64,000 nt of DNA, taken from the NCBI GenBank assembly GCA_003009755.1, contig PXUB01000017.1:1-64000 (forward strand), in the 5' to 3' direction. The translations under genes were made by a program, and so were the position numbers. Source of the DNA: Thermoplasmatales archaeon SW_10_69_26 (GTDB taxonomy: Archaea > Thermoplasmatota > SW-10-69-26). The notes under the pieces were generated by a model. It ran no database searches and was not told where the DNA came from. It was given only the letters and a program-made list of their open reading frames with translations. This document shows positions 1 through 64,000 of this stretch, in pieces (the stretch's first letter is position 1; every line of letters begins with the position of its first letter).

Positions 1-220
1 TTGCGATCTGGTGCTTGTTCAGGCCGGGCGTGCGCGCGACGAGTTCGAGGATCGCTTGGCGGGTGTCGTCTCGGAGGAGGCACCGCTGGACCGCGTCCAG
101 CTCGTCGTGATTGGAGGGTTCATCGTCATCCGGTTGTGGGCTGCCGGGCCCCGAGCCCGGGCCACCGCCCGGCTGCGCCTGGAGGAGCGTAGGGGGCCGA
201 CGCCCACAGCCCGGACCCAT
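1..220 (-). CDS. winged-helix regulator, N-terminal part, runs off left edge
   Basis: Reading leftward from an ATG at 220 gives 73 codons without a stop before the window ends. The first 35 residues are rich in G, P, Q and D. A winged-helix start follows: LLRDDTRQAILELVARTPG, then LNKHQIA at the edge. This matches the first winged helix of the gene at 2914-3483 (LDHPLRRAIVDLLADRPG, MNKNQI). Such domains are archaeal DNA-binding regulators; the target is unknown. No second in-frame start was tested, so the true start may lie closer to the acidic DDDEP stretch. A copy of a 24-bp repeat lies upstream at 344-367. The family call rests on the helix pattern only. Confidence 0.6.
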   Translation of the reverse strand, partial: MGPGCGRRPPTLLQAQPGGGPGSGPGSPQPDDDEPSNHDELDAVQRCLLRDDTRQAILELVARTPGLNKHQIA

Positions 221-343
221 CCAGCCAACGCGCAGCTCCCGACACCTCCAGGACGATGAGGGTCTGGCAGCTCATGGGCCTTATTTCGCCAATTCCCCCA
301 ACGCTCAACGTGGCCTTTGCCCGTCGCCTTGGGGACTCGTCTG

Positions 344-367
344 CACGCTGTTCGGGAAAATTGCACG
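344..367. repeat. 24-bp direct repeat, copy A
   Basis: The 24 bases here match 784-807 at 22 positions, exactly 440 bp away. Both copies contain the core GGGAAAATTG. Each lies about 125-145 bp upstream of a minus-strand start (220 and 638). Read on the minus strand the core gives CAATTTTCCC, the only A/T-rich run nearby, so a shared promoter or operator is possible. Confidence 0.55.
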
Positions 368-440
368 AAGGTGTCGGCACCCTTGGCTGCCGCCGCGCCG
401 CCCTCGGGACCGTGGGCCGGGGCGGTCGTACCGATCGCGA

Positions 441-638
441 TCAGTTCAGTCGCTCGATCTCACGCTGCAGGCGCTGGATCTTCGTGGTGAGCTCCTGCTC
501 GAGTTCGTAGACCTCGCGGCGCGTGTGCTCGAGTGCCTCCGCGAGCTCTTCTCGGGTGGCCTCGTCGGGATCGATCTCGACCGGTTGCTCGGTCTTGTCG
601 TCCCAGATCCAGGCAGCGCGCTTTAATGCTGAGTCCAT
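441..638 (-). CDS. small acidic coiled-coil protein
   Basis: A 65-residue protein of unknown function. The N-terminal part holds aromatic and charged residues (AAWIWDD). From about residue 28 to the end it is a heptad-like helix rich in E, L and R (EELAEALEHTRREVYELEQE, then LQREIERLN), a likely coiled coil that could form a dimer. There is no signal peptide or membrane segment. Codon use favours G/C at third positions as in the neighbours, which supports a real gene. Copy B of the 24-bp repeat lies 146 bp upstream of the start. No family name can be given. Confidence 0.6.
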   Translation of the reverse strand: MDSALKRAAWIWDDKTEQPVEIDPDEATREELAEALEHTRREVYELEQELTTKIQRLQREIERLN

Positions 639-1021
639 TCAGCCGCGGGTTGGTCTGCTCCCCCAAGAAGGTGCGGACACAACCGTGTCCGGCGGAACCG
701 TCCGAGGTCGCATCGAGGTCCAAGGATCCAGAGCCGAACCGACCTGACACGTGGGACTGAATGAGAGTTTGGTAAGAACTGCACACGCTGTTGGGGAAAA
801 TTGAACGGACCGTTCCCCACGTCTCTCACACCGTATTTGAACCCAGGAGGTCATCGGCATAAGGGCGTTGATTGATACCCAAGAGAGCCGTTACAGGCCC
901 GGAAAAGAGGGAGGAAACGTGGGGAACGCCGCCCAGGAAAATCACGCTAAGTCTGGGAACATTTGTGAAAACAAGGCCTATCTCGCCACCATGAGTTCAC
1001 GCCATCGGAGGAGAACTTCCG
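639..1021. other. intergenic region with repeat copy B
   Basis: About 380 bp with no convincing gene. It holds the second copy of the 24-bp repeat (784-807) and, just before 1022, a Shine-Dalgarno-like GGAGGAG for the next gene. Open frames here lack domain-like features. Confidence 0.5.
784..807. repeat. 24-bp direct repeat, copy B
   Basis: Matches 344-367 at 22 of 24 positions. It lies upstream of the minus-strand coiled-coil gene that starts at 638. Confidence 0.55.
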
Positions 1022-1246
1022 ATGGTTCACGAATCGACGACGAAGGTTGGCTCGGTGATCGTTGCGCTGGCGCTGTTGGGGATGGTTGGCTTGAGCGTTG
1101 CATCGCCAGCGCAGGCGGAGGAGCCGGCGAGTGTAGGCGAGGACAACGAGGCAGGTCCCTGCATCAAGGTGTACACGACTCCACCGGCCGTGGGAATCTC
1201 CCCCGAGAATTGCAAGCCCTCCGGGAACCTGACCGTTCCTGCATAG
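1022..1246 (+). CDS. small secreted protein
   Basis: A 74-residue protein. Residues 1-32 form a signal peptide: a short polar start, a hydrophobic core (VGSVIVALALLGMVGLSVA) and a likely cleavage site after SPAQA. The mature part is only about 42 residues, acidic at first, with two cysteines (GPCIKV and ENCKP) that could form a disulfide. It ends PSGNLTVPA with one possible N-glycosylation site (NLT). GGAGG stands about 11 nt before the ATG. It lies 118 bp upstream of the membrane-anchored TPR gene on the same strand. The function is not known. Confidence 0.65.
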   Translation: MVHESTTKVGSVIVALALLGMVGLSVASPAQAEEPASVGEDNEAGPCIKVYTTPPAVGISPENCKPSGNLTVPA

Positions 1247-1364
1247 GTCGGGTCCCCTCGGTCGTCCATCGGCCCCGGGCACCGCCTCGAGCCCCTCGAA
1301 GGGCGTGGCGGTCTCCGGGGTCGACGCCCGCTCTAATCCCGTCCCCCCGCGGAGGATGGGGTCG

Positions 1365-2921
1365 ATGAGCACGCGTTCGAGCTTTCCGCTGGGTGCTCTC
1401 TGCCTTCTTCTCCTGCTTGCCCCCTCCGCTCAACCCGTGACCGGCTCCCCCCGGGAACTCGTCGTCGGCGGATCGATCGACGTGGCCGGCGAGGAGGAAC
1501 TCGCGGTCGAAGGCCCCGGAGCCGTGTACTACCACGGGCGTGAGGTGCCCGCCGCGATGACTCTAGAGGCCGACAGGATCGTCCTCGATTACGCCTGGGA
1601 GGAGGGACACCAGGCCGGACCGCCAGGCCAGGAGGGCTTCTACGAGACGAGCACCGACCACCACCGGGTATCGGAGGCTTTCACGAACGCTAGCCTCGAG
1701 GTCGGGAGCCCGGAAGATCGCCCCGAGGTCCTGGCCTATCCCGGCCATGGTACTCCACGCGTGCAGGCCTCCGGCACGGGGGACCAGTCTTTGACCTCGT
1801 TCGATGTCCCCTACCTCACTCGGATCGGGGTCCAGGAGGACGGGGAGTCGACCAACGACTCCCAGATGATCGGATTCTGGTACCAACCCCACCCGACCTG
1901 GTCTGCCGGGGTCGCAAGCGACGAAGCGGTCGTCGAGGGCGACTTCTCGCTGTTCGTGAACAACGTGACCGTGACGATCCGGGAAAACGGGGAACCCCGG
2001 TGGGAGAACTGGACGGGGTACCGGGAGGAGGACACCGGGCCCGCGGCCTCCGGCTTCGAACGGCATCTCCTCCGGGTCCACGTGACCAACGGCTCCCTCC
2101 GCCTGGCACAGAACGACGCTTTGACCGTCCTAGGTCCACAGCTGGAGGCCCAGGCGTCCGGTGTGGTCTCGGCAGCAACCGCCTCGGGGCAGGTCGAGGT
2201 CGCAGACCAGGTCTTCGCGTTCCAAGACGACGCCCTCCGCCTCGAGGGACAGGGGATTTTCCACGTCGCCGAGAGGTCTCCATCCGTCGAGGAAGGTCTT
2301 CTCTTCGAGGTGGAGGAGGGCTCCCGGTTCGACGTCCAAGGCGGTCAACCCGTCGATGCGCGGACCGGGACCTCTCAGGGGGTCTCTGGCTGGCAGCTAT
2401 GGGCTCCCGTCTCGCTCCTTGGCCTCGCTGTGGCGGGCGGCGTCACCCACCGGGCCGGCTACACCACTCAGGTTCTCGACCGCTGGCGCTCCGACCGGTA
2501 CACTAAGTGGATGACCCGCGGGCGCGAGCTGGCCAACGCGGCCGACTACCACCAGGCGGCCACCTGCTTTCGCCGGGCCACCCGGGCCCAGCCGGTCAAG
2601 GGCGTGGCCTGGTACCACCTCGCGATCGCGCTGCTCGAGAACGGCCGCCCCTCGGAGGTGCTAGAGGTCGTCGACGAGGCCCGCCGGGGTGAGGCGGTCA
2701 TCGACGAGCTGGACTTCCTGGACCTCGAGGCCCAGGCCGCCAAGCGGGCCGGCGACCACGAACGTTGCCGGGAAGCTGTGGCCCGGCTGGCAGACGGCAG
2801 CGAGGCGATGGCCACTACCCTCGTTCGGGACCTGGGGTTGAGCGAGGAGGCGCTCGGGCACGAACTTGCCACCCGCCTGTCGTGGGAGGAGGACGAGGAG
2901 GCCCTGCCCGGCTATGTATGA
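1365..2921 (+). CDS. membrane-anchored protein with outside domain and cytoplasmic TPR repeats
   Basis: A 518-residue protein. The ATG at 1365 is chosen because GGAGG lies 9 nt upstream; an in-frame ATG at 1356 overlaps that site. A signal peptide (residues 1-27) is followed by about 310 mostly beta-type residues with several N-glycosylation sequons. A membrane helix follows at about 343-362 (LWAPVSLLGLAVAGGV), then a cytoplasmic tail with TPR-like helix pairs (for example YHQAATCFRRATRAQP and AWYHLAIALLENGRPSEVLE). The stop overlaps the start of the next gene (ATGTATGA), which encodes a winged-helix regulator. The layout suggests an outside sensor domain coupled inside to protein contacts, perhaps with that regulator. 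This role is an inference; no family name is assigned. Confidence 0.75.
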   Translation: MSTRSSFPLGALCLLLLLAPSAQPVTGSPRELVVGGSIDVAGEEELAVEGPGAVYYHGREVPAAMTLEADRIVLDYAWEEGHQAGPPGQEGFYETSTDHHRVSEAFTNASLEVGSPEDRPEVLAYPGHGTPRVQASGTGDQSLTSFDVPYLTRIGVQEDGESTNDSQMIGFWYQPHPTWSAGVASDEAVVEGDFSLFVNNVTVTIRENGEPRWENWTGYREEDTGPAASGFERHLLRVHVTNGSLRLAQNDALTVLGPQLEAQASGVVSAATASGQVEVADQVFAFQDDALRLEGQGIFHVAERSPSVEEGLLFEVEEGSRFDVQGGQPVDARTGTSQGVSGWQLWAPVSLLGLAVAGGVTHRAGYTTQVLDRWRSDRYTKWMTRGRELANAADYHQAATCFRRATRAQPVKGVAWYHLAIALLENGRPSEVLEVVDEARRGEAVIDELDFLDLEAQAAKRAGDHERCREAVARLADGSEAMATTLVRDLGLSEEALGHELATRLSWEEDEEALPGYV

Positions 2922-3483
2922 TGCGCCGGGGGAGAAAAACGGCGACGAGAAGGACGAAGAGGCCGACCGGATCCCGGACTCCGTCAAGGAGAACCTCCTC
3001 GATCACCCGCTGCGTCGGGCGATCGTTGATCTGCTGGCTGACCGGCCGGGGATGAACAAGAACCAGATCTGCGAGTAGCTGGACATGGATGGCCACCACG
3101 TGGACCACCATCTCGACCAGCTCGAGAACCGGGGCCGGCTCGTCGTCACCCGGGAGAGCGCCCAGGACAAGGAGGTGTTGTGCTTCCTGGCCGAGGACGA
3201 GGAGTTGTGGGAGGACGAGAACACGCGCATCCTGTTCGGTCGGCGTCAAAAGCGGGCCGTTGGGCTCCTGTTGGCCGACAAGCCGGGCGTGTCGACACGT
3301 GAGATCGCCGAGGAGCTGATGCTCTCGCCGGATACGGTCCGCTACCACCTGCGCACGCTGATGGCCCACGACCTCGTCGAACGCTACCCAAGCGGGCAGA
3401 CGAACCTCTACGAGCCTGCCGAGGCGCTGGTGCAGTGGGCTCGCGAGGTGGGAGAAGGGTTCGACCGGCCCTGGGAGGAGTGA
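2914..3483 (+). pseudogene. tandem winged-helix regulator with in-frame TAG
   Basis: One reading frame encodes two winged-helix domains. The first begins LDHPLRRAIVDLLADRPG; the second holds GVSTREIAEELMLSPDTVRY followed by HLRTLMAHDLVERY. The frame is broken once, by TAG at 3076-3078, between NQICE and LDMDGHHVDHHL in the recognition region of the first domain. One C-to-T change from CAG (Gln) would explain it. The ATG at 2914 overlaps the stop of the TPR gene by 8 bp, so the two were probably translated as a pair. A shorter product could start at the ATG at 3085 and would keep the second domain. TAG ends other genes here (for example at 1246 and 5216), so reading TAG as pyrrolysine is unlikely. 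A recent nonsense mutation or a sequencing error fits best. Confidence 0.75.
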
Positions 3484-4110
3484 CCGAGGTGTCCGGACCG
3501 GTTCCAAGCACCTCGAAGCCCCCAGCCTCCGCTAAGGCTGCTATCCAGGTCGTCAGCTGAGCCCTAACGTAGTGGTACGTTCGAGCAGGTGGGCTCTACG
3601 GCGTGGCCGTTAACGTCGAGAGGCTCCGCGATTGCGGTCTTCTGGGCCTTGGGGTTCCGGCTCGGGCCCACGATAACAGACGAGATTCGCGACCCGATGG
3701 GCACGGACGTCACGATGCCGCGCATCCGCGGGGGTCCCGATGACCGATGGTAAAAACGGCGGTTCTACCCCCAAGATCCCTCATTGAAGTGGGCACGCGC
3801 TCGCCGGGATTCGCGGACGAGCCTGGTACAACCGTCGAACTCGTCCTCTCCGCAGACGGTCCACTATCGCCGGTCCCCGGACGAACCCAGCCGTCCTCAA
3901 CCCGGCCCACGTCGAACGCGCTGGAGGTCTTACCTCGCTGATCGGCTCGGTCGACCGCCAGATCCGAACGTCCGGCCTCGCTTCGTCGGTCTCGGCCGAA
4001 CGTTGGATCTCCAGACGGCGCCCCAAATGTCCAGCCGTCTGGAAACGCGCCCGCCGGGGCTCGCCGCGTGAGGTAGCAAGCTAATTGGGGGGTCAGCGAC
4101 TGCAGGGCGT
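3484..4110. other. long intergenic region, no supported gene
   Basis: About 630 bp. Short open frames such as 3747-3941 (+) have no recognisable features. A stretch near 3590-3675 can be folded roughly like a tRNA but lacks a proper T-loop. It may hold eroded gene remains. Confidence 0.4.
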
Positions 4111-4992
4111 GTGGACCGTCGTCTCGCGTTCGCGATCGGGCTCGCCATCGCCGCCCTGACGGTGGCCGGTTGCATCCAGGACCTCGAGCGACGACAGCTC
4201 GACACGGGCTGGCAGGCCGGGGTGTCGGTCGACGAGACCCCGGTGGCCGAGGTGGGCGGAGCCCCGGCGACGGTCGTCGTCGAGGGCGCCGTCGACGTGC
4301 CCGCGGACGTGGACATCACCCTGACAGGGTTCTCCGGCGAGCTCTCGCGCGAGAACGTCTCGATCCCGCTCGAAGCGATGCGGGTCAACGCGGACGAGGG
4401 CACGCGCAAGGTCGCCGACGCCGAAGGCGAGCTGTCCATCGAGGCCGGCGAGCAGCTGCGTGTCACATTCGTGCCCGGTGACGACGCCGACCGACGCGCC
4501 AACCCGACGCAGATCTGGAACGCCTCCCTCGAGGTCCAGTGGCGCTACAAGGCCGACGGAGAGTTCGACGCCGGCCGGCTGGAGGTCGAGCGCAACGTGA
4601 CGCCCGCCCCCGTCGGCGGCCTGGGCGTGGGGGTCGTCCAGCGCGCCGAGGGCGAGGTTCACGAGCTGGTGTTCGAGGCGATCGAGGTCGAGGACGTGCC
4701 GGCCAGCCTGAGCGTCGAGGTGCTGCAGGTCGGCGGCGGCAGCGTGGAGGCGATCGACACCGTGGACGCCGACGTCAACCGCTCGGACGGCACCGCCCGC
4801 CTGGGATTCGCCGAGCCGATCAGCGTGCCCGAGGGTTCCGGGTACCTCGTGTTCCGCCTCGACGGGCTCGCGGGGACGGCCAGCGCCGACCTGCGCGAGG
4901 CCGAGGACCCGATCCCCGCCACCGGGGCCGCCGTCGGCGTGGCCCTGCTCGCGGCCACTGCCTGGGTGGCCGGCAGCTCCCGACGGATCTGA
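4111..4992 (+). CDS. secreted lipoprotein with C-terminal membrane helix
   Basis: A 293-residue protein starting at GTG. Residues 1-21 form a lipoprotein signal peptide with lipobox LTVAGC (Cys21). The mature part is mostly beta-type and acidic, with several Asn-X-Ser/Thr sequons, and resembles an extracellular Ig-like fold. Near the C terminus, IPATGAAVGVALLAATAWVA is a membrane helix preceded by a Pro/Gly-type motif and followed by SSRRI. This is the arrangement of archaeosortase-processed C-terminal signals. Having both a lipobox and such a tail is odd, since one anchor is usually enough. No function is recognised. The gene stands alone, with a hairpin 29 bp after its stop. Confidence 0.7.
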   Translation: MDRRLAFAIGLAIAALTVAGCIQDLERRQLDTGWQAGVSVDETPVAEVGGAPATVVVEGAVDVPADVDITLTGFSGELSRENVSIPLEAMRVNADEGTRKVADAEGELSIEAGEQLRVTFVPGDDADRRANPTQIWNASLEVQWRYKADGEFDAGRLEVERNVTPAPVGGLGVGVVQRAEGEVHELVFEAIEVEDVPASLSVEVLQVGGGSVEAIDTVDADVNRSDGTARLGFAEPISVPEGSGYLVFRLDGLAGTASADLREAEDPIPATGAAVGVALLAATAWVAGSSRRI

Positions 4993-5020
4993 TCGGGCCC
5001 CCGTCCGCCAGCCGTCCCAA

Positions 5021-5047
5021 CCCCTAGGCTTTTGTAGGACCTAGGGG
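5021..5047. terminator. hairpin after lipoprotein gene
   Basis: A perfect 8-bp inverted repeat, CCCCTAGG at 5021-5028 and CCTAGGGG at 5040-5047, with an 11-nt loop containing TTTT. It lies 29 bp after the stop at 4992 and between two convergent genes, so a terminator is likely. It is not proven. Confidence 0.4.
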
Positions 5048-5215
5048 CCGCTGCCTCGTAGAGGATGATTGCTGCGGGGAGACCCGCGCAGCTGCTTCTC
5101 GCCCGAGGCTCGCATCGCAGCCCAGGCTGTCGCGCGACGAGCGATCGCAATGGGCCACGCAAGCGACAGCCGCCGCTGAGGACGCTGTCGCGATGACGAC
5201 CGGCCTCGGCGCGGC

Positions 5216-6616
5216 CTAATTCTCCTCGCGCTCGGTCATCGCGCGGACGTCGAGGGCTTCGTCGACCTCGTCCTCGTCCATCAGCCCCTCCTCGACGACG
5301 ACCTGGCGCACGGTCTTGCCCTCCCGGAAGGCCTGCTTGGCGACCTTGGAGGCCTTCTCGTACCCGATGTAGGGGTTGAGCGCGGTCACGATCGCCGTCG
5401 ACTGCTCCACGAAGGACTCGGCCTGCTCCTCGTTGGCCTCGATGCCGGCGACGCACTTCTCGTCGAAGATCCGGCTGACGTTGGCCAACAGCTCGATCGA
5501 CTCGAGCACGTTGCGGGCCATCAGCGGCATCATGGCGTTGAGGTCGAGCTGACCCCACTGGTTCCCCTGCGTGACGACCTGGTGGTTGCCGGCGACCTGG
5601 GCGCCGACCTGGACGACGCTCTCCGGGATCACCGGGTTGACCTTGCCGGGCATGATCGAGGAACCGGGCTGGACGGCCGGCAGATCGATCTCGCCGAGCC
5701 CGCAGCGGGGCCCCGAGCCCAGCAGGCGGATGTCGTTGGCGATCTTCATCAGGCTGGAGGCCAGCGCGTTGAGCGCGCCGGAGACGTGCGTGATCGCGTC
5801 CTTTTGCCCCTGCGCCTCGAAGTGGTTGGCGGCTTCGTAGACGTCGGTCCCGGCGATGTCGGACAGCTCCTCGGTGACGAGCTCGCCGAAGCCCTGGGGC
5901 GCGTTGAGGCCGGTGCCGACGGCGGTGCCGCCGATGGCGACCTCGCGCAGCTCGTCGATCGCCTGCACGACCCGGTCGCGACCGTTGGCGACGCTGGCGG
6001 CGTAGCCGCCGAACTCCAGGCCCAGGCGGGTCGGCGTGGCGTCCTGGAGGTGGGTGCGAGCGACCTTGACGACGTCGTCGAACTCCTCGGCCTTGGCCTC
6101 GAGCGTCTGGTGCAGCCCGTCGAGGGCCGGGACGAGGTCCTCCTCGACGGCGAGGATCGTGGCCAGGTGCAGCGCCGTCGGGATCGTGTCGTTGCTGGAC
6201 TGGCCGTGGTTGACGTGGTCGTTCGGGTGGACCTGCTTGGACCCGACCTCGGCCCCGAGGATCTGCGTGGCTCGGTTGGCGAGGACCTCGTTCGTGTTCA
6301 TGTTCGTCGAGGTCCCGGAGCCGGTCTGGAACACGTCGACGGGGAACTCGTCGTCGTGCTCGCCCTCGGCGACCTCCTCGGCCGCCTGTGCGATCGCCTC
6401 GGCTTTCTTGGCGTCGACCGTCTCGAGCTCGCGGTTCACGCGAGCGCAGGCGAGCTTCACCATGCCCATCGCGCGGACGAACCGCGCCGGCAGCGGGTCG
6501 CCGCTGACGGGGAAGTTGTCCACGGCTCGCTGGGTCTGGGCGCCGTACAGGGCGTCCGCGGGCACGCGGACCTCGCCCATCGTGTCCTCCTCGATCCGGA
6601 CGTCGTCGTCGGTCAT
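5216..6616 (-). CDS. fumC: class II fumarate hydratase
   Basis: A 466-residue cytoplasmic enzyme that interconverts fumarate and L-malate in the TCA cycle. The length matches the class II family. Visible motifs: TGSGTSTNMNTNEV near residue 100, HPNDHVNHGQSSNDTIPTAL (substrate site), and the superfamily signature GSSIMPGKVNPV near residue 320 on the mobile loop that carries the catalytic serine. It is the oxygen-stable, cluster-free type, common in bacteria, whereas many archaea use the iron-sulfur class I type. Aspartase is related, but this sequence looks like fumarase. It is a single gene, convergent with the lipoprotein gene, and a dispersed repeat lies just upstream of its start. ATG start; stop is TAG. 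Confidence 0.95.
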   Translation of the reverse strand: MTDDDVRIEEDTMGEVRVPADALYGAQTQRAVDNFPVSGDPLPARFVRAMGMVKLACARVNRELETVDAKKAEAIAQAAEEVAEGEHDDEFPVDVFQTGSGTSTNMNTNEVLANRATQILGAEVGSKQVHPNDHVNHGQSSNDTIPTALHLATILAVEEDLVPALDGLHQTLEAKAEEFDDVVKVARTHLQDATPTRLGLEFGGYAASVANGRDRVVQAIDELREVAIGGTAVGTGLNAPQGFGELVTEELSDIAGTDVYEAANHFEAQGQKDAITHVSGALNALASSLMKIANDIRLLGSGPRCGLGEIDLPAVQPGSSIMPGKVNPVIPESVVQVGAQVAGNHQVVTQGNQWGQLDLNAMMPLMARNVLESIELLANVSRIFDEKCVAGIEANEEQAESFVEQSTAIVTALNPYIGYEKASKVAKQAFREGKTVRQVVVEEGLMDEDEVDEALDVRAMTEREEN

Positions 6617-6654
6617 CGGCGGGCGAGGAAGGGAGGGGCTCTTGGGTGTTGTGC

Positions 6655-6745
6655 CGGCAGGGGGAGGGCGTGGAGGGAGGAGAGCCCAGAGCGGGGGAAC
6701 CCAACCACAGAGGCCCAGAGGTAGAGAGGGTCCCCCAGAGGATGG
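6655..6745 (-). repeat. CTCTGTG-rich dispersed repeat, copy 1
   Basis: Read on the minus strand, this region (CCTCTGGGGGACCCTCTCTA, then CCTCTGGGCCTCTGTGG, then TTGGGTTC) matches block by block the plus-strand repeat at 9283-9364, and more loosely 8389-8466. It fills the gap between the fumarase start and the beta-helix gene. It does not look coding. Confidence 0.6.
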
Positions 6746-6814
6746 GAAACCCAGAGGAGGGAAGAGTAGCGGGAGACGGGGGACAGTTCAGGGGTCCGTC
6801 GACCGGGTGCGTCT

Positions 6815-8278
6815 TCACCGGAACGGGTGAGGGTGCGCAAGCGGTTCCTTCACCGGGTTCCACGGGACGCCCGCAGGCGCGGGCACGGCGACCTCCCCGC
6901 GCACCTCGGCTCGGTGCTGCACCGGATCGATCTCGATTGGGCCCGCGCTGGGTTCAAGCTGGGCGGCCGCTTCGGCCATCGCTCGAAGCTCGGCCGACAG
7001 GCGTGGATCCTCCTTGACGCCCGCTTCGCCGTCTGGCACGCCGCAGTCGACCGCGTCCGGCCCGGTCGCCGGCGGCTCGGTGAGCCACGAATCGATCCGC
7101 ACCTCGTTGCCCGCCGTCCACACGTTCTCCCCGTCGCCGGGGCCGCGGTACTCGTCCCCGTAGTCAGTGAGGTTGGGACCGCTGGCGTCCCCCCACCAGT
7201 TCCACCGAGCATCTGTATCGTGTGAGAACAGGCTGCGGTCGTTCCCGTGGATGCTATTGTTGTATACCTGGGCCGCCTCCGTTCGGATCCTCGCTCCGTC
7301 TTCACTTCCGAGGACCCGGTTGTGCGTGAACTCCAGGGACTCGGGCCAGAGGTCCAAGTTCCAGAACGTGGCGTTGGCGAACACGTTCCCCCGAATCTCC
7401 AGCTCACCAGCCTCATCGAGATCCACTCCGCTATCCCCTCGACGGAACTCGTTCCCGCACAGCTCTCCCTCCACGATTTGGGGTGCATCCCGTGCACCCA
7501 GGATGTTCCAGTCCCCCTCCTCAAATACGTTGTACGCCAGCGTGACGTTGTCGGCCTCGTTCTGGGGGATCAACCCGACGTTGTCGAACACTGATCGCTC
7601 GATCGACGCATCCGTCATGTTCGAGAAGGGGATCTGACGCCAGAACCGCAAGACATCGTCGGTTCCGAACGTCGAATCCGAGATCGTCATGTTCCTCGTA
7701 TTGACGAGCCAAGCAGGGTACTCCGCCCGGTCGATGCTGACGTTCCCTAACCTCACATTCCTATTCTCAAGGAGGTCCATCCCGAATTGGAAGCCGCCGA
7801 TCGGGGCTTCGCCCTCGTTGTCCGGTTCCAGCAACACCCGCTCCAAGGTCACGTTGGAGGAGTAGAACATCTTCACCCCGATGGTCGCTCCCTGGATCCA
7901 GGCGTCCTGGATCGTCACGTTGCTGGCGTTGGAGAGCTCCACGCCAGAGGCACCGACGTTGATCGGCTCCAATACGATGACGTTCTCGACGAGGACGTGC
8001 CGGCTGGTGTCCTCGAGGCGGATGCCGGCTCCCTCTGTGCGGAGGATCACCCAGTCGCTGATTACGTAGGGGTCCTCGGCCGTCCCGGAGCCCTCGCGGA
8101 CGGCGGGATGGTCGGTGAGCTCGTCGTCGCCCTGGATGATGATGCTGCCCGTCGGCTCGGGTCGCACTTCCGTGTCGGCTTCGATGTCCGCGATGCCGAT
8201 CGCTTCGACTGCCGGCACGGCGAGTATCGCCGTCACGAGCAGTGCGATCTGCAGCCTCACCGCGACGGGTGCCTCCAT
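6815..8278 (-). CDS. secreted right-handed beta-helix protein
   Basis: A 487-residue protein. A signal peptide covers about residues 1-26 (hydrophobic core LQIALLVTAILAVPAV). The body is a series of short beta-strand coils with repeated NVT, NAS and NMT turns (for example ASNVTIQDAWIQGATIGVKM), typical of the parallel beta-helix fold of NosD and periplasmic copper-binding type repeats. WNWWGDASGPN near residue 370 is a common ending of this fold in archaeal surface proteins. The C-terminal 90 residues are helical and proline-rich with no membrane anchor, so the protein is probably secreted or cell-associated. The ligand is unknown; carbohydrate binding is possible. A TATA-like GTTAAACC (8300-8307) lies 22-29 nt before the start, which suggests a leaderless transcript. 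Confidence 0.8.
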   Translation of the reverse strand: MEAPVAVRLQIALLVTAILAVPAVEAIGIADIEADTEVRPEPTGSIIIQGDDELTDHPAVREGSGTAEDPYVISDWVILRTEGAGIRLEDTSRHVLVENVIVLEPINVGASGVELSNASNVTIQDAWIQGATIGVKMFYSSNVTLERVLLEPDNEGEAPIGGFQFGMDLLENRNVRLGNVSIDRAEYPAWLVNTRNMTISDSTFGTDDVLRFWRQIPFSNMTDASIERSVFDNVGLIPQNEADNVTLAYNVFEEGDWNILGARDAPQIVEGELCGNEFRRGDSGVDLDEAGELEIRGNVFANATFWNLDLWPESLEFTHNRVLGSEDGARIRTEAAQVYNNSIHGNDRSLFSHDTDARWNWWGDASGPNLTDYGDEYRGPGDGENVWTAGNEVRIDSWLTEPPATGPDAVDCGVPDGEAGVKEDPRLSAELRAMAEAAAQLEPSAGPIEIDPVQHRAEVRGEVAVPAPAGVPWNPVKEPLAHPHPFR

Positions 8279-8299
8279 CGATGATGGCGCCTGGCGGGT

Positions 8300-8307
8300 G
8301 TTAAACC
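8300..8307 (-). promoter_or_regulatory. TATA-like element of beta-helix gene
   Basis: GTTAAACC, read on the minus strand as GGTTTAAC, centred about 25 nt before the ATG at 8278. This is the archaeal TATA position for a leaderless transcript. Confidence 0.5.
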
Positions 8308-8388
8308 CTGGCCACCCACGCGCGTGAACATTCCAGCCCTTCCCCCGCTGCTCCTCCCACCGTTCTCCCGCTATATCCCCTGCTCTGT

Positions 8389-8466
8389 GGATCCTCTACG
8401 ACGCTCTGTGTCTCTGTGGGAGGGCTTTGCGTCCTCTGCCTTCTCCGCGCACTCTTCCGTCCACAG
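8389..8466 (+). repeat. CTCTGTG-rich dispersed repeat, copy 2
   Basis: Contains ACGCTCTGTGTCTCTGTGG, then a TTTGCGTCCTCTGCCTTCTC block, which parallels 9283-9364. It lies between a possible TATA box (CTATATCC at 8371-8378) and the MNT gene, so it may be part of that gene's 5' untranslated region. Confidence 0.6.
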
Positions 8467-8471
8467 CGTCG

Positions 8472-8837
8472 ATGGTGAACCGCCAGCCTCTTGGTCGCAG
8501 GCGCCGTTGCCGGCCCGTAGACGCCGACACCGCTGCGGCCATCGAGGACTTCAACCGGGCGGCCGCCCAGCGCTACGGGGATCGCCTCGACCAGGTGATC
8601 CTGTACGGGTCACACGCTCGGGGTGAGGCCCACGAAGGCTCGGACGTGGACCTGCTCTTGGTGCTCGAGGGCGATGTCCAGCCCGGTCGGGAGATCGACG
8701 CGTTGGCTGACCCGATCGGGGAGATCTTGACCGAGCACGGCGTCCTGTTGAGCGTCCTCCCGGTCTCGGTGGAGGACTACGAGACGCGGGAGAGCCCGTT
8801 GCTCATCAACGCCCGCCGGGACGGGGTTCCCGCATGA
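8472..8837 (+). CDS. MNT-type nucleotidyltransferase (antitoxin of HEPN pair)
   Basis: A 121-residue protein of the minimal nucleotidyltransferase family. The catalytic signature is complete: ILYGSHARGEAHEGSDVDLL, that is GS followed by a DxD pair that binds two metal ions. In characterised HEPN/MNT pairs the MNT protein neutralises the HEPN RNase toxin, in some cases by adding AMP to it. The ATG at 8472 is preferred; an in-frame ATG 45 nt upstream would add residues encoded by repeat sequence. The stop overlaps the start of the HEPN gene (ATGA), as in an operon. The partner is frameshifted, so the pair may be inactive or the antitoxin may be left alone. Confidence 0.85.
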   Translation: MVNRQPLGRRRRCRPVDADTAAAIEDFNRAAAQRYGDRLDQVILYGSHARGEAHEGSDVDLLLVLEGDVQPGREIDALADPIGEILTEHGVLLSVLPVSVEDYETRESPLLINARRDGVPA

Positions 8838-9207
8838 GCGAGGTCCAGGCCCTGCTCTCGAAGGCTGACGCTACCTCGAGAGCGCCCGGCTGCTCCTCGA
8901 GTCGGGCGATCCGGACTCGTGCGTCTCGCGGGCCTACGCGATGTACTATGCGGCTGAAGCCGCGCTTCTCGAGCAGGGACGGACGTACGACACGCACAAG
9001 GGCCTGATCTCGGGGTTCGGTCAGCACCTCGTCCAGGAAGGCCCGTTCGCTCCGGATCTCGGTCGGGATCTGGCGTGGGCAAGCCAGAAGCGGGACATGG
9101 GGGACTACGATGCTCGCCCGGTCCCCGGCGAGGAGGCCGAGGAGGTCGCCGAGAGGGCGGAGACGTTCGTGGCCGCCATCCGTGAACACCTCGCGAACGA
9201 CGGGTGA
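8834..9207 (+). pseudogene. HEPN-domain toxin gene with a frameshift
   Basis: The ATG at 8834 overlaps the MNT stop and starts MSEVQALLSKAD. The frame then needs one extra base near 8870 (GAC, GC, TAC) to continue as YLESARLLLESGDPDSCVSR, AYAMYYAAEAALLEQG and on to the end. From 8941 the frame is open (88 residues, starting MYYAAEAAL) to the TGA at 9207. The shape matches small HEPN proteins encoded next to MNT genes (an SRAYYAM-like motif, then HKGLISGFGQHL). The motif also seems one Tyr codon shorter than usual (SRAYAMYYAA). A one-base deletion or a sequencing error would explain the break. An intact protein would be about 124 residues. Confidence 0.8.
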
Positions 9208-9282
9208 CTTCCCTCCGCCCAGCACCGGTTGGAACCCGCCACCCCCGACCTCTCCTCTCGGCCGTCAACTCGATCCGTTCCC

Positions 9283-9364
9283 GCCTCTGTGGGATCCTCT
9301 GCGTCTCTGTGCCTCTGTGGTCGGGTTCGCCGCTCTGCGCCCTCCGCTTCCTCCGCGCCCTCTA
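9283..9364 (+). repeat. CTCTGTG-rich dispersed repeat, copy 3
   Basis: Contains GTCTCTGTGCCTCTGTGG, then TCGGGTTCGCCGCTCTGCGC and a CTTCCTCCGCGCCCTC tail. It is the best match to the inverted copy at 6655-6745. It lies between the HEPN gene and the desaturase fragment and touches the end of the latter. Confidence 0.65.
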
Positions 9365-9571
9365 GGCTTCCACGGCGTCGGGCCGGTGCACGTCCCAGAC
9401 CAAGCCGACCTTCTCGAGGGCGTCGATGACCCACTTGCCGGGGTCGACCTGCCACCAGTCGTGGCCGAGGTAGGCCGAGGTGGGGAAGGCGTGGTGGTTG
9501 TTGTGCCAGCCCTCGCCGAAGCCGAGCAGGGCCACGATCGGGTTGTTGCGGGCTTCGTCCTCGGTGTCGTA
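9362..9571 (-). pseudogene. C-terminal fragment of fatty-acid desaturase
   Basis: Seventy codons ending in TAG encode YDTEDEARNNPIVALLGFG, EGWHNNHHAFPTS and a tail GLVWDVHRPDAVEA. This is the last quarter of the desaturase at 22444-23358 (HDTEDEARNNPIVALLGFG, EGWHNNHHAYPTS, GLVWNVHRP). The DNA is nearly identical over 9489-9570. Only the third histidine box (HNNHH) is present; the first two and the membrane helices are missing. Upstream of 9571 the similarity stops at the promoter region of the next gene. It is a dead fragment from a duplicated or once tandem desaturase gene. Confidence 0.85.
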
Positions 9572-9604
9572 GGGGGGTGCCCCCGTCGTCTCGGCTGGGA
9601 GGCG

Positions 9605-9617
9605 TGAAGATTCTTCA
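9605..9617. promoter_or_regulatory. palindrome upstream of Lrp-RCK gene
   Basis: TGAAGATTCTTCA is a perfect 6-1-6 palindrome centred 30 nt before the ATG at 9641, where the TATA box should be. Lrp-type regulators often bind palindromes and control their own genes, so an autoregulatory operator is likely but unproven. Confidence 0.45.
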
Positions 9618-9640
9618 AGCCGTCCGTCGGTTGGCCCACG

Positions 9641-10378
9641 ATGCCCGCACGCCTGGACGAGGTCGACAAGCGGATCCTCTACCACCTCGTTAAGGACGCC
9701 CGCAACACCAGCGCGCCCCAGATCGCCGAGGAGGTCAACGTGAGCTCGGCCACGATCCGGAACCGGATCGACCAGCTCGAGGATGAGGGCATCCTCGAAG
9801 GCTACCATGCCCGGATCGACTACGAGCGCGTGGAGGGCCGGTTGACCAACCTCTTCGTGTGCACCGTTCCCGTCGCCGAGCGCGAGCGCCTGGCCCAGCA
9901 GGTGCTCGACGTGCCCGGCGTCGTCCACGTCCGTGAGCTGATGACCGGCCAAGGGAATCTCCATATCAAAGGGGTCGGGGAGGACATGGGTGACGTCAGC
10001 CGCATCGGGCGCAAGCTGACGAACCTCGGTGTGGAGATCCAGGACGAGCACCTGGTCCAGCGCGAGCACCAGCGCCCCTACCGGTCCTTCGGGCCGGGAA
10101 GGGAGGTGGATCGAAGCGGAATCGCGGACTTCGTGAGCCTGGCTGGGGGGGCCGAGGTCCTCGAGGTGGCGGTGAAGGACGGCGCTCGCCTTGCAGGCCG
10201 GACGCTCAAGGAGGCCAACGCTGAGGGGCTGCTGGATCCCAGCGTCCTCGTGATCGGGATCGAACGCGGTGACGAGACGCTCACCCCGCGAGGCGACACG
10301 CAGGTCCGCGGGGACGACTTGGTCACGATCTTCTCGAGGCGCGGCATCGACGACGACATGCTCGCTGCTTTCGGCTGA
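9641..10378 (+). CDS. Lrp/AsnC-type regulator fused to an RCK_C (TrkA-C) domain
   Basis: A 245-residue protein. Residues 1-60 form an AsnC-type helix-turn-helix (LDEVDKRILYHLVKDARN, then AEEVNVSSATIRNRIDQLED). Residues 65-145 form an Lrp-like ligand-binding region (FVCTVPVAERERLAQQVLDV, then a GVVHVRELMTG strand). Residues 160-245 match the TrkA C-terminal domain (LAGRTLKEANAEGLLDPSVL, then LTPRGDTQVRGDDLVTIFSR), which binds small ligands in potassium-channel regulators. A DNA-binding protein with such a domain next to trkH and trkA suggests control of potassium uptake genes. It converges with the universal stress protein gene, leaving 8 bp between them. ATG start with a palindrome at the promoter. 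Confidence 0.88.
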   Translation: MPARLDEVDKRILYHLVKDARNTSAPQIAEEVNVSSATIRNRIDQLEDEGILEGYHARIDYERVEGRLTNLFVCTVPVAERERLAQQVLDVPGVVHVRELMTGQGNLHIKGVGEDMGDVSRIGRKLTNLGVEIQDEHLVQREHQRPYRSFGPGREVDRSGIADFVSLAGGAEVLEVAVKDGARLAGRTLKEANAEGLLDPSVLVIGIERGDETLTPRGDTQVRGDDLVTIFSRRGIDDDMLAAFG

Positions 10379-10386
10379 GGATGGCG

Positions 10387-11289
10387 CTAACTGAGCTGCC
10401 CCTCGTGGACCACGAAGCTCCAACCTGGAGCCTTCCGCCGGACACGCCTCGAGGTCGATCCGTAAACCAAGCGCTTCAACCGGCCCGTCGTAGGCGCCCC
10501 GACGACGAGGCTTCCATCATCTCGCCCCTGCCGAAGGAGCGCCTCGGCGACGTCGTCCTCCTCGAAGACCTCCGCCCGAATATCGACGTCCGCGTCCTGT
10601 AACACTGCGACCTCCTCCCGAAGGCGGGACAGCTCCTCGTCCCATTCCCCGCCGCCGGCCTCCGAGTCGATGACGTGCACCATCGAGGCCCGCAGATCCC
10701 AAGCCTTCCCGAGGACCCCAGCGAACCAGTGAACCGCCTCTCGGTGGGGTCCCCCCGCCAGCCCCGCGGTGACCCCGGAGGGCCGCTCGGAGACCGGAGG
10801 CGGGCTGTAAACCACCGAACGGGACCCAAGGGACGCCATGATCTCCTCGGCGACATCCTCGGGGATCGCGCCACCTGGGCTGGTCGGTTGCTGGCCCGGC
10901 AGCAGGACGAGACGCGCGTCGTGCTCCGCGGCACCCTGGACGACGAGCGAGGACAAACTGTGGCCAAGCCGCACGACTCCGTCGATCTGCTGGGTCCGAC
11001 CCTCGGCCCGATCGACCACCGCCTCGACCGCCTCCCGATGAGGTCCAACGATCTGGGGGTCCGAGTCGTCGAGTGGCGTCCCGTCGGGGACGACCGCAGG
11101 ACGTAGCAGCAACAGCTCGATGTCCAGCGCCTCCGCTATATCTAGCCCCAGCCGCAGATCGACCTCGAAGGACCGCTGTTCCGGGAACACCTGCAGGATC
11201 GGCCCCGCCGCGGGATCCTCGCCGTGGGCCCGAGCGGCATCGAAGAGCCGTTCCCGCAACGGCTCCAGGTCGTTGGCCACCTCGTTCAT
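10387..11289 (-). CDS. tandem universal stress protein (UspA-like)
   Basis: A 300-residue protein made of two UspA-type alpha/beta domains. The second keeps the nucleotide-loop pattern best (LVVGAPTTGRLKRLVYGSTS, then RRVRRKAPGWSFVV), like the G-2x-G-9x-G(S/T) ATP-binding motif. The first half (ALDIELLLLRPAVVPDGTPL and EHDARLVLLPGQQ) lacks a clear ATP loop. Such proteins bind ATP or other ligands and act in stress responses, often next to ion transporters. Here it lies between the Lrp-RCK regulator and trkH. AGGTGA stands 5 nt before the ATG, a good ribosome binding site. ATAAT-like bases near 11327-11336 may be the promoter. Confidence 0.85.
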   Translation of the reverse strand: MNEVANDLEPLRERLFDAARAHGEDPAAGPILQVFPEQRSFEVDLRLGLDIAEALDIELLLLRPAVVPDGTPLDDSDPQIVGPHREAVEAVVDRAEGRTQQIDGVVRLGHSLSSLVVQGAAEHDARLVLLPGQQPTSPGGAIPEDVAEEIMASLGSRSVVYSPPPVSERPSGVTAGLAGGPHREAVHWFAGVLGKAWDLRASMVHVIDSEAGGGEWDEELSRLREEVAVLQDADVDIRAEVFEEDDVAEALLRQGRDDGSLVVGAPTTGRLKRLVYGSTSRRVRRKAPGWSFVVHEGQLS

Positions 11290-11636
11290 CGACTCACCTT
11301 CTCCGTCACGAAGAAAAGGGGGCTTCTCATTATCCTTCCGTTACTCTGACCCCTCACATTTTAGTGTATCAGTAGTTTCAGGGGGTGTCTGGTGAGAGCT
11401 GGGCTCTGAGGTGACCGCGAACTGACTCTCCCGCTGCCTTGGGGAATTACGCTGACGCTTGCCCTCTACCTCGCACTGCTGGTCTCCACCGGGCACGTCA
11501 GGCGCGTCGCCGGCGACCTCCAGGGACACCCCAGCCAACGCCACCCCACCCACGAGAGGACCACGGGGAGTCGGGTGCCTGAGAAGGAAAGCCCGACTTG
11601 TCGGGGAGACGAACCCGTCCCTGGGAGGTGCCCGCC
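11290..11636. other. intergenic region between usp and trkH
   Basis: About 350 bp. It carries an A/T-rich stretch near 11350-11380 (CACATTTTAGTGTATCAGTA), a possible promoter for either divergent gene. A reading frame from about 11416 looks protein-like (TLTLALYLALLVSTGHVRR) but has no start codon, so it is not called. Confidence 0.4.
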
Positions 11637-13265
11637 GTGACGCGCTCCTCGAAGCGTCAGGCGGGCGGACGGCTCGCCACCCTGAAGACGGTCATCCGCG
11701 ACGTTGGCGCCCTCCAGATCCTCGTCGGCGCGCTGATGAGCCTACCCCTCCTCGTATCGTTACTCTATCGCGAGTGGTACAGCGCGCTTGCGTTCCTGGT
11801 CGGCGGAGCCCTCGCCTCGCTGATGGGGGCCCTGGCCTACGGGCTTTGCGAGAGCGCGCGCGAACCCACGAAGGCGGACTCGATGACGATCGCCGCCGCG
11901 GGATGGCTGACGACGGCCGTGTTCGGAGCTGTCCCGTTCGTTGTCGCCGCTTACGCGACCCCGCACTCCGTGCTCGCCGGATTCGTTCCGGCGGGCGCCG
12001 ACTACAGTTCGAGCCTGTTGAACTTCCGTGACCCGCTGCACGCGCTCTTCGAGAGCATGAGCGGCTACACGACGACGGGGTTGACGATGAGCGTGCACGA
12101 ACCGTCCGTCGGTCACGGCTTCCTGTGGTATCGATCCCAGATGCAGTGGGTTGGCGGCGCCGGCATGATCGTCCTCTCGCTGGCGATCTTGCGACAGCCC
12201 CACGGCCCCGCGGGCCGGTCGCTGTACCAGTCCGAGGCCCGCAGCACGCGACTTCGGCCCAGCATCGCGAGCACGGCACAGGCGATCTGGAAGATCTATC
12301 TGGGCCTGACGCTGCTCGTGGCCGTCTACCTGACCGGCGTGCTGCTCGTCGCCAACCCAGGCTACGGGCTCGAGAACACGGTCTTCGATGCCCTCAACCA
12401 TGCGATGACGGGCCAGTCCACGGGTGGATTCAGCACCCTGGACGACTCGATCGCCGGCTACGGTTCCTACCTGATCGAGATGCTCCACGTTCCGGCGATG
12501 GTGACGGGCGCCGTCGCGATCCCCGTCTACTACGCGGCCTCCACGAAACGGAGCCTCCGGCCGATCCTCGAGGACCCCCAGGTCCGCCTTCTCGCCGTCA
12601 GCTGCCTGGTCGGCGTCGCCATCCTCTCGTTGTTCCTCACCGGGTTCGTGGGCTTGCCCTACACCGGCGACCTCACCAGCTGGCTGGCGGACGTCCTCGG
12701 CGGCCAAGCCTTCCGAGACGGGGTCTTCCAGTACATCAGCGCAGCGACCACGACCGGGTGGCAGACCTCCGCCATCGGGGATTGGCCCCCCGGCGCGGTC
12801 TTGTTCATCGTGATCGGTGCCATGCTGGCCGGCGGTTCCGCAGGTGCCACCGTCGGCGGCATCAAGCTCAGCCGGATCTACGTCCTGTTTCGCGGGATCG
12901 CGGCGGAGATCACGGATATCTTCCTGCCCGAACACGCGCTCGAGAGCCTTCGGGTCGGCCAGATCCGCCTCTCCGAGGAAGAGGCCAACGTGGAGATCCG
13001 GGCCGCGGCCGTGTTCACGTTCCTCTACCTGATCGTGCTCGCCATCTCCCTGTTCGTGCTCCTCTGGGTCCTTCCCCCGCAGTACTCGTTGGCCGACGCC
13101 ATCTTCGAGGTCGCCACGGCCCAGGGCACCGTCGGCCTATCCGCGGGGATCACTGCCCCCTCGATGCCCACCACTGTCGAGGTCCTCTTCATCGTGCAGA
13201 TGTGGATGGGCCGATTGGAGATCATCCCCGTCCTCGTGTTCGTCCGGAACCTCGCCAGGAGCTGA
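11637..13265 (+). CDS. trkH: TrkH-type potassium uptake channel subunit
   Basis: A 542-residue membrane protein that carries K+ inward with the TrkA regulatory subunit. The four pore loops of the TrkH/KtrB family can be read in order: SGYTTTGLT, TGQSTGGFST, SAATTTGWQT and AQGTVGLSAG, each with the filter glycine. About ten hydrophobic segments surround them. GTG at 11637 is chosen because GGGAGGTG lies about 10 nt upstream. It is followed after 73 bp by trkA, so the two form an operon. The position beside the Lrp-RCK fusion and a Usp gene suggests a potassium homeostasis cluster, which matters for an organism with an acidic, salt-adapted proteome. Confidence 0.95.
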   Translation: MTRSSKRQAGGRLATLKTVIRDVGALQILVGALMSLPLLVSLLYREWYSALAFLVGGALASLMGALAYGLCESAREPTKADSMTIAAAGWLTTAVFGAVPFVVAAYATPHSVLAGFVPAGADYSSSLLNFRDPLHALFESMSGYTTTGLTMSVHEPSVGHGFLWYRSQMQWVGGAGMIVLSLAILRQPHGPAGRSLYQSEARSTRLRPSIASTAQAIWKIYLGLTLLVAVYLTGVLLVANPGYGLENTVFDALNHAMTGQSTGGFSTLDDSIAGYGSYLIEMLHVPAMVTGAVAIPVYYAASTKRSLRPILEDPQVRLLAVSCLVGVAILSLFLTGFVGLPYTGDLTSWLADVLGGQAFRDGVFQYISAATTTGWQTSAIGDWPPGAVLFIVIGAMLAGGSAGATVGGIKLSRIYVLFRGIAAEITDIFLPEHALESLRVGQIRLSEEEANVEIRAAAVFTFLYLIVLAISLFVLLWVLPPQYSLADAIFEVATAQGTVGLSAGITAPSMPTTVEVLFIVQMWMGRLEIIPVLVFVRNLARS

Positions 13266-13338
13266 GAACGATGCCGAACGACGATCAAGCCCGCAACACC
13301 GCAAGCGAGAACGGCCAAGCGCATATCAGGGAGACGCC

Positions 13339-14037
13339 ATGTACCTGATCGTGGTCGGGGGTGGCCGAACGGCCAGAGCCATCCTGGAGCTCGCGATCCC
13401 GGACGGACACGACGTGGTCGCGATCGAGAAGGATCCCCAGCTCGCCGAGGAGCTGGAGGTCTACTACGACTGCATGGTGATCAACGCCGATGCGACATCG
13501 GCGGCGATCCTCGAGGAAGCCGGCGTCCGGGAGGCCGACGCGCTCATAGCCACGACCGCCGACGAGTCGGTGAACTTGATGGCCTGTATGTTCGCCAGGA
13601 AGTTCGGGGTGGACACGCTCGTCAGCTCCGTCACCGACCCCGAGCACATCGAGCTGTTCCGGGGGCTCGGCGTCGAGGTGACCGAGAGCCCCCACCGCTT
13701 GAATGGGCGCTACCTGTACCGGTCGGTCGACCGTCCCGCCGTCGAGGGAGTGATGGAGATCGCCGACACGGCGGAGATCCTCGAGATCGAGATCGAGGAG
13801 CAGGCGCCGATCGCGGGCCTCACGATCGACACGGCCAGCAAGAGGGGGTTCCTCACCGACCAATCCGTCGTGATCGCCGTGGTCCGCGACGGCGACCTCC
13901 ACATCCCGCGAGGGGATACCCGTCTGGACGCCGGAGACACGATCTCGCTGCTCAGACGACGCGGCCACTCCGCGGAGGCCGAGGCCGCCTTCACCGCCAA
14001 CGGCGGCACCGACACCGCGTCCGATACGACGAGCTGA
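13339..14037 (+). CDS. trkA: TrkA-type potassium channel regulator (RCK_N + RCK_C)
   Basis: A 232-residue cytoplasmic protein that gates TrkH. Residues 1-120 are an RCK_N (Rossmann) domain: MYLIVVGGGRTARAILELA binds NAD(H) or ATP, EKDP ends the second strand, and DATSAAILEEAGVREADALI follows. Residues about 135-218 are an RCK_C domain (APIAGLTIDTASKRGF, then IPRGDTRLDAGDTISLL). The length is that of a single-unit archaeal TrkA, half that of E. coli TrkA. It is transcribed with trkH. The last 15 residues are a low-complexity tail rich in T, D and S. Confidence 0.93.
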   Translation: MYLIVVGGGRTARAILELAIPDGHDVVAIEKDPQLAEELEVYYDCMVINADATSAAILEEAGVREADALIATTADESVNLMACMFARKFGVDTLVSSVTDPEHIELFRGLGVEVTESPHRLNGRYLYRSVDRPAVEGVMEIADTAEILEIEIEEQAPIAGLTIDTASKRGFLTDQSVVIAVVRDGDLHIPRGDTRLDAGDTISLLRRRGHSAEAEAAFTANGGTDTASDTTS

Positions 14038-14040
14038 CCG

Positions 14041-14370
14041 CTGGAGGTCTACGATCGGATCCAGGCCACCGGCAGCGAGCACTGGCTCGAGCGGGCGCCG
14101 GAGGGCGGCATGTTCGTGTGCGTGAAGTCCCGGCTCTCGGGGCGGATCTTCCGCTAACCGTTCGGCTACTACGACAGCATCGTGCGGCTGCTGCGCTGGG
14201 AGTACAAGCAAGAGCAGCGGGAGAAGCGCTGGGCGACGTTCGAGCGGCTGGGCGAGGACAGCCGCGCGAACCTCAGCGAGGACGCGATCTGCCCCGAGCC
14301 GCTCGACGAAGACGATGCGTGGGGCACCTACACCGGCAAGCCGCGCGTGGCGACGCCGGCGCGGGAGTAG
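14041..14370 (+). pseudogene. decayed gene of unknown family with in-frame TAA
   Basis: One frame reads LEVYDRIQATGSEHWLERAP, then GGMFVCVKSRLSGRIFR, then TAA at 14155-14157, then PFGYYDSIVRLLRWEYKQEQ and RWATFERLGEDSRANL to a TAG at 14370. The frame directly follows the trkA stop with no start codon, so the 5' end is missing as well. Codon use is GC-rich like the chromosome. The part after 14182 (62 residues) could be translated alone but is probably dead. No family is recognised. It marks the left edge of the accessory island. Confidence 0.65.
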
Positions 14371-14472
14371 GCGTGTGGCAGCGGTCGCGCTGTGGGGCGG
14401 GTGTCCCCGGCTACCCGTCCGCCGCCTACAGCCTTCCTCCGACCCCGGCTATCCGCTATCAAAGGCGGTAAC

Positions 14473-14480
14473 GGTTAACC
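14473..14480 (+). promoter_or_regulatory. TATA-like element of clamp gene
   Basis: GGTTAACC centred 28 nt before the ATG at 14505, as expected for a leaderless archaeal transcript. Confidence 0.45.
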
Positions 14481-14504
14481 CCCGCGCTCGCTTCATGGTA
14501 CTCG

Positions 14505-15278
14505 ATGGCGCAGGTGGTGGTTGCGGACTCGAACGCGCTCCGAGCCCTACTGCACGCTTTCCCGGGCGGCGAGGAAGTGTTTCATCCTCTCCAGCTTCGA
14601 GCAGATGACCAGGGACTAACGATCGCTGCGACGCAGAAGGCCGGCTCCTTCATGGCGAAACTCGAAATTGATGGAAGCGGCCTGGAACGTCAGCCCGCGA
14701 CGACAGCGGAGATGAGTCTCCTCCCTGACCAGTTCAAGTCGGTTCTTCAACCAACAAAATCCCAGTCCTTCTCTCAGGGCGACATCCGCGCCACCTTCGA
14801 TCTAGACGGAAACCGGATGCGGGTGAAGCTGGAAAGTGATGAACATCCGAGGGTGATTCGCCGGACAATCACGGCCGCCTCAGGCGGAAAACTACATTTC
14901 GAGAACCTTCCAGGCTTCGATGACGCTGCCCAAGCCCCAGATTTGGACCCGGTCATCCTGAACGAAGCAAGTGATCTCTTCCTTGCCACCGATGATGTGG
15001 ATCGGGTCCACCTCGAGATCTCTGATGGAAGGTTGGAGTTCGAATCACGGCCCCGCCCAGAAGATGCCGAATGCTTCGAGGAGGGATTGACGACAGAGGG
15101 CGAAGGTTCGACCTTGATCCTGCCGAAGTTCCTGGATGACGCCTCCGCGATCGCGAAGAGGAACACGGGCGTCGGAATCGCGTCCAGCGAACTTCGCGTT
15201 ATCGAGCGAGGACCGGTCCGTTTCCGATATAATCTGACGTGCGGTTCAGCGACCTACTGGGTGGGGCCTTCTCTGTAG
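14505..15278 (+). CDS. divergent PCNA-like sliding clamp
   Basis: A 257-residue protein with the layout of archaeal PCNA (about 245-250 residues): two similar halves of beta strands and amphipathic helices. N-terminal half: residues 8-60 (DSNALRALLHAFPGGEEVFH, then LRADDQGLTIAATQ) resemble the PCNA opening, and EMSLLPDQFKSVLQPTKSQ fits the strand and helix that start its second module. Second half: LDPVILNEASDLFLATDDVD, then VHLEISDGRLEFESR, and a C terminus FRYNLTCGSATYWVGPSL like the PCNA ending (an EY/F strand, then YLAP). PCNA rings tether polymerases, nucleases and ligases to DNA. Overall conservation looks weak, so this is probably an extra or element-borne clamp and not the cell's main one. 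Visibly less GC-rich than trkA. It converges with the next gene, overlapping by 25 bp. An ATG at 14494 is out of frame. Confidence 0.65.
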   Translation: MAQVVVADSNALRALLHAFPGGEEVFHPLQLRADDQGLTIAATQKAGSFMAKLEIDGSGLERQPATTAEMSLLPDQFKSVLQPTKSQSFSQGDIRATFDLDGNRMRVKLESDEHPRVIRRTITAASGGKLHFENLPGFDDAAQAPDLDPVILNEASDLFLATDDVDRVHLEISDGRLEFESRPRPEDAECFEEGLTTEGEGSTLILPKFLDDASAIAKRNTGVGIASSELRVIERGPVRFRYNLTCGSATYWVGPSL

Positions 15279-16234
15279 CCGAGAGAGGCTTGGAACGTTT
15301 CGGGGATCTCGATCCCTTCCCCGTTTTCCCCGTGGAGTAGCTCGGGGAGAACCAGTTCGTTGATCCCATCGGGAGGGCCATCCCTGAGGGGGAGCTTATC
15401 CTCGATCCAGGAGATGGATTCGAGCTTCCCGAACCCCTCCACCCGTTCTGACTGGTGTAGATCAACGCCATCCGGCATGACCAGAACCAATGGGTCGAAC
15501 TGAGGGTTCACCACGTATGCCGATGCAAATACGCTCCGCCACTCGAAATACGAGGTCACATCTTCTTCAATCGTTCCAGAAACAGGATACTTTCTCCCGA
15601 AATAGGAGGTCCGGTCTATTTTGCTCGGATGGGGGAAGCAGAACCGAGGGTGACCTTTGGGGCCTCCGACGGTCAAGACCTCGCCATGCTCTTCGAGCTC
15701 GTTCACGTAGTTGAGAAGGCCGGAGTAGCTAATCCGGAAGGAGGCGTCCTTACGGAGTCGGTTGTGGAGCTTCTGGATGTATAGTCCGGGATTCTGCTCC
15801 ACGAACTCGGTGACCTTGGCCATGCGGGCTGTCTTCGTTTCCTGCGTCTGGGACGATATGTACTCTTCAAGGCCAGCCTCGACTTCGGCCCATTCGTCGT
15901 CTCGGGCTACACCTGGCTGGACCCGCTCTTGGAGCAAGCTACGGAGATCTCTGGAGGTCCGGTCGATGAGTTCGAATACCGCCTCGATGTCTCCCTCATC
16001 GATGTTTCGGCCCCGTTCAGTCTCGTTCTGAAGATGTTGAACGAGGCCTATCTCATCCTCTGGCCGCTCGGCTTCCTCAACGAACCGCAGGATGGGTTCC
16101 CAGCGCTCTGGTCCGACTCTCTGATCCTGGAAGGCATGTTTGGCGATAGAGAGGAGATGATGGCGGACGTTGGGAGCGTCCTCGGCGAGTTCGCTCGCCT
16201 TCAGGGGGGCGCGAAGATCATGCACTCTCTTCAC
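15254..16234 (-). CDS. unknown protein with central winged-helix-like region
   Basis: A 326-residue protein of unknown family, starting at GTG. The first 140 residues are helical and charged. Residues about 150-215 look like a winged helix: TARMAKVTEFVEQNPGLYIQ, then KLHNRLRKDASFRISYSGLL, then NYVNELEEHGEVLTVGG, with a basic end GPKGHPRFCFPHPSK. The C-terminal 110 residues are mixed (FEWRSVFASAYVVNPQFDPL and VLVMPDGVDLHQ). Its start lies inside the end of the metallopeptidase gene (17-bp overlap), so they form one transcript. It may be a DNA-binding partner or regulator in the island. It is convergent with the clamp-like gene. Function is not assigned. Confidence 0.7.
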   Translation of the reverse strand: MKRVHDLRAPLKASELAEDAPNVRHHLLSIAKHAFQDQRVGPERWEPILRFVEEAERPEDEIGLVQHLQNETERGRNIDEGDIEAVFELIDRTSRDLRSLLQERVQPGVARDDEWAEVEAGLEEYISSQTQETKTARMAKVTEFVEQNPGLYIQKLHNRLRKDASFRISYSGLLNYVNELEEHGEVLTVGGPKGHPRFCFPHPSKIDRTSYFGRKYPVSGTIEEDVTSYFEWRSVFASAYVVNPQFDPLVLVMPDGVDLHQSERVEGFGKLESISWIEDKLPLRDGPPDGINELVLPELLHGENGEGIEIPETFQASLGYREGPTQ

Positions 16235-17129
16235 CTAGTATGTCGGCGGCCAGCTGGATGCGCGGCGAATCCGTACTTTCTCCATCTAGTACCCTATAAA
16301 CAACTCGGTGGGGTATTTTAGCGTTGTTGAGAGACTGTTCGAGGCTTTGCCCATCCTCCTTGGCTTTTCGGTATTCTTCATTCTCTCCAGGGGGGAGAGC
16401 TTCTAAGAGAGGTTTCAGGAAGCCTTGCACGTCCTCTGCGAAGTCACCCGACCAGAGACTATGGGCAATCTCGTGTAGCAGGGTTCCTCGAAATGCAAAA
16501 GACGGGTGCTCGGGGAACTTACGCCGAGTCTCATAGCCTTCGTCCGCCTTGAACCGAACGAGGTCTCTCGGGAACGCCGGTCCTCCACAGGAGAGCCCGA
16601 AGAGATCGGCGAGGGCTTCTCCTCGCCGCCTCATCTCGGCCAAGAGGCTCCAGGACTTGTCATAGACAGCCGACTGGCCGTGGGCTACCTCGTGAAAGAG
16701 CAGGCCCGGATATCCGCCGGGCTCCATAGGGTAGTCTACGCTGTCTAGGATGACGAGAGTGATGCTTCCCTCCCCTCGTCGAGGGTAAACCACCGGGCTG
16801 GATCGGGTCCCCGGTACAATCAGGACCTCGATTCTATCCTCAGTGCAAACCTCCTCAGCGGCCTCGATGCAGAGCTCCACGATCCGCTCGTCCGTGTTTA
16901 CGTGGCCATCATCGAGCTGGGAGGCGACCCTTGTCAGGTCCGAGGCTTGCCGCTTGAGAACCTGGACCTTCCTCTCGGGCATCCAGGCCTCAGCGGTTTC
17001 AATCTCTTCGCTGAGGTTTTCGTGCCAGCGGAGCAGATTGTCCAACGAGTAGGATTCAATCCAGCCATGGCCTTCGGCCTTATCCAAGATCGACGGAACG
17101 CGATGGAACCGCTGGGCCGCCTCGTCCAT
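16218..17129 (-). CDS. zinc metallopeptidase (HExxH)
   Basis: A 303-residue cytoplasmic protein. FHEVAHGQ near residue 146 is a zinc-binding HExxH helix. GEALADLFGLSCGGPAF about 30 residues later gives the third ligand and the ExxxD-like motif, and HPSFAFRGTLLHEIAHSL follows. That third segment fits the HPPLxxR helix seen after the active site in some HExxH peptidases; its HEIAH is then a second, probably fortuitous, motif. Residues 1-90 are helical. There is no signal peptide, so it acts inside the cell. It is the first gene of a two-gene transcript with the winged-helix protein, a pairing reminiscent of peptidase-regulator modules (ImmA-ImmR is the known analogy, not a homology claim). A TATA-like CCTTACAAG lies at 17161-17169. 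Confidence 0.75.
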   Translation of the reverse strand: MDEAAQRFHRVPSILDKAEGHGWIESYSLDNLLRWHENLSEEIETAEAWMPERKVQVLKRQASDLTRVASQLDDGHVNTDERIVELCIEAAEEVCTEDRIEVLIVPGTRSSPVVYPRRGEGSITLVILDSVDYPMEPGGYPGLLFHEVAHGQSAVYDKSWSLLAEMRRRGEALADLFGLSCGGPAFPRDLVRFKADEGYETRRKFPEHPSFAFRGTLLHEIAHSLWSGDFAEDVQGFLKPLLEALPPGENEEYRKAKEDGQSLEQSLNNAKIPHRVVYRVLDGESTDSPRIQLAADILGEESA

Positions 17130-17456
17130 TTCCGTCGCCCCATAGGGTCAGGATCTCTCCCCTTACAAGTAGGTCGCTCTCTGCAGGGTGAAACTGGATC
17201 AGTCATGGCTCCGACGATCGTATCGGAGCAGGGCCTATGCTGGGTGAAGTAGACGAACAGGCCATGCCAGCCCGGGCGAAGCGAGGAGGCAGCCCAGGTC
17301 ACGATACGGAGTGATGAAGCAGAGGATAGACCGGTTACGGAAGCCGAGCGTTCAGTCCTTCCTCTCCTATCCGGCCGAGGCGCGTCAATGGGCACTGGTC
17401 GCAGGAGCCCGGGGGGACCGCTACGCGCATACCCCAGGACTCGGTCTACGGGTGGA
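17130..17456. other. intergenic region, divergent promoters
   Basis: About 330 bp between the metallopeptidase (minus) and the next plus-strand gene. It holds the TATA-like CCTTACAAG (17161-17169, minus strand). GGTGGA stands just before the ATG at 17457. No gene is supported. Confidence 0.4.
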
Positions 17457-17945
17457 ATGACTACCTTCGATCCCGAACAGATGAGCCGCCTCCGAGCCCG
17501 CCTCGAGGAGCTGCGCGCCTCGGACGAGATGCTGTGGACCGAGCGGGACTTCCAGCTGTTCTGCCGCTGGTTCAAGCGCCACAAGGAGGACATGATCGAC
17601 GGCAAGCTGAGACAGCTGAGGTTCATGGCGCGCCACGAGGATGCGCCGGTCGAGCTGCGGGAGACGAAGGACGAGGCTATCGACACGTTCCTGCGCTACG
17701 TCGTCCACCGCGAGCATGTCGAGGGCAAGACCCGCGCGGCGGTCGGTAACGACCACAAGGCGTTCCGCACGCTGGGCGATCTGGTCGGGATCGACCGCGA
17801 CAAGCTGCCCGTGGTCCCCACCGAACTGGGCGCTGGCCGGTCAAACCTCGCTCTGAACAAGATCAATCTCTTCCTCGGTAAGTCCGTAGAAGAGGTGCAC
17901 GATCTGATTGATCAGATCATCGGTCTTAGAGATCTGGATGTCTAG
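17457..17945 (+). CDS. unknown helical protein, C-terminus replaced by antisense of the RM gene
   Basis: A 162-residue protein of unknown family. ATG at 17457 is chosen because upstream residues are low-quality and GGTGGA precedes it. It is mostly helical and charged (MSRLRARLEELRASDEMLWT, FCRWFKRHKEDMIDGK, HREHVEGKTRAAVGNDHKAF). No membrane or signal segment. Its GC-rich codons match the chromosome, unlike the flanking island genes. The last 35 residues (after about 17841) are read from DNA that also encodes, on the other strand, the C terminus of the restriction enzyme. The natural 3' end was probably lost when that gene arrived. It may be nonfunctional. Confidence 0.55.
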   Translation: MTTFDPEQMSRLRARLEELRASDEMLWTERDFQLFCRWFKRHKEDMIDGKLRQLRFMARHEDAPVELRETKDEAIDTFLRYVVHREHVEGKTRAAVGNDHKAFRTLGDLVGIDRDKLPVVPTELGAGRSNLALNKINLFLGKSVEEVHDLIDQIIGLRDLDV

Positions 17946-20900
17946 ACTTTCGACCTTCTCCTGCACCCGGACATATCTGTCGAGGTCATCTCCTACTTGG
18001 TCCAGTAAGGGGAGCCGTAGCTCCTTTAGGCGATCCAACAGGGAGTTCGTCTTAGTAGCACTCTCCCGGAAATCGGCTATTCCGCCACCTTCCTTCACGA
18101 TGGCTGGGACGACCGCTTGAACGAGGGCGTTCTCCCGGTCGTCCAAGTCCCTCAGAGTGAAGGCTTCGAGATATTCCGTTTCGGTATATCCCCACTGGTC
18201 GGTCTCTTGTTCCTCCTCGTCCTCCGGCTTGTAGCGGGCCGCGATTCGAACCCGGAGGACACCGTTCTCCTCTTTGATTTGAACATCTCCCACTCGGAGC
18301 TTGTCGAACTCGTCCGCAGTCGCCTCAAGGATATCTGAATCGTGCGTGGGTTGGAAGAGGCCGATATCCGGGAGCTTCGGCCCCTCAAAGGGTGGAGCGA
18401 AGTAATCCAGGGGTTTGAGTTCATAGCCCTCGCGCTCTTGGCGTAGGTCAGAGATGTGATTGGCGAGGGTTGAGAGAAAGTCGTGGACAACGTCGTCCCT
18501 ATCTGCCTCGAGCTCTTCGCTAACCCGAGCTCTGATCTCCTCGCCGTCTTGGTCCTCTCGACCCTCTAGGTAGGTCTCGTAGAGGGAGCTCAGTTCATCC
18601 GCTGCTTTCTCTCGTTCCGGTTCTGGAGTGGAGAACTCGATTTCTCGGATCGGTAGATCCTGGAAGTATTGCTTTGTACAGGTGATGTACCCTCCGCGGA
18701 ACACGTTGCTGTTCGCCTGAAGGCAGCGGAACAGCAGGTCCGAATTGATGACCGAGAGGATATAGCGGGGGTCGTAATGGTTGGACTCCTCAGAGTCGAA
18801 GGCGATTCCGAATCCACCGCTGGCCATCAGTACGTATTCCGACTGTGGCTTGGGGTAATCGGCGAACGATGGACCGTCGGCGAGCAGAGGAATCAGGATT
18901 TCTGCGCTGTCGTGGATCCTGAGGTTCCGCGGCGCGCTGTAATCGTACCACACAGAGTAGTCTGCGCGTTCCTCGAGTTCATCCCGATTCCTCTCCAAGT
19001 AGCTCCACGTCTCCGGATACCGGGATGTAAATTCCTCCTCCTGCAGGAGTTCATAGTCCTCGTCGTATACCCAGATGAACCGCTTCGAGTCGTCCCCGTC
19101 GAACAGGTAGTTGTCGAAGTCGGTTGAATGAATTGGCTGTCTCAGAGCGTCTGCTTCGAGCTGGAAGCTCTCTTCTACGTCTGATGAGCAAGAGACGAGT
19201 CCCTCACTGGCCTTCTCGACGTGGACTTGGAACACATCATCGCAACCTGAGCTGGTCCCGCGCCCGATGGCTTCTGCGATCTCACTGAGGGGGATCGACT
19301 TCTCCCAGACGGACTCCAACAATGACTCGATCTCTTCGGACTGGAAGGTCCAGGTGGCTGCGGAGAGGGACTCGTTTTCCCATGTGGCCTTGCGCCAATC
19401 AGTCTCCTCATAGGGTAGTCGCTTGACAGTTGAGGGGTCTCCACCATCTGCAAGCTTCCAGTAGGTGAATGGCTTTTCCCGTTCGGAGCCCGACAACAGA
19501 AGGATCGCTGTGTAGGTCGTGGCGGAGTCTGCGAACACCTGGGTTGAGCCGAAGTCTAAGATGCCTGCAACCTGGGAGTTCTGCGCCAGCCTCTCTCGCA
19601 GTGGCTCGCCATAGTCAACACGGAAAATCTTGTTGGGAAGAATGAAGCCAAATCGTCCAGATCCCCGTAGGAGATCTGTGCCTTTCTCCACGAAGATGAC
19701 GTAGATATCGTAGTTTCCTGTTGGTGTCTTGTAGGTCGCCCTATAGTAGTCTCGCTGCTTCTCCGGGATTCGCTGGATCTCTGCGTACGGCGGGTTTCCG
19801 ATGATGGCATCGAACCCTGGATCCTCCTGGCGACTCCCATCCTGCTCGTAGAAGGCAATCGGGAATTCTAGTTGCCAGTGGAAGAAATTCTCCTCTGCCG
19901 CGAGATCTTGTGCTTCCTGGTACCAATCCTTTTCCTGAATGGCAGCCCATGATCCATCCAATAGGGCCTCAGCCATCTGTTGGTAAGCATCGGACGGGAC
20001 CTGGAGCCCATAGGCCTCTGCCGTGTGGACGTTCGCCATTGACCGGAGGTAAGTGTAGAGGTCGTCCTCCCGGACCTCTCGGTAGACGGCCTCCATTTCC
20101 TTGATGTCCTCTATGCTCTCATTCTCGATTGAGAGCAGTTCCTCGAACCGATCCGTGACGTGTTCAAGCGAGCGTTGTCGAGCCTGGCTGAAGGATTGGC
20201 GGAGAGTGAGTTGGCCTCTTGGCGTTGAACCGTTCTCCGTGAGGACTTCCTCAATGTCGCTTCCGATCAGGGAATTCCCGGCCTTTAATCGGTGATCGAG
20301 GAACGCCAGGGGTTGTTCGGCGGCAAGGGTTCGAAGCCAGAGCGAAACCTTTGCGAGTTCAACGGCTAGCGGATTGAGATCGACGCCGTAGATGCAGCGT
20401 TGGGCCACCTGGCGGCGGGCCCAGTAGATGTCATGGCCTTCCTCAACCGTCTCGACCCCTTCGGATCTCGCCTGGGCTTCTCGGGTTCGAATGATCTCGC
20501 GTGCGAGGTAGTCGATGGCATTGGTCAGGAAGTGGCCGCTTCCCATGGCGGGATCGAGGATTCTCAGTTCGAAGATTGAATTCGCGAAATCCTCGGCAAA
20601 GCCCTCGGTGGAGGTCGCAGACTGTAGGACCTGAGACCTCACGTCCTCAACGATGGGACCCAAGGTGTTTTCGATGATGTGTTCGACGATGTATTCGGGA
20701 GTGTAGTACGAGCCTGTGGCCCTGCGGTCCCCCGAGTCCGTTGTGAGATACACTTCGCCCTCGGGGATATCCGGAGTCCTCTGGCCAGGATCAATCGGCT
20801 TGTACTCGCCGTCTTCCACGGCGAGAGGCTCTTCGGCAAAGTTCAGTTTGTACTCCAACAGCCGTTCGTAGATGCTCCCAAGGTGGCGGATGTCGAGCGA

Positions 20901-22157
20901 GGTATAATCAACGAAGACCTTCTGTCCGCCTTCGCCATTCTCTCGCGTCGTCAAGAGTTCGATGACTCGTGCGAGATGAGCATCCCCGATCTTGTGCTCT
21001 ACGAGGAAACGGACCTCTCGACTATCAGCCGGAGATGGATCCGTCCGAAACAGGCCTCCGTTGTATGGGGGGATGTGCAGGTCTTCCTCGGGAATACCCC
21101 GAGCTTGGCTGCCTTGATCGATGAGGGTGAAGAGCCTCTGGAGTCGATGCCAGAGGGTGTCTTCCCATTCATAGTAGCCAGGATCTGGTTTTTGGAGGTC
21201 TTCCGATATTTCCTGCTTCAGTTGGTTGAGGCTGTATTTCTCTCGGTAGATGCGGTTGCGGGTGTCCAGCAGGTCTCGACCTTCACTCTCTGCGTAGAGA
21301 ACGAAGATAAGACGGTAGAGGTAGATGAGGGAGCTATCGTGAATCAGCTCGAGGTCGTCTCTGTCGAGATCGTTCTCAGGATAGGAGAGGAACCCGCGAG
21401 CGAGGAGCTTGATTGCTTCATAGACGTTTTCTTGTAGATCCTCGCCAAGTTCTCTGGCAAAGACTGTGCTCTTATGGTAGACTCGGTCCAGGAAGCTGTT
21501 GCCCGTGGAATCCTCTACGAATGCCGCCTTTCTGAAGAAGAGGTAGAAGTACTTGAACGCCTCAGGGTCTCCTGCTTCGAGAAGAGTTGGTAGATTAACC
21601 TCGTAGAACGAGTCCAGCCGGTGACTGGTCTTGTCGTGGTAGAGCCTCCATTTCCTGCCGTTTGTGAGTATGCCCCAACTCGCTGAGGTTTCTTGGAGAT
21701 AGACGTGTATTTGGTGACCCGGATTCTCGAAATCTCGGCGGTGTTCTCCTTCAGTGTCCAGGGGTCGTCCCCATCGTTTCGCGTCTCCGACGGCAATGGC
21801 ATTGCGGTAGAAGTCGCCGCCCTGATCTCGGCGTTCATGGGCGTCATCTAGTGCTTCTTGACTTTCGAAGAAGGCATAGTCCGGGCGGCGTCGACCTCGA
21901 TAGACGCTTTCTTCTATTTCGAAGGAGAAACCGAGCAAATCGAGAACCGGATTAACGAACCGTTTCCGGAGCTGCAGCTCATTGAAGTTCTCAAGTCGGT
22001 CTTCACTGTCTCTGTACTCTTGAAGTAAATCGTGGAATGCGTCTTCGACATCCTCCTCTGGGACAGCGGACCACGCGTCTGACTCTGGGAGAGTGTCATC
22101 GAGGAAGTGATTCGAGAACAGTTCGCTGTTCTTCCAAGCTGTAAGGGCAGTCTGCAT
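17841..22157 (-). CDS. type IIG restriction-modification enzyme (Eco57I-like)
   Basis: A 1438-residue enzyme that carries both methylase and nuclease. N-terminal part: RRPDYAFF, then AIAVGDAKRWGRPLD near residues 120-135, a PD-(D/E)xK nuclease core. Middle: GSYYTPEYIVEHII, then the SAM-binding motif ILDPAMGSGHF near 536, CIYGVDLNPLAVELAKVSLW, and the catalytic IIGNPPYAEIQ near 787, which marks N6-adenine methylation. C-terminal part: a target-recognition region and a family-typical ending LINQIVHLFYGLTEEEIDLV. ATG at 22157 is chosen; the upstream in-frame extension to 22301 would contain the probable TATA box. A GGAGG on the minus strand (22204-22208) stands 7 nt before an in-frame ATT, a possible rare start. 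GC is lower than in the neighbours, which points to transfer. It defends against foreign DNA. Confidence 0.92.
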   Translation of the reverse strand: MQTALTAWKNSELFSNHFLDDTLPESDAWSAVPEEDVEDAFHDLLQEYRDSEDRLENFNELQLRKRFVNPVLDLLGFSFEIEESVYRGRRRPDYAFFESQEALDDAHERRDQGGDFYRNAIAVGDAKRWGRPLDTEGEHRRDFENPGHQIHVYLQETSASWGILTNGRKWRLYHDKTSHRLDSFYEVNLPTLLEAGDPEAFKYFYLFFRKAAFVEDSTGNSFLDRVYHKSTVFARELGEDLQENVYEAIKLLARGFLSYPENDLDRDDLELIHDSSLIYLYRLIFVLYAESEGRDLLDTRNRIYREKYSLNQLKQEISEDLQKPDPGYYEWEDTLWHRLQRLFTLIDQGSQARGIPEEDLHIPPYNGGLFRTDPSPADSREVRFLVEHKIGDAHLARVIELLTTRENGEGGQKVFVDYTSLDIRHLGSIYERLLEYKLNFAEEPLAVEDGEYKPIDPGQRTPDIPEGEVYLTTDSGDRRATGSYYTPEYIVEHIIENTLGPIVEDVRSQVLQSATSTEGFAEDFANSIFELRILDPAMGSGHFLTNAIDYLAREIIRTREAQARSEGVETVEEGHDIYWARRQVAQRCIYGVDLNPLAVELAKVSLWLRTLAAEQPLAFLDHRLKAGNSLIGSDIEEVLTENGSTPRGQLTLRQSFSQARQRSLEHVTDRFEELLSIENESIEDIKEMEAVYREVREDDLYTYLRSMANVHTAEAYGLQVPSDAYQQMAEALLDGSWAAIQEKDWYQEAQDLAAEENFFHWQLEFPIAFYEQDGSRQEDPGFDAIIGNPPYAEIQRIPEKQRDYYRATYKTPTGNYDIYVIFVEKGTDLLRGSGRFGFILPNKIFRVDYGEPLRERLAQNSQVAGILDFGSTQVFADSATTYTAILLLSGSEREKPFTYWKLADGGDPSTVKRLPYEETDWRKATWENESLSAATWTFQSEEIESLLESVWEKSIPLSEIAEAIGRGTSSGCDDVFQVHVEKASEGLVSCSSDVEESFQLEADALRQPIHSTDFDNYLFDGDDSKRFIWVYDEDYELLQEEEFTSRYPETWSYLERNRDELEERADYSVWYDYSAPRNLRIHDSAEILIPLLADGPSFADYPKPQSEYVLMASGGFGIAFDSEESNHYDPRYILSVINSDLLFRCLQANSNVFRGGYITCTKQYFQDLPIREIEFSTPEPEREKAADELSSLYETYLEGREDQDGEEIRARVSEELEADRDDVVHDFLSTLANHISDLRQEREGYELKPLDYFAPPFEGPKLPDIGLFQPTHDSDILEATADEFDKLRVGDVQIKEENGVLRVRIAARYKPEDEEEQETDQWGYTETEYLEAFTLRDLDDRENALVQAVVPAIVKEGGGIADFRESATKTNSLLDRLKELRLPLLDQVGDDLDRYVRVQEKVESLDIQISKTDDLINQIVHLFYGLTEEEIDLVQSEV

Positions 22158-22263
22158 GTTGGGGGGACACCCTGTGTACCGAAGTCGCGCCCGAATGGAC
22201 AGCCCTCCTTCGGCACACTTCTGTTTTGTAGGGGGCCGACGGACTCGAAACGCCGCGCCCGGG

Positions 22264-22273
22264 ATGATATAGG
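22264..22273 (-). promoter_or_regulatory. TATA-like element of RM gene
   Basis: Read on the minus strand as CCTATATCAT, the clearest TATA box near the RM gene. It predicts a start of transcription near 22242 and an 85-nt leader to the ATG at 22157. It rules out the longer reading frame that begins at 22301. Confidence 0.5.
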
Positions 22274-22443
22274 TTCTGGTTCCTACCTGTGGAACCGCCA
22301 AGCGTGAAGCTCGTTCTTCGGGAACCGGGACGAGGCTCCTGGCGAGGATCTTCCCACGCTCGGATCCACGGCAACCGGTGAGGCAGAATAGAAGGATGCC
22401 GCGACACCGCAGCGAGGGGACGAGCCTTCGACGGTTGTCCAGT

Positions 22444-23358
22444 CTAAGAGGCTGCGGTCTCGGCTGCGTCCGCGGCGGCGGTCGCCTCAGGTTCCTCGTC
22501 CTCGTGGGGGCGGTGGACGTTCCAGACGAGCCCCATCTTCTCGAGGATGCGGATCAGGGCGCGGCCGGGGTCCAGCTGCCACCAGGCGTGGCCGATCTCG
22601 GCGGAGGTGGGGTAGGCGTGGTGGTTGTTGTGCCAGCCCTCGCCGAAGCCGAGCAGCGCCACGATCGGGTTGTTGCGGGCTTCGTCCTCGGTGTCGTGCG
22701 GGCGGCGCCCGAACATGTGGGAGAGGCTGTTGACGCTCCAGGTGATGTGGTGGCCGACGAACACGCGCACGAAGCCGCCCCAGACGACACCGAGCCAGGC
22801 ACCCATCAGGGTGCCCTTGACGGCGAACGCGATCAGGCCCGGGATGAGCAGACCGATGGTGGCCATCAGCGCGAAGCGGTCGTCGATCCAGCGGACGATC
22901 GGATCCCCGCGCAGCTCCTCGTAGATCGGGCCCGAGCGGACGAAGCGGTCGCGGAACAGCCAGCCGAGGTGGGCGTGCCAGAAGCCCTCCAACGGGCTGT
23001 GGGGGTCGCCCTCCTCGTCGGCGTGAGCGTGGTGGCGCTTGTGCGTGGCGGCCCAGTCGGCGGCGCCGCCTTGGACGGCCATCGACCCGAAGGCGAGCAG
23101 CGTCGCCTTCACGGCCGGGTGCGCCTCGAAGGCGCCGTGGGTGAGCAGGCGGTGGTAACCCACGCTGATGCTGAGGCCGATCAGGCTCCAGCCGCCGACG
23201 AGCAGGCCCAGCTCAAGCCAGCCGATCCCGTTCCCCCAAAGATAGACGATCGCGTAGACCGTGAGCGCCAGCGGGATGACGACGAACGCGAGAGTGAGCG
23301 CCTTGTGCCACCAAGGATCGTCGTGGAATGGGAGAGGGTCGTCGGACACGTGAGCCAC
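22444..23358 (-). CDS. acyl-CoA/fatty-acid desaturase (delta-9 type)
   Basis: A 304-residue integral membrane di-iron enzyme that introduces a cis double bond into an acyl chain. The three histidine boxes are complete: HRLLTH near residue 69, HKRHH near 107 and HNNHH near 246, with hydrophobic segments between them (VVIPLALTVYAIVYLWGNG, LELGLLVGGWSLIGLSISVG). The length is typical of prokaryotic acyl-CoA desaturases. It is unusual in an archaeon, whose membrane lipids have isoprenoid chains, so the substrate may be an isoprenoid or a free fatty acid. It is divergent from an HxlR regulator and has a truncated copy at 9362-9571. ATG start; the last 20 residues are Ala/Glu-rich. Confidence 0.92.
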   Translation of the reverse strand: MAHVSDDPLPFHDDPWWHKALTLAFVVIPLALTVYAIVYLWGNGIGWLELGLLVGGWSLIGLSISVGYHRLLTHGAFEAHPAVKATLLAFGSMAVQGGAADWAATHKRHHAHADEEGDPHSPLEGFWHAHLGWLFRDRFVRSGPIYEELRGDPIVRWIDDRFALMATIGLLIPGLIAFAVKGTLMGAWLGVVWGGFVRVFVGHHITWSVNSLSHMFGRRPHDTEDEARNNPIVALLGFGEGWHNNHHAYPTSAEIGHAWWQLDPGRALIRILEKMGLVWNVHRPHEDEEPEATAAADAAETAAS

Positions 23359-23368
23359 CTGTGCTTTC

Positions 23369-23379
23369 GGTTCGAAACC
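23369..23379. promoter_or_regulatory. small inverted repeat upstream of desaturase
   Basis: GGTTCGAAACC has GGTT and AACC arms around CGA. It ends 11 bp before the desaturase ATG, between the divergent genes. It could be an operator for the HxlR protein. Confidence 0.3.
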
Positions 23380-23414
23380 AGGTTCCCTTGCGGGACCAGT
23401 TTTCGACGGGCAAC

Positions 23415-23423
23415 CGCTATACG
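23415..23423 (+). promoter_or_regulatory. TATA-like element of HxlR gene
   Basis: CGCTATACG is centred 29 nt before the GTG at 23448, so the transcript is probably leaderless. This supports the GTG over upstream starts. Confidence 0.5.
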
Positions 23424-23447
23424 AGCGTCCATCCCTTAAGACCGTTC

Positions 23448-23963
23448 GTGAACGAGAGCAACCCTGGTGTCGGGCGCGAAAGCAACCTGCCGCCCGACCA
23501 CGACCGGGTCCCGCAGACCAACGCCGAGCTCGTGGACCGGCTCGAGTCGTTCCTCGACGACCTGGCCGAGGGCCATCGCGAGGTGATGGAGGAGGTCGTC
23601 ACCTGGATCAACGCGCACGCCGACCTCGACGACGAGATCGAGGCCAGCGTCGAGGTGCTCAGCCCCTTGTTCCAGCCGTGGAGCGTCGAGATCTGCTTCG
23701 TGTTGCGCATGCACGGCGTCCTGCGCTTCAACGAGCTCAAGCGCGCCCTCGACGGCATCGGATCCAAGACGCTCAGCCGGCGGCTGGACGAGCTCGAGGA
23801 CCAGGGCATCGTGGACCGGGAGGCCTACGCCGAGGTCCCCGTCCGGGTCGAGTACTCGCTGACGCCCAAGGGCGAGCGGATGGGCGACCTCATGCTGCCG
23901 GTCATCGCCCACCTGCGCCTGTCGCGTCTGCGCGAGGAGGGCCGGCTGCCTGAGGAGGACTGA
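23448..23963 (+). CDS. HxlR-family winged-helix regulator
   Basis: A 171-residue protein starting at GTG, placed by the TATA-like element. The first 60 residues are acidic and helical. The HxlR domain then follows in order: VLSPLFQPWSVEICFVLRMH, then GVLRFNELKRALDGIGSKTL, then SRRLDELEDQGIVDREAYAE, then VRVEYSLTPKGERM. The usual core (W-x-x-x-I-L... F-x-E-L... I-x-x-K-x-L-x-x-R-L-x-x-L) is clear. Such proteins sense metabolites or redox state through dimers. It is divergent from the desaturase and probably controls it. Confidence 0.9.
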   Translation: MNESNPGVGRESNLPPDHDRVPQTNAELVDRLESFLDDLAEGHREVMEEVVTWINAHADLDDEIEASVEVLSPLFQPWSVEICFVLRMHGVLRFNELKRALDGIGSKTLSRRLDELEDQGIVDREAYAEVPVRVEYSLTPKGERMGDLMLPVIAHLRLSRLREEGRLPEED

Positions 23964-23975
23964 GTTGGGAGGTGC

Positions 23976-24020
23976 ACGCAGAGAAGCAGAGCGGCAGAGG
24001 CCAGCAGAGATGCCAGTGGG
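23976..24020 (-). repeat. possible CTCTGTG-type dispersed repeat
   Basis: Read on the minus strand as TCTCTGCTGGCCTCTGCCGC, then TCTGCTTCTCTGCGTGC. It resembles the repeats at 6655, 8389 and 9283 in composition and spacing but matches less well. It lies after the HxlR gene. Confidence 0.4.
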
Positions 24021-24127
24021 GGGACGATGGATCGAGGGGGAGAGCTGGCCGGAGAACGGCCGCGGGAGGGAACGGAGGGAGCAGACCCGCCTTCTGCGTC
24101 CGTTGGCTGCCGTCTCCCCGAGGAGGG

Positions 24128-25195
24128 CTAAGCCTCACCGGGCGTCGGCGGCTGCTCGTCGGGCTCGTCGTCGCCGGAGAGCACGCGCATGGTCTCGGCG
24201 CCGGCGAACCGCATCGCGATGACGCCGCCGACGACGATGTCGACGTAGTAGGTCGAGGCTCGCCACACAAGGACGAACGTGGCGGTCAAGCCCTCGGTGA
24301 ACGGCGTGAACACGCCCAGCACGCCCGCCTCGGCCAACCCGGACCCGCCCGGCAACAGCGGGATCGTGGTGAGCACGGAGACGAGGGCGGCGCCGAGCGC
24401 GACCGTGATGAAGGGGATCTGGTGTCCGAAGCCGACGTTCAGCAGGTAGTAGAGGACGCCGAACTCCAGCATCCAGGAGAGGATGGTGGCGACGACGGCA
24501 AACCCGAACCGGCTCGGTTTGCGGCCGAGCACGGTCGCCAGCGCCCGCCGCATGCGCGCCGTCTCGACGACGAGCCACTCCTTGGCGCGAGCGGTGCGGT
24601 CCTCGCCGACCAACCCCTCGACCAGGTCCAACACCGGGTGGGCGGCCCGCGGTTTGAACAAGATCAACAGCGGAACGAGGATCAGGCCGATCAGGAACAC
24701 GATGCTGACCGGGACGACCAGGGCCAGCAACGCGGAGCGGGGCAGCCGTGGGACCAGCTCGACGAAGGCCCACACCCCCAGCAGGATGAACAACAGGATG
24801 TCCAACCCGCGCTCGAGGAGCACGATCAGGCTGCCCTCGCGGGGCGGCATGTCCCGGCTGGTGAGGATGCCGAAGCGCACCGGCTCGCCGCCGAACCGGG
24901 CCGGCGTCACGGCGGCCGCGAACACCGAGGAGAACACCGCCTCGATGCAGACCCACGGGCTCTGCGTGTGACCGGAGCCGTCGGCGAGGGCGTACAGCCG
25001 GGCGGCCCACAGCAGCAGCGCTCCGGCGTGGAGGCCGATCGCGATCGCGAACACGGCCGGGTTCAGGCGGGACAGCGAGGCGATCAGCTCCTCGCGCTGC
25101 ACGCCGAACGAGAGGGCGAACACCGCCATCAGGGAGAGGACGCTGGCGACGATGGCGACGATCAGCAGCCGGCGAAGGCGCTTGTCAAGGGCCAT
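24128..25195 (-). CDS. flippase-like membrane protein (UPF0104/LPG synthase TM family)
   Basis: A 355-residue protein with about eight hydrophobic segments. Family hallmarks are AAVTPARFGGEPVRFGIL near residue 98 and TIPLLPGGSGLAEAGVLGVF near residue 290, with ERGLD between them. The family is related to the membrane part of lysylphosphatidylglycerol synthase and is often annotated as a lipid flippase, though the substrate is rarely known. Its first 11 bp overlap the end of the CDP-alcohol transferase gene, and ino1 lies just upstream, so it probably moves or handles the inositol lipid made by those genes. The tail is acidic and proline-rich. Confidence 0.85.
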   Translation of the reverse strand: MALDKRLRRLLIVAIVASVLSLMAVFALSFGVQREELIASLSRLNPAVFAIAIGLHAGALLLWAARLYALADGSGHTQSPWVCIEAVFSSVFAAAVTPARFGGEPVRFGILTSRDMPPREGSLIVLLERGLDILLFILLGVWAFVELVPRLPRSALLALVVPVSIVFLIGLILVPLLILFKPRAAHPVLDLVEGLVGEDRTARAKEWLVVETARMRRALATVLGRKPSRFGFAVVATILSWMLEFGVLYYLLNVGFGHQIPFITVALGAALVSVLTTIPLLPGGSGLAEAGVLGVFTPFTEGLTATFVLVWRASTYYVDIVVGGVIAMRFAGAETMRVLSGDDEPDEQPPTPGEA

Positions 25196-25808
25196 CCGTG
25201 CCTCCCTCCAGGATCCGCATCGCCTTGGCGCCGCGTTGGAGCACGGTGACGTGACCCATCACGGCCACGACGGTCACGACCCAAGGCAGGAACTCGACGC
25301 CGACACCGAGCGCGTGCGCGATGCCTTGGAAGCCGGCGCCGAACCACAGGGCCAGCTGGCGTTCGGGGCGCTCGACGAGGTCGGCCCAGTCCCGGCCGGC
25401 AGGGCGCACCTCCTCGAAGGTGCGTGCCTTGGCGTAGGAGGTCGCCGCGGCACCGAGGAACCCGAGCAGGCACACGGCCCAGATCCAGGTGACGTCGTAG
25501 TACCAGCCGATGGCGGCGAAGGCGAAGGCGTCGGTGTAGCGATCGAGGACGCTGTCGAGGAACCCGCCCTGCGGGCTCGTCTGGTCGGTCAGGCGGGCCA
25601 CGAGCCCGTCGAAGAGGTCGAGGATGGCGCCGACGCCGGCCACGGCTGCACCCACGATGAGCTGTCCGCGGGCGACGAGCACGGCGCCGAACCCCGTGAT
25701 GATCAGACCGACGATCGACAGCGTGTTGGGCGACAGGCCCAGGGCCTGGAACACCCTGGCGATGGGGGTGGCGGCGCGGTCGATCGCGCCTCGGACCTTG
25801 CCGATCAC
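25185..25808 (-). CDS. CDP-alcohol phosphatidyltransferase, probable archaetidylinositol-phosphate synthase
   Basis: A 207-residue membrane enzyme. The CDP-alcohol motif D-x2-D-G-x2-A-R-x8-G-x3-D-x3-D is complete (DLFDGLVARL near residue 64, then GGFLDSVLDRYTD), with acidic residues that bind metal and CDP. About five hydrophobic segments surround it. The reaction joins a CDP-activated lipid (here probably CDP-archaeol) to an alcohol phosphate. Because ino1 lies 43 bp upstream on the same strand, myo-inositol-1-phosphate is the likely acceptor. Archaetidylserine or archaetidylglycerol-phosphate synthase is the alternative. Its end overlaps the flippase-like gene. Confidence 0.88.
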   Translation of the reverse strand: MIGKVRGAIDRAATPIARVFQALGLSPNTLSIVGLIITGFGAVLVARGQLIVGAAVAGVGAILDLFDGLVARLTDQTSPQGGFLDSVLDRYTDAFAFAAIGWYYDVTWIWAVCLLGFLGAAATSYAKARTFEEVRPAGRDWADLVERPERQLALWFGAGFQGIAHALGVGVEFLPWVVTVVAVMGHVTVLQRGAKAMRILEGGTDGP

Positions 25809-25851
25809 CGCTTGCCACCCCTGAGCCGCCCGTGCATCCGATCGCCTCGGG

Positions 25852-26961
25852 TCAGTTCCCGTCGGCGGTCTCGGTCACGAAGGCTTGCATCCGTTCCAGG
25901 GCTTCCTCGTCGGTGCACTGGGCCGGCGGACGCTTGAAGAACAAGCTCGAGGGGCCCTCGATCGGGCCGGCTCGGCCCTCGTCGGCGGCGAGGGCCGCGC
26001 ATCGGATGGCGTCGGTGAGGATGCCGGCCGAGTTGGGCGAGTCCTCCACGGACAGGCGGGCCTCGAGCTCGACGGGGGCGCCGAGGAAGCCCTCGCCTTG
26101 CATCCGGATGAAGGCGACCTTGTTGTCGCCGAGGAAGGGCACGTAGTCGCTGGGCGCGATCTTGATGTCGTGTTCGTCCAGGGGCTCGTCGAGCTGGCTC
26201 TGCACGGCCTCGGTCTTCGAGGTCCGCTTGCTGTCCAGCCGCTCGACGTCCTGGAGGGTGAGGAAGTCGGTGTTGCCGCCGACGTTGAGTTGGTAGGTCT
26301 CGCCGACGTCCACGCCGCGGTTCTCGAACATGTTCGAGAGGACGCGGTGGGTGATCGTGGCCCCGACCTGGCTTTTCACGTCGTCGCCGAGGATCGGGAC
26401 GTCGGCGTCGGTGAACCGCTTGGCCCACGAGGGCTCGGAGGCGACGAAGACCGGGATGCCGTTCACGACGGCGACCTCGGCCTCGAGGGCGGCCTGCATC
26501 CACGTCTCGGTGGCTTGCTGGGAACCGACCGGGAGGAGGTTGACGAGCACGTCGACGTCGTGCTCGGCCAGCTTGGCGGCCGGGTCCACGGGGTCGCGGT
26601 CGGCGACGACGAAGGCGTCGTCCTCGTCGGCCTCGTCCATCCGCGGCGAGCGGCCGTCGGCCGGGGGTGCCATGTAGACGGGGGCCTCGACCTCGGGCGG
26701 CTCCTCGCGGACCTCGAGAGCGCAATTGGGATCGGCGAAGATCGCCTCGCCGACGTCGCGCCCGACCTTGCGCTCGTCGATGTCGAACCCGCACACCACG
26801 TCGAGGTCGCCGACGTGGTACCCGCCCAGGACGGGGTTCAGCAGGCCCGGGATGTCCGCGTCCGGCTCCACGTCGCGGTAGTGTTCGATGCCCTGGACGA
26901 GGGCCGAAGCGCAGTTCCCGACGCCGACGATCGCGACGTTGATTGATCCCACGTGAACCAC
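25852..26961 (-). CDS. ino1: myo-inositol-1-phosphate synthase
   Basis: A 369-residue cytoplasmic enzyme that turns glucose-6-phosphate into myo-inositol-1-phosphate, using NAD. It starts with a Rossmann motif (NVAIVGVGNCASALVQGIEH). Further family segments are LLNPVLGGYHVGDLDVVCGF, VNLLPVGSQQATETWMQAAL, LNVGGNTDFLTL and SKTEAVQSQL, plus IAPSDYVPFLGDNK near the end. The length fits the archaeal/actinobacterial type (about 360), shorter than the eukaryotic enzyme. GTG at 26961 or the in-frame GTG at 26952 may be the start. A TATA-like GATTTAATG (27015-27023) lies upstream. It leads a cluster with the CDP-alcohol transferase and the flippase-like protein. Confidence 0.93.
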   Translation of the reverse strand: MVHVGSINVAIVGVGNCASALVQGIEHYRDVEPDADIPGLLNPVLGGYHVGDLDVVCGFDIDERKVGRDVGEAIFADPNCALEVREEPPEVEAPVYMAPPADGRSPRMDEADEDDAFVVADRDPVDPAAKLAEHDVDVLVNLLPVGSQQATETWMQAALEAEVAVVNGIPVFVASEPSWAKRFTDADVPILGDDVKSQVGATITHRVLSNMFENRGVDVGETYQLNVGGNTDFLTLQDVERLDSKRTSKTEAVQSQLDEPLDEHDIKIAPSDYVPFLGDNKVAFIRMQGEGFLGAPVELEARLSVEDSPNSAGILTDAIRCAALAADEGRAGPIEGPSSLFFKRPPAQCTDEEALERMQAFVTETADGN

Positions 26962-27354
26962 CGCGCCCCCGGTCGATAGCCGGTCCGGGACCGCACCGCT
27001 CGATTCGTCTCCGCGATTTAATGCTTTGGAGCCCCTTTCGTTCTCGCGGGGCCCTGACGCCTGCGGAGGGGGAGACGAAGAACGATCCTCGGCAACGAAG
27101 CAACCCCCTCCGGAGCGGTACAGGCCCCGGCGGCGCCGACATTGGGCGCTGGGGACCTTCGCGCAGGGCTATCCCCGCTCGAGACGGCGCCGTCGCTGGC
27201 GAGTCGGCCTGGGACGAGAAAAGGGATGGCGAAAGCCTCGAGCCCTCGCGGCGTCTATGCCGTGAGAGGGGAACACCCGCCCCGAGGAAGACCCGAACCC
27301 GCCGCGGACCGGGAGGGACCCGCTGGGCGCTCGACCAGCTGCGACGACGTCGCC
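26962..27354. other. intergenic region between ino1 and PHP gene
   Basis: About 390 bp with no supported gene. It holds the TATA-like element for ino1 (27015-27023). The rest is GC-rich with purine-rich runs. I looked for RNase P and SRP RNA motifs and saw none. Confidence 0.4.
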
Positions 27355-28014
27355 TCACAGCCCGATCTTGTGCAGGGCGCGGGCGAACGTGCTCTGCACG
27401 CTGACCCAGACCGGGCTCGTCGAGCACTCGTGGGTGCCCTCCGCGAGGGCCTCGACGAGCTGGTCCGGGTCCGAGGCATCGAAGTCGGGCGTCAGGGTGA
27501 AGGCCGAGCCGAACTCGTTGGAGGTGTGGGCGTCCGAGCAGGCGCAGGTCACCAGCTCGCGCTCCTCGGCGAACTCCCTCGCCTTCCGGTTGGCGCCCTC
27601 CAGGCGGGTGCGGGCGTTGAACACCTCGACGATGTCGGGATCGATCTCCCAGGCCTTCCCCTCCAGGCCCTCCCGCATCGGGTCGAAGGGGTGCTCGAGC
27701 AGGACGAGCCCGCCCTGGGCGCGGATCTGCTCGATCGCCTCCTCGAGCGGGCATGGGCTCTCGATCGTCTCCTCGAGGTAGAGCCCGATGATCTCGCCGT
27801 CCGGCGTCGACAGCTCCTCGCCGACGATGACGTCCAGCTCGCGGTCGTGGTCCGCGATCCAGTCGTGGAAGGCCAACGCGCCCTCGGCCGTGTCGTGGTC
27901 GGTCGTGGCCAGCACGTCGATACCCGCCAGCTCGCACGCGTCCGCGATCGTCTCGAAGTCCATCCGGCAGTCCGGCGAGAAGCGGGAGTGGGAGTGCAGG
28001 TCGACGTGGGGCAT
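27355..28014 (-). CDS. PHP-family metal-dependent phosphoesterase
   Basis: A 219-residue protein. The PHP metal ligands are visible in order: DLHSHSRFSPD at the N terminus, TTDHDT near residue 37, GEEL near 65, EHPFDP near 108 and SDAHT near 159. PHP proteins hydrolyse phosphate esters such as nucleotides or nucleoside bisphosphates, or serve as polymerase partners. This is the small stand-alone type resembling TrpH/YciV proteins. The substrate is not known. It lies between the inositol-lipid genes and the geranylgeranyl reductase but is not tightly spaced with either. ATG start. Confidence 0.85.
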   Translation of the reverse strand: MPHVDLHSHSRFSPDCRMDFETIADACELAGIDVLATTDHDTAEGALAFHDWIADHDRELDVIVGEELSTPDGEIIGLYLEETIESPCPLEEAIEQIRAQGGLVLLEHPFDPMREGLEGKAWEIDPDIVEVFNARTRLEGANRKAREFAEERELVTCACSDAHTSNEFGSAFTLTPDFDASDPDQLVEALAEGTHECSTSPVWVSVQSTFARALHKIGL

Positions 28015-28208
28015 CGCGGTCGCAAGCGTATCCTTGGTCGGGAACCGTTAGCGTTGCGGTTCAGACCCCTTCGACGCGCCCGTGGAGACGTATCCCTGCT
28101 GGTGCTCGCCCTCGACGGTAGCTTAGCCTCGGCTGAGGGACACGTGGGCCAAGCTGCGGTCAACCGATCGTCAACCCCGAGCCGACCGTGACGGGCTCCT
28201 GGAGGACC

Positions 28209-29462
28209 TCACTTGAACAGCAGCTTGAGGTAGAACCACCAGCTGGTGAGCTCCTCCTTCTTGTCCCGGTCGGCCAGCATGTCCGAGATCGTCTCGGCCA
28301 CGTGGGGGTTGTTGGCCGCGCGGGAGACGACGAAGTTGAGCAGCCACTTGTGCTGACCCATCTTCTGGAGGCGGTGGCTGGTCTTGAGCTCGTCCCAGGT
28401 TTCGTCCCGAAGCCGCTGTTCGTAGGGGGCGAGGTTCTCGCGGGTCGGTCCGCCGTTGTCGGAGACCTCGTCGTAGCGCTCGGCGGCCAGGTGGGCGCTC
28501 GTCATGCCGTTGCCGATGCCCTCGCCGGTGAACGGGTCGATGAGCGAGGCGGCGTCGCCGCAGAGCATCCAGCCGTTGCCGTGGACGGGCCGCTTCTTCG
28601 AGCCCAGCGGCAGGATCCAGCCGCGCTGGGAGCCCTCGACCTTCTCGGCGTCGGCGAAGCGGTCCTTGAACAGGCGGTGCTCGTAGGCCTTCTCGAGCAG
28701 GTCCTTGAGGTCCCGCTCGTGGCCGTCCTCCTTGATCTTGGACTCGAGCATGCCGACGCCGACGTTGGCGCGGCCGTCCTCGAGCGGGAAGATCCAGAAG
28801 TAGCCTGGGATCACGCTGTCGAGGAAGTGGATCTCGATGTCGTCGCCGAGGTCCTTGATGCCGTCCCAGTAGACGCGGATCGCGGCGACCCAGTGGTCGG
28901 GGTCGCGGTCGTAGGCACCGGTCTCGCGGGCCACCGGGCACAGCGCGCCGCCGGCCCCGATCACGAGGTCGGCGGTGTACTCGTCGCCGCTGGCCGTCTT
29001 GACGCCGGTGACCTTCTCGCCCTCCCAGAGGAGGTCGTTGATCGGCGTCTCCTCGTGGGCCTCGGCGCCGAACTTGCGCGCGGCCTGGAAGACGACGTTG
29101 TCGAAGACCTCGCGCCGGCAGACGTAGCCGGGCTTGGTGTAAGGCGAGGCGTCTTCGCCGCGCTTCTTCCGCCACTCGGCGGCCTTGTTCTCGGGGAAGT
29201 CGATCTGGATCTCGTCGCCCTTCGGGCTCGAGAACACGACCCCTCGGGCGGCCGAGTTGGGAGCCTCGTCGACCTGCCCGATGATGTCGAGCTTCTCCAG
29301 CATCCGGACGCTCTTCCCGGAGATCGCGTCGCCGCAAGGCTTGTCGCGCGGGAACGACTCCTTGTCGAAGAGACCCACGTCGTACCCCTTGCGTGAAAGG
29401 AAAGCTGCCGCCGAGGAGCCGCTGGGTCCTCCACCGACGACGATGACATCGTAGTCGGGCAC
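28209..29462 (-). CDS. geranylgeranyl reductase family, FAD-dependent
   Basis: A 417-residue enzyme of the geranylgeranyl reductase family, which saturates the isoprenoid chains of archaeal lipids. FAD-binding motif DVIVVGGGPSGSSAAAFLSR lies at the start, PCGDAISGK near residue 42, the family motif PGYFWIFPLEDGRANVGVG near 225 and the second FAD motif GWMLCGDAASLIDPFTGEGI near 297. The start is GTG at 29462, supported by a TATA-like TCTAAAAG (29483-29490) about 25 nt upstream. The presence of this gene together with ino1 and the CDP-alcohol transferase is strong evidence for archaeal membrane chemistry. Confidence 0.92.
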   Translation of the reverse strand: MPDYDVIVVGGGPSGSSAAAFLSRKGYDVGLFDKESFPRDKPCGDAISGKSVRMLEKLDIIGQVDEAPNSAARGVVFSSPKGDEIQIDFPENKAAEWRKKRGEDASPYTKPGYVCRREVFDNVVFQAARKFGAEAHEETPINDLLWEGEKVTGVKTASGDEYTADLVIGAGGALCPVARETGAYDRDPDHWVAAIRVYWDGIKDLGDDIEIHFLDSVIPGYFWIFPLEDGRANVGVGMLESKIKEDGHERDLKDLLEKAYEHRLFKDRFADAEKVEGSQRGWILPLGSKKRPVHGNGWMLCGDAASLIDPFTGEGIGNGMTSAHLAAERYDEVSDNGGPTRENLAPYEQRLRDETWDELKTSHRLQKMGQHKWLLNFVVSRAANNPHVAETISDMLADRDKKEELTSWWFYLKLLFK

Positions 29463-29805
29463 GCGAGGCTGAAGTGTTCGCCTCTAAAAGAGCCTACCCC
29501 TGCGCGAGCCCGCGGGCGCCGACCTTGACCGGTGACTGACCTCGACGAACGACGAAAAAGACCGCGGCGGGGGCTTCGCCGTCGGGTCGCGCTGTAAGGG
29601 AGAAACCGGGGGGGGGGCCACCAAGTACGCGGGGGGACGCCAGGGCACAAAGGGGAGCAGCTGCCGTGACAAGGCCGCCCGGCGGCGAGTCACAGGCCCT
29701 TCGTGGCCTTGGCGATTCTTCGTGTCCTTCGCGGCCCCTGCTTAACCAGACAGCCCGCCGTCGGGTGGCCCCTAGGCCTATCCCTCCGTGTGCCATCGGC
29801 CCACT
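29463..29805. other. intergenic region with GGR promoter and repeat-like stretch
   Basis: About 340 bp. The left end carries the TATA box of the reductase gene (29483-29490). From about 29640 to 29745 is a low-complexity stretch (CCTTCGTGGCCTTGGCGATT, then CTTCGTGTCCTTCGCGGCC), another kind of dispersed repeat. No gene is supported. Confidence 0.45.
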
Positions 29806-30105
29806 GTGTCCCGGACGGAGACGGCTGAGGCTCCCGACGCGATCGACCGCCTCACGGCGATCCCGAACGTGGGCCCGGCGACCGCCGAGGACCTGCTCGC
29901 GCTCGGGATCACGAGCGTCGGAGACCTCGAGGGCCGCGACCCCGAGGACCTGTTCGAGGCGCTGTGCTCGCAGGACGGCCGCCGCCACGACCCCTGCACG
30001 CGCGACGTGTTCGCCGCCGCCATCGCCTACGCCGACGACGGCGACGAGCGCCCGTGGTGGCACCACACCCGGCAGCGCAAGGACGACGACGTGGACGACG
30101 GGTAG
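29806..30105 (+). CDS. helix-hairpin-helix protein (Cdd1-like)
   Basis: A 99-residue protein. LTAIPNVGPATAEDLLALGI is a helix-hairpin-helix like those that bind DNA backbone, followed by VGDLEGRDPEDLFEAL, then DPCTRDVFAAAIAYA and WWHHTRQRK. This order fits the small 'pathogenicity locus' (Cdd1) family of unknown function. GTG at 29806 is preferred; GTG at 29788 is the alternative. The tail is acidic. It is a single gene; the next gene starts 48 bp later on the same strand. Confidence 0.82.
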   Translation: MSRTETAEAPDAIDRLTAIPNVGPATAEDLLALGITSVGDLEGRDPEDLFEALCSQDGRRHDPCTRDVFAAAIAYADDGDERPWWHHTRQRKDDDVDDG

Positions 30106-30153
30106 GGGCCACAACCGCTTTCTGAGGGGACCGGCACTCCCCACGATGACGCG

Positions 30154-30702
30154 ATGCCGAGGGCCGACCGCGAGGAGATCCAGCAGGCGCTCGCCGAGGC
30201 CGCCGACCAGCTCGAGGAGGACCTGCGCGAGGTCTTCGGCTTCGAGCAGGTTCAAGCCCACCGCCAGACCGCCCCCGAACCGAGCCTGGTGGTCACCGGG
30301 CCGGAGGGGCGCTTCGAGCTCGCCTGGCCCCCCGCCGACGGCCTGACCGAGGCCGAAGGCCGCCTGGGCGCCCACGCCCGCATCGCCTTCGAGCTGTGGC
30401 TGGCCTCCCACCGCCCCGAGGCGTTCTTCGAGGGCTACCGGCCCGTCTCGGAGGACTACCGCGACATCGTGTTCTCGGCGCTGAAGGCCTACATCGACGA
30501 CTCGCTGGGCGAGAACCCCTACTACGCACCGCTCACCTTCGTCCAGCGCGGCCCGGTCGTGCTCGTCTACGGCGACGACGAGTACGCCTTGATCGCTGAC
30601 GACGGCAGCCACGAGGGCTCGGGCATCCTCCGCTGGAAGGTCAAGCGCCTGGCCGCCTTCGCCCTCACCGACGCCGACGCCGAACGCCTCGAGGCCGACT
30701 AG
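30154..30702 (+). CDS. conserved-looking hypothetical protein
   Basis: A 182-residue soluble, strongly acidic protein without recognised domain. An N-terminal helix (ADREEIQQALAEAADQLEED) is followed by alternating strands and helices, an aromatic-rich centre (ARIAFELWLASHRPEAFFEG, YRPVSEDYRDIVFSALKAYI) and a strand-rich end (FVQRGPVVLVYGDDEYALIA). Codon use is typical of the neighbours. It may be co-transcribed with the helix-hairpin-helix gene upstream. No function can be assigned. Confidence 0.65.
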   Translation: MPRADREEIQQALAEAADQLEEDLREVFGFEQVQAHRQTAPEPSLVVTGPEGRFELAWPPADGLTEAEGRLGAHARIAFELWLASHRPEAFFEGYRPVSEDYRDIVFSALKAYIDDSLGENPYYAPLTFVQRGPVVLVYGDDEYALIADDGSHEGSGILRWKVKRLAAFALTDADAERLEAD

Positions 30703-31019
30703 GTCTCCAGTCGAATCACAGGAGGCAACCATCGGGGCCCGGGCGCAAGGCTCGAGGGCCTCCGGGGCATGATCCAAGCCCCGGGCTGTGACCAGACCAC
30801 TCATGGCCGCAACCCGGCGGAGCCCCACTCCCGCGCCCACGGCCCCTGCGAGAAGTGCGGGCCCTCTTCTCCTCGATGAAGACGGGTACCCCGACCGTGT
30901 GCCCCAACGGCGGGCACACCGAGGGCTGCTCGGACGAGCTCCAGGTGCTCCAGGCGAAGGCGCCCGTTGCCTCCACGCCTGCCACATCGCTTAATAGGGG
31001 TCGCGTGCCACTTTGGCTC
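30703..31019. other. intergenic region, possible relic of zinc-ribbon gene
   Basis: About 320 bp. Two short frames contain Cys pairs (GPCEKCG, and PTVCPNGGHTEGCSDE from 30876) but no intact gene, which may be a decayed relative of the zinc-ribbon gene. It ends with a TATA-like GCTTAATAG at 30989-30997. Confidence 0.35.
30989..30997 (+). promoter_or_regulatory. TATA-like element of zinc-ribbon gene
   Basis: GCTTAATAG is centred 27 nt before the ATG at 31020. It supports that short start and a leaderless transcript. Confidence 0.5.
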
Positions 31020-31160
31020 ATGGCGACGATCGCCTCCCCGCTGTCGGCTGTGTGCCCCGCGTGCGGCTTGACCGACACCTCCGCGAGCACCAGCGGCCCC
31101 ACGCTGTGCTCGAACTGCGGCCACCGCGACCCAGCCGCGTGGGCCGAGCGGGACAACTAG
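31020..31160 (+). CDS. 46-residue zinc-ribbon protein
   Basis: A small protein with two Cys pairs, VCPACG and LCSNCG, 17 residues apart, the pattern of a zinc ribbon (CxxC...CxxC). No other domain. The start is set by a TATA-like element 27 nt upstream. A longer frame upstream (from 30855) would run through that element. Such mini ribbons in archaea are often RNA-polymerase-, ribosome- or nucleic-acid-associated, but nothing here tells which. Confidence 0.65.
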   Translation: MATIASPLSAVCPACGLTDTSASTSGPTLCSNCGHRDPAAWAERDN

Positions 31161-31249
31161 AAGCCCAGCGCCTGCTGGGCCCGGCCGTCGGTGACCAGCT
31201 CGGCACCACGGCGTCTCGGGGCTCGGACGTTGCCGTGGGCTGGCAACGG

Positions 31250-31867
31250 TTACGCGCGCTCGAGCACCGCGTACGCGAACGATTGGGTGTCGCCCCAGGG
31301 CGTCTCGTGCGCTTCCCGGCGCTCGTGGACGAGCCGGAAGGACTCACCCAGTTCGGCGCTGAGCGCCTCGGCGTCGTAGCGGCGGACCGGCAACCCGCTG
31401 CACCGCTCGGGGCCTTCGGGAGAGAACGTCGCCACGATCGCCGTTCCCTCGGGCGAGAGCAGCTGATCGAGCCGCTCGGCGTAGCGGGCCCGATCCTCGG
31501 CGTCGGTCAGGAAGTGGAACACCGCCCGGTCGTGCCAGAGATCGATGCCCGGCTCGAACTCGGCCTCCAGCACGTCGCCGACGAGCCAGTCCACGCCGTC
31601 GGCGCGATCGCCGAGCCGCTCGCGGGCCCGAGCCAGCGCAGGCTCGGCGATGTCGAGCACGGTCACGTTGCTGTAGCCGTCGTCGAGCAGGCGGTCGACC
31701 AGGCGGGAGGCCCCGCCCCCGACGTCGACGATGCGGGCCGCCTTCGAGAGATCGAGGCCGGCGATCAGTGCCAGCGAGACGGCCGGCTCGGGCTGGAACC
31801 AGCTGACCTCGTCGGGCGCGGTGTCGGCCCACACGTCTCGCCAGTGGGCTCGGGTCTGCTCGCTCAT
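31250..31867 (-). CDS. class I SAM-dependent methyltransferase
   Basis: A 205-residue cytoplasmic enzyme. Motif I is RIVDVGGGASRLVDRLLDDG near residue 45; the acidic end of strand 2 is VTVLDIAEPALARARERL; VDWLVGDVLEAEF gives motif III; and the family hallmark LWHDRAVFHFLTD follows. This pattern, with HWRDVWADTAPDEVSWFQPE at the N terminus, is common in small-molecule methyltransferases related to thiopurine and halide methyltransferases. The substrate is unknown. ATG at 31867 is used; the longer upstream frame overlaps the LVIVD gene on the same strand. It lies downstream of that gene and may share its transcript. Confidence 0.88.
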   Translation of the reverse strand: MSEQTRAHWRDVWADTAPDEVSWFQPEPAVSLALIAGLDLSKAARIVDVGGGASRLVDRLLDDGYSNVTVLDIAEPALARARERLGDRADGVDWLVGDVLEAEFEPGIDLWHDRAVFHFLTDAEDRARYAERLDQLLSPEGTAIVATFSPEGPERCSGLPVRRYDAEALSAELGESFRLVHERREAHETPWGDTQSFAYAVLERA

Positions 31868-31935
31868 CGTCTTGGGGCTCGCTGGGGTGAGGGCGGCGCG
31901 GGGTGTTGAACCCCGCTGTGGAGGCCGGCCGTCGC

Positions 31936-33372
31936 CTACTTCGCGGACCCGGCGGAGGCTTCCTCGGGGTACAGACCCCACTCGGGCTCGAGCGTGTACA
32001 CGCCGGTGTACATGTCGCCGAGCACGACGCGGCCCTCGTCGGTCCACTGCGGGCCCCAGACGAGCGGGACGGCGCCGTGGTCGAGCACGGCGACCCCGGG
32101 CGGGACGGAGGGGGCGTAGGGCTCGTGCGGCTGGTAGAAGCCCAGCGTCTCGGGGTTCTCCTGGCGCTCCTCCGTCGAGACGTCGAAGGCCCACATGCCG
32201 CCGTGGTACCAGGCCGAGATGACCTGGCCCGTCGGCGTGATGTCCACGTTGTGGGCGCTGTAGCGGTAGCTCGTGTAGGGGGGCTGGGTCTCGATCGGGA
32301 GCTGCCAGGTGGCCAGCTTCTCGGGGTTGGCGGGGTCGGTCACGTCGATGACGTACAGCTTCTGACGCTCGGCACCGCCGACGTCGCCCGTGCTGGACAG
32401 GCGCTCGCCGCCGCCGATCGCGATCACGCGCCCGTCGATCACGCTGTTGGCGACGGTCTGCTCGTGCCAGCCGACCACGTCGTCCATCGACTGCACGATG
32501 GGCGAGGGGGTCGACGGGTCGTTGATGTCGTAGATCGCCATCGAGGTGCCGTCCTCGGGCGAGCCGGTGTACAGCAGCCAGTCCTCCGTGACCGGATGCT
32601 TGTGGACGTACACGTCGTGCGTGCCCTTCACCGTCGCGACTTTGGTCAGCCGCTCGCCCTCGGGGGCGTCGGGCTGGAACTCGAGGATCTCGACCTCGTT
32701 GGTGAAGATGTAGATCGTGCCGTCGATCGTCTTCGTCCACAGGTTGTGGGTGGCTTGCGTGGCCAGCTGGGCGACGGGCTCGGGGTTCTCGGGGTCGGAG
32801 ATGTTGTAGACGCTGACGACGTTCTCCGTGCTTGTCGGCAGGTGGGGGGTAACCGCGTCCTCTTGGCAGTCGCCCATCACGGTGTGCGTGGGGGAGAATA
32901 CGGCGCTAGCTTGGCATCCGACGGCCAGGTAGTTGCCATCCTCCGTGATGCGGGTGTCGAAGTCGGCGCCGGTGGACGTCGTGTACGACAGCGGCTCGGG
33001 GTCCGAGGGGTCGGAGATGTCGACCAGCGTCGCGCCCAGCGGACCGTCGGCGGACGAGATGGCCGCCAGGTCCCCTTGGACGTCGACCTCGCCCCAGCCG
33101 CCCTGGTAGGTGGTCGGGTAGAAGCCTTGGAAGTTCTCGTGGCCGGCGAGCTCGAACCCATGCGTGTTCGAGTGCAGCTCGGGAGCCTGGTGGGCGTGGT
33201 CGGTGTCGATCGCGCCCACGAAGTCGCGGTCCGGTGCCGGCGGCACGAAGCTCTCGGATGTCTCGTTCTCGATGTCCTCGGATTGCTCCTCGATGTCCCC
33301 CGCGTCCAACGCTCCGATGCAGCCGGTGAAGGCCGCGGTCACGAGGAGCAACGCGATCAGTGGTGCCCGCAT
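31936..33372 (-). CDS. LVIVD-repeat surface lipoprotein
   Basis: A 478-residue protein with a lipoprotein signal peptide (lipobox FTGC, Cys18). The mature part carries repeated units of the LVIVD type: ATLVDISDPSDPEPL, VSVYNISDPENPEPV, MAIYDINDPSTPSPI, LYVIDVTDPANPEKL and WAFDVSTEERQENPETL. Each ends in a D(P)xxP turn and together they predict a beta-propeller. It also has conserved Trp/His-rich turns. It is probably tethered outside the membrane; the role is unknown. A related lipoprotein lies at 38644-40116. ATG start at 33372 with no clear TATA box. Confidence 0.85.
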   Translation of the reverse strand: MRAPLIALLLVTAAFTGCIGALDAGDIEEQSEDIENETSESFVPPAPDRDFVGAIDTDHAHQAPELHSNTHGFELAGHENFQGFYPTTYQGGWGEVDVQGDLAAISSADGPLGATLVDISDPSDPEPLSYTTSTGADFDTRITEDGNYLAVGCQASAVFSPTHTVMGDCQEDAVTPHLPTSTENVVSVYNISDPENPEPVAQLATQATHNLWTKTIDGTIYIFTNEVEILEFQPDAPEGERLTKVATVKGTHDVYVHKHPVTEDWLLYTGSPEDGTSMAIYDINDPSTPSPIVQSMDDVVGWHEQTVANSVIDGRVIAIGGGERLSSTGDVGGAERQKLYVIDVTDPANPEKLATWQLPIETQPPYTSYRYSAHNVDITPTGQVISAWYHGGMWAFDVSTEERQENPETLGFYQPHEPYAPSVPPGVAVLDHGAVPLVWGPQWTDEGRVVLGDMYTGVYTLEPEWGLYPEEASAGSAK

Positions 33373-33562
33373 CGTCTCGCCTCACCACCGAGGGAACCTG
33401 CCAACGCATGAGCGTTTCGGCCCGCGCGTGGGCCAGCGCGGCCGTCAGCCGTCCAGTCGTGACCCCAGAGCCCGCACCTCCGAGCCGGGCGAACTCGCAG
33501 CGGCCCGAAGGCCGTCGTCGCGATCCGAGCGTCCGACCCGGAGCGGCCATCGTCCGGTCGGG

Positions 33563-33588
33563 GACGCTCGGCGGCGTACTCGCTCGTG
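33563..33588 (+). repeat. 26-bp direct repeat, copy A
   Basis: Identical to 33720-33745, 157 bp away, in a region with no gene. Confidence 0.55.
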
Positions 33589-33637
33589 TGGTTTGGGTGG
33601 GGTCTGTGAGGCTGGGGGCGGGGTTCTCGTCTTGTGA

Positions 33638-33681
33638 TTCGAGACCGGCGTCTCTCCGTGCTTGGGCTTGCCGGTCTCGAA
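33638..33681. repeat. stem-loop between direct repeats
   Basis: A perfect 12-bp stem with a 20-nt loop. It lies between the two direct-repeat copies and downstream of the YjbQ gene on the minus strand, so it may also act as its terminator. Confidence 0.45.
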
Positions 33682-33719
33682 CTTCGCAGGCCGCCTCGCT
33701 CGTCTTCTGCGATGTCCGC

Positions 33720-33745
33720 GACGCTCGGCGGCGTACTCGCTCGTG
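33720..33745 (+). repeat. 26-bp direct repeat, copy B
   Basis: Identical to 33563-33588. It ends 15 bp before the stop of the YjbQ gene. Confidence 0.55.
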
Positions 33746-33759
33746 ACCAGCGAAGCTGG

Positions 33760-34230
33760 TCACTCGCCCCACACGTGCACCGCGACCGTCCGCTCGCGAG
33801 GCTCGTTGTCGAGCTCGACGAAGACGATCTGCTCCCAGGTCCCCAACCGCAGCCGGCCGTTCTGCACGGGCGCAGTGATCTCGGGCCCGATGAAGGCCGC
33901 GCGGACGTGCGAGTGGCCGTTGCCGTCCTGCCAGCGGCGCTGGTGGCCGTAGTCCATGCGCTTGGCGGCCGACTGGCCGTCCGCCGTCGTCGGCGCCGCG
34001 TCCCCGTGGCGCGGGAACAAGCGATCGAGCGCCTCCGGCAGGTCCTCCTCGGCGAGCCCGGGCTCGTGCTCGAGCGTCGTGATCGCCGACGTGCTCGAGA
34101 GCGTGTGCACGAGCACCTGGCCGAGCTCGACGCCGTCGGCCTGCACGATCTCGTCGACGTCCTCAGTGAGGTCGATCACGTCGACCTCGCCGTCCGTGGA
34201 GAAGGTCAGGTCCTTCGCGTGCTGGGGCAC
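33760..34230 (-). CDS. YjbQ-family protein
   Basis: A 156-residue cytoplasmic protein of the YjbQ/UPF0047 family. Signature segments: VLVHTLSSTSAITTLEHEPG, then NGHSHVRAAFIGPEITAPVQ, then NGRLRLGTWEQIVFVELDNE. His, Asn and Glu residues in these blocks form the family's conserved site. The family has weak thiamine phosphate synthase activity in bacteria, but the real role is unsettled. The start is a GTG at 34230; the frame upstream is low-quality. It is divergent from the rhodanese gene. YjbQ proteins are usually 130-140 residues, so the true start may be further in. Confidence 0.88.
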   Translation of the reverse strand: MPQHAKDLTFSTDGEVDVIDLTEDVDEIVQADGVELGQVLVHTLSSTSAITTLEHEPGLAEEDLPEALDRLFPRHGDAAPTTADGQSAAKRMDYGHQRRWQDGNGHSHVRAAFIGPEITAPVQNGRLRLGTWEQIVFVELDNEPRERTVAVHVWGE

Positions 34231-34360
34231 GCGGACCGAGAGCGCTGCCCGTTGACAGGCTTTGCGTCGTTGCCTCGACCCGCACGCTGAAGGAGGCGTT
34301 CTTGCCGCAACCCGAACCCGCAACCCCCTCCCCACCTCATGCCGGCTCGGTGCGATCCCC

Positions 34361-35200
34361 GTGACCGAGTACGCCAACCCCGATCGCCTGGTGACCGTGG
34401 ACGAGCTCGACGAGCGACGCGGCGACGACGACGTCGCCGTGCTCGAGGTGGACGTCGACACGACCCTCTACGAGAAAGGCCACGTCCCCGAGGCCGTCGG
34501 CTGGAGCTGGACCGAGGACCTCAACCACCCCGTCCGCCGAGACATCGTCTCCGCCGAGAGCTTCGAGACGCTCGCCCAGCAGGCCGGCATCGACGACGAC
34601 ACGACCGTCCTGCTCTACGGCGACAACCACAACTGGTTCGCCGCGTTCGCGCTGTGGGTGTTCGAGGTCTACGGCCACGACGACGTCGCGCTCGTCGATG
34701 GCGGCCGCGACGCGATCACGCGCTCCCACATCGAGCTCACCACCGAGACGCCCGAGCCCGCCGAGGGCAGCTTCACCGTCACCGAAACCCGCGAAGAGCT
34801 CCGCGCCACGCGCGACGAGGTGCTCGCAGCCGTCGACGAGGGCCGCGAGAACTTCATCGACGTCCGCTCCAGCGAGGAGTTCAGCGGCGAGCTGGTCGCC
34901 CCGCCCGACCTCGACGAGACCGCCCAGCGCGGCGGTCACATCCCTGGAGCCACGAACGTCACGTGGTCCGAGGCCGTCGACCGCGATGGCACGTTTCGGC
35001 CCCGCGAGGAGCTCGAGCAGCTCTACGGTCCCGTGCTCGACCAGGAGGGCACGATCGCCTACTGCCGGATCGGCGAGCGCTCGGCCCACTCGTGGTTCGT
35101 CCTCCGCCACCTGCTCGGCGACGACGAGGCGCGCAACTACGACGGCAGCTGGACCGAGTACGGGAACCTCATCGGAGTCCCTGTGGAGACCGGGGAGTGA
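34361..35200 (+). CDS. sulfurtransferase with two rhodanese domains
   Basis: A 279-residue enzyme that moves sulfur from thiosulfate or a mercaptan to a thiol acceptor. N-terminal rhodanese domain (inactive): VTVDELDERRGDDDVAVLEV, then LYGDNHNWFAAFALWVFEVY. C-terminal domain: ENFIDVRSSEEFSGEL, HIPGATNVTWSEAVDRDGTF, and the active-site loop YCRIGERSAHSWFVL with Cys near residue 234. GTG at 34361 is chosen because upstream residues are basic and proline-rich. The last 30 bp are repeated once, exactly 120 bp downstream, and the 3' end lies in an inverted repeat. Confidence 0.9.
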   Translation: MTEYANPDRLVTVDELDERRGDDDVAVLEVDVDTTLYEKGHVPEAVGWSWTEDLNHPVRRDIVSAESFETLAQQAGIDDDTTVLLYGDNHNWFAAFALWVFEVYGHDDVALVDGGRDAITRSHIELTTETPEPAEGSFTVTETREELRATRDEVLAAVDEGRENFIDVRSSEEFSGELVAPPDLDETAQRGGHIPGATNVTWSEAVDRDGTFRPREELEQLYGPVLDQEGTIAYCRIGERSAHSWFVLRHLLGDDEARNYDGSWTEYGNLIGVPVETGE

Positions 35201-35320
35201 GGGACTCCGATGAGAGGACGGATCTCCGATCCGTCCGGATCGCGAGCATCGCTCGCCGACGGCGATCGTGCGGCGCGATGCTCGCGCCCGATCGGCGTCC
35301 CTGTGGAGACGGGGGAGTAG
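35168..35320. repeat. duplicated 3' end of rhodanese gene with inverted repeats
   Basis: 35171-35200 encodes IGVPVETGE and stop TGA. The same sequence recurs at 35291-35320 (27 of 30 bases) with stop TAG, offset 120 bp. A 14-bp inverted repeat covers the gene end (CTCATCGGAGTCCC, then GGGACTCCGATGAG). Another, 11 bp, follows (CGCGAGCATCG at 35241-35251, CGATGCTCGCG at 35276-35286). The hairpins may end transcription; the duplication hints at slippage or a small insertion. Confidence 0.55.
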
Positions 35321-35411
35321 GGGCCCGATCGGCGACCCGACAAGGCAACCCTAGCGATCCTCCGCCCCGTCGGCCCGACAGCCGGCGGGGCCCTGCCTCG
35401 TCCCTCGACTC

Positions 35412-36341
35412 TCAGCGTCGACCCGATCGCGCGCCGAGGGCCGTCGTGGCCAGGCCCGCGAGGGCCGCGGCCAGCCCGATCGATCCCGCGCCCGGCCCCG
35501 GCACCGTCGCCTCGTCGGGCGGGTGCGTCGGCACGGCGCCGCGGGCCCGATCGGCGTGACAGCCCCAGTCGTCGACGCGCGCCACCTCGTCTCCGGTCCG
35601 CTCGATCTGGACGTTGCGGCAGTGTACGAAGGCGACGTGCTCGTCCCCGCCTTGCTCGCCCTCGAAGAGGATCCGGACGTGGCTGGCGACGAACACCGTC
35701 GTCCGCTCGCCCTCGCTCAACGGGAACGCGAAGACGTGGTGGGCCCGAGCCTGGCCCTCCTCGGCCCGCGCTTGCCCCTCCTCGCCGCCCAGCGAGTGCC
35801 GCAGCTCGAAGGCGCCCAACCGCATCCAGGCCGCCCCTCGGTTCACCGTGTAGTTCGCCTCGACCGTCTCGGGTCCGGTCACCGCGAAGCTCGTGCCCGT
35901 GGCCGCGCGAGGCGGCGGGACCGCGGCCTCCGGCGCGTTCCCGGCTAATCCGCGCCCGGGCGCCGAGTAGGCGTAGACGCAGCAGGCCGCCTCCTTCACC
36001 AGCTCGTCGGGCGCCGCGAGCTGGGCCTTCCAGAAACCGCGACCGTCGACGGCGAGTTCCCAGGTGCGCGTCGCCGACTCGCCGGCCTCGAGCGAGAGGT
36101 TCCATCGCTCGCTGCCCGCGGGTCGGGCGTGGTCGGGGACCTCGAGCCGGAAGGTGGCGTCCATGTCGCGGTTGGCCACCACCTCGACGGCGACGTCGAC
36201 GGTGGACCCGGTGCGGGGTTCGCCCTCGAGCGCCAGCGAGCCGGTCCAGGTAGGCTGCGCCCCGTGGGCGTCGACCGTCGGCGCTGGCAGCCCGAGCGCC
36301 AGCAGACCCGCGACCAGGAACGCCGCGCCGAGCCCTCGCAC
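35412..36341 (-). CDS. secreted protein with archaeosortase-like C-terminal tail
   Basis: A 309-residue protein, GTG start. A signal peptide (residues 1-25) is followed by about 250 residues of beta-rich, acidic sequence with a repeat of seven residues (EEGQARA twice) near residue 190 and two Cys pairs (ACC near residue 115, then HC and GC). The C terminus is VPGPGAGSIGLAAALAGLAT, then TALGARSGRR: a Pro/Gly motif, a membrane helix and arginines, like PGF-CTERM proteins. It is probably cut and anchored at the cell surface. A TATA-like GTTAAACC (36365-36372) lies about 27 nt upstream. Function unknown. Confidence 0.78.
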   Translation of the reverse strand: MRGLGAAFLVAGLLALGLPAPTVDAHGAQPTWTGSLALEGEPRTGSTVDVAVEVVANRDMDATFRLEVPDHARPAGSERWNLSLEAGESATRTWELAVDGRGFWKAQLAAPDELVKEAACCVYAYSAPGRGLAGNAPEAAVPPPRAATGTSFAVTGPETVEANYTVNRGAAWMRLGAFELRHSLGGEEGQARAEEGQARAHHVFAFPLSEGERTTVFVASHVRILFEGEQGGDEHVAFVHCRNVQIERTGDEVARVDDWGCHADRARGAVPTHPPDEATVPGPGAGSIGLAAALAGLATTALGARSGRR

Positions 36342-36504
36342 GGCGCGAGGTCCGCCTGCGAGGGGTTAAACCTTGTCGAAACGACGTCGAACGACGACCG
36401 GCGCTCGCTCTCGCCCAGCCTGCGGGCTGCAAGCGCCGCTCACCCGAGCCAAGCCCCCGCCGTGGTACGCAAGCGTTTTGTGCCTGGGCGTCGTGCCCTG
36501 CCCG

Positions 36505-37851
36505 ATGGCTGGTAGGGCGCGCTTCGGCTCGAAGCTGGGACTGATCTTGTCCGGTGTCGGTTCCGCCGTCGGACTGGGCAACATCTGGCGGTTCCCGCAG
36601 GTCACCAGCAGCGAGGGAGGAGCCGCGTTCCTGTTCATCTACCTCCCCCTCGTCGCGTTCCTCAGCTTCCCGCTGATCCTCGCCGAGATGTCGCTCGGCC
36701 AGAAGGGGCAAGGCTCCCCGTTCCGGACCGTCAAGAACGTAGCCGGCGACAAGTGGGGCTGGGTCGGTGGCTTCCTGATCTTAGCCACCGTCCTGTTCAT
36801 GAGCTACTACACGATCATCGGCGGTCTCACGCTGAAGTACGCGATCTTCGGGGCCTTCCAGGACGCACTCACCAACCCTGAACCGTTCCTGGCCGCCTCC
36901 AACGAAGGGCCAAGCGCCCTGCTGATGCACGGCGTGTTCACCGCCATCGGCGTCGGCATCATCGCCTACGGCGTCTCCGACGGCCTGGAGAAGGCGAACA
37001 AGATCATGATGCCCGCCCTCTTCGTGATCGTCATCGCGCTGGCGATCTACGCCGTCTTCCAGGACGGGGCCGGGGCAGGCATCGACTACTACCTGTCGCC
37101 GGACTTCAGCGCGATCGGGTTGAACACGATCCAGGTCGCGATCGGGCAGGCGTTCTTCTCGACGAGCGTCGGGTTCGGCATCATGCTGACCTTCGGCAGC
37201 TACATGGAGTCCGGCCAGAGCTTGATCCGCTCGGCCGGCACGATCGCCGTGATGGACACCTTCGTGGCGTTCACGGCCGGCCTGATGATCTTCCCGCTCG
37301 TCTTCTCCCAGGGTCTGGCCGACCAGGTGATCGGCACCGAGTCGTTGACGGACGCGTTGTACCTGACGATGCCCACGGCCTTCGGCCAGATCAGCACGGG
37401 CCTGGTCGGGTACGTCTTCCTCATCGGCTTCTTCGGCATGGTCACGATGGGCGCGCTGTCCTCCTCGATCTCCGGGCTCGAGGTCATCACGAGCTTCATG
37501 GAGGAGCAGTGGGACATCTCCCGCTGGAAGGGCGCGCTGCTGGCCGCCGAGCTCACCTTCGGGCTCGGCATCGTCTCGGCCCTCAACTCGACGATGCTGG
37601 GCAACGTCGACACGATCGTCGGCAACGTGATGCTCGTCGGCGGCGGCTTGCTCGTCGCGATCCTCTACGGGTTCGCCATCGACGAACCCGTCAAGACGCT
37701 GCTCGGCGGTGAGGAGGATCCCGGCGTCTGGGAGGAGCGCATCACCCGCTACGTGAGCTACATCCTCCGCTACGTGATCCCGCTGGCTCTGGCCGCGATC
37801 CTCATCGGCAACATCCCGGGCACGATCGACTCGCTGACGTGGCCCTTCTGA
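36505..37851 (+). CDS. sodium-dependent transporter (SNF family)
   Basis: A 448-residue membrane protein of the neurotransmitter:sodium symporter family (LeuT fold). It starts GSKLGLILSGVGSAVGLGNI, then WRFPQVTSSEGGAAFLFIYL, the classic TM1 with the substrate and sodium site. Further on are a YTIIGG segment, TM6-like FFSTSVGFGIMLTFGSYME, and TM8-like SSSISGLEVITSFMEEQW. About twelve helices, as expected. It takes up an amino acid or similar solute with sodium; the substrate is unknown, possibly an osmolyte. ATG at 36505 is preferred to an upstream frame; CGTTTTGTG (36474-36482) is a fair TATA match 27 nt upstream. Confidence 0.92.
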   Translation: MAGRARFGSKLGLILSGVGSAVGLGNIWRFPQVTSSEGGAAFLFIYLPLVAFLSFPLILAEMSLGQKGQGSPFRTVKNVAGDKWGWVGGFLILATVLFMSYYTIIGGLTLKYAIFGAFQDALTNPEPFLAASNEGPSALLMHGVFTAIGVGIIAYGVSDGLEKANKIMMPALFVIVIALAIYAVFQDGAGAGIDYYLSPDFSAIGLNTIQVAIGQAFFSTSVGFGIMLTFGSYMESGQSLIRSAGTIAVMDTFVAFTAGLMIFPLVFSQGLADQVIGTESLTDALYLTMPTAFGQISTGLVGYVFLIGFFGMVTMGALSSSISGLEVITSFMEEQWDISRWKGALLAAELTFGLGIVSALNSTMLGNVDTIVGNVMLVGGGLLVAILYGFAIDEPVKTLLGGEEDPGVWEERITRYVSYILRYVIPLALAAILIGNIPGTIDSLTWPF

Positions 37852-37869
37852 CCGGTCGACAACGGCGGG

Positions 37870-38061
37870 CTAGGACCCGCCGGCTTCCTCTTGCACCAGA
37901 GGCCGGTGCCGCAACCACAGGTACCGGCACGTGTCCGACTCGTCGAGGTGCTTGAGGAACGAGGGGCCGGGATCGGGCAGCATCTCGCCGCAGAACTCGC
38001 ACTCGTGGTCGTCGTAGGCGGCCTGGATCCGCTCCTCCTCGGACAGCTCCTCGTCGGCCAC
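37870..38061 (-). CDS. small zinc-finger-like protein
   Basis: A 63-residue protein. It starts acidic (MADEELSEEERIQAAYDDHE), then CEFCGEMLPDPG, then FLKHLDESDTCRYLW. The spacing of two Cys, a His and a further Cys suggests a C2HC zinc site. It ends in a short acidic tail. Similar small proteins occur in archaea with no known role. It is convergent with the SNF transporter and divergent from the next gene. Confidence 0.65.
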   Translation of the reverse strand: MADEELSEEERIQAAYDDHECEFCGEMLPDPGPSFLKHLDESDTCRYLWLRHRPLVQEEAGGS

Positions 38062-38152
38062 GCACCGTCGGGTAGACCCGCCGTGACTTCAGCGTTTCGT
38101 CGCGCGCCGAAGATGGACGCATTCCTAAGGGGAGCCAGGGGTGGCTGTCTCG

Positions 38153-38620
38153 ATGGCTGACGTCGCGCATCTCACCGCTCGCTTCCTGCACGTCGGCGCC
38201 GCCCTCCTGTGGGTCGGCTACCTGGCCTTCCTCGCCTGGGCCGTGATCCCCGCCGCCCGCCACGGGGGCGCCCACGGCGCCAACGTCGGCCCGATCGTCG
38301 AGCGCATCCGGCCGTTCACGTTCCTGGGTCCCCTCGTGCTCGCGTTCGGGCTCTGGCTCGTCACCGCCTCCGGGCACGCCTACGGTGAACTGCTGCAACC
38401 GGGCTGGGGCCACGCGATCACCGGCGGCATCGTCCTCTCGATCGCGATGATGGGCCTCGAGCACGGGCTCGTCGCGCCTCGGCTGCGCGATGCCCACACC
38501 GGGCCCACCGAGGAGCGCGAGGACCACCTGGCCAAGGCCTCCACCGGCGCCCAGGTCGCGGCCGTGCTCGGCCTGCTGGCCGCCTTCCTGATGGTCCTGG
38601 CGCTGCTGGGGGGCCTCTAG
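38153..38620 (+). CDS. integral membrane protein, CopD-like
   Basis: A 155-residue protein with four hydrophobic segments (ALLWVGYLAFLAWAV, FLGPLVLAFGLWLVTA, ITGGIVLSIAMMGLEHG, AAVLGLLAAFLMVLALLG). The first helix carries ARFLHVGAALLWVGY, with a conserved His like the CopD/YozB family of copper or heme-handling membrane proteins. A further HGAHG-like His-rich loop (ARHGGAHGAN) follows. ATG at 38153 is chosen; GTG at 38141 is possible. The function is only a family-level guess. Confidence 0.65.
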   Translation: MADVAHLTARFLHVGAALLWVGYLAFLAWAVIPAARHGGAHGANVGPIVERIRPFTFLGPLVLAFGLWLVTASGHAYGELLQPGWGHAITGGIVLSIAMMGLEHGLVAPRLRDAHTGPTEEREDHLAKASTGAQVAAVLGLLAAFLMVLALLGGL

Positions 38621-38643
38621 GGAGTCCCCGGCGGTCCTGGGCT

Positions 38644-40116
38644 CTACCTTGCGGCGGCGGGCGCGGGGTCGGCCTCGCCGTCGCCGGGCGTCGGGCCCGT
38701 GTAGTCGTACACGTAGAGCCCGCTGCCGCGCTCGGTGACCCAGATCTGGTCCTCGTGCCAGGTCGCCCGGAAGATGTTCGGGATGTAGCCCTCGGGGTCG
38801 AAGTTCGGCTTCTTCCACCAGTAGTCGCCGTCGAACAGCTCGCCGGGGCCGCCGGTGCGCTCGTTGAAGGCCACGTGCTCGGGGTTGGCCGGGTCCGAGG
38901 TGTCCAGCACCCACACGCCGGCGTGGTAGTGGCCGACGGCGGCCAACGGTTGATCGGGGTGCGGCGAGACGACGTGGGGTGACATCAGGTACTGGCCGGG
39001 GATCGTGACGTTGCCTGGCAGCTGCCAGGAGCCGACCTGCTCGAAGTTGGCCGGATCCGTCAGGTCGTAGGAGCGGACCACGCCCGACCCGTTGTCGAGC
39101 TGGCCGATCTCCGGCGCGCTGTACCCGAACACCTGCTGACCGCGAGCGTTCGGCTCGGGCCGGAACTGGTGGATCGACAGCTCCTCGCTGGGCGCCCACT
39201 GGCGGACCTTGTCCTGCTCGACGGGCGCGGCCGGATCGGAGACGTCGACCGTGATCGCTCCGCCGTCCCACCAGCTGGCGTACATCGTGAGGTCGCCCGT
39301 GACCGGGTGCTCCTCGATGAACGTGTCGTGGGGGAACGAGGAGACGTTCTGCTGCTGGTAGGTGTCGGTGTGCCGGTACTCGGTCACCTTGGCGAGGTGG
39401 GCGCCGGCGGGGGTCTCCACGAGGCGCGCGATCCCGACGTAGTTGCCGGCCGGGTCGCTCCCGAACGGCTGCCCGGTGTAGAAGACCCACGTCTCGCCGT
39501 CGACCGTCTCCAGCTCGATGTTGTGCGTGCCCAGCAGGTCGACGGGGAACCGGCTGACGAGCTCGGGGTTCGATCGGTCGCTGACGTCGACCACGTGGAT
39601 GCAGACCTGGCAGTCGCCGGCTCCCTCGTCGGCCGGCGGGATCGTCTGCACGTTCATGAGGACGTAGTCGCCGCTCGGGCTCCAGACCGCCTCCTGGATG
39701 CCGCTGCCGGCGATCCGGTAGGTGCCGATCGTCTCCATGGTCTGGGGGTCGGAGACGTCGACGATGTTGAACCCGCCCTCGTCGTCGCCGTCGACGGCGA
39801 CGACGGCCAGCTCCTCGCCGTCCTCCTCGTGGAACTGGAAGTCGGCGAAGCCGTTGCCGTCCTCGCCCACGTCGACGCCCAGATCGCTGTAGGCCACGAT
39901 CTCCAGGTTGTGGCTCTGGTTGTGGACGGCCGGGTCGGTGTGGTCGTGGAACATCTCGATCGGTTCGCCGATCTCGTCCTGGATCGCGTCGTGATCGAGC
40001 TGCTCGCCGGCCGACTGGGCCTCGGTGGTCTCCTCGTCTTTCGCCATCCCGATGCAACCAGCCACAGCCAGCAACGAGACCAGTCCGGCCATGGCAAGGA
40101 GTCGCGTGCCTCGCAT
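38644..40116 (-). CDS. LVIVD-repeat surface lipoprotein (paralogue)
   Basis: A 490-residue protein with lipobox AVAGC (Cys21). Repeats: FNIVDVSDPQTMETIG, IHVVDVSDRSNPELVSRF, ITVDVSDPAAPVEQDKV, VRSYDLTDPANFEQVGSW and VWVLDTSDPANPEHVAFN, predicting a beta-propeller. It also keeps the PHDTFIEEHPVTGDLTMY and HNIELETVDGETWVFYT blocks that resemble the relative at 31936-33372 (HDVYVHKHPVTEDWLLY). A TATA-like CCTTAAGC (40141-40148) lies about 28 nt upstream, so it is leaderless. It is probably a cell-surface protein. Confidence 0.85.
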   Translation of the reverse strand: MRGTRLLAMAGLVSLLAVAGCIGMAKDEETTEAQSAGEQLDHDAIQDEIGEPIEMFHDHTDPAVHNQSHNLEIVAYSDLGVDVGEDGNGFADFQFHEEDGEELAVVAVDGDDEGGFNIVDVSDPQTMETIGTYRIAGSGIQEAVWSPSGDYVLMNVQTIPPADEGAGDCQVCIHVVDVSDRSNPELVSRFPVDLLGTHNIELETVDGETWVFYTGQPFGSDPAGNYVGIARLVETPAGAHLAKVTEYRHTDTYQQQNVSSFPHDTFIEEHPVTGDLTMYASWWDGGAITVDVSDPAAPVEQDKVRQWAPSEELSIHQFRPEPNARGQQVFGYSAPEIGQLDNGSGVVRSYDLTDPANFEQVGSWQLPGNVTIPGQYLMSPHVVSPHPDQPLAAVGHYHAGVWVLDTSDPANPEHVAFNERTGGPGELFDGDYWWKKPNFDPEGYIPNIFRATWHEDQIWVTERGSGLYVYDYTGPTPGDGEADPAPAAAR

Positions 40117-40278
40117 CGCGCCGAGCAGAGCGCTTCCCCTCCTTAAGCCTCGGGCCCCAACCGTTGGTCGGACCGCGCCGGCCGGCCCGCCCCGTGCCCA
40201 TCTGTGCCCATCGGTCTCGAGGCGACGGCCGCCAGGCGTCGGCGAAACCCCTTAGACGGGCTCGACCCTGACCCGAGC

Positions 40279-41202
40279 GTGCCCGCCGACCGCATCGTGT
40301 CCCTCGTCCCAGCCGCGAGCGAGATCCTATTCGCGATCGGCGCCGGGGGCAAGGTCCAGGCCGTCTCCCACGCGTGCGATCACCCGCCCGAGGCGGCCCA
40401 GCGGCCCGCCGCCTCGCGCACCCGGCTCGATGCCGAGGGGTCCAGCCGGGCGATCGACGAGGACGTGCGCGAGGCCGTCGACGAGGGCGAGGCCACGTTC
40501 GAGGTGCTCGGCGAGGTCCTCCACCACGCCCAGCCCGATCTCGTCGTCACGCAGGAGGCTTGCGACGTCTGCGGCATCACGCCCGTCGACGTCCGCGCCA
40601 AGCTGGCGCGCTTCGAGCCCGGCGAGGGCCCCGAGCTGATGGGGTTGCACCCGCACACGCTGGCCGACGTGCTCGACCAGATCCGCCAGCTGGGTGAGGC
40701 CACCGGCACCGCCGAGGCCGCCCAGCGCCTGGTCGGGGCCCTCGAGCAGCGCATCGAGGCGGTCGAGGCCTTCGCCAGCGACCGCGAGCGGCCCACGGTG
40801 GCGGTGCTCGATTGGATCGATCCGCCGATGGCCGCCGGCCACTGGATCCCCGGCATGGTGGAGGCGGCCGGCGGGGACCCGGTGCTGCTCGACGACGCCA
40901 GCCCCTCGACCTACGTCGAGTGGGACGACGTCGAGGCGGCCGACCCCGACGTCCTGTTGTCGATCCCGTGCGGGTTCGACGCTCGCCGCGCCCTCGCCGA
41001 GGCCGAGGCCGTCGTCGAGCCCGACGACCGTCTGCCGGGCCTGCCCCGCGAGCGCGTCGTCGCGCTGGACGCCGGCGCCTACACCTCGCGTCCGGGTCCG
41101 CGTCTCGTGGACGGCCTCGAGCAGATCGCCTGCGCGCTGCACGGGCCCGCGGCCCGGCAGCGGTGGCCCGAGCAGGCGACCCGCGTCCAGCGGTTGGGCT
41201 AA
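40279..41202 (+). CDS. BtuF-like cobalamin-binding protein
   Basis: A 307-residue protein of the periplasmic-binding-protein-like family that includes BtuF. IVSLVPAASEILFAIGAGGK begins it, then VSHACDHPPEAA, QPDLVVTQEACDVCGI, and PTVAVLDWIDPPMAAGHWIP with GGDPVLLDDASPSTYVEWDD. These are typical of the cobalamin-binding subgroup. No signal peptide is visible, so it may act in the cytoplasm or leave by another route. Start is the GTG at 40279, about 27 nt after a TATA-like CCCTTAGA (40248-40255). No ABC transporter genes adjoin. Confidence 0.82.
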   Translation: MPADRIVSLVPAASEILFAIGAGGKVQAVSHACDHPPEAAQRPAASRTRLDAEGSSRAIDEDVREAVDEGEATFEVLGEVLHHAQPDLVVTQEACDVCGITPVDVRAKLARFEPGEGPELMGLHPHTLADVLDQIRQLGEATGTAEAAQRLVGALEQRIEAVEAFASDRERPTVAVLDWIDPPMAAGHWIPGMVEAAGGDPVLLDDASPSTYVEWDDVEAADPDVLLSIPCGFDARRALAEAEAVVEPDDRLPGLPRERVVALDAGAYTSRPGPRLVDGLEQIACALHGPAARQRWPEQATRVQRLG

Positions 41203-41203
41203 C

Positions 41204-42922
41204 TCAGCGAGCCTCGCGACGGGCGAGCGCGGCACCGACCCCCGCGACGGCGAGGCCGGCGAGCACGCCCGGGCCCGGCGCGTTCTTGACGGGGTCGACG
41301 CCCATCGTCTCGCCGGGCGGGGGGCCCAGCTCGCCGGGGCCGCCGGTGAAGACCCCCTCGCCGCTGGAGGAGCCCTGCCACTCGGCCGCTTCGTCGCTCT
41401 CGCCGCCGCCGTCCGTGGCCCTCTCGTGGGCGTACGTGCGGTAACAGCAGCGATCGTCGGCCGGCTGGCCGGGCGTCAGCTGGACCGTGATCCGCTCGTC
41501 GCCGTCGACCTGCACGTTCGTCGCGTTGGCGTAGTAGCCGTCGGCGCGGACGCGCACCGTGTAGTAGCCCTCGTCCACGTCCACCTGGAAGGAGCCGTCC
41601 TCGCCGGTCGCGGCCTGGCCCCACTCGCCGGTCTCCTCGTTGCGGATCTGCAGCTGGGCGTCGGGCACGGCCTCGCCGGTCGAGGCGTTCACGACCCAGC
41701 CGTCGAGGCGTGCGTCGGGCTGGGGCTCGGGCTGCAGGCCGCGGTCGAGCGCGACCGTCTGGCCGGCCTCGGTCTGGATCGTCGTCTCGATCGGCAGGTA
41801 GGCCGTCGAGCGCTCGCGGCGGTTGTCGCAGACCTCGGTCCGGTTCGCGCCGTTCCCGTCGTCCTCCTCGGTCCCCTCGTCCGCGGGTTGACAGGGGACG
41901 TGGTAGGTCTCGTCGGCGCGGATCTGGACGAGGGCGTAGCCGGGCTCGATCGAGAGCTTAAAGCGCCCGTCCTCGTCGGTGCGCGTCCGGTTGTCGGTGC
42001 CCCACTTCAGGTTCTCGACCCGGATCTCGGCGGCCTCGATCGGCTCGCCCGTGTCCTGGTCGACGATCGCGCCCTCGACGCTGACGGAGCGCGGCGGGAA
42101 CGGGGTCAGGCTCGCGTCGGCGCGAGCCGATGCGCCCTCGGGGGCCTCGACGCTCGTGCGAGCGTTCAGGTGGCCGTCGGCGCGCACGAAGATCCGGTAG
42201 TGGCCGTCGGGGACGCGGACCTCGTAGTCGCCCTGCGGTCCGGTCTCGGCGCGGACGTGGCGGTCGCTTCGCGGGTGGTAGGTGATCTCGACCGTGCCCT
42301 CGTCGGTCTCGACCTCGCGAGAGCTCGATCTATCGCCGGCGGCGCGAGCGTCCTCGGGGTGCTGCTCGCAGTCCCAGGCGTCCTCGCAGCCCTCGGGGAC
42401 GGGGCTGATCTGGACGTAGGCGTCCCCGATCGGGTCGCCGTCCTCGCTGGTGACGGTCCCGTGGACGCGGGCCAGGTCCTGGGACACCGGCTCCATCGGG
42501 ATGTCGAGGCGGGTGTCGTTCCGGACGGAGAACTCGGCGTGGGCTCGCTGGTAGCTCTCGTCGTCGATGCGCAGGTCGACGTGGCCCTCGGAGACGTTCA
42601 CGCTGTAGCGGCCCTCGTCGTCGGTCGCGGCGGAGAGGGAGTCGCGGCCGTGGTGCCGCTCGTCGCCGTCCCGCGTCTCCCAGACGTTGTGGATCCGCAG
42701 CTCGAGGCCGGCCACGGGCTCGCCGGAGCTTGCGTTCGTGACCTGGCCCTCGAGGGTCAGGTTGCGGGGCCCTTGCTTGGATTCCTCGCGAGCGACGGCC
42801 GTGGGCTCGGCCTCGCTGGCCAACGTGGTCGTCGACCCGACGACGACGGCGACGCCGGCCGTCAAGAGCGAGATCGCGATCAACAGGGGGAGGCGGGACG
42901 GTGCACGAGTCATGGTTCGCAT
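41204..42922 (-). CDS. secreted protein with carboxypeptidase-regulatory-like repeats
   Basis: A 572-residue protein. Signal peptide at residues 1-35, then four units of the carboxypeptidase regulatory (transthyretin-like) beta domain, each with a GxVxxxxxGxPxxxAxV block: LEGQVTNASSGEPVAGLELR, VHGTVTSEDGDPIGDAYVQI, VEGAIVDQDTGEPIEAAEIR and LDGWVVNASTGEAVPDAQLQ. The C terminus is APGPGVLAGLAVAGVGAALA then RREAR: a Pro/Gly motif, a membrane helix and arginines. It is probably surface-exposed and anchored by an archaeosortase. A TATA-like TACTTAG (42944-42950) lies about 25 nt before the ATG. Function unknown. Confidence 0.85.
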   Translation of the reverse strand: MRTMTRAPSRLPLLIAISLLTAGVAVVVGSTTTLASEAEPTAVAREESKQGPRNLTLEGQVTNASSGEPVAGLELRIHNVWETRDGDERHHGRDSLSAATDDEGRYSVNVSEGHVDLRIDDESYQRAHAEFSVRNDTRLDIPMEPVSQDLARVHGTVTSEDGDPIGDAYVQISPVPEGCEDAWDCEQHPEDARAAGDRSSSREVETDEGTVEITYHPRSDRHVRAETGPQGDYEVRVPDGHYRIFVRADGHLNARTSVEAPEGASARADASLTPFPPRSVSVEGAIVDQDTGEPIEAAEIRVENLKWGTDNRTRTDEDGRFKLSIEPGYALVQIRADETYHVPCQPADEGTEEDDGNGANRTEVCDNRRERSTAYLPIETTIQTEAGQTVALDRGLQPEPQPDARLDGWVVNASTGEAVPDAQLQIRNEETGEWGQAATGEDGSFQVDVDEGYYTVRVRADGYYANATNVQVDGDERITVQLTPGQPADDRCCYRTYAHERATDGGGESDEAAEWQGSSSGEGVFTGGPGELGPPPGETMGVDPVKNAPGPGVLAGLAVAGVGAALARREAR

Positions 42923-43007
42923 CCAGGGATGGAGGGCCGCTGGTACTTAGGGTGACGCCAACGGTTCGGCGCCCGCCGAACCACCGTTCGCTGGGCCCGA
43001 ACGGACC

Positions 43008-43886
43008 TCAGCTTCGCGGCGTCCTCTGGACGAAGTCGACGATCTTCGCCGCCAGCTCCTCGCCGGCGTCCTCCTGGATGAAGTGGCCTGCACCGTCGAT
43101 CCAGTCGAGATCGGCGTCGAGCAGCTCGCTCATCGGCTCGGCGCCGGGCGCCATGATCGGGTCCTGCTCGGCGAACACGCAGTAGGTGTCGGCCTCGAGG
43201 TCCGCCAACCGCGTGCGGGTCTCGCGGATCGGGTCGGCGGCCGGGGCGTCGGGCGAGCGGGGCACGAGGTCGGGCAGCCGGCGCGCGCCGGCCTTGTGCT
43301 CCTCGCTCGGGAACGGGGCATCGTAGGCGGCCACGACCTCGTCGGGGAGATCGGTCACGCAGGCGCGCTGGACGAGGAAACCGGCGGGTACGTCGGGGGT
43401 GCGCTGGACGAAGTCGTGGAACTCGTGCCAGGGCTCGGGCAGCGGTTGGCTGCCGTCGGGCAGGAACGTGTTGGCCGCCACCAGCCGCTGGAAGCGATCG
43501 GGCAGGCGCGTGGCGGCGTGGAAGCCGAAGGGGCCGCCCCAGTCCTGGCCGACGAGCGTGACGTCGTCGAGGTCGAGCGCCTCGACGAACCGCGTCACGG
43601 TGCGGGCGTGCATGTCGTAGGTGTGCGCGTCGTCGGCCGGCTTGCTCGAGGCGCCGAAGCCGACGAGGTCGGGGACGAGGACCCGGCCGGCCTCGATCAG
43701 CGTGGGCACCATCTTGCGATACAGGTAGCTCCACGTGGGTACGCCGTGAAGCAACAGGAAGGTCTCGGGGCCCTCGCCCTCGTCGAGGTAGGCCATCTCG
43801 TGGCCCTCGACCTCGATCGTGTCCTGCTCGTAGGGGAAGCCCGAGAGGTCGCAAAGGCGGCCGAGGTCGGTCTCTGGGACGGTCAT
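43008..43886 (-). CDS. haloalkane dehalogenase-like alpha/beta hydrolase
   Basis: A 292-residue enzyme. LLLHGVPTWSYLYRKMVPTL holds the oxyanion-hole HG motif and the halide-pocket residues; VGQDWGGPFGFH near residue 114 gives the nucleophilic Asp beside Trp; FAEQDPIMAP near residue 232 gives the second acid; and DGAGHFIQED near 268 the catalytic His. An Asp nucleophile and the following Trp match subfamily I haloalkane dehalogenases (DhlA-type); epoxide hydrolases share the Asp but not this pattern. Such enzymes are known mainly from bacteria, so transfer is possible. ATG start; TTACTCAAG (43909-43917) upstream. Confidence 0.82.
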   Translation of the reverse strand: MTVPETDLGRLCDLSGFPYEQDTIEVEGHEMAYLDEGEGPETFLLLHGVPTWSYLYRKMVPTLIEAGRVLVPDLVGFGASSKPADDAHTYDMHARTVTRFVEALDLDDVTLVGQDWGGPFGFHAATRLPDRFQRLVAANTFLPDGSQPLPEPWHEFHDFVQRTPDVPAGFLVQRACVTDLPDEVVAAYDAPFPSEEHKAGARRLPDLVPRSPDAPAADPIRETRTRLADLEADTYCVFAEQDPIMAPGAEPMSELLDADLDWIDGAGHFIQEDAGEELAAKIVDFVQRTPRS

Positions 43887-43939
43887 CGCCCGCCAAGCGT
43901 GGGCCGGTTACTCAAGGGTTCGCCGCGCGGAAGGTGCGG

Positions 43940-44212
43940 TCAGAGGTAGCGGGGGATCTCGTCCTCGTACGCGCCGAAGTAGCGCTCGATGACGGGCAGC
44001 TCGAACGCCGAGAGGATCTGCTCCTTGGGTTCCCGGTCGAGCAGGAACCGGAAGCTGGCCTCGACGAGGTGGTCGGGCTCGACGGCGGGGGCCAGGCGCT
44101 CGTGGTCCTCGCGGGACAGCTTGACCTCGTGCTGGCTGGCGCTGTTGGCCTCCTCGACCCGCACCTCGAACACCATCGGGTCCCCGTCGTCGAGCTGCTT
44201 CACCTCGATCAT
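43940..44212 (-). CDS. small conserved-looking protein
   Basis: A 90-residue protein. MIEVKQLDDGDPMVFEVRVE, then HEVKLSREDHERLAP, then EASFRFLLDREPKEQILSAF, then PVIERYFGAYEDEIPRYL. It is soluble and acidic, with a strand-rich start and a helical end. Small proteins with this order are found in several prokaryotes and lack a known role. ATG at 44212 is chosen; the upstream frame is low-quality. It is divergent from the next gene. Confidence 0.72.
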   Translation of the reverse strand: MIEVKQLDDGDPMVFEVRVEEANSASQHEVKLSREDHERLAPAVEPDHLVEASFRFLLDREPKEQILSAFELPVIERYFGAYEDEIPRYL

Positions 44213-44322
44213 CGCGGTAGCGGATACGGTGGGGAAGGGAAAAGCCGTCGCTCGACGGTCGTCGCCGTCGTTTCGACGACAGACCAACAACCTTGATGGT
44301 TGCTGAACCCAACCACCCGTCG

Positions 44323-44901
44323 ATGCTCTGGAACCGATCGACCGCCCGAGCGGGGGCGACCCGGGCGCTCGCGTTGACGATCGCCGGTCTCGCTGCGTTG
44401 CTCGTCGTGGCGGCTGCGCCGACCGGGGCGCAGGCGCAGTCCGACACGGTGAAGATCGACCCCGGGCAACACGCGGCGGTCGAGATCGACTTCCGCGACG
44501 GCCCGACGAAGGACGTCAGCTACCAGGTGACGGTCCAGGAAGGCCCCAACGTCGACGTGCTGTTCCTCGACAACGCCAACTACCAGAAGTACACGGACGG
44601 CGAGTCCTTCGAGTACATCGGCGAGTGGTCGGACCTCGACACCGGCGACACGGACGCGTCGTTCCGACTCGAGCGCCACGGGACGTGGTGGCTCGTCCTC
44701 GACCACACGGATCGGCCCGACGACGGAGCCTCGCCGGCGACGATCGGGGCCGAGTCCGTGACGGCCCGCTACTCCCTGTCGACGGAGACGAACGTCACCG
44801 ACCAGGCGCGCGACCGCGCCAACCAGCTGCCGGCACCGGGCGCGAGCGCGGCGGTGGGCCTGTTGGGCACGGTGGCGCTGCTCGCCGCCCGCGAGCGGTG
44901 A
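44323..44901 (+). CDS. secreted protein with archaeosortase-like C-terminal tail
   Basis: A 192-residue protein. A signal peptide (residues about 1-40) contains ALALTIAGLAALLVVAAAP and ends near AQAQS. The mature part (about 125 residues) is a beta-rich, acidic domain (VKIDPGQHAAVEIDFRDGPT, VSYQVTVQEGPNVDVLFLD, WWLVLDHTD), similar in shape to GOLD-type sandwich domains. The C terminus is LPAPGASAAVGLLGTVALLA, then ARER, a Pro/Gly motif with a helix and basic end. ATG at 44323 is chosen. Function unknown. Confidence 0.75.
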   Translation: MLWNRSTARAGATRALALTIAGLAALLVVAAAPTGAQAQSDTVKIDPGQHAAVEIDFRDGPTKDVSYQVTVQEGPNVDVLFLDNANYQKYTDGESFEYIGEWSDLDTGDTDASFRLERHGTWWLVLDHTDRPDDGASPATIGAESVTARYSLSTETNVTDQARDRANQLPAPGASAAVGLLGTVALLAARER

Positions 44902-44939
44902 CGCGGGGGTCCATCGCGGCCCCCGCGGGGGCGGCGCCG

Positions 44940-45110
44940 ATCAGCTGATCTCCTGCCGTCGCCCTCGAGGTCGCGGTCCCCGCGGCGGGACTCGATCTCC
45001 TCGTCGACGGCCTCGAGGTGGCGGGTTTCGACGCGCGCCGCCTCGACGGCGGCCTCGTCCTCGGGGTCGCCCTCGGGCCCGACGTTCGCGGTAGGGACAG
45101 CCGCTGATGC
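44940..45110 (-). other. open coding-like frame without start codon
   Basis: On the minus strand just after the PhoU-AbrB stop, a frame reads ASAAVPTANVGPEGDPEDEA, then VEAARVETRHLEAVDEEIES with strong third-position G/C. No ATG, GTG or TTG precedes it in frame, and it is +1 relative to PhoU. It may be an eroded gene or a frameshifted tail of PhoU. It is not a confident gene. Confidence 0.35.
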
Positions 45111-45114
45111 GGGC

Positions 45115-46128
45115 CTAGGCGGTCGTGTCCGGGGCTGCGACGTCGTGGTTGATCGCGATCTCGGCGATGTTGGCCGCGTACGCCGCCGTGCGGCCGATCG
45201 ACTCGACGACGAAGGCGATGTGCACCGCCGCCTGGGAGCCGAAGTCGGTCCCGCGCTTGAGCAGCTGAGCCTGCTCGTCCTGGAACTCGTTGGCCTCCTG
45301 GATCACCCGGTCGGCGGTCTCGGGGTCGTGGTGGCGGAACGTGTCCACGGCATCCTCGAAGAGGCTGGTCGACCGCCGCCAGGCCTGAGCGATCTCGCCG
45401 AGGAGCTCGTCGGCCTCACCGTCCCGCGGGATCTCCATCGCTTCCCCGGCGACCCGGTTGGCGTGGTCGGCGGTCCGCTCGCACAGCCGGGCGACCAGCA
45501 GGAAGTTGTGAGCTTCGCCGGGCGACAGCTCCATCTTCGAGGCGTAGCTGACGTCGCGCAACAGCGCGTGGAACTGCTTGTTGATCAGCCAGAACAGGCG
45601 GTCGACCTCGTCGTCCCGGTCCCGCACGGAGGTGCGCTTGCGGTCGTCGGGTGTCGTCAGCAGGTCGTCGGCGTCCTGCTGCATCGCCTGGGTCAGCATC
45701 TGCAACCGGCGCAGCGCCTTGTCGACGTGGAAGTCCTTCGGGTCCAGGAAGTCCTGCACCGTCACCGAGCCCATGTCCTCCTCGATGATCTCGAGCCCCA
45801 TGATGCGGTCCTTGGCGCGCTGGACGGCGTCCCGGGCCTCGGGAGAGATCTCGTCCACGGACGTCACGGTGATCGCGTCGAAGCCGTTCAGGTAGGCCGA
45901 GATGACCTGGCGGAACAGCGACTCGGTGTCGGCGCCGTCCGCGCTGAGGTGGTAGGTCTGGATCTCCCGATCGCCCTTCGCGTGCGGGTGCACGGCCATC
46001 GACCCATCCGGTTGCTCGGCACATCCGACGACGTCCCCCGCCTGGAGGTCGGCTTTCTCGGCCCACGTCTTGGGCAGGGTGACGGTCAACGAGGAGCCGC
46101 CGGTCAACTGGACTTTGCGGAGCTCCAT
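45115..46128 (-). CDS. AbrB-PhoU fusion, phosphate uptake regulator
   Basis: A 337-residue protein. Residues 1-45 are an AbrB/SpoVT-type DNA-binding domain (MELRKVQLTGGSSLTVTLPK, then TWAEKADLQAGDVVGCAEQ). Residues about 115-325 are two PhoU helical repeats (for example DRDDEVDRLFWLINKQFHAL, and VVESIGRTAAYAANIAEIAI). This archaeal type probably senses phosphate through the Pst transporter and represses transcription. ATG at 46128 is chosen: the AbrB domain begins there. The TATA box (CTATATGC on the minus strand) overlaps a palindrome, 46157-46173. It is divergent from pstS, so it likely controls both itself and the pst operon. Confidence 0.9.
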   Translation of the reverse strand: MELRKVQLTGGSSLTVTLPKTWAEKADLQAGDVVGCAEQPDGSMAVHPHAKGDREIQTYHLSADGADTESLFRQVISAYLNGFDAITVTSVDEISPEARDAVQRAKDRIMGLEIIEEDMGSVTVQDFLDPKDFHVDKALRRLQMLTQAMQQDADDLLTTPDDRKRTSVRDRDDEVDRLFWLINKQFHALLRDVSYASKMELSPGEAHNFLLVARLCERTADHANRVAGEAMEIPRDGEADELLGEIAQAWRRSTSLFEDAVDTFRHHDPETADRVIQEANEFQDEQAQLLKRGTDFGSQAAVHIAFVVESIGRTAAYAANIAEIAINHDVAAPDTTA

Positions 46129-46156
46129 CTTAACCTCACGATTGGACCCCCTGGCA

Positions 46157-46173
46157 TATAGAGTTTCTCTATA
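46157..46173. promoter_or_regulatory. palindromic operator 1 (AbrB-PhoU promoter)
   Basis: TATAGAG, TTT, CTCTATA: a perfect 7-3-7 palindrome covering the TATA box of the AbrB-PhoU gene, 29-45 nt before its ATG. It is a good candidate for binding by a dimeric AbrB protein. Confidence 0.6.
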
Positions 46174-46196
46174 CTCTCCATACGGATACTTACTGG

Positions 46197-46209
46197 TTAG
46201 AGTTTCTAA
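46197..46209. promoter_or_regulatory. palindromic operator 2 (pst promoter)
   Basis: TTAGA, GTT, TCTAA: a perfect 5-3-5 palindrome whose centre is 38 bp from that of operator 1. Both contain AGAGTTTCT. It lies 60-70 bp before pstS. Confidence 0.55.
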
Positions 46210-46269
46210 GGGCAACGGGTATCCCCAGGGTGGGTCTCACGCCGACAGAACCGAAACGAGTGTCTCATC

Positions 46270-47304
46270 ATGGTCAACGAACCGCTCTCCGATCGTCTTC
46301 GCGCTCCGCTCGCCATCGCTGTGGGACTCTTGATGCTCGGCAGCCTGTTCGCCGGATGCATCACGTCCGACTCCGGTGGCGGTCAGGCCAACCTCAAGCA
46401 GACCGGCTCCTCGACCGTTCACCCGCTCGCCCAAGCCTGGGCCCAAGAGTTCACGGAGGCAGAGATCGCCGTGAGCGGTGGCGGATCCAGCCACGGTCGC
46501 AACGCCATCCTCACCGGCAACGCTCACCTCGGTGACGCCTCCAGCAAGATGGGGCCCGGCGACTATGACAAGGTCGGGTGCGACGTCTCCCAAGACGAGA
46601 TCGACGCCGCGCAAAGCGGCCCACACCCCTGGAAGTACCCGAGCTGCAACGGCGTAACCCCGACCGAGTGGGTCGTCGCCTGGGACGTGCTCGTCGTCGT
46701 CGTGAACCCGAACAACGACTGGGCTGATGAGCTCAGCTACGAGCAGCTCCGGCAGATCTTCACGACCGAGAACACGGCCGAGAAGTGGAGCGAGGTCGAG
46801 GGCCTCGAGGACGCACCGGACGAGAAGATCGAGATCCACGCCCCCGACGCCGCCTCCGGCACGTACGAGTTCTTCTTCGAGGAGGTCGCCGGCCACACCG
46901 ACAAGTCCCTGCTCGCCGAGGGCAGCGACCGCTACCACGGCTCCGCCAACGACAACGTGATCCTGAACAAGATCACGGAGAACGAGAACGCGATCGGCTA
47001 CTTCGGGCTCGCCTACTACGTCCAGAACGAGGACAAGATCGACACCGTAGCCATCTCCGAGGAGGGCGAGGATTTCGTGGAACCCAGCTTCGAGACGGCC
47101 AGCGAGTACCCGGTCACGCGCCCGCTGCACATCTACACCGACGGCGTCCCCAGCGGTGACGACGCCACCTCCCAGGCCGTCAAGGACTACATGTGCTTCG
47201 CGATGAGCGAGGAGGGCCAGTCGATCGTCCCCGACGTCGGCTACGTCAAGGAGTCCGACTTCGACCCCGAGTCGCACTCGAACCAGCAGAGCAAGGTCTG
47301 CTGA
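46270..47304 (+). CDS. pstS: PstS phosphate-binding lipoprotein
   Basis: A 344-residue substrate-binding protein of the high-affinity phosphate ABC transporter. A signal peptide ends in lipobox LFAGC (Cys30). The phosphate site appears as KQTGSSTVHPLAQAWAQEF, SGGGSSHGRNAILTG, and PDAASGTYEFFFEEVAG. It is tethered to the outer face of the membrane. It is first in the pstSCAB-phoU operon. Its C terminus ends in an unusual Cys (QQSKVC). The promoter lies between 46174 and 46250, near operator 2. Confidence 0.95.
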   Translation: MVNEPLSDRLRAPLAIAVGLLMLGSLFAGCITSDSGGGQANLKQTGSSTVHPLAQAWAQEFTEAEIAVSGGGSSHGRNAILTGNAHLGDASSKMGPGDYDKVGCDVSQDEIDAAQSGPHPWKYPSCNGVTPTEWVVAWDVLVVVVNPNNDWADELSYEQLRQIFTTENTAEKWSEVEGLEDAPDEKIEIHAPDAASGTYEFFFEEVAGHTDKSLLAEGSDRYHGSANDNVILNKITENENAIGYFGLAYYVQNEDKIDTVAISEEGEDFVEPSFETASEYPVTRPLHIYTDGVPSGDDATSQAVKDYMCFAMSEEGQSIVPDVGYVKESDFDPESHSNQQSKVC

Positions 47305-47359
47305 CAGCCGGTAAAGCCAAAACAAACCGCTCTATACAGCCCGTCGACGGAGCATCGCG

Positions 47360-48730
47360 ATGGAGGAGAACCGGGGCCTCGGCAAGCTCGCCAGCACAGC
47401 GGACGATGCGGTCGTCGCGGCCAAGCGCCGCGAACGCATCGTCCGCGTCCTCCTCTTCGCGGCTGCGAGCGTCGCGCTCGTCGTGACCGGCGCGATCATC
47501 TGGACGCTCGTCGACGGCACGATCCGCTTCTTCGGTGCCTCCGGAACGAGCTTGAGCGCGTTCTTTGGCAACCCGCAGTGGGGCGGCATCGCGACCGTCT
47601 TGGGGCTGTCCGCTCTCGGCCTACTCGCTGCCGAGGCCTTCCTCTGGGGCGGATCGAACGTGCTGGGTGGGGTGACCCGCGCCCAACCGCCCTCCCTGCG
47701 TCGGCGGCTCCGCACCCGCCTCGTGGCGCGATGGAGCATCATCGCAACGACACCGATCGCGTACGCGATCAACCGCGAGTTCTTCCTGCCGCTGTTCCCG
47801 TCGAACCCCGTCGTCGCGGTTGCGGTCCCCACGGTTCCCACGCTGGGGTACGTCTGGCTGGCGGGGCAACTGGCCAGCGAGGACGTCCTGCCGACCCGAG
47901 ATCTCCCCGGACCCGGCGACTGGCCGCGCGCGATCGGGCTCACCGCGGCCGCGATCGTGTTCGCGGCCGTCGTGACCACGTACGACCTGTCGACGAGCAC
48001 GTTCCTGGGCTCGGTCCAGTGGGCGGGCGTCGCGGGCGAGTTCAGCATCTGGTCGCTGGTGTCCGGCACCGTTCTCATAGCGATCGGCGCCCTGATCCTG
48101 GCGGGCCCGGTGGGCGTCGGTGCCGCCCTGTACCTGGCCGAGTTCGCCGACGAGCGCGTGCGGGCGATCGGGAAACCGATCGTCGAGGTTCTCGCCGGCG
48201 TGCCCAGCATCGTGTACGGGTTCTTCGCGCTGTTCACGATCAGCCCGTTCATGCAGGAGCACTTCGGCGCGATGACGTACAACGCCGGGAGCGCGATCCT
48301 CGTCGTCTCCGTCATGGTGCTCCCGATCGTCGTCTCGCTCAGCGAGGACGCGATCTCGAGCGTGCCAGGCCACCTGCGCGACGCCTCGCTCGCGATGGGC
48401 GCCACCGAGTGGGAGACCAGCCTGAACGTGATCCTCCCCGCCGCACGCTCGGGCGTGTTCGCCAGCTTGTTCCTCGGCCTGGCCCGGGCCCTGGGCGAGA
48501 CGATGGCCGTCCTACTGGCCGCGGGCAGCATCGCCCGCTGGCACCTCGACCCCTTGATGGAGGTGCAGACGATGACGACCTACATCGCCCGCGTCTCCAC
48601 CGGAGACATCCCGCCCGGGCCGGCCACGGATGCCGCGTTCGCGGTCGGCCTGGTGCTCTTCGTGATCACGTACACCGTCAACCTCGGCGGTCAGGAGATC
48701 CTGGACCGCATGGGGGTGGATGAAGTTTGA
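47360..48730 (+). CDS. pstC: PstC phosphate ABC permease, with N-terminal insertion
   Basis: A 456-residue permease. The core permease from residue about 215 has the usual order ([80 protein letters not shown]). The EAA-type loop ([15 protein letters not shown]) contacts PstB. Typical PstC is 300-330 residues; here about 140 extra residues with added hydrophobic segments lie between the first membrane helix and the core. It overlaps pstA by 4 bp. Confidence 0.93.
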
Positions 48731-49623
48731 ACGCGGAGGACCTCGGCGAGGAGCTGCGCAAGGGATCGGGCGAACTCTCCCGCCGGCGCAAGACGGCGCT
48801 CATCGGACGCGCCGTCACGGGCCTCTGCCTGGCGATCGCCGTGGTCTTCCTGGGGCTGCTCATCTTCGACGTTCTGCGACGGGGCCTGCCCCAACTGGAT
48901 TGGCAGTTCCTCACCACGGACGTGAAGGGGTTCAACCCCGAGACCGGCGGCGTCCGGAACGCGATCGTCGGCAGCGTGTACCTGATCTTGATCACGATGG
49001 CCGTCGCCGTCCCCCTCGGTGTGGCTACGGCCGTGTACCTCGAAGAGTTCGCCAAGGACAACGCGATCACCACGGGGCTCCAGCGCCTCGTCGAGAACCT
49101 CGCTGGTGTGCCCAGCATCGTGTTCGGCCTGCTCGGGCTGGCGTTCTTCGCTCGACTGATGGATTTCGGCACGAGCCTGATCTCCGGCGGCCTCACGCTG
49201 GGCCTGCTCGTGCTGCCGATCGTCGTCGTCTCGACCCAAGAAGCCCTGTCTGCGGTGCCCGACGAGTTCCGCAACGGCGCTCGCGCGATGGGAGCCACGG
49301 AGTGGCAGGTGGTGAAGGACCACGTGCTCCCCGCGGCGCTGCCTGGCATCATGACCGGATCGATCCTCTCCCTCTCGCGCGCGATCGGCGAGACGGCTCC
49401 GATCCTCTTCGTCGTCTCCTCGTTCATCCGCGGTGTCCCGACCGCGCTCACCGACGGGTTCCTCGCGCTCCCCTACCAGATCTTCTACTGGGCACAATTG
49501 CCCAGTCAGGAGGTCCAGCAGATGGCGGCCAGCGCGATCATCGTCCTCATGGCCCTGTTGCTCACGATGAACGGTGTCGCCGTCGCTATCCGACAGTGGT
49601 CGTTGTCCCGGAGGCAATGGTAA
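48727..49623 (+). CDS. pstA: PstA phosphate ABC permease
   Basis: A 298-residue permease with six hydrophobic segments. The start is TTG at 48727, overlapping the pstC stop (TTGA). Core motifs include [60 protein letters not shown], and [19 protein letters not shown]. With PstC it forms the channel through which phosphate passes. Its stop overlaps the pstB ATG. Confidence 0.94.
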
Positions 49624-50372
49624 TGTCGAACATCACGGTCGAAGATCTCAACGTCTGGTACGGCGACGATCACGCCCTCAAGAACATCAACATGGAGATC
49701 CCAGAGGGGGAAGTCACCGCGCTCATCGGTGCCAGCGGTTGCGGGAAATCCACGTTCCTGCGCTGCTTCAACCGGATGAACGACGAGATCGGCGTCGCCC
49801 GCGTCGAGGGCTCGATCCGCTGGAAGGGCGTCGACCTCAACGGCGAGGACGTCGACCCCGTCGCGCTGCGACGACGCGTCGGGATGGTCTTCCAAAAGCC
49901 CAACCCGTTCCCGAAGACCGTCTACGACAACATCGCGTACGGCGTGTCGCTGAACGGGCGCGGCGACGACGACATGGACCAGATCGTCGAGACGAGCCTC
50001 GAGCAGGCCAACCTCTGGGACGAGGTCGAGGACCGGCTCGACAAGAACGCGCTCACGCTCTCCGGCGGTCAGCAACAGCGGCTCTGCATCGCGCGCGCGG
50101 TGGCCGTGAAGCCCGACGTCATCCTGATGGACGAGCCCGCCAGCGCGCTCGACCCCGTGTCCACGCAGAAGATCGAGAACCTGATCGAGGAGCTGCGGGA
50201 GGAGTACACGGTCGTCGTCGTGACGCACAACATGCAGCAGGCCGCGCGGATCAGCGACAAGACCGCTCACCTCCACCTCGGCGAGCTCGTCGAGTTCGAC
50301 AACACCGACAAGATCTTCGAGAACCCCGAGGAAGAGCTCACCGAGGCCTACATCACAGGCCGCTTCGGTTGA
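49623..50372 (+). CDS. pstB: PstB phosphate ABC ATPase
   Basis: A 249-residue ATPase. Walker [10 protein letters not shown] near residue 37, Q-loop VFQKPNPFP, signature LSGGQQQRL near 146, Walker [13 protein letters not shown] and the H-loop [22 protein letters not shown] is typical of PstB. The ATG at 49623 has GGAGG 8 nt upstream and overlaps the pstA stop (TAATG). It powers phosphate import. Confidence 0.96.
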
Positions 50373-50429
50373 CCGACACACCTATACCCTGGCCGTTTCG
50401 ATCCAACAACGCGACGAGGAACGCCCCAC

Positions 50430-51086
50430 ATGGCTCGCGACACCTTCGACAAGCAGCTCGGCGATCTGAAGGCCCAGGTCATGGAGATGGCCGACCTGGC
50501 CAAGTGGATGTTCGAGACCGGCGTCCAGAGCCTCATCGATCTCTCCGACGACACCGCCGACGAGGTCTTGGAGAAGCGCCACCGCCTGGCCGAGCTCGAC
50601 GAGCAGATCGAGGAGGACGCGCTCAAGCTCGTCGCCCGCCAGCAACCGATGGCCAAGGACATGCGCGCCATCGGCGCCGCGCTCAAGCTGATCACCTACA
50701 TCAACCGCATCGGGCGCTACGGCAAGGACATCGCCCAGATCACCACGCAGTGGGACTCGGAAACCCACTACTCCGACCTCGTCAACCTACCCCGCATGGT
50801 CGAGCTCGTGCACAACGGGCTCAACCACGTGCTCCGCTGCTACCACGAGGAGGAGGACATCGACCTCGAGCAGCTCGTCGAGTGGGAGGACGAGATCGAC
50901 GCGCTGCGCTGGAGCGTCTTCCGCGAGTGCCTGACCTACATGGCCCAGGACCCCGAGCACATCGAGGAGTACGCCTACTACATGATGATCGCGCGCTACC
51001 TGGAGCGCTGCGGGGACAACGTCTGCAAGATGGCCGAGAAGATCCACTACATGGTCGAAGGCGAGCACCTCGCCATCGACACCTAA
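50430..51086 (+). CDS. phoU: PhoU phosphate signalling protein
   Basis: A 218-residue helical protein made of two PhoU repeats, with conserved acidic and DxxxD motifs for a metal cluster (DLSDDTADEVLEKRHRLAEL, YLERCGDNVCKMAEKIHYMV). It lacks the AbrB domain of the protein at 45115. It is the last gene of the pst operon, 57 bp after pstB, and dampens uptake when phosphate is plentiful. Having a classical PhoU and an AbrB-PhoU together is common in archaea. Confidence 0.93.
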   Translation: MARDTFDKQLGDLKAQVMEMADLAKWMFETGVQSLIDLSDDTADEVLEKRHRLAELDEQIEEDALKLVARQQPMAKDMRAIGAALKLITYINRIGRYGKDIAQITTQWDSETHYSDLVNLPRMVELVHNGLNHVLRCYHEEEDIDLEQLVEWEDEIDALRWSVFRECLTYMAQDPEHIEEYAYYMMIARYLERCGDNVCKMAEKIHYMVEGEHLAIDT

Positions 51087-51393
51087 GTCGGGAGCTCGCA
51101 CCCTGCAGAGCCCTCCGCGCGTTGCCTCACATCTGTAACCATCTCTCCCGAGCCTACCCAGCCAACCCTTTCCCCCGTCCCGTCCGTGAGTCCCGATGCC
51201 GGTGGCCCCGGGGACCGCCGGCCACCTCCATTCTCCCCCCCTCCCGGCCCCCACGGGCCGGGCTCCCTCCCACTGGGCGGCCAGCGACCCGTCTCGGGGG
51301 GGTCTGCGGGACCCGATCCTCTGGGGGTCTCGGTAGGCCTCCGGAGACTCCTCCAGCAACCCCCAAGCCCGGTCCACCCGTGGCCGAGCCTGC
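51087..51393. other. intergenic region after pst operon
   Basis: About 310 bp of GC-rich sequence with C-rich runs. No gene or clear promoter is visible before the secreted protein at 51394. Confidence 0.4.
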
Positions 51394-52608
51394 ATGGAAC
51401 CCAACACCCTGCCCGCCTGGCTGTTGCTCGCCTCCGCCAGCCTGCTGCTCACCGTCCCCGCGGCCGGGGCCGAGGACTACCCCTTCGGCTCCTACGTGGA
51501 CACCGGCGACACCGACCACGTCCCCGCCGCCGAGGCCGTCGAGGACGTCCGGCTTTGCATCATCGACGAGGACGGCAGCGACCACTGGACCGAAGGCGAA
51601 CCCCTGGTGCTCAGCTTCGACGGCGCCTGCGACCGCGTCAGCTACGAGGACCGTTGCCTGATCTGCCTGGACGACAAGGGTCCGGGCGCCGAGATCGAGA
51701 TGGCCGACCCCGAACACGACCGCTTCCTCACCGCCGTCGACGACCACAACCTCACCTACGTCGACATGGCCAACGAGAATGGGGTCGACCCCGACAACCC
51801 CACTTACATCGATCTCCGCAACCCCCAGGCCGAGCGCGTCGACCCCGGCGACCTGCGGCTCACGTCCTGGAAGGACCACGAGGCGTTGACGACGGTCGAG
51901 CCCGGTGACGCCGACGCCGGCGTCGCGGTCTCCCACATCACCGGCGACCCCTGGGATTTCAACGCCACTGACGCGCTGCTCGAGCAGGGCGACGGCTTCT
52001 ACCTCAACACCGACGGCGGCACGCCCGGCGCGGACTTCGACCACGTGCCCGGCGACGCCATCCGGCTCGACGACGCCGTCACGGATCCCGCCCGCGCCCT
52101 GATCGAGGACGCCATGGCCGAGATGGGAACCGAGACCGGCGAACCCAACATCACGGCCGGCCAGCTCGCGATCGAGCCCACCGAGGCTAGCCCCGGCGAG
52201 CTCATCCGCATCCACGTAACCGCGGCCAACCACGGCCAGGCGGCCGGCGCCGGAACCATCGACACCGCCCTCGACGGAGAGGTCTTCGACGTCCGGGGTA
52301 CGCCGACCCTCGAGCCCGGCCAACAGGCCAAGCTCGTGATCCCCCTGCCCGCTCCCGACGCCGAGGGCGAGGTAACCGTCTCCGTCGGCAGCCTCCAGGA
52401 GACGCTCGCGATCGAACCCGCGGAGACCGAGGCGGGCCAGGCCGACGCGGAGCCGGAGACCGACGAGGTCGAGGCCCAGGACGCCAGCACCGAGGAGCCC
52501 GTCGAGGAGCCGCCCGAGCAGGCCAGCGTCCCCGCGCTCCCCCTGGCCGGCCTGCTGGCCGCGATCGGGTTCGCCCACGCGATCGCACCCTCGCGGGAGG
52601 CCCGTTGA
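51394..52608 (+). CDS. secreted, membrane-anchored protein
   Basis: A 404-residue protein, ATG start. Signal peptide at residues 1-27. Residues 28-240 are acidic and beta-rich with Cys pairs (RLCIIDE, GACDRV, RCLICLDD). Residues about 255-345 resemble a CARDB-type adhesion module (EASPGELIRIHVTAANHGQA, LEPGQQAKLVIPLPAP). A Glu/Pro-rich linker follows, and the C terminus is VPALPLAGLLAAIGFAHAIA, then PSREAR, a short membrane helix without the usual PG pair. Surface location is likely; function unknown. The stop overlaps the next start. Confidence 0.75.
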   Translation: MEPNTLPAWLLLASASLLLTVPAAGAEDYPFGSYVDTGDTDHVPAAEAVEDVRLCIIDEDGSDHWTEGEPLVLSFDGACDRVSYEDRCLICLDDKGPGAEIEMADPEHDRFLTAVDDHNLTYVDMANENGVDPDNPTYIDLRNPQAERVDPGDLRLTSWKDHEALTTVEPGDADAGVAVSHITGDPWDFNATDALLEQGDGFYLNTDGGTPGADFDHVPGDAIRLDDAVTDPARALIEDAMAEMGTETGEPNITAGQLAIEPTEASPGELIRIHVTAANHGQAAGAGTIDTALDGEVFDVRGTPTLEPGQQAKLVIPLPAPDAEGEVTVSVGSLQETLAIEPAETEAGQADAEPETDEVEAQDASTEEPVEEPPEQASVPALPLAGLLAAIGFAHAIAPSREAR

Positions 52609-53057
52609 TGGCCGAGGGCCCGATGCAGATCGCCTTCGTCTGCGTTCGGAACGCCGGGCGCAGCCAGCTCGCGCTTAGCTACACCCAGCGCCGCCTCCAA
52701 CGCAGCGGCCTCGACGACGCCGTGAGCCTCGTCACGGGCGGCACCTACCCCGCCGACGAGATCCACACCGGCGTCCACGAGGTCCTCGAAGCGGAAGGCT
52801 TCGAGCTCGAGGGCCGCACGCCTCGCCAGATCACCGAGGCCGAGCTGCTCGCCAGCGACATCATCGTGACCATGGGCTGCGAGGACCTCGAGCTGCCCGA
52901 CGACCTCGAGGCCGACGTCCACGCCTGGGAGCTGCCCGACCCCGCCGGCGAACCCCCGCGACACGTTCTCGAGATCGCCGAGGAGGTCGACGACCGCGTG
53001 CGGGATCTGCTGGCGGATCTCGAGCCCCGCCTCGAACGCCAGCCCGAGCGCCCCTGA
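52608..53057 (+). CDS. low-molecular-weight phosphatase / arsenate reductase-like
   Basis: A 149-residue enzyme. IAFVCVRNAGRSQLALSYTQ is the LMW tyrosine phosphatase loop (C-x2-N-x-G-R-S), with nucleophile Cys12. GTYPADEIHTGVHEVLEAEG and the GCEDLELPDDLEADVHAWELPDP block place it in the ArsC-like branch that uses thioredoxin or glutaredoxin; those also need further cysteines, of which Cys near residue 88 (MGCEDL) is visible. Arsenate reductase is likely, a phosphatase possible. It overlaps the preceding gene (TGATG), so they are co-transcribed. Confidence 0.85.
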   Translation: MAEGPMQIAFVCVRNAGRSQLALSYTQRRLQRSGLDDAVSLVTGGTYPADEIHTGVHEVLEAEGFELEGRTPRQITEAELLASDIIVTMGCEDLELPDDLEADVHAWELPDPAGEPPRHVLEIAEEVDDRVRDLLADLEPRLERQPERP

Positions 53058-53199
53058 CGCGATCTCGCCAGAGGGGGAATCCACCCCTGGGGGTCCCCCC
53101 GCTGCTTGCCTCCGACCTGGACCCCCTCCTGGCGAACCGTAAGGAGGTCTCCACAGATTCCGCTGGGAACCCCTATCCAGGGTCGAAGATACGTACCCG

Positions 53200-53883
53200 G
53201 TGGAGATGAGAACGACACCGAACACGGAACGGACGGGTCGGGTGGCCGAGCCCACACGGGGCTGGGGCCCGACCCACAGCGGGTCGGACCTCGACCAGGG
53301 CCAAGAGCTGGCCATCGCCGTCGACGTCGACGGCGTCCTCTTCGACCACATCCCCTACGTGCTGCGCGGCTTCCGCGATGCCCACGGCATCGATTTGGCC
53401 GACGAGGGGCTGCGGTACTGGGACTTCTTCCAGTACCAGGCCGTCCGCGAGGCCGGCCTCACCGAGGAGTGCGTGCGCAGCGTGCTCGACCGCATCGAGA
53501 CCGACCCCGCGCTCCACGAACGAGGTCCCCGCGACCCGTTCGCGGCCCGCGTCATGGACGCCTGGAAACAGGCCGGCCACCGGGTCGACGTCGTCACCGC
53601 CCGCGGCGAGATCTCCCGCGAGGTGACCCGCCGATTCCTGCGCACGAACGAGATCCCCTACGACGAGCTCGTCATGGAAGCCGAGACGAAGACCGGCTGG
53701 GACCTGCTCGTCGACGACGCGGCCCACAACGTGCTCGCGGCGGCCGACGACGGCTCCACCGCGCTGCTCATGGATCAGCCCTACAACCGCGACGTCGACG
53801 CCCAGGGCAACCCCCACCGCGTCCACGACTGGGTCGAGGTCGCCCGCCTGCTCGAACCGGCGGCGCCCAGCCCGACGCCATGA
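53200..53883 (+). CDS. HAD-superfamily hydrolase (5'-nucleotidase-like)
   Basis: A 227-residue enzyme. HAD motif I is AIAVDVDGVLFDHIPYVLRG near residue 40; motif II is RVDVVTARGE near 130; motif III and IV are AETKTGWDLLVDDAAHNVLA. The insertion after motif I (YWDFFQYQAVREAGLTEE) is of the C1 cap type. Such proteins remove phosphate from nucleotides or sugars. The start may be GTG 53200 or ATG 53206; CCCTATCC about 25 nt before 53200 looks like a TATA box. It overlaps the next gene by 4 bp (ATGA). Confidence 0.82.
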   Translation: MEMRTTPNTERTGRVAEPTRGWGPTHSGSDLDQGQELAIAVDVDGVLFDHIPYVLRGFRDAHGIDLADEGLRYWDFFQYQAVREAGLTEECVRSVLDRIETDPALHERGPRDPFAARVMDAWKQAGHRVDVVTARGEISREVTRRFLRTNEIPYDELVMEAETKTGWDLLVDDAAHNVLAAADDGSTALLMDQPYNRDVDAQGNPHRVHDWVEVARLLEPAAPSPTP

Positions 53884-54173
53884 GCCTCGTCGCCGCAACC
53901 GGCGCCTGCCTGCTGGCCGCCGCCACGCTGCCCCAGGCCGTGCGCCTGCTGCGTACCCGCGAGGCCGAGGACTTCAGCTGGGCGTTCAGCACGCTGAACT
54001 TCGCCGGCCTGGCCCTGCTCGCGGTCCGCAGCTTCGTGATCGGGGAGTGGGCCTTCCTCGCCGTGAACACGGTCACGACTCTCTTCTGGGGCCTGGTCCT
54101 CCTCGTCAAGCTGGACACGCCGTTCCCCAGCAGGCCGGACGCCCCGTTGAGGCCGACTCCCCGATCCCGTTGA
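53880..54173 (+). CDS. small PQ-loop membrane protein (SemiSWEET-like)
   Basis: A 97-residue protein with three hydrophobic segments: LVAATGACLLAAATLPQAVR, then WAFSTLNFAGLALLAVRSFV, then FLAVNTVTTLFWGLVLLV. The LPQAVRLLRTREAEDFSW block is the PQ-loop. Single PQ-loop proteins (SemiSWEETs) pair up to move sugars; other PQ-loop proteins move amino acids. ATG overlaps the stop of the HAD gene, so the two are co-translated. The last 20 residues are Pro/Arg-rich and overlap a decayed gene on the other strand. Confidence 0.8.
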   Translation: MSLVAATGACLLAAATLPQAVRLLRTREAEDFSWAFSTLNFAGLALLAVRSFVIGEWAFLAVNTVTTLFWGLVLLVKLDTPFPSRPDAPLRPTPRSR

Positions 54174-54189
54174 CCGTCCCGGTCTCGAA

Positions 54190-54562
54190 CACCGCCGGCC
54201 GCCCCCGGGTTGCCCTGCTCGCGCACCGCCTCCACGACGCGGTCGGCGTCGTAGCGAACCCGGTGGATCCGCGTCCCCAGCTCCTCCCCCAACGTCAGCT
54301 CCACGTGAATGGGCCGCGTGTCCCCGTCGTCGGGCAACCCCGTCGTCCCCGCGTTCACCACGTGGACGCCATCGATCTCGCGGTGGAAGGGCAGGTGGGT
54401 GTGCCCGCACGAGCACGTCCGGCTGGACGCCGTCGAGCTTGCGCTCAGCGGCCGATCGAGCCGTTCAGCGTGCGCGAACGCCGGCTGGCGTCCGCGGAGC
54501 TGGCCACGTGACGCGTTCCCGACACAGACGACGGACAGGCCCGAGGGCTCCCCGCCGGCCAC
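54190..54562 (-). pseudogene. decayed metallophosphoesterase, frameshifted and truncated
   Basis: Minus strand: one frame has GLSVVCVGNASRGQLRGRQP. In a second frame near 54420 it reads LDGVQPDVLV. The open C-terminal part is CGHTHLPFHREIDGVHVVNA, then GTTGLPDDGDTRPIHVELTL. This matches the last third of YfcE-like metallophosphoesterases. Two bases (TG) are missing between VLV and CGHTH at about 54404-54416. The N-terminal DxH and GD metal motifs are absent because the biotin ligase gene lies just upstream. No stop follows in frame until 53768, so the 3' end is also lost. Confidence 0.72.
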
Positions 54563-54610
54563 GAGCCGGGCGAACCGGCCCGGTGCCCACCCGGTTCGGG
54601 GCGGTCGGCG

Positions 54611-55408
54611 TCACGTCCGGCCGCGATCGCCGCCTTCCCCGACGATGCGGACGAACTTGGCGAGGCTCGGATCCTCGACGCGGTGGCGGTCGCCCTCGCG
54701 GTCGAGCAGCAACGCGCCGTCGCTGTCGATGCCGACGGCCTCGCCCTCGTACACCATGTGGCCCGCATCGATGCGGACCTCGGCGCCCTTCTGCGTCCAC
54801 GAGGCCTCGAACGAGCGCACGAGCTCGGCCGGCTCGTGCACCAACCGACGGGCCCGGGCGAGGCTCTCGGCGACCGTGTCGCCCAGCTCCTCCAGGCCGA
54901 TCTGCTCGTTCGCGATCGCGTGCAGCGCCACCGCCTCGTCGCGCACGTCCTCGGGCAGCTCGGCGATCGGGTTGTTGACGTTGATGCCGATCCCGATGGC
55001 CGCTTGCTCGACGTCGTGGCCGTCGACCTGACCCTCGACGAGCACGCCGCCGAGCTTGTCGCCGTCGACGACGAGATCGTTGGGCCACTTGAGGCCGGGC
55101 TCGATCCCGGTGTGCCGGCGGATGCCCTCGCGGACGCCCAAGGCGCCCGCCAGCGTCAACCGCGCCGCCGAGCAGGCGTCCAGCTGGGGCTCCCACAGCG
55201 TCGACAGCCACAGCCCGCCGCGCGGGGCGTGCCAGCTCCCCGTGCCGCCGCGGGAGCCGGTCTGCTCGCGGGCGACGACGATGGTGTGCTCCTCGGCCCC
55301 CTTGCCGCCGAGCCGCATGACGACATCGTTGGTCGAGGCCAACTTGTCGAACCGGAGGGTCTCGGGGATCGAGCTGGGCCCGTCGGGGTCCACGAGCCGG
55401 TATCCCAT
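54611..55408 (-). CDS. birA: biotin-[acetyl-CoA-carboxylase] ligase
   Basis: A 265-residue enzyme that attaches biotin to carboxylase carrier domains. Motifs: FDKLASTNDVVMRLGGKGAE, then REQTGSRGGTGSWHAPRGGL (biotinyl-AMP loop, GRGRxG-type), GLKWPNDLVVDGDKLGGVLV near residue 115, and GIGINVNN. No N-terminal DNA-binding domain, so it is not a repressor. ATG at 55408 is chosen; a longer frame reaches back over sbcD. It is divergent from sbcD. Confidence 0.9.
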   Translation of the reverse strand: MGYRLVDPDGPSSIPETLRFDKLASTNDVVMRLGGKGAEEHTIVVAREQTGSRGGTGSWHAPRGGLWLSTLWEPQLDACSAARLTLAGALGVREGIRRHTGIEPGLKWPNDLVVDGDKLGGVLVEGQVDGHDVEQAAIGIGINVNNPIAELPEDVRDEAVALHAIANEQIGLEELGDTVAESLARARRLVHEPAELVRSFEASWTQKGAEVRIDAGHMVYEGEAVGIDSDGALLLDREGDRHRVEDPSLAKFVRIVGEGGDRGRT

Positions 55409-55558
55409 CCCGGGCTCTTGAGCGTTGCTGATTCCCGCTGTCGGGGTCGGCCCCAGCGGCCGGTCCGAGGACGATCGGTCCCCCGTCGAACCGTGCGGGG
55501 GTAGCCTCTTGACCGAGCAAGGATTCAGGGGAGGCCACGGGGTCTTCGGGGTATCCTC

Positions 55559-56770
55559 ATGCGGATCCTGCACACCGCCGACTGGCACCTCGGGCGTCGC
55601 CTGAACCGCGCCAGCCGCCTCGCCGAGCAGCGCGAGCTCTTGCACGATCTCGTCGAGCACACCGACCGCCTGGACCCGGACGCGGTGGTCGTGGCCGGCG
55701 ACGTGTACGACGTGTTCACGCCCGGCGCCGACGCCGAACGCCTGTACTACCGCACCGTGCAGCGCCTGGCCGACGACGGCACCCGCCCGGTCCTGGTCGT
55801 CGCCGGCAACCACGACAGCCCGGCCCGGCTCACGGCGCCGCGCGCCCTGCTCGAGGACCACGGCGTGTTCGTGTACGGCGACCCGCACGACCCCGACGAC
55901 GTCCCGCAGGCCCGCGACCACGAGGGCTTCACGATCCACGACGCCGGCCCCGGCTGGTTGGACGTCGAGACCGACGGCGGCCGCGGGACCTTCCACCTGC
56001 TCAGCTTCCCCTCCCGGTCCCGTCTGCCCTCCGACGTCGACGAGGAGGACGCCTCGGCGACCGAGATCGTCGACACCCTCGGCGATCGCGTCCCCACCGG
56101 CCCGGGCGCCCGCTACCTCGTCGGCCACCTCTACGTCGGCGAGGGCCACGACGTCGCGGAGGACACCGACGACTACGTCGGCGGCGCCTACGCCGTCCAT
56201 CCCGACGCCCTGGAGACCTACGACGCCGCCTTCCTCGGTCACCTGCACCGGCCCTTCGGCTCCGGCAACTGGCGCTACGCCGGCGCCCCGATGGCCTTCG
56301 ACTTCGACGACCCGGCCACGGAGCGCGGCGCCTGGCTGTACGAGGACGGGGTCGGCGAGACGGTGCCCTTGGCCGGCGACCGCGGACTGACCGAGCACCG
56401 CCTGGCCAGCTTCGATCAGGCGCTGGCGCTCGCCGAGGACGACGAGGACGGCTGGGTCCGGCTCGTCTTCGAACGCGGCACCGTGATCGAACGCAACCAG
56501 CGCAAGCGCCTGCGCGAGGCCTTCGGCGACCGGCTCGTCAACATCCGGTTCAGTGAACCCGACGACGACGCGCTCGCCACCTCGGCCACCGTCGAGCTCG
56601 GCGACCTCGATCCCGAGCAAGCCTTCCGCGACTACGTCGAGGACCGGGAGGGCAAAGGGCCCGACGACGAGCTCGTCGACATGTTCCTCGAGGTGCTCGA
56701 CGGGCCCCAGACGCCCGACGACGAGCCCGAGGCCGAGACGGGGCAAGCCACGCTGGAGGTCGACGGATGA
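55559..56770 (+). CDS. sbcD: SbcD/Mre11-type exonuclease
   Basis: A 403-residue nuclease. Phosphoesterase motifs in order: MRILHTADWHLGRRLNRASR, VVVAGDVYDVFTPGAD, VVAGNHDSP, LVGHLYVGEG and FLGHLHRPFGSG. It is closer to bacterial SbcD than to classical archaeal Mre11. It acts with SbcC to open DNA hairpins and process double-strand breaks. GGGGAGG lies upstream, and its stop overlaps the sbcC ATG (ATGA). Confidence 0.93.
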   Translation: MRILHTADWHLGRRLNRASRLAEQRELLHDLVEHTDRLDPDAVVVAGDVYDVFTPGADAERLYYRTVQRLADDGTRPVLVVAGNHDSPARLTAPRALLEDHGVFVYGDPHDPDDVPQARDHEGFTIHDAGPGWLDVETDGGRGTFHLLSFPSRSRLPSDVDEEDASATEIVDTLGDRVPTGPGARYLVGHLYVGEGHDVAEDTDDYVGGAYAVHPDALETYDAAFLGHLHRPFGSGNWRYAGAPMAFDFDDPATERGAWLYEDGVGETVPLAGDRGLTEHRLASFDQALALAEDDEDGWVRLVFERGTVIERNQRKRLREAFGDRLVNIRFSEPDDDALATSATVELGDLDPEQAFRDYVEDREGKGPDDELVDMFLEVLDGPQTPDDEPEAETGQATLEVDG

Positions 56771-59676
56771 TCCCGATCGAGCTCGAGATCGGCGGCCTGC
56801 ACAGCTACCGTGACACGGTCACGGTCGACTTCGACGAGGCCGTCGAGGACGGCCTCTTCGGCATCTTCGGCCCGACCGGATCCGGCAAGTCCACGCTGCT
56901 CGACGCGATGACGCTGGCGCTGTACGACCGCGTCGACCGGCTCGGCGGCCGCGAGAAGACGCCGATGATGAACGTCGACGCCGACGAGCTCACCGTCACC
57001 TACACCTTCGAGCTCGGCGGCACCACCTACCAGGCCCACCGCCGCTGGGTCCGCTCGGGCGACGGTGCCCAGCAACGCGACGCCGAGCTGCGCAACCTCG
57101 ACCGCCAGGAGACGATCGCCAGCCAAGCCCGCGAGATGACGGCCGCCGTCGAACAGCGCCTCGGCATGGACTTCGAGCAGTTCACCCGCGCCGTGTTCCT
57201 CCCCCAGGGCAAGTTCGCCCGCTTCCTCGACGACAACCCCAAGAAACGCCTCGAACTGCTGGAGGAGATCTTCGGCCTCGACCGCTACGGCGACCAGCTC
57301 CGCCAGCGCGCCCGCGACAAGCGCGAACAGCTCCAACAGGAGCACGACCGCATCCAAGGCAGCCTCGAGGGCGAGATGAGCGAGGTCACCGAGGACGCCG
57401 TCGAGACCCTCGCCCAGCGGACCGGCGAGGCCAAGCAGACGATCGAGGACCTGACCGAGCGCGAACGCGCCCTCGCCGAGGACGCCCAGCGGGCCCGCAA
57501 GCTGCTCGACACGCTCGAGGATCTCGAGCAGGCCCGAGACCAACGGGCCCAGCTAGCCGAGCGCGCCGACGACATCGAGACCAAGCGCAAGCGCCTGGCC
57601 CGCGCCGAGGACGCCCACGACCCCTACCGCACCCTGCAGGACCTCGAGGACGCCCGCGACAAGCTCGCCGGGACCCGGTCCCAGCTCGAGGCGCTCGAGG
57701 CCGACCGCGAGGACGCCCAGACCCAGCTCGAGGAAGCCTGCCAGGCGCGCGAGGATGGCAGCGACGAGCTCGACACCCGCGAAGCCGAGCTCGACGAGGC
57801 CCGCACCCGTCTGGAGGCCCTGGCCACCGACGCCGACCGCCTCGACGACCTGCGCGAGGACCGACGCCGAGCCCAGCGGACCCTCGACGAGCTCGACGAG
57901 GCGACCCCACCGCCCGAGAGCCTCGACGAGGACGACCTCCAAGCCGCCCTCGACACGATCCAGGCCGGCCAACGCGCCGGGGACCGCCGCGCACGCCACG
58001 AACGCGACCGTCGGGACGCGCTGGAGGCCCGCGGCGAGGCCCGCTGCGAGCTGGCCGAGATCGACGAGACCACCGACGAGCTGGCCGCCGAAGCCGACGA
58101 GGTCGCCGAGGAGCTCGCCGAGGCCGAACAGACGCTCGAGGACGCCCGCGTGCAGGACCGCGCGGCCGTGCTCGGCGCCCACCTCGCCGAGGACCAGCCC
58201 TGCCCGGTGTGCGGCTGTGAGGAACACCCCGACCCCGTCGAGGAGCCCGAGACCCCGATCGCCGACCTCGAGGACCGGTGCCAGCAGCTCACCGATCGAA
58301 GCGAGGAGATCGACCGCGAGCGCACGCGCCTCACCGAACGCCGCCAGCAGGCCGCCGACCGGCTCGCCCAGGCCCGCGAGGACGCCCGCCAGGCCCGCCA
58401 AGCCCTCGCCCAGGCCCGCGAGCAGGTCGACGACCAGCGCCAGCGGCTCCCCGAGGCCCTCGCCGAGGAACCCTGGAAGCGAGCCCGCGAGACCGTGAAG
58501 GCCTGGCGCAGCGGCCTCGAGGCCCAGGCCGCCGAGGCGACCATCGAGGAGATCGGCGAGAGCCTCGAGACGGCCCGCGCGCGCTTCGCCCTCGTCCGGG
58601 ACGTGCTCGACCTCGACGCCCGCGAGCCCACCGAGGACAACCTCGAGGTAGCCCGCGAGGAGCTCGAGCAGGCCGTCGCGAGCCTGGAGGAGGGCCGCGA
58701 GCAGCTCGACGCCCAGGTCGAGGAGGCCGAGGACGCCGTCGACGAGATCGAGGACGAGCTCGGCCAGGTGCGCGGCCGATGCTCGACGCTCGCCGAGCAG
58801 ACCCAGACCCTCGAAGAACGGCTCGCCGAGCAGCTCGCCGACACCCCCTTCGAGGACGCCGACGAGCTGGCGGGGGCCCACAAACCCGCCGCCGTCCGCC
58901 ACCGCCTGGAGGACGAGATCGAGAGCTTCGAGGAGAAGCGCCGCCAGGTCCAGGCGACGATCGACCAGCTCGAGGACCGAGCCGACGGCACCGACCTCGA
59001 CGCCGAGGACGCCGACGACCTCATCGACGAGCACGAGCAGGTCGAAGCCCAGCTCGGCCAGGCGCGCGAACACCACGGCAAGCTCAGCGAGCGCCTGGAG
59101 ACCCAGCGCAAGCGCCTCGAGCGCAAGCGCGAGCTGACCGAGCAGCTCGACGCCACCGAGGAGAAGCTGACCCGCGCCCAGAGGCTCACCCACCTGCTCG
59201 GCGCCCGACGCTTCATCGAGTACCTCGCCCGCAGCCGGTTCGACACCGTGCTCGAGCAAGCCTCCCAGCGGCTGGCGCAGATCTCCGGCGGCCAGTACCG
59301 GCTCGAGGGTACGCCCAGCGACATCCACGTCGTCGACCTCATGGCCGGCGGCGAGGACCGCGATCTGCGCACCCTCTCCGGCGGCGAGACGTTCATGGTC
59401 TCCCTGTCGCTGGCGTTGGCCCTCTCCGACGCCATCCAGCACCAGCGCGGCGGCGGCTACCCGCCGATCGAGTTCTTCTTCCTCGACGAGGGGTTCGGCT
59501 CCCTGGACGGCGACCGGCTCGACCAGGTGATGCGGATGCTGCACGAACTCGTCGACCAGGACGTGCGCGTGGGCCTGATCACGCACGTCGAGGAAGCCCA
59601 ACGCTACGTGCCCCGCAAGGTGCTCGTCGAGGAAGCCACCGAGGAGCACGGCAGCTCGGTCACGGTGACGACGTGA
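56767..59676 (+). CDS. sbcC: SbcC/Rad50-type ATPase
   Basis: A 969-residue SMC-like ATPase. Walker A is FGPTGSGKSTLLDAMTLAL near residue 37. Long coiled coils flank the hook, PCPVCGCEEHPDP at about residue 478, where two Cys bind zinc. The C-terminal head holds the signature LSGGETFMVSLSLALAL near 878 and Walker B FFFLDEGFGSLDGD. With SbcD it binds DNA ends. It is shorter than Rad50 of many archaea (about 880-1000) but in range, and overlaps the sbcD stop by 4 bp. The codons are very GC-rich throughout. Confidence 0.94.
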   Translation: MIPIELEIGGLHSYRDTVTVDFDEAVEDGLFGIFGPTGSGKSTLLDAMTLALYDRVDRLGGREKTPMMNVDADELTVTYTFELGGTTYQAHRRWVRSGDGAQQRDAELRNLDRQETIASQAREMTAAVEQRLGMDFEQFTRAVFLPQGKFARFLDDNPKKRLELLEEIFGLDRYGDQLRQRARDKREQLQQEHDRIQGSLEGEMSEVTEDAVETLAQRTGEAKQTIEDLTERERALAEDAQRARKLLDTLEDLEQARDQRAQLAERADDIETKRKRLARAEDAHDPYRTLQDLEDARDKLAGTRSQLEALEADREDAQTQLEEACQAREDGSDELDTREAELDEARTRLEALATDADRLDDLREDRRRAQRTLDELDEATPPPESLDEDDLQAALDTIQAGQRAGDRRARHERDRRDALEARGEARCELAEIDETTDELAAEADEVAEELAEAEQTLEDARVQDRAAVLGAHLAEDQPCPVCGCEEHPDPVEEPETPIADLEDRCQQLTDRSEEIDRERTRLTERRQQAADRLAQAREDARQARQALAQAREQVDDQRQRLPEALAEEPWKRARETVKAWRSGLEAQAAEATIEEIGESLETARARFALVRDVLDLDAREPTEDNLEVAREELEQAVASLEEGREQLDAQVEEAEDAVDEIEDELGQVRGRCSTLAEQTQTLEERLAEQLADTPFEDADELAGAHKPAAVRHRLEDEIESFEEKRRQVQATIDQLEDRADGTDLDAEDADDLIDEHEQVEAQLGQAREHHGKLSERLETQRKRLERKRELTEQLDATEEKLTRAQRLTHLLGARRFIEYLARSRFDTVLEQASQRLAQISGGQYRLEGTPSDIHVVDLMAGGEDRDLRTLSGGETFMVSLSLALALSDAIQHQRGGGYPPIEFFFLDEGFGSLDGDRLDQVMRMLHELVDQDVRVGLITHVEEAQRYVPRKVLVEEATEEHGSSVTVTT

Positions 59677-59680
59677 GGAG

Positions 59681-60106
59681 GTGATCGAGCTGGCCCTGAC
59701 CGTCCCCGAAGAGCTCGCCTGGATCGCGGCCGGCCTGGTGGCGCTGGGCTGGCTGGGCCTGTACCTCGCCTGGCGCAGCCGACGCGAGATCAAGGCCCAG
59801 CTGCGCGAGGCGCGCTCGGCCAAGCGCTCGCAGTCGGTCCGCTACGGCCAGATGAGCGAGGAGTTCGCGCCCTGGATGGCCGAGTGGCCCTTCGACCCGG
59901 AGGGCTTCCGCTCGCTGGGCGGTCCGATCGACGGCGTGCAGTTCACCGACGAGGCCGTCTACCTGGTCGAGATCAAGGCCGCCGACAGCCGCCTGTCCGC
60001 CGACCAGCGCGAGGTGCGCGAGCTCGTGCGCGAGGGTCGCGTCGGCTGGCTCACCTTCCGCGTCGGCGACGAGCACCCCGTCGCCTACGAGGAGCCGTGG
60101 CGCTGA
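59681..60106 (+). CDS. membrane-anchored Holliday-junction-resolvase-like endonuclease
   Basis: A 141-residue protein. An N-terminal membrane helix (ELAWIAAGLVALGWLGLYLA) is followed by a nuclease-like domain: MSEEFAPWMAEWPFDPEGFR, SLGGPIDGVQF, VYLVEIKAADSRLSADQREV. The D and E-x-K pattern fits the PD-(D/E)xK endonuclease family related to archaeal Holliday junction resolvases. It follows sbcC with only 4 bp between, so a role in DNA repair is likely. The sequence GGAGGTGATC at 59677-59686 is a perfect ribosome binding site but covers the GTG start at 59681; the true start may be a CTG just downstream. Confidence 0.78.
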   Translation: MIELALTVPEELAWIAAGLVALGWLGLYLAWRSRREIKAQLREARSAKRSQSVRYGQMSEEFAPWMAEWPFDPEGFRSLGGPIDGVQFTDEAVYLVEIKAADSRLSADQREVRELVREGRVGWLTFRVGDEHPVAYEEPWR

Positions 60107-60236
60107 GGGTGGGAGCCCGAGCCTTGCCGGAGCTCTCCGGGCCACCTCACTTGGGAACGAGCGGACCTGCTCAGCCGCGGTCCCCCGAAAGGACGGTGGC
60201 AACATCCCCGAACCCATACAGTCGACAGAACCCCGG

Positions 60237-61733
60237 ATGTCCGAGGTGGCGACCCCCGCGGGCGTCGAAGCCGCGGACCGGAGCCTCCTCGTCGTCTCGA
60301 ACCGACAACCGTACCGCCACGGCCACGGCGACGACGATCTCGACGTCGATCGCCCCGCCGGCGGCCTCACCGCGGGCCTGGACCCCGTCATGCAGGAGCT
60401 GGGCGGCACGTGGATCGCCTGGGGAGACGGCGACGCCGACGCCGACGTCGTGGACGAGGACGGCCGCATCGAGGTCCCGCCCGAGGACCCCAGCTACACG
60501 CTGAAACGCGTCTGGCTGAGCGAGGACCAGGTGGACGGCTACTACTACGGGTTCAGCAACCAGGTGCTGTGGCCGGTCTGCCACTCGGCCCTGACCGAGG
60601 TCCGCTGCGAGCCCGCGTACTGGACCAGCTACCAGGAAGCCAACCAGCAGTTCGCGGCCGCCGTCCTCGACCAAGCTGCCGAGGGCGACACGATCTGGGT
60701 CCAGGACTACCACCTGGCGCTCGTCCCCGCCCTGATCGCCGACCGCCTGTCGCCCACGACCGAGTTGTTCCACTTCTGGCACATCCCCTGGCCCTCCTGG
60801 GACACCTTCCGCGCCTGCCCCTACGGGCCCGCGCTGCTGCGAGGCCTGCTCGGCAACGACGTGATCGGGTTCCACACCCAACGCTACTGCCGCAACTTCC
60901 TCGAGTGCGTCGAGACCGCGTTGTCGGACGCCTCCGTCGACCGGCGCTCGGACCAGATCCGCTACCGCGGCCGCCTCACCCGTGTCAAGGCGATGCCGAT
61001 GGGCGCCCCCGTCGACCGCGTCGTCGAGCAGGCCAACTCGCAGACGGGCCGCACCTTCGGGCGATCGTTCCGCGAAACGCATGGCATCGACGCCGACACC
61101 CAGCTCGTGCTCGGCGTCGACCGCCTGGACTACATGAAAGGCATCCCGCAGCGCATCCGGGCGCTCGAGCGCGTGTGGGAGACCCGCCCCGAGCGCCGCG
61201 GCGAGGTCACCTACGTCCAGAAGGGAAGCGAAAGCCGCTCCCGCATCCCCGCCTACCGGCGCCTGCAGGCCGAGGTCGAACGCCGGGTCGAGGCCGTCAA
61301 CGAACGCTTCGGCACCGACGACTGGACACCGATCGAGTACACGACACGCATGCTGTCCCAGGAGGAGCTGTACGGCCTCTACCGCGAGGCCGACGTCGGG
61401 CTCGTGACCTCCCTGCGCGACGGCATGAACCTCACCGCCCAGGAGTTCGCCGCCGCCCAGACCGACGCCGACGGCGTGCTGGTGCTCAGCGACCAGGCCG
61501 GCGTGCACGCCATCCTGGGCGACCAGGCGCTGACGATCAACCCCAACGAGATCGAGGACGTCGCCGCCACGATCGTCCAGGCCCTCGACATGGGGCCCGA
61601 GGAGCGCCACGAGCGCATGCAGCGCATCCGCGAGCGTCTGGCCTCGCGCGACCTCACGTCCTGGATGGAGCGCTGCCTGCAAGCCGACCGCCCCCGCCCG
61701 GCCCAGAGGAGAGAGATCCGTGACGACGCCTAG
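60237..61733 (+). CDS. otsA: trehalose-6-phosphate synthase
   Basis: A 498-residue GT20 glycosyltransferase that joins UDP-glucose (or another NDP-glucose) and glucose-6-phosphate. Motifs: VSNRQPYRHGHG, VQDYHLALVPALIAD, HFWHIPWPSWDTFRACPY, LGVDRLDYMKGIPQRIRAL, SLRDGMNLTAQEFAAAQ. The HIPWPS and W-rich segments differ from E. coli OtsA (HIPFPS), so a glucosylglycerol-phosphate synthase is an alternative, but the pair with otsB favours trehalose. TATA-like CCCATACAG at 60213-60221. It overlaps otsB by 14 bp. Confidence 0.92.
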   Translation: MSEVATPAGVEAADRSLLVVSNRQPYRHGHGDDDLDVDRPAGGLTAGLDPVMQELGGTWIAWGDGDADADVVDEDGRIEVPPEDPSYTLKRVWLSEDQVDGYYYGFSNQVLWPVCHSALTEVRCEPAYWTSYQEANQQFAAAVLDQAAEGDTIWVQDYHLALVPALIADRLSPTTELFHFWHIPWPSWDTFRACPYGPALLRGLLGNDVIGFHTQRYCRNFLECVETALSDASVDRRSDQIRYRGRLTRVKAMPMGAPVDRVVEQANSQTGRTFGRSFRETHGIDADTQLVLGVDRLDYMKGIPQRIRALERVWETRPERRGEVTYVQKGSESRSRIPAYRRLQAEVERRVEAVNERFGTDDWTPIEYTTRMLSQEELYGLYREADVGLVTSLRDGMNLTAQEFAAAQTDADGVLVLSDQAGVHAILGDQALTINPNEIEDVAATIVQALDMGPEERHERMQRIRERLASRDLTSWMERCLQADRPRPAQRREIRDDA

Positions 61734-62577
61734 GCCCCGCCCCATCGACGACCGAGGACCGATCACCGACCGCCTCTCCGACGTCGAGGGCCTCCTCGTC
61801 GGCACCGACTTCGACGGGACCCTGTCCCCGATCGTCGACGACCCCGACGACGCGCTGCCCTCCGCCGACGCCAAGCGGGCCCTGCGGCGCCTGGCGGCCC
61901 ACCCGGCGACCGTCGTCGCCCTCGTCAGCGGCCGATCGCTGTCCGATCTGCGCCCGCGGGTCGGGCTCGCCGACGTCATCTACGTCGGCAACCACGGCCT
62001 CGAGATCGATCGCGGCGGCCCGCCCCGCGTCCATCCCGAAGCGCGCGACCGACGCCGCCTCGTCCACCGAGCCTGTCGGACGGTCCGCGAGGCTCTCGGT
62101 CACACCCCCGTCCGCGTGGAGGGCAAGGGCCTCACCGCAACCGTGCACCTCCGCGAGGCCGAGGACCGGGTCCGCGAGCGCGCGCTTGGCCTGCTCGAGG
62201 ACTGCGTGGAGGCCTTCGATCACGAGCTGTGGCTGTCGTCCGCCGAGGCCGCCATCGAGATCCGACCCGCCGTCGACTGGGACAAAGGGGACGCGCTGCG
62301 GAACCTCGCCGACGACGCCCCCGAGGGATGGACGACCCTGTACCTCGGCGACGAGGAGACCGACGAGGACGCCTTCGAAGCGCTGGGCCCCGGCGAGGTC
62401 GGTATCCACGTCGGGAACGATCCCGACACCGCTGCCGGCTACCGGCTCCCCGAGCAGGCCCAGGTCGGCCCGTTCCTCGACGCGCTCGCCGAGGAGGTCC
62501 ACGGCGAGGACGCCTCCATCGGGGCCCCCTCTCGGGGCATCCCGGTCCAACCGCCCAGCCCCACCGATCGCGCTTAG
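61720..62577 (+). CDS. otsB: trehalose-6-phosphate phosphatase
   Basis: A 285-residue HAD-family phosphatase starting at GTG. Motif I LVGTDFDGTLSPIVDDPDD near residue 28, motif II VALVSGRSLSDL, VGNHGLEI, then motif IV YLGDEETDEDAFEALGP near 211. It removes phosphate from trehalose-6-phosphate to give trehalose, a compatible solute. The 3' end overlaps the thioesterase gene stop by 4 bp, on the opposite strand. Confidence 0.92.
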   Translation: MTTPRPRPIDDRGPITDRLSDVEGLLVGTDFDGTLSPIVDDPDDALPSADAKRALRRLAAHPATVVALVSGRSLSDLRPRVGLADVIYVGNHGLEIDRGGPPRVHPEARDRRRLVHRACRTVREALGHTPVRVEGKGLTATVHLREAEDRVRERALGLLEDCVEAFDHELWLSSAEAAIEIRPAVDWDKGDALRNLADDAPEGWTTLYLGDEETDEDAFEALGPGEVGIHVGNDPDTAAGYRLPEQAQVGPFLDALAEEVHGEDASIGAPSRGIPVQPPSPTDRA

Positions 62578-63113
62578 CCGATCGGGATGTCGTCCGGCCC
62601 GGCCTCGGGCTTGGCGTTCTTCGTCGAGTAGGTCGCCCGCCCGGTCGCCACGAGCTTGCCCACCTCGTCCAGCTGTTCGGGGTCCACCTGGTCCGGCTCC
62701 GTGATCCCGGCGTCCTCCGGCAGCTGGAGCACGTCCACGTCCACGAAAGCGATCGTGGATCCGGCGTTCACGATCTCGGCCGCCGCCACCGTGTTCCGCT
62801 GCAGCGCCGGTCGCACGTAGTCGATGCGCAGATCGATCGTCGGCGTCGGCGCGTTCGTCAGGGTGAACGTCGCCGCGCCGCCGGCCAGGTCGATCAACCC
62901 GGCCAGGATGCCGCCGTGGATGCTGGGGATCTTCGGGTTGCCGACGAGCTCCTCACGGTAGGGAAGCCAGATCGTGGCCTCGCCCGGCTCCACGTCGACG
63001 ACGCGGAGATCCATCCAGTCGTGGAAGTTCGGGACCCGGATCAGGTCCTCCAGCGTCTCGATGTCCCAGGAGGGCCCGTCCTCGTCGGCCTCGGTCGACC
63101 GGTCCGCGGACAC
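62574..63113 (-). CDS. PaaI-type hotdog thioesterase
   Basis: A 179-residue enzyme, GTG start. The hotdog core has IHGGILAGLIDLAGGAATF (the active HGG near residue 67) and TIDLRIDYVRPA. Residues ARATYSTKN near the C terminus complete the fold. Such enzymes cleave acyl-CoA thioesters; the substrate is unknown. N-terminal 40 residues are acidic. It is convergent with otsB. Confidence 0.87.
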   Translation of the reverse strand: MSADRSTEADEDGPSWDIETLEDLIRVPNFHDWMDLRVVDVEPGEATIWLPYREELVGNPKIPSIHGGILAGLIDLAGGAATFTLTNAPTPTIDLRIDYVRPALQRNTVAAAEIVNAGSTIAFVDVDVLQLPEDAGITEPDQVDPEQLDEVGKLVATGRATYSTKNAKPEAGPDDIPIG

Positions 63114-63150
63114 GACGGCCCAGCAGGCCGCGGCGTGAAAAGCCGACCGG

Positions 63151-64000
63151 TCACGGCTCGTCGGCGTCCGCCAGCCGGACCCGCACCGTCAAGATGCGCC
63201 GGTTGGCGACCTCCTCCAGCGTGAACGTCACGTCCTCGTGCTCGATCGTCTCGCCGGCTCGCCCCGGGCGGCCCAGCTCGTGGAACAGGAACCCGCCCAG
63301 CGTCTCGTACCCGGCGTCGTCGGGCAGATCGAGCTCCAGCTCGTCGTTCACCCGCTCGATGTCGGTGCGCGCGTCGAAGATCGCCTCCGCCTCGTCGACC
63401 CACTCGACCGTCTCGGCGGCCGGGTCGTACTCGTCGAAGATGTCGCCCACGATCTCCTCGAGGATGTCCTCCAACGTCACGAGGCCCGCGGTCCCGCCGA
63501 ACTCGTCGTGCACGATCGCCATGTGGATCCGCCGGGTCTTCATCTCCCGCAGGATCTCGTCCAACGGCGTCGTCTCGGGCACGAACAGCGTCTCCTTCAT
63601 GACCGAGTCCGCCGAGGCTTTCGGCTGGTCCTGCACGGCGTCGAGCACGTCCTTGCCGTAGACGACGCCGACGATGTTGTCCAGATCCTCGCGGAACACC
63701 GGCAGCCGCGAGTACCCGGTGTCGGTGACGAGCTGGGCGACCTCCTCCACCGGGGCGCTGGCCTCGATCGCGACGACGTCGGTGCGCGGTGCCATCACGT
63801 CGCCGACCTGCTCGTCGCCGAAATCCAGCACCGCCTCGATCATCTCGATCTCGGCCGCGGCGAGCACGTCCTGGCGGCGACCGGCCCGCAACATGCCGCG
63901 GATCTCCGGCTCGTCGAGGAACACGCGCTTGGGCGCCAGATCGCCCGGCTCGGTCAGCTCGGACAGCGCCTCGATCAGCCCCACGGCCGGCGCCAGCACG
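63151..64000 (-). CDS. CBS-pair and CorC/HlyC domain protein, runs off right edge
   Basis: The C-terminal 282 residues of a longer protein. Two CBS domains span about residues 55-180 (VMAPRTDVVAIEASAPVEEV, GYSRLPVFREDLDNIVGVVY, FVPETTPLDEILREMKTRRI, FGGTAGLVTLEDILEEIVGD). A CorC_HlyC domain ends it (ETLGGFLFHELGRPGRAGET, ILTVRVRLADADEP). In full-length members an N-terminal DUF21 membrane domain lies upstream (here outside the window). These proteins are linked to magnesium or cobalt transport. Confidence 0.9.
   Translation of the reverse strand, partial: VLAPAVGLIEALSELTEPGDLAPKRVFLDEPEIRGMLRAGRRQDVLAAAEIEMIEAVLDFGDEQVGDVMAPRTDVVAIEASAPVEEVAQLVTDTGYSRLPVFREDLDNIVGVVYGKDVLDAVQDQPKASADSVMKETLFVPETTPLDEILREMKTRRIHMAIVHDEFGGTAGLVTLEDILEEIVGDIFDEYDPAAETVEWVDEAEAIFDARTDIERVNDELELDLPDDAGYETLGGFLFHELGRPGRAGETIEHEDVTFTLEEVANRRILTVRVRLADADEP

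Follow-up and report, generated by a model that had tools for sequence, protein, structure and literature searches.

A distant PCNA-family protein encoded with winged-helix-like and putative metallopeptidase genes in an archaeal genomic island

Introduction

Does a 257-residue protein of Thermoplasmatales archaeon SW_10_69_26 belong to the sliding clamps, and if so, what might an additional clamp do? The gene lies in a 64,000-nucleotide stretch of DNA (the window) from a genome (G000) of 2.8 Mb that is 95% complete. An earlier note on this DNA had proposed that the protein is an extra, poorly conserved PCNA-like clamp, adjacent to a restriction enzyme and outside the context of replication genes.

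Additional PCNAs are not new in archaea. PMC3404096 and PMC3984812 describe T. kodakarensis PCNA2 (TK0582) and duplicates in haloarchaea, one of which, in Natrialba magadii, was traced to the virus PhiCh1. Duplicated and transferred clamps are also reported in PMC8357120.

An ortholog in another class of the phylum

An open reading frame of 257 aa sits exactly at 14505-15278 (+). With the window protein as a single query, we found matches at E ≤ 0.01 in 4 of the 97 relatives searched (counting its own genome). One of these is strong: a protein of 256 aa, with 24% identity along its full length, from Thermoplasmatales archaeon Yes46-08 (G025), which is from the same phylum and another class. 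Because this ortholog is present in another genome of the phylum, we consider the reading frame to be a real gene. Two other matches were dropped. (The weak match L005 is a 263-aa ORF that resembles a histidine kinase by eye, and L004 lies inside a protease-like ORF.) Our whole-genome searches covered 389 genomes of one phylum, and among the genomes searched, the clamp is known in just one other, G025. A search of genome contigs with the clamp returned only the G025 contig again.

Distant homology to PCNA

Neither ortholog matches Pfam's PCNA models (PF00705/PF02747), which agrees with the earlier impression of low conservation. The window protein alone also has no clamp match in Pfam, NCBIfam, PADLOC, or phmmer; among PHROGs, a DNA polymerase processivity factor is its closest match (E = 0.026). 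(It has weak matches to Pfam DUF3261, with E = 0.017, and to a colicin D immunity protein in the PDB, with E = 0.83; we took both as chance.) The G025 ortholog matches NCBIfam sliding-clamp models with E = 4e-4 and 5e-4, but its score of 19.7 bits is far below the curated cut-off of 239. When either ortholog was compared to the PCNA of the source genome (G000) by pairwise BLASTP, nothing better than E = 0.042 was found.

We also compared a profile of the two orthologs to eight canonical PCNAs with hhalign. The match covers positions 29-257 of the query, with a probability of 93, E = 3.5e-7, and a score of 53.5. If the columns were shuffled, the best of 200 scores was 23.5 (0 of 200 came near the real score), and control alignments of the two neighboring protein families described below (winged-helix-like and peptidase) scored 14.0-18.7. 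The eight PCNAs (alignment A8) were collected through Pfam hits. Seven are from the 11 genomes above the Pfam cut-off, leaving out G079 (with no ORF of at least 235 aa listed), G005, G009, and G022, and the eighth is the source genome's own PCNA. We had initially used PCNAs of genomes already matched by the query (alignment A7), a choice that favors a match (score 58.1; best of 100 shuffles, 27.2), so we repeated the test on A8.

A caveat is that the two-ortholog profile is thin, because there is only one ortholog. As single sequences, the two proteins do less well in hhalign, with probabilities of 42 for the window protein (E = 2.6e-4) and 5.9 for its ortholog from G025 (E = 0.0065). Both results count against the reading as an accessory clamp.

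At E ≤ 10, the ortholog profile matches six PDB sequences. Sliding clamps take the first five places (E = 0.023-0.084), and a calponin comes sixth (E = 0.78). The clamp profile matched 30 of the 389 genomes, namely the two with orthologs and 28 others. We read the ORFs at 11 of these 28 other loci, and all 11 are canonical PCNAs. Among the remaining 17 loci, at least three need not be PCNA (one is an 813-aa frame and two have internal stops). We also built a phylogenetic tree from 21 clamps. The window protein and its ortholog group together with support 0.999, on long branches, and lie outside the sampled canonical, viral, and proviral PCNAs, with the caveat that long-branch effects are possible.

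Overall, these comparisons give good support for placing the window protein, distantly, in the PCNA fold family. The earlier note had described a PCNA-like protein with two modules and had left it to a profile search whether any clamp would match. Clamps do match, and the description holds for a diverged member of the PCNA family. It does not extend to canonical PCNA, to which our sequence comparisons do not assign the protein.

Predicted structure and the pore

From the two orthologs alone, AlphaFold2 gave an unusable model (mean pLDDT 35), in which the order of strands and helices was still PCNA-like. Once ten PCNAs from viral contigs were included in the alignment, the mean pLDDT was 76.8 and the pTM was 0.78. 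The PDB chains nearest to this second model, according to Foldseek, are PCNAs (best E = 4.9e-14, TM 0.78), and VIA-align superimposes it on 1plq with Z = 23.7 and an rmsd of 2.2 over 234 residues. Because there were PCNAs in its alignment, this is partly circular, and the good model is support, not proof. The modeling partially supports a two-domain clamp fold.

We then examined the residues that would face DNA or partner proteins. Lysine or arginine is found in three of the four predicted pore-lining helices of the window protein and in all four of the G025 ortholog. The exception is the third of these helices in the window protein, which has neither residue and has two acidic ones. The C-terminal tail is YWVGPSL in the window protein and YTVAPMISE in G025, versus LAPRIE in canonical PCNA; LAPRI is kept in 10 of 10 viral PCNAs. 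In PCNA, the LAPRIE tail and the interdomain loop hold partner peptides. Both are altered here, which counts against an accessory clamp.

These features bear on an alternative explanation: that the protein has the clamp fold but no longer encircles DNA, and is instead a partner or an inhibitor of the neighboring winged-helix-like protein or of the host's PCNA. The strong divergence, the changed tail and loop, and the make-up of the third helix would all fit. However, both modules and most of the basic positions on the pore side are retained, and the ortholog keeps basic residues in every pore helix. We consider this explanation improbable.

If the protein is a clamp that binds partners, how might they dock? 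We found no strict PIP-box motif in the four partner proteins of the island, which counts against an accessory clamp, and any docking would have to rely on different contacts. Such contacts would be in agreement with the altered tail and loop, although this agreement does not show that docking occurs.

Other clamps in these genomes

The source genome encodes a canonical PCNA on another contig (G000:C1, E = 7.5e-114), so the earlier note was right to call the window clamp an extra one. There is also a second diverged PCNA (G000:C22, E = 5e-34), and with these two copies, the window protein is clearly not the only PCNA in the genome. The C22 copy is at L048:6052-6834 (+), or about 56051-56833 of G000:C22. 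Its block includes a ParB-like ORF (4158-6068) and a terminase-like ORF (9795-11249), both identified by eye, and is probably a provirus.

We did not find a canonical PCNA in G025 (87% complete) with either Pfam or A8. But two other genomes from the same order do have one, so, given the incomplete assembly, the absence may be a gap.

A three-gene cassette

The earlier note placed a restriction enzyme next to the clamp gene. The actual neighbors are two other genes, and the restriction gene is further off in the same island. The first neighbor, at 15254-16234 (-), encodes a winged-helix-like protein (326 aa, from an uncertain GTG start). It is convergent with the clamp gene, and their 3' ends overlap by 25 bases. 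The second, at 16218-17129 (-), encodes a 303-aa protein with the HExxH motif of a metallopeptidase. It overlaps the winged-helix-like gene by 17 bases, and the two are probably co-transcribed. G025 has the same trio in identical order and orientation, and the 3' ends of the clamp and winged-helix-like genes overlap there by 17 bases.

The winged-helix-like protein has relatives in G025, beside the clamp (27% identity, E = 9e-29), and in G079. It has a conserved block, Y..LE...(E/R)(I/V)..GGP.G. Its matches to winged-helix and HTH profiles are non-significant (repressor domains at E = 0.7-1.1). From the block and these matches, we infer a winged helix, and the protein is probably DNA-binding.

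The relative of the peptidase in G025 was found by tblastn (E = 8.6e-8). Several motif residues are identical in the two proteins (H146, E147, H150, E171, D175, H208, P209, and R214), in a pattern that we take to be gluzincin-like. The protein is a probable protease. It has no match in Pfam, NCBIfam, or the PDB. In having HExxH, E..(A/V)D further along the chain, and a neighbor that looks DNA-binding, it resembles the ImmA/IrrE-type and M48-type gluzincins that have HTH partners. This resemblance is of motif only, as no M48 or ImmA/IrrE profile from Pfam or NCBIfam matches, and, unlike in those systems, the third gene is a clamp.

The two partner families are very patchily distributed, which fits horizontal carriage. 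At E ≤ 0.001, the winged-helix profile matched 4 of the 389 genomes of the phylum, of which G252 is a marginal match (E = 1.2e-4, within a stop-containing frame of 1733 aa), and the peptidase profile matched 2 of the 389. The third genome, G079, has a distant relative of the winged-helix-like protein and no other member of the trio.

Directly after that relative in G079 is a 249-aa protein (P0006, L042:8867-9616 (-)), which has the length of a clamp and is in the clamp's possible place. Both by eye and by position it seemed PCNA-like, but hhalign gave probabilities of 0.1-0.4, and we rejected it as a clamp. That this protein has no detectable homology to PCNA counts against the accessory-clamp reading.

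An apparently acquired island

The clamp gene and its partners lie in a low-GC island at about 14470-22300 (these limits are approximate). In 2-kb windows, the GC content of the island is 0.55-0.61, and most values outside the island are 0.65-0.74. Similarly, the GC content at third codon positions (GC3) is 0.81-0.96 in seven flanking genes but 0.65-0.68 in the clamp gene and in the genes for the winged-helix-like protein, the peptidase, and the type IIG protein. Because of this foreign composition, the island appears to have been acquired horizontally. As possible traces of its ends, we saw only weak, chance-like direct repeats, and there is no tRNA within the window.

Besides the cassette, the island contains two neighbors that lie outside the demonstrated trio. 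At 17841-22157 (-) is a gene for a type IIG restriction-modification-like protein with a methylase core (about 1438 aa if read from the chosen ATG). It matches Eco57I from Pfam (E = 2.4e-40), and its best PADLOC model is DrmMI (E = 4e-106), followed by REase_MTase_IIG models. The other neighbor, at 17388-17945 (+), encodes a 185-aa protein without a family match. This gene and the type IIG gene overlap at their 3' ends, and the GC3 of the former (0.81) is intermediate.

Is the trio a defense system? If so, a clamp loaded on DNA might let it detect DNA that is foreign or damaged, and proteolysis would be the response. The type IIG gene in the same island, the patchy distribution of the winged-helix-like and peptidase families, and the foreign composition would all be expected for defense genes. 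But in PADLOC-DB 2.0.0, the clamp, the winged-helix-like protein, and the peptidase each have 0 matching families at E ≤ 10, and the trio has no nuclease. Also, there is no restriction gene near the G025 clamp among the listed ORFs of its 15.4-kb contig, and a functional link between the clamp and the restriction enzyme is not supported. The earlier note's ideas that the clamp might recruit a nuclease or disturb phage replication are conjectural. We think it distinctly unlikely that the trio is a defense cassette.

The surroundings of the G025 clamp point to another alternative. There, an Orc1/Cdc6-family gene (L006:10081-11235 (-)) is divergent from the clamp gene, with about 120 bases in between, and an integrase gene lies 3 kb beyond it on the same contig. 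(The Orc1/Cdc6 protein matches TIGR02928 with E = 2.5e-52 and 177.9 bits, just below the cut-off of 181.3.) In the window, the clamp gene is not beside replication genes, as the earlier note had said; for the family as a whole, this fails, because the G025 Orc1/Cdc6 gene adjoins the clamp.

The clamp could be a replication or maintenance factor of a mobile replicon, namely the processivity factor of a plasmid-like or virus-like element, with the window containing a remnant of such an element. PCNAs are common in archaeal viruses and proviruses: our PCNA profile matched 11 loci in viral contigs, and this genome has its own provirus-like copy. A published case is the haloarchaeal PCNA of PhiCh1, as described in PMC3404096. 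On the other hand, the stretch from 14.4 to 22.3 kb contains no Orc1/Cdc6, polymerase, integrase, or virion gene, and tblastn with the Orc1 and integrase of G025 gave no match anywhere in the window. Furthermore, no relatives of the clamp or the winged-helix-like protein were found in the viral contigs, phages, and plasmids that we searched. Such a replicon role for the clamp seems to us rather less than probable, though it has a real chance of being correct.

Proposed role of the cassette

The explanation that we tentatively prefer, at somewhat short of even confidence, is that the protein is an accessory clamp with the PCNA fold, spread by horizontal transfer, which sits on DNA and offers its cassette partners a platform there. 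The analysis shows PCNA-family homology that spans both domains, and the source genome encodes a canonical PCNA elsewhere. The trio recurs with its arrangement intact in another class, and the island has a foreign composition. The mechanism would be as follows. The clamp, which is far from canonical PCNA, would have been acquired within the metallopeptidase/winged-helix/clamp cassette. It most likely forms a PCNA-type ring, which the host's clamp loader could place on DNA. Once loaded, the ring might be a moving platform for the cassette's own winged-helix-like protein, and not for the host's replisome. The peptidase might then control the amount or the activity of a DNA-bound partner, with proteolysis as the control step.

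The mobile trio could also be a clamp-guided protease switch, for defense or for control of mobile elements, which we consider unlikely. The clamp would carry the winged-helix-like protein along DNA, and the peptidase would target either that protein itself or whatever the clamp encounters; we give these details equally little weight.

Comparison with known clamps

In its two-module fold, its length, its match over residues 29-257, and its pore-side helices, the window protein is like canonical archaeal PCNA (PRK01115/TIGR00590). Unlike canonical PCNA, it has no Pfam or NCBIfam match and has lost the LAPRIE tail, it is just 19% identical to its own genome's canonical PCNA (in a MAFFT alignment), and its gene is not beside replication genes.

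The extra PCNAs described in PMC3404096 and PMC3984812 are similar in that a second, non-canonical clamp, probably horizontally acquired, exists beside the canonical one. But those were found by Pfam or by annotation, and the window clamp is far beyond that range; it also travels with winged-helix-like and peptidase genes, unlike them. The virus-encoded PCNAs (the 11 viral-contig loci and the C22 copy) are likewise accessory clamps on mobile DNA, but they retain LAPRIE at the C-terminus and do not join the clade of the window and G025 proteins. Among open-licence papers, we found no report that joins a clamp with a defense island, or a clamp with a winged helix and a metalloprotease.

So, the known extra archaeal clamps are recognizable PCNAs, while standard models fail to detect the window clamp, and its two companion genes match no known family. 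If the trio works together, then a sliding clamp would be used outside of ordinary replication, and annotation pipelines would be missing part of the clamp family.

Finally, we noticed a repeated sequence on either side of the potassium-transport genes. A 72-aa stretch at 9380-9595 (-) is 74% identical to the C-terminal part of a desaturase-like protein at 22444-23358 (-), and is a truncated copy of it on the opposite side of those genes.
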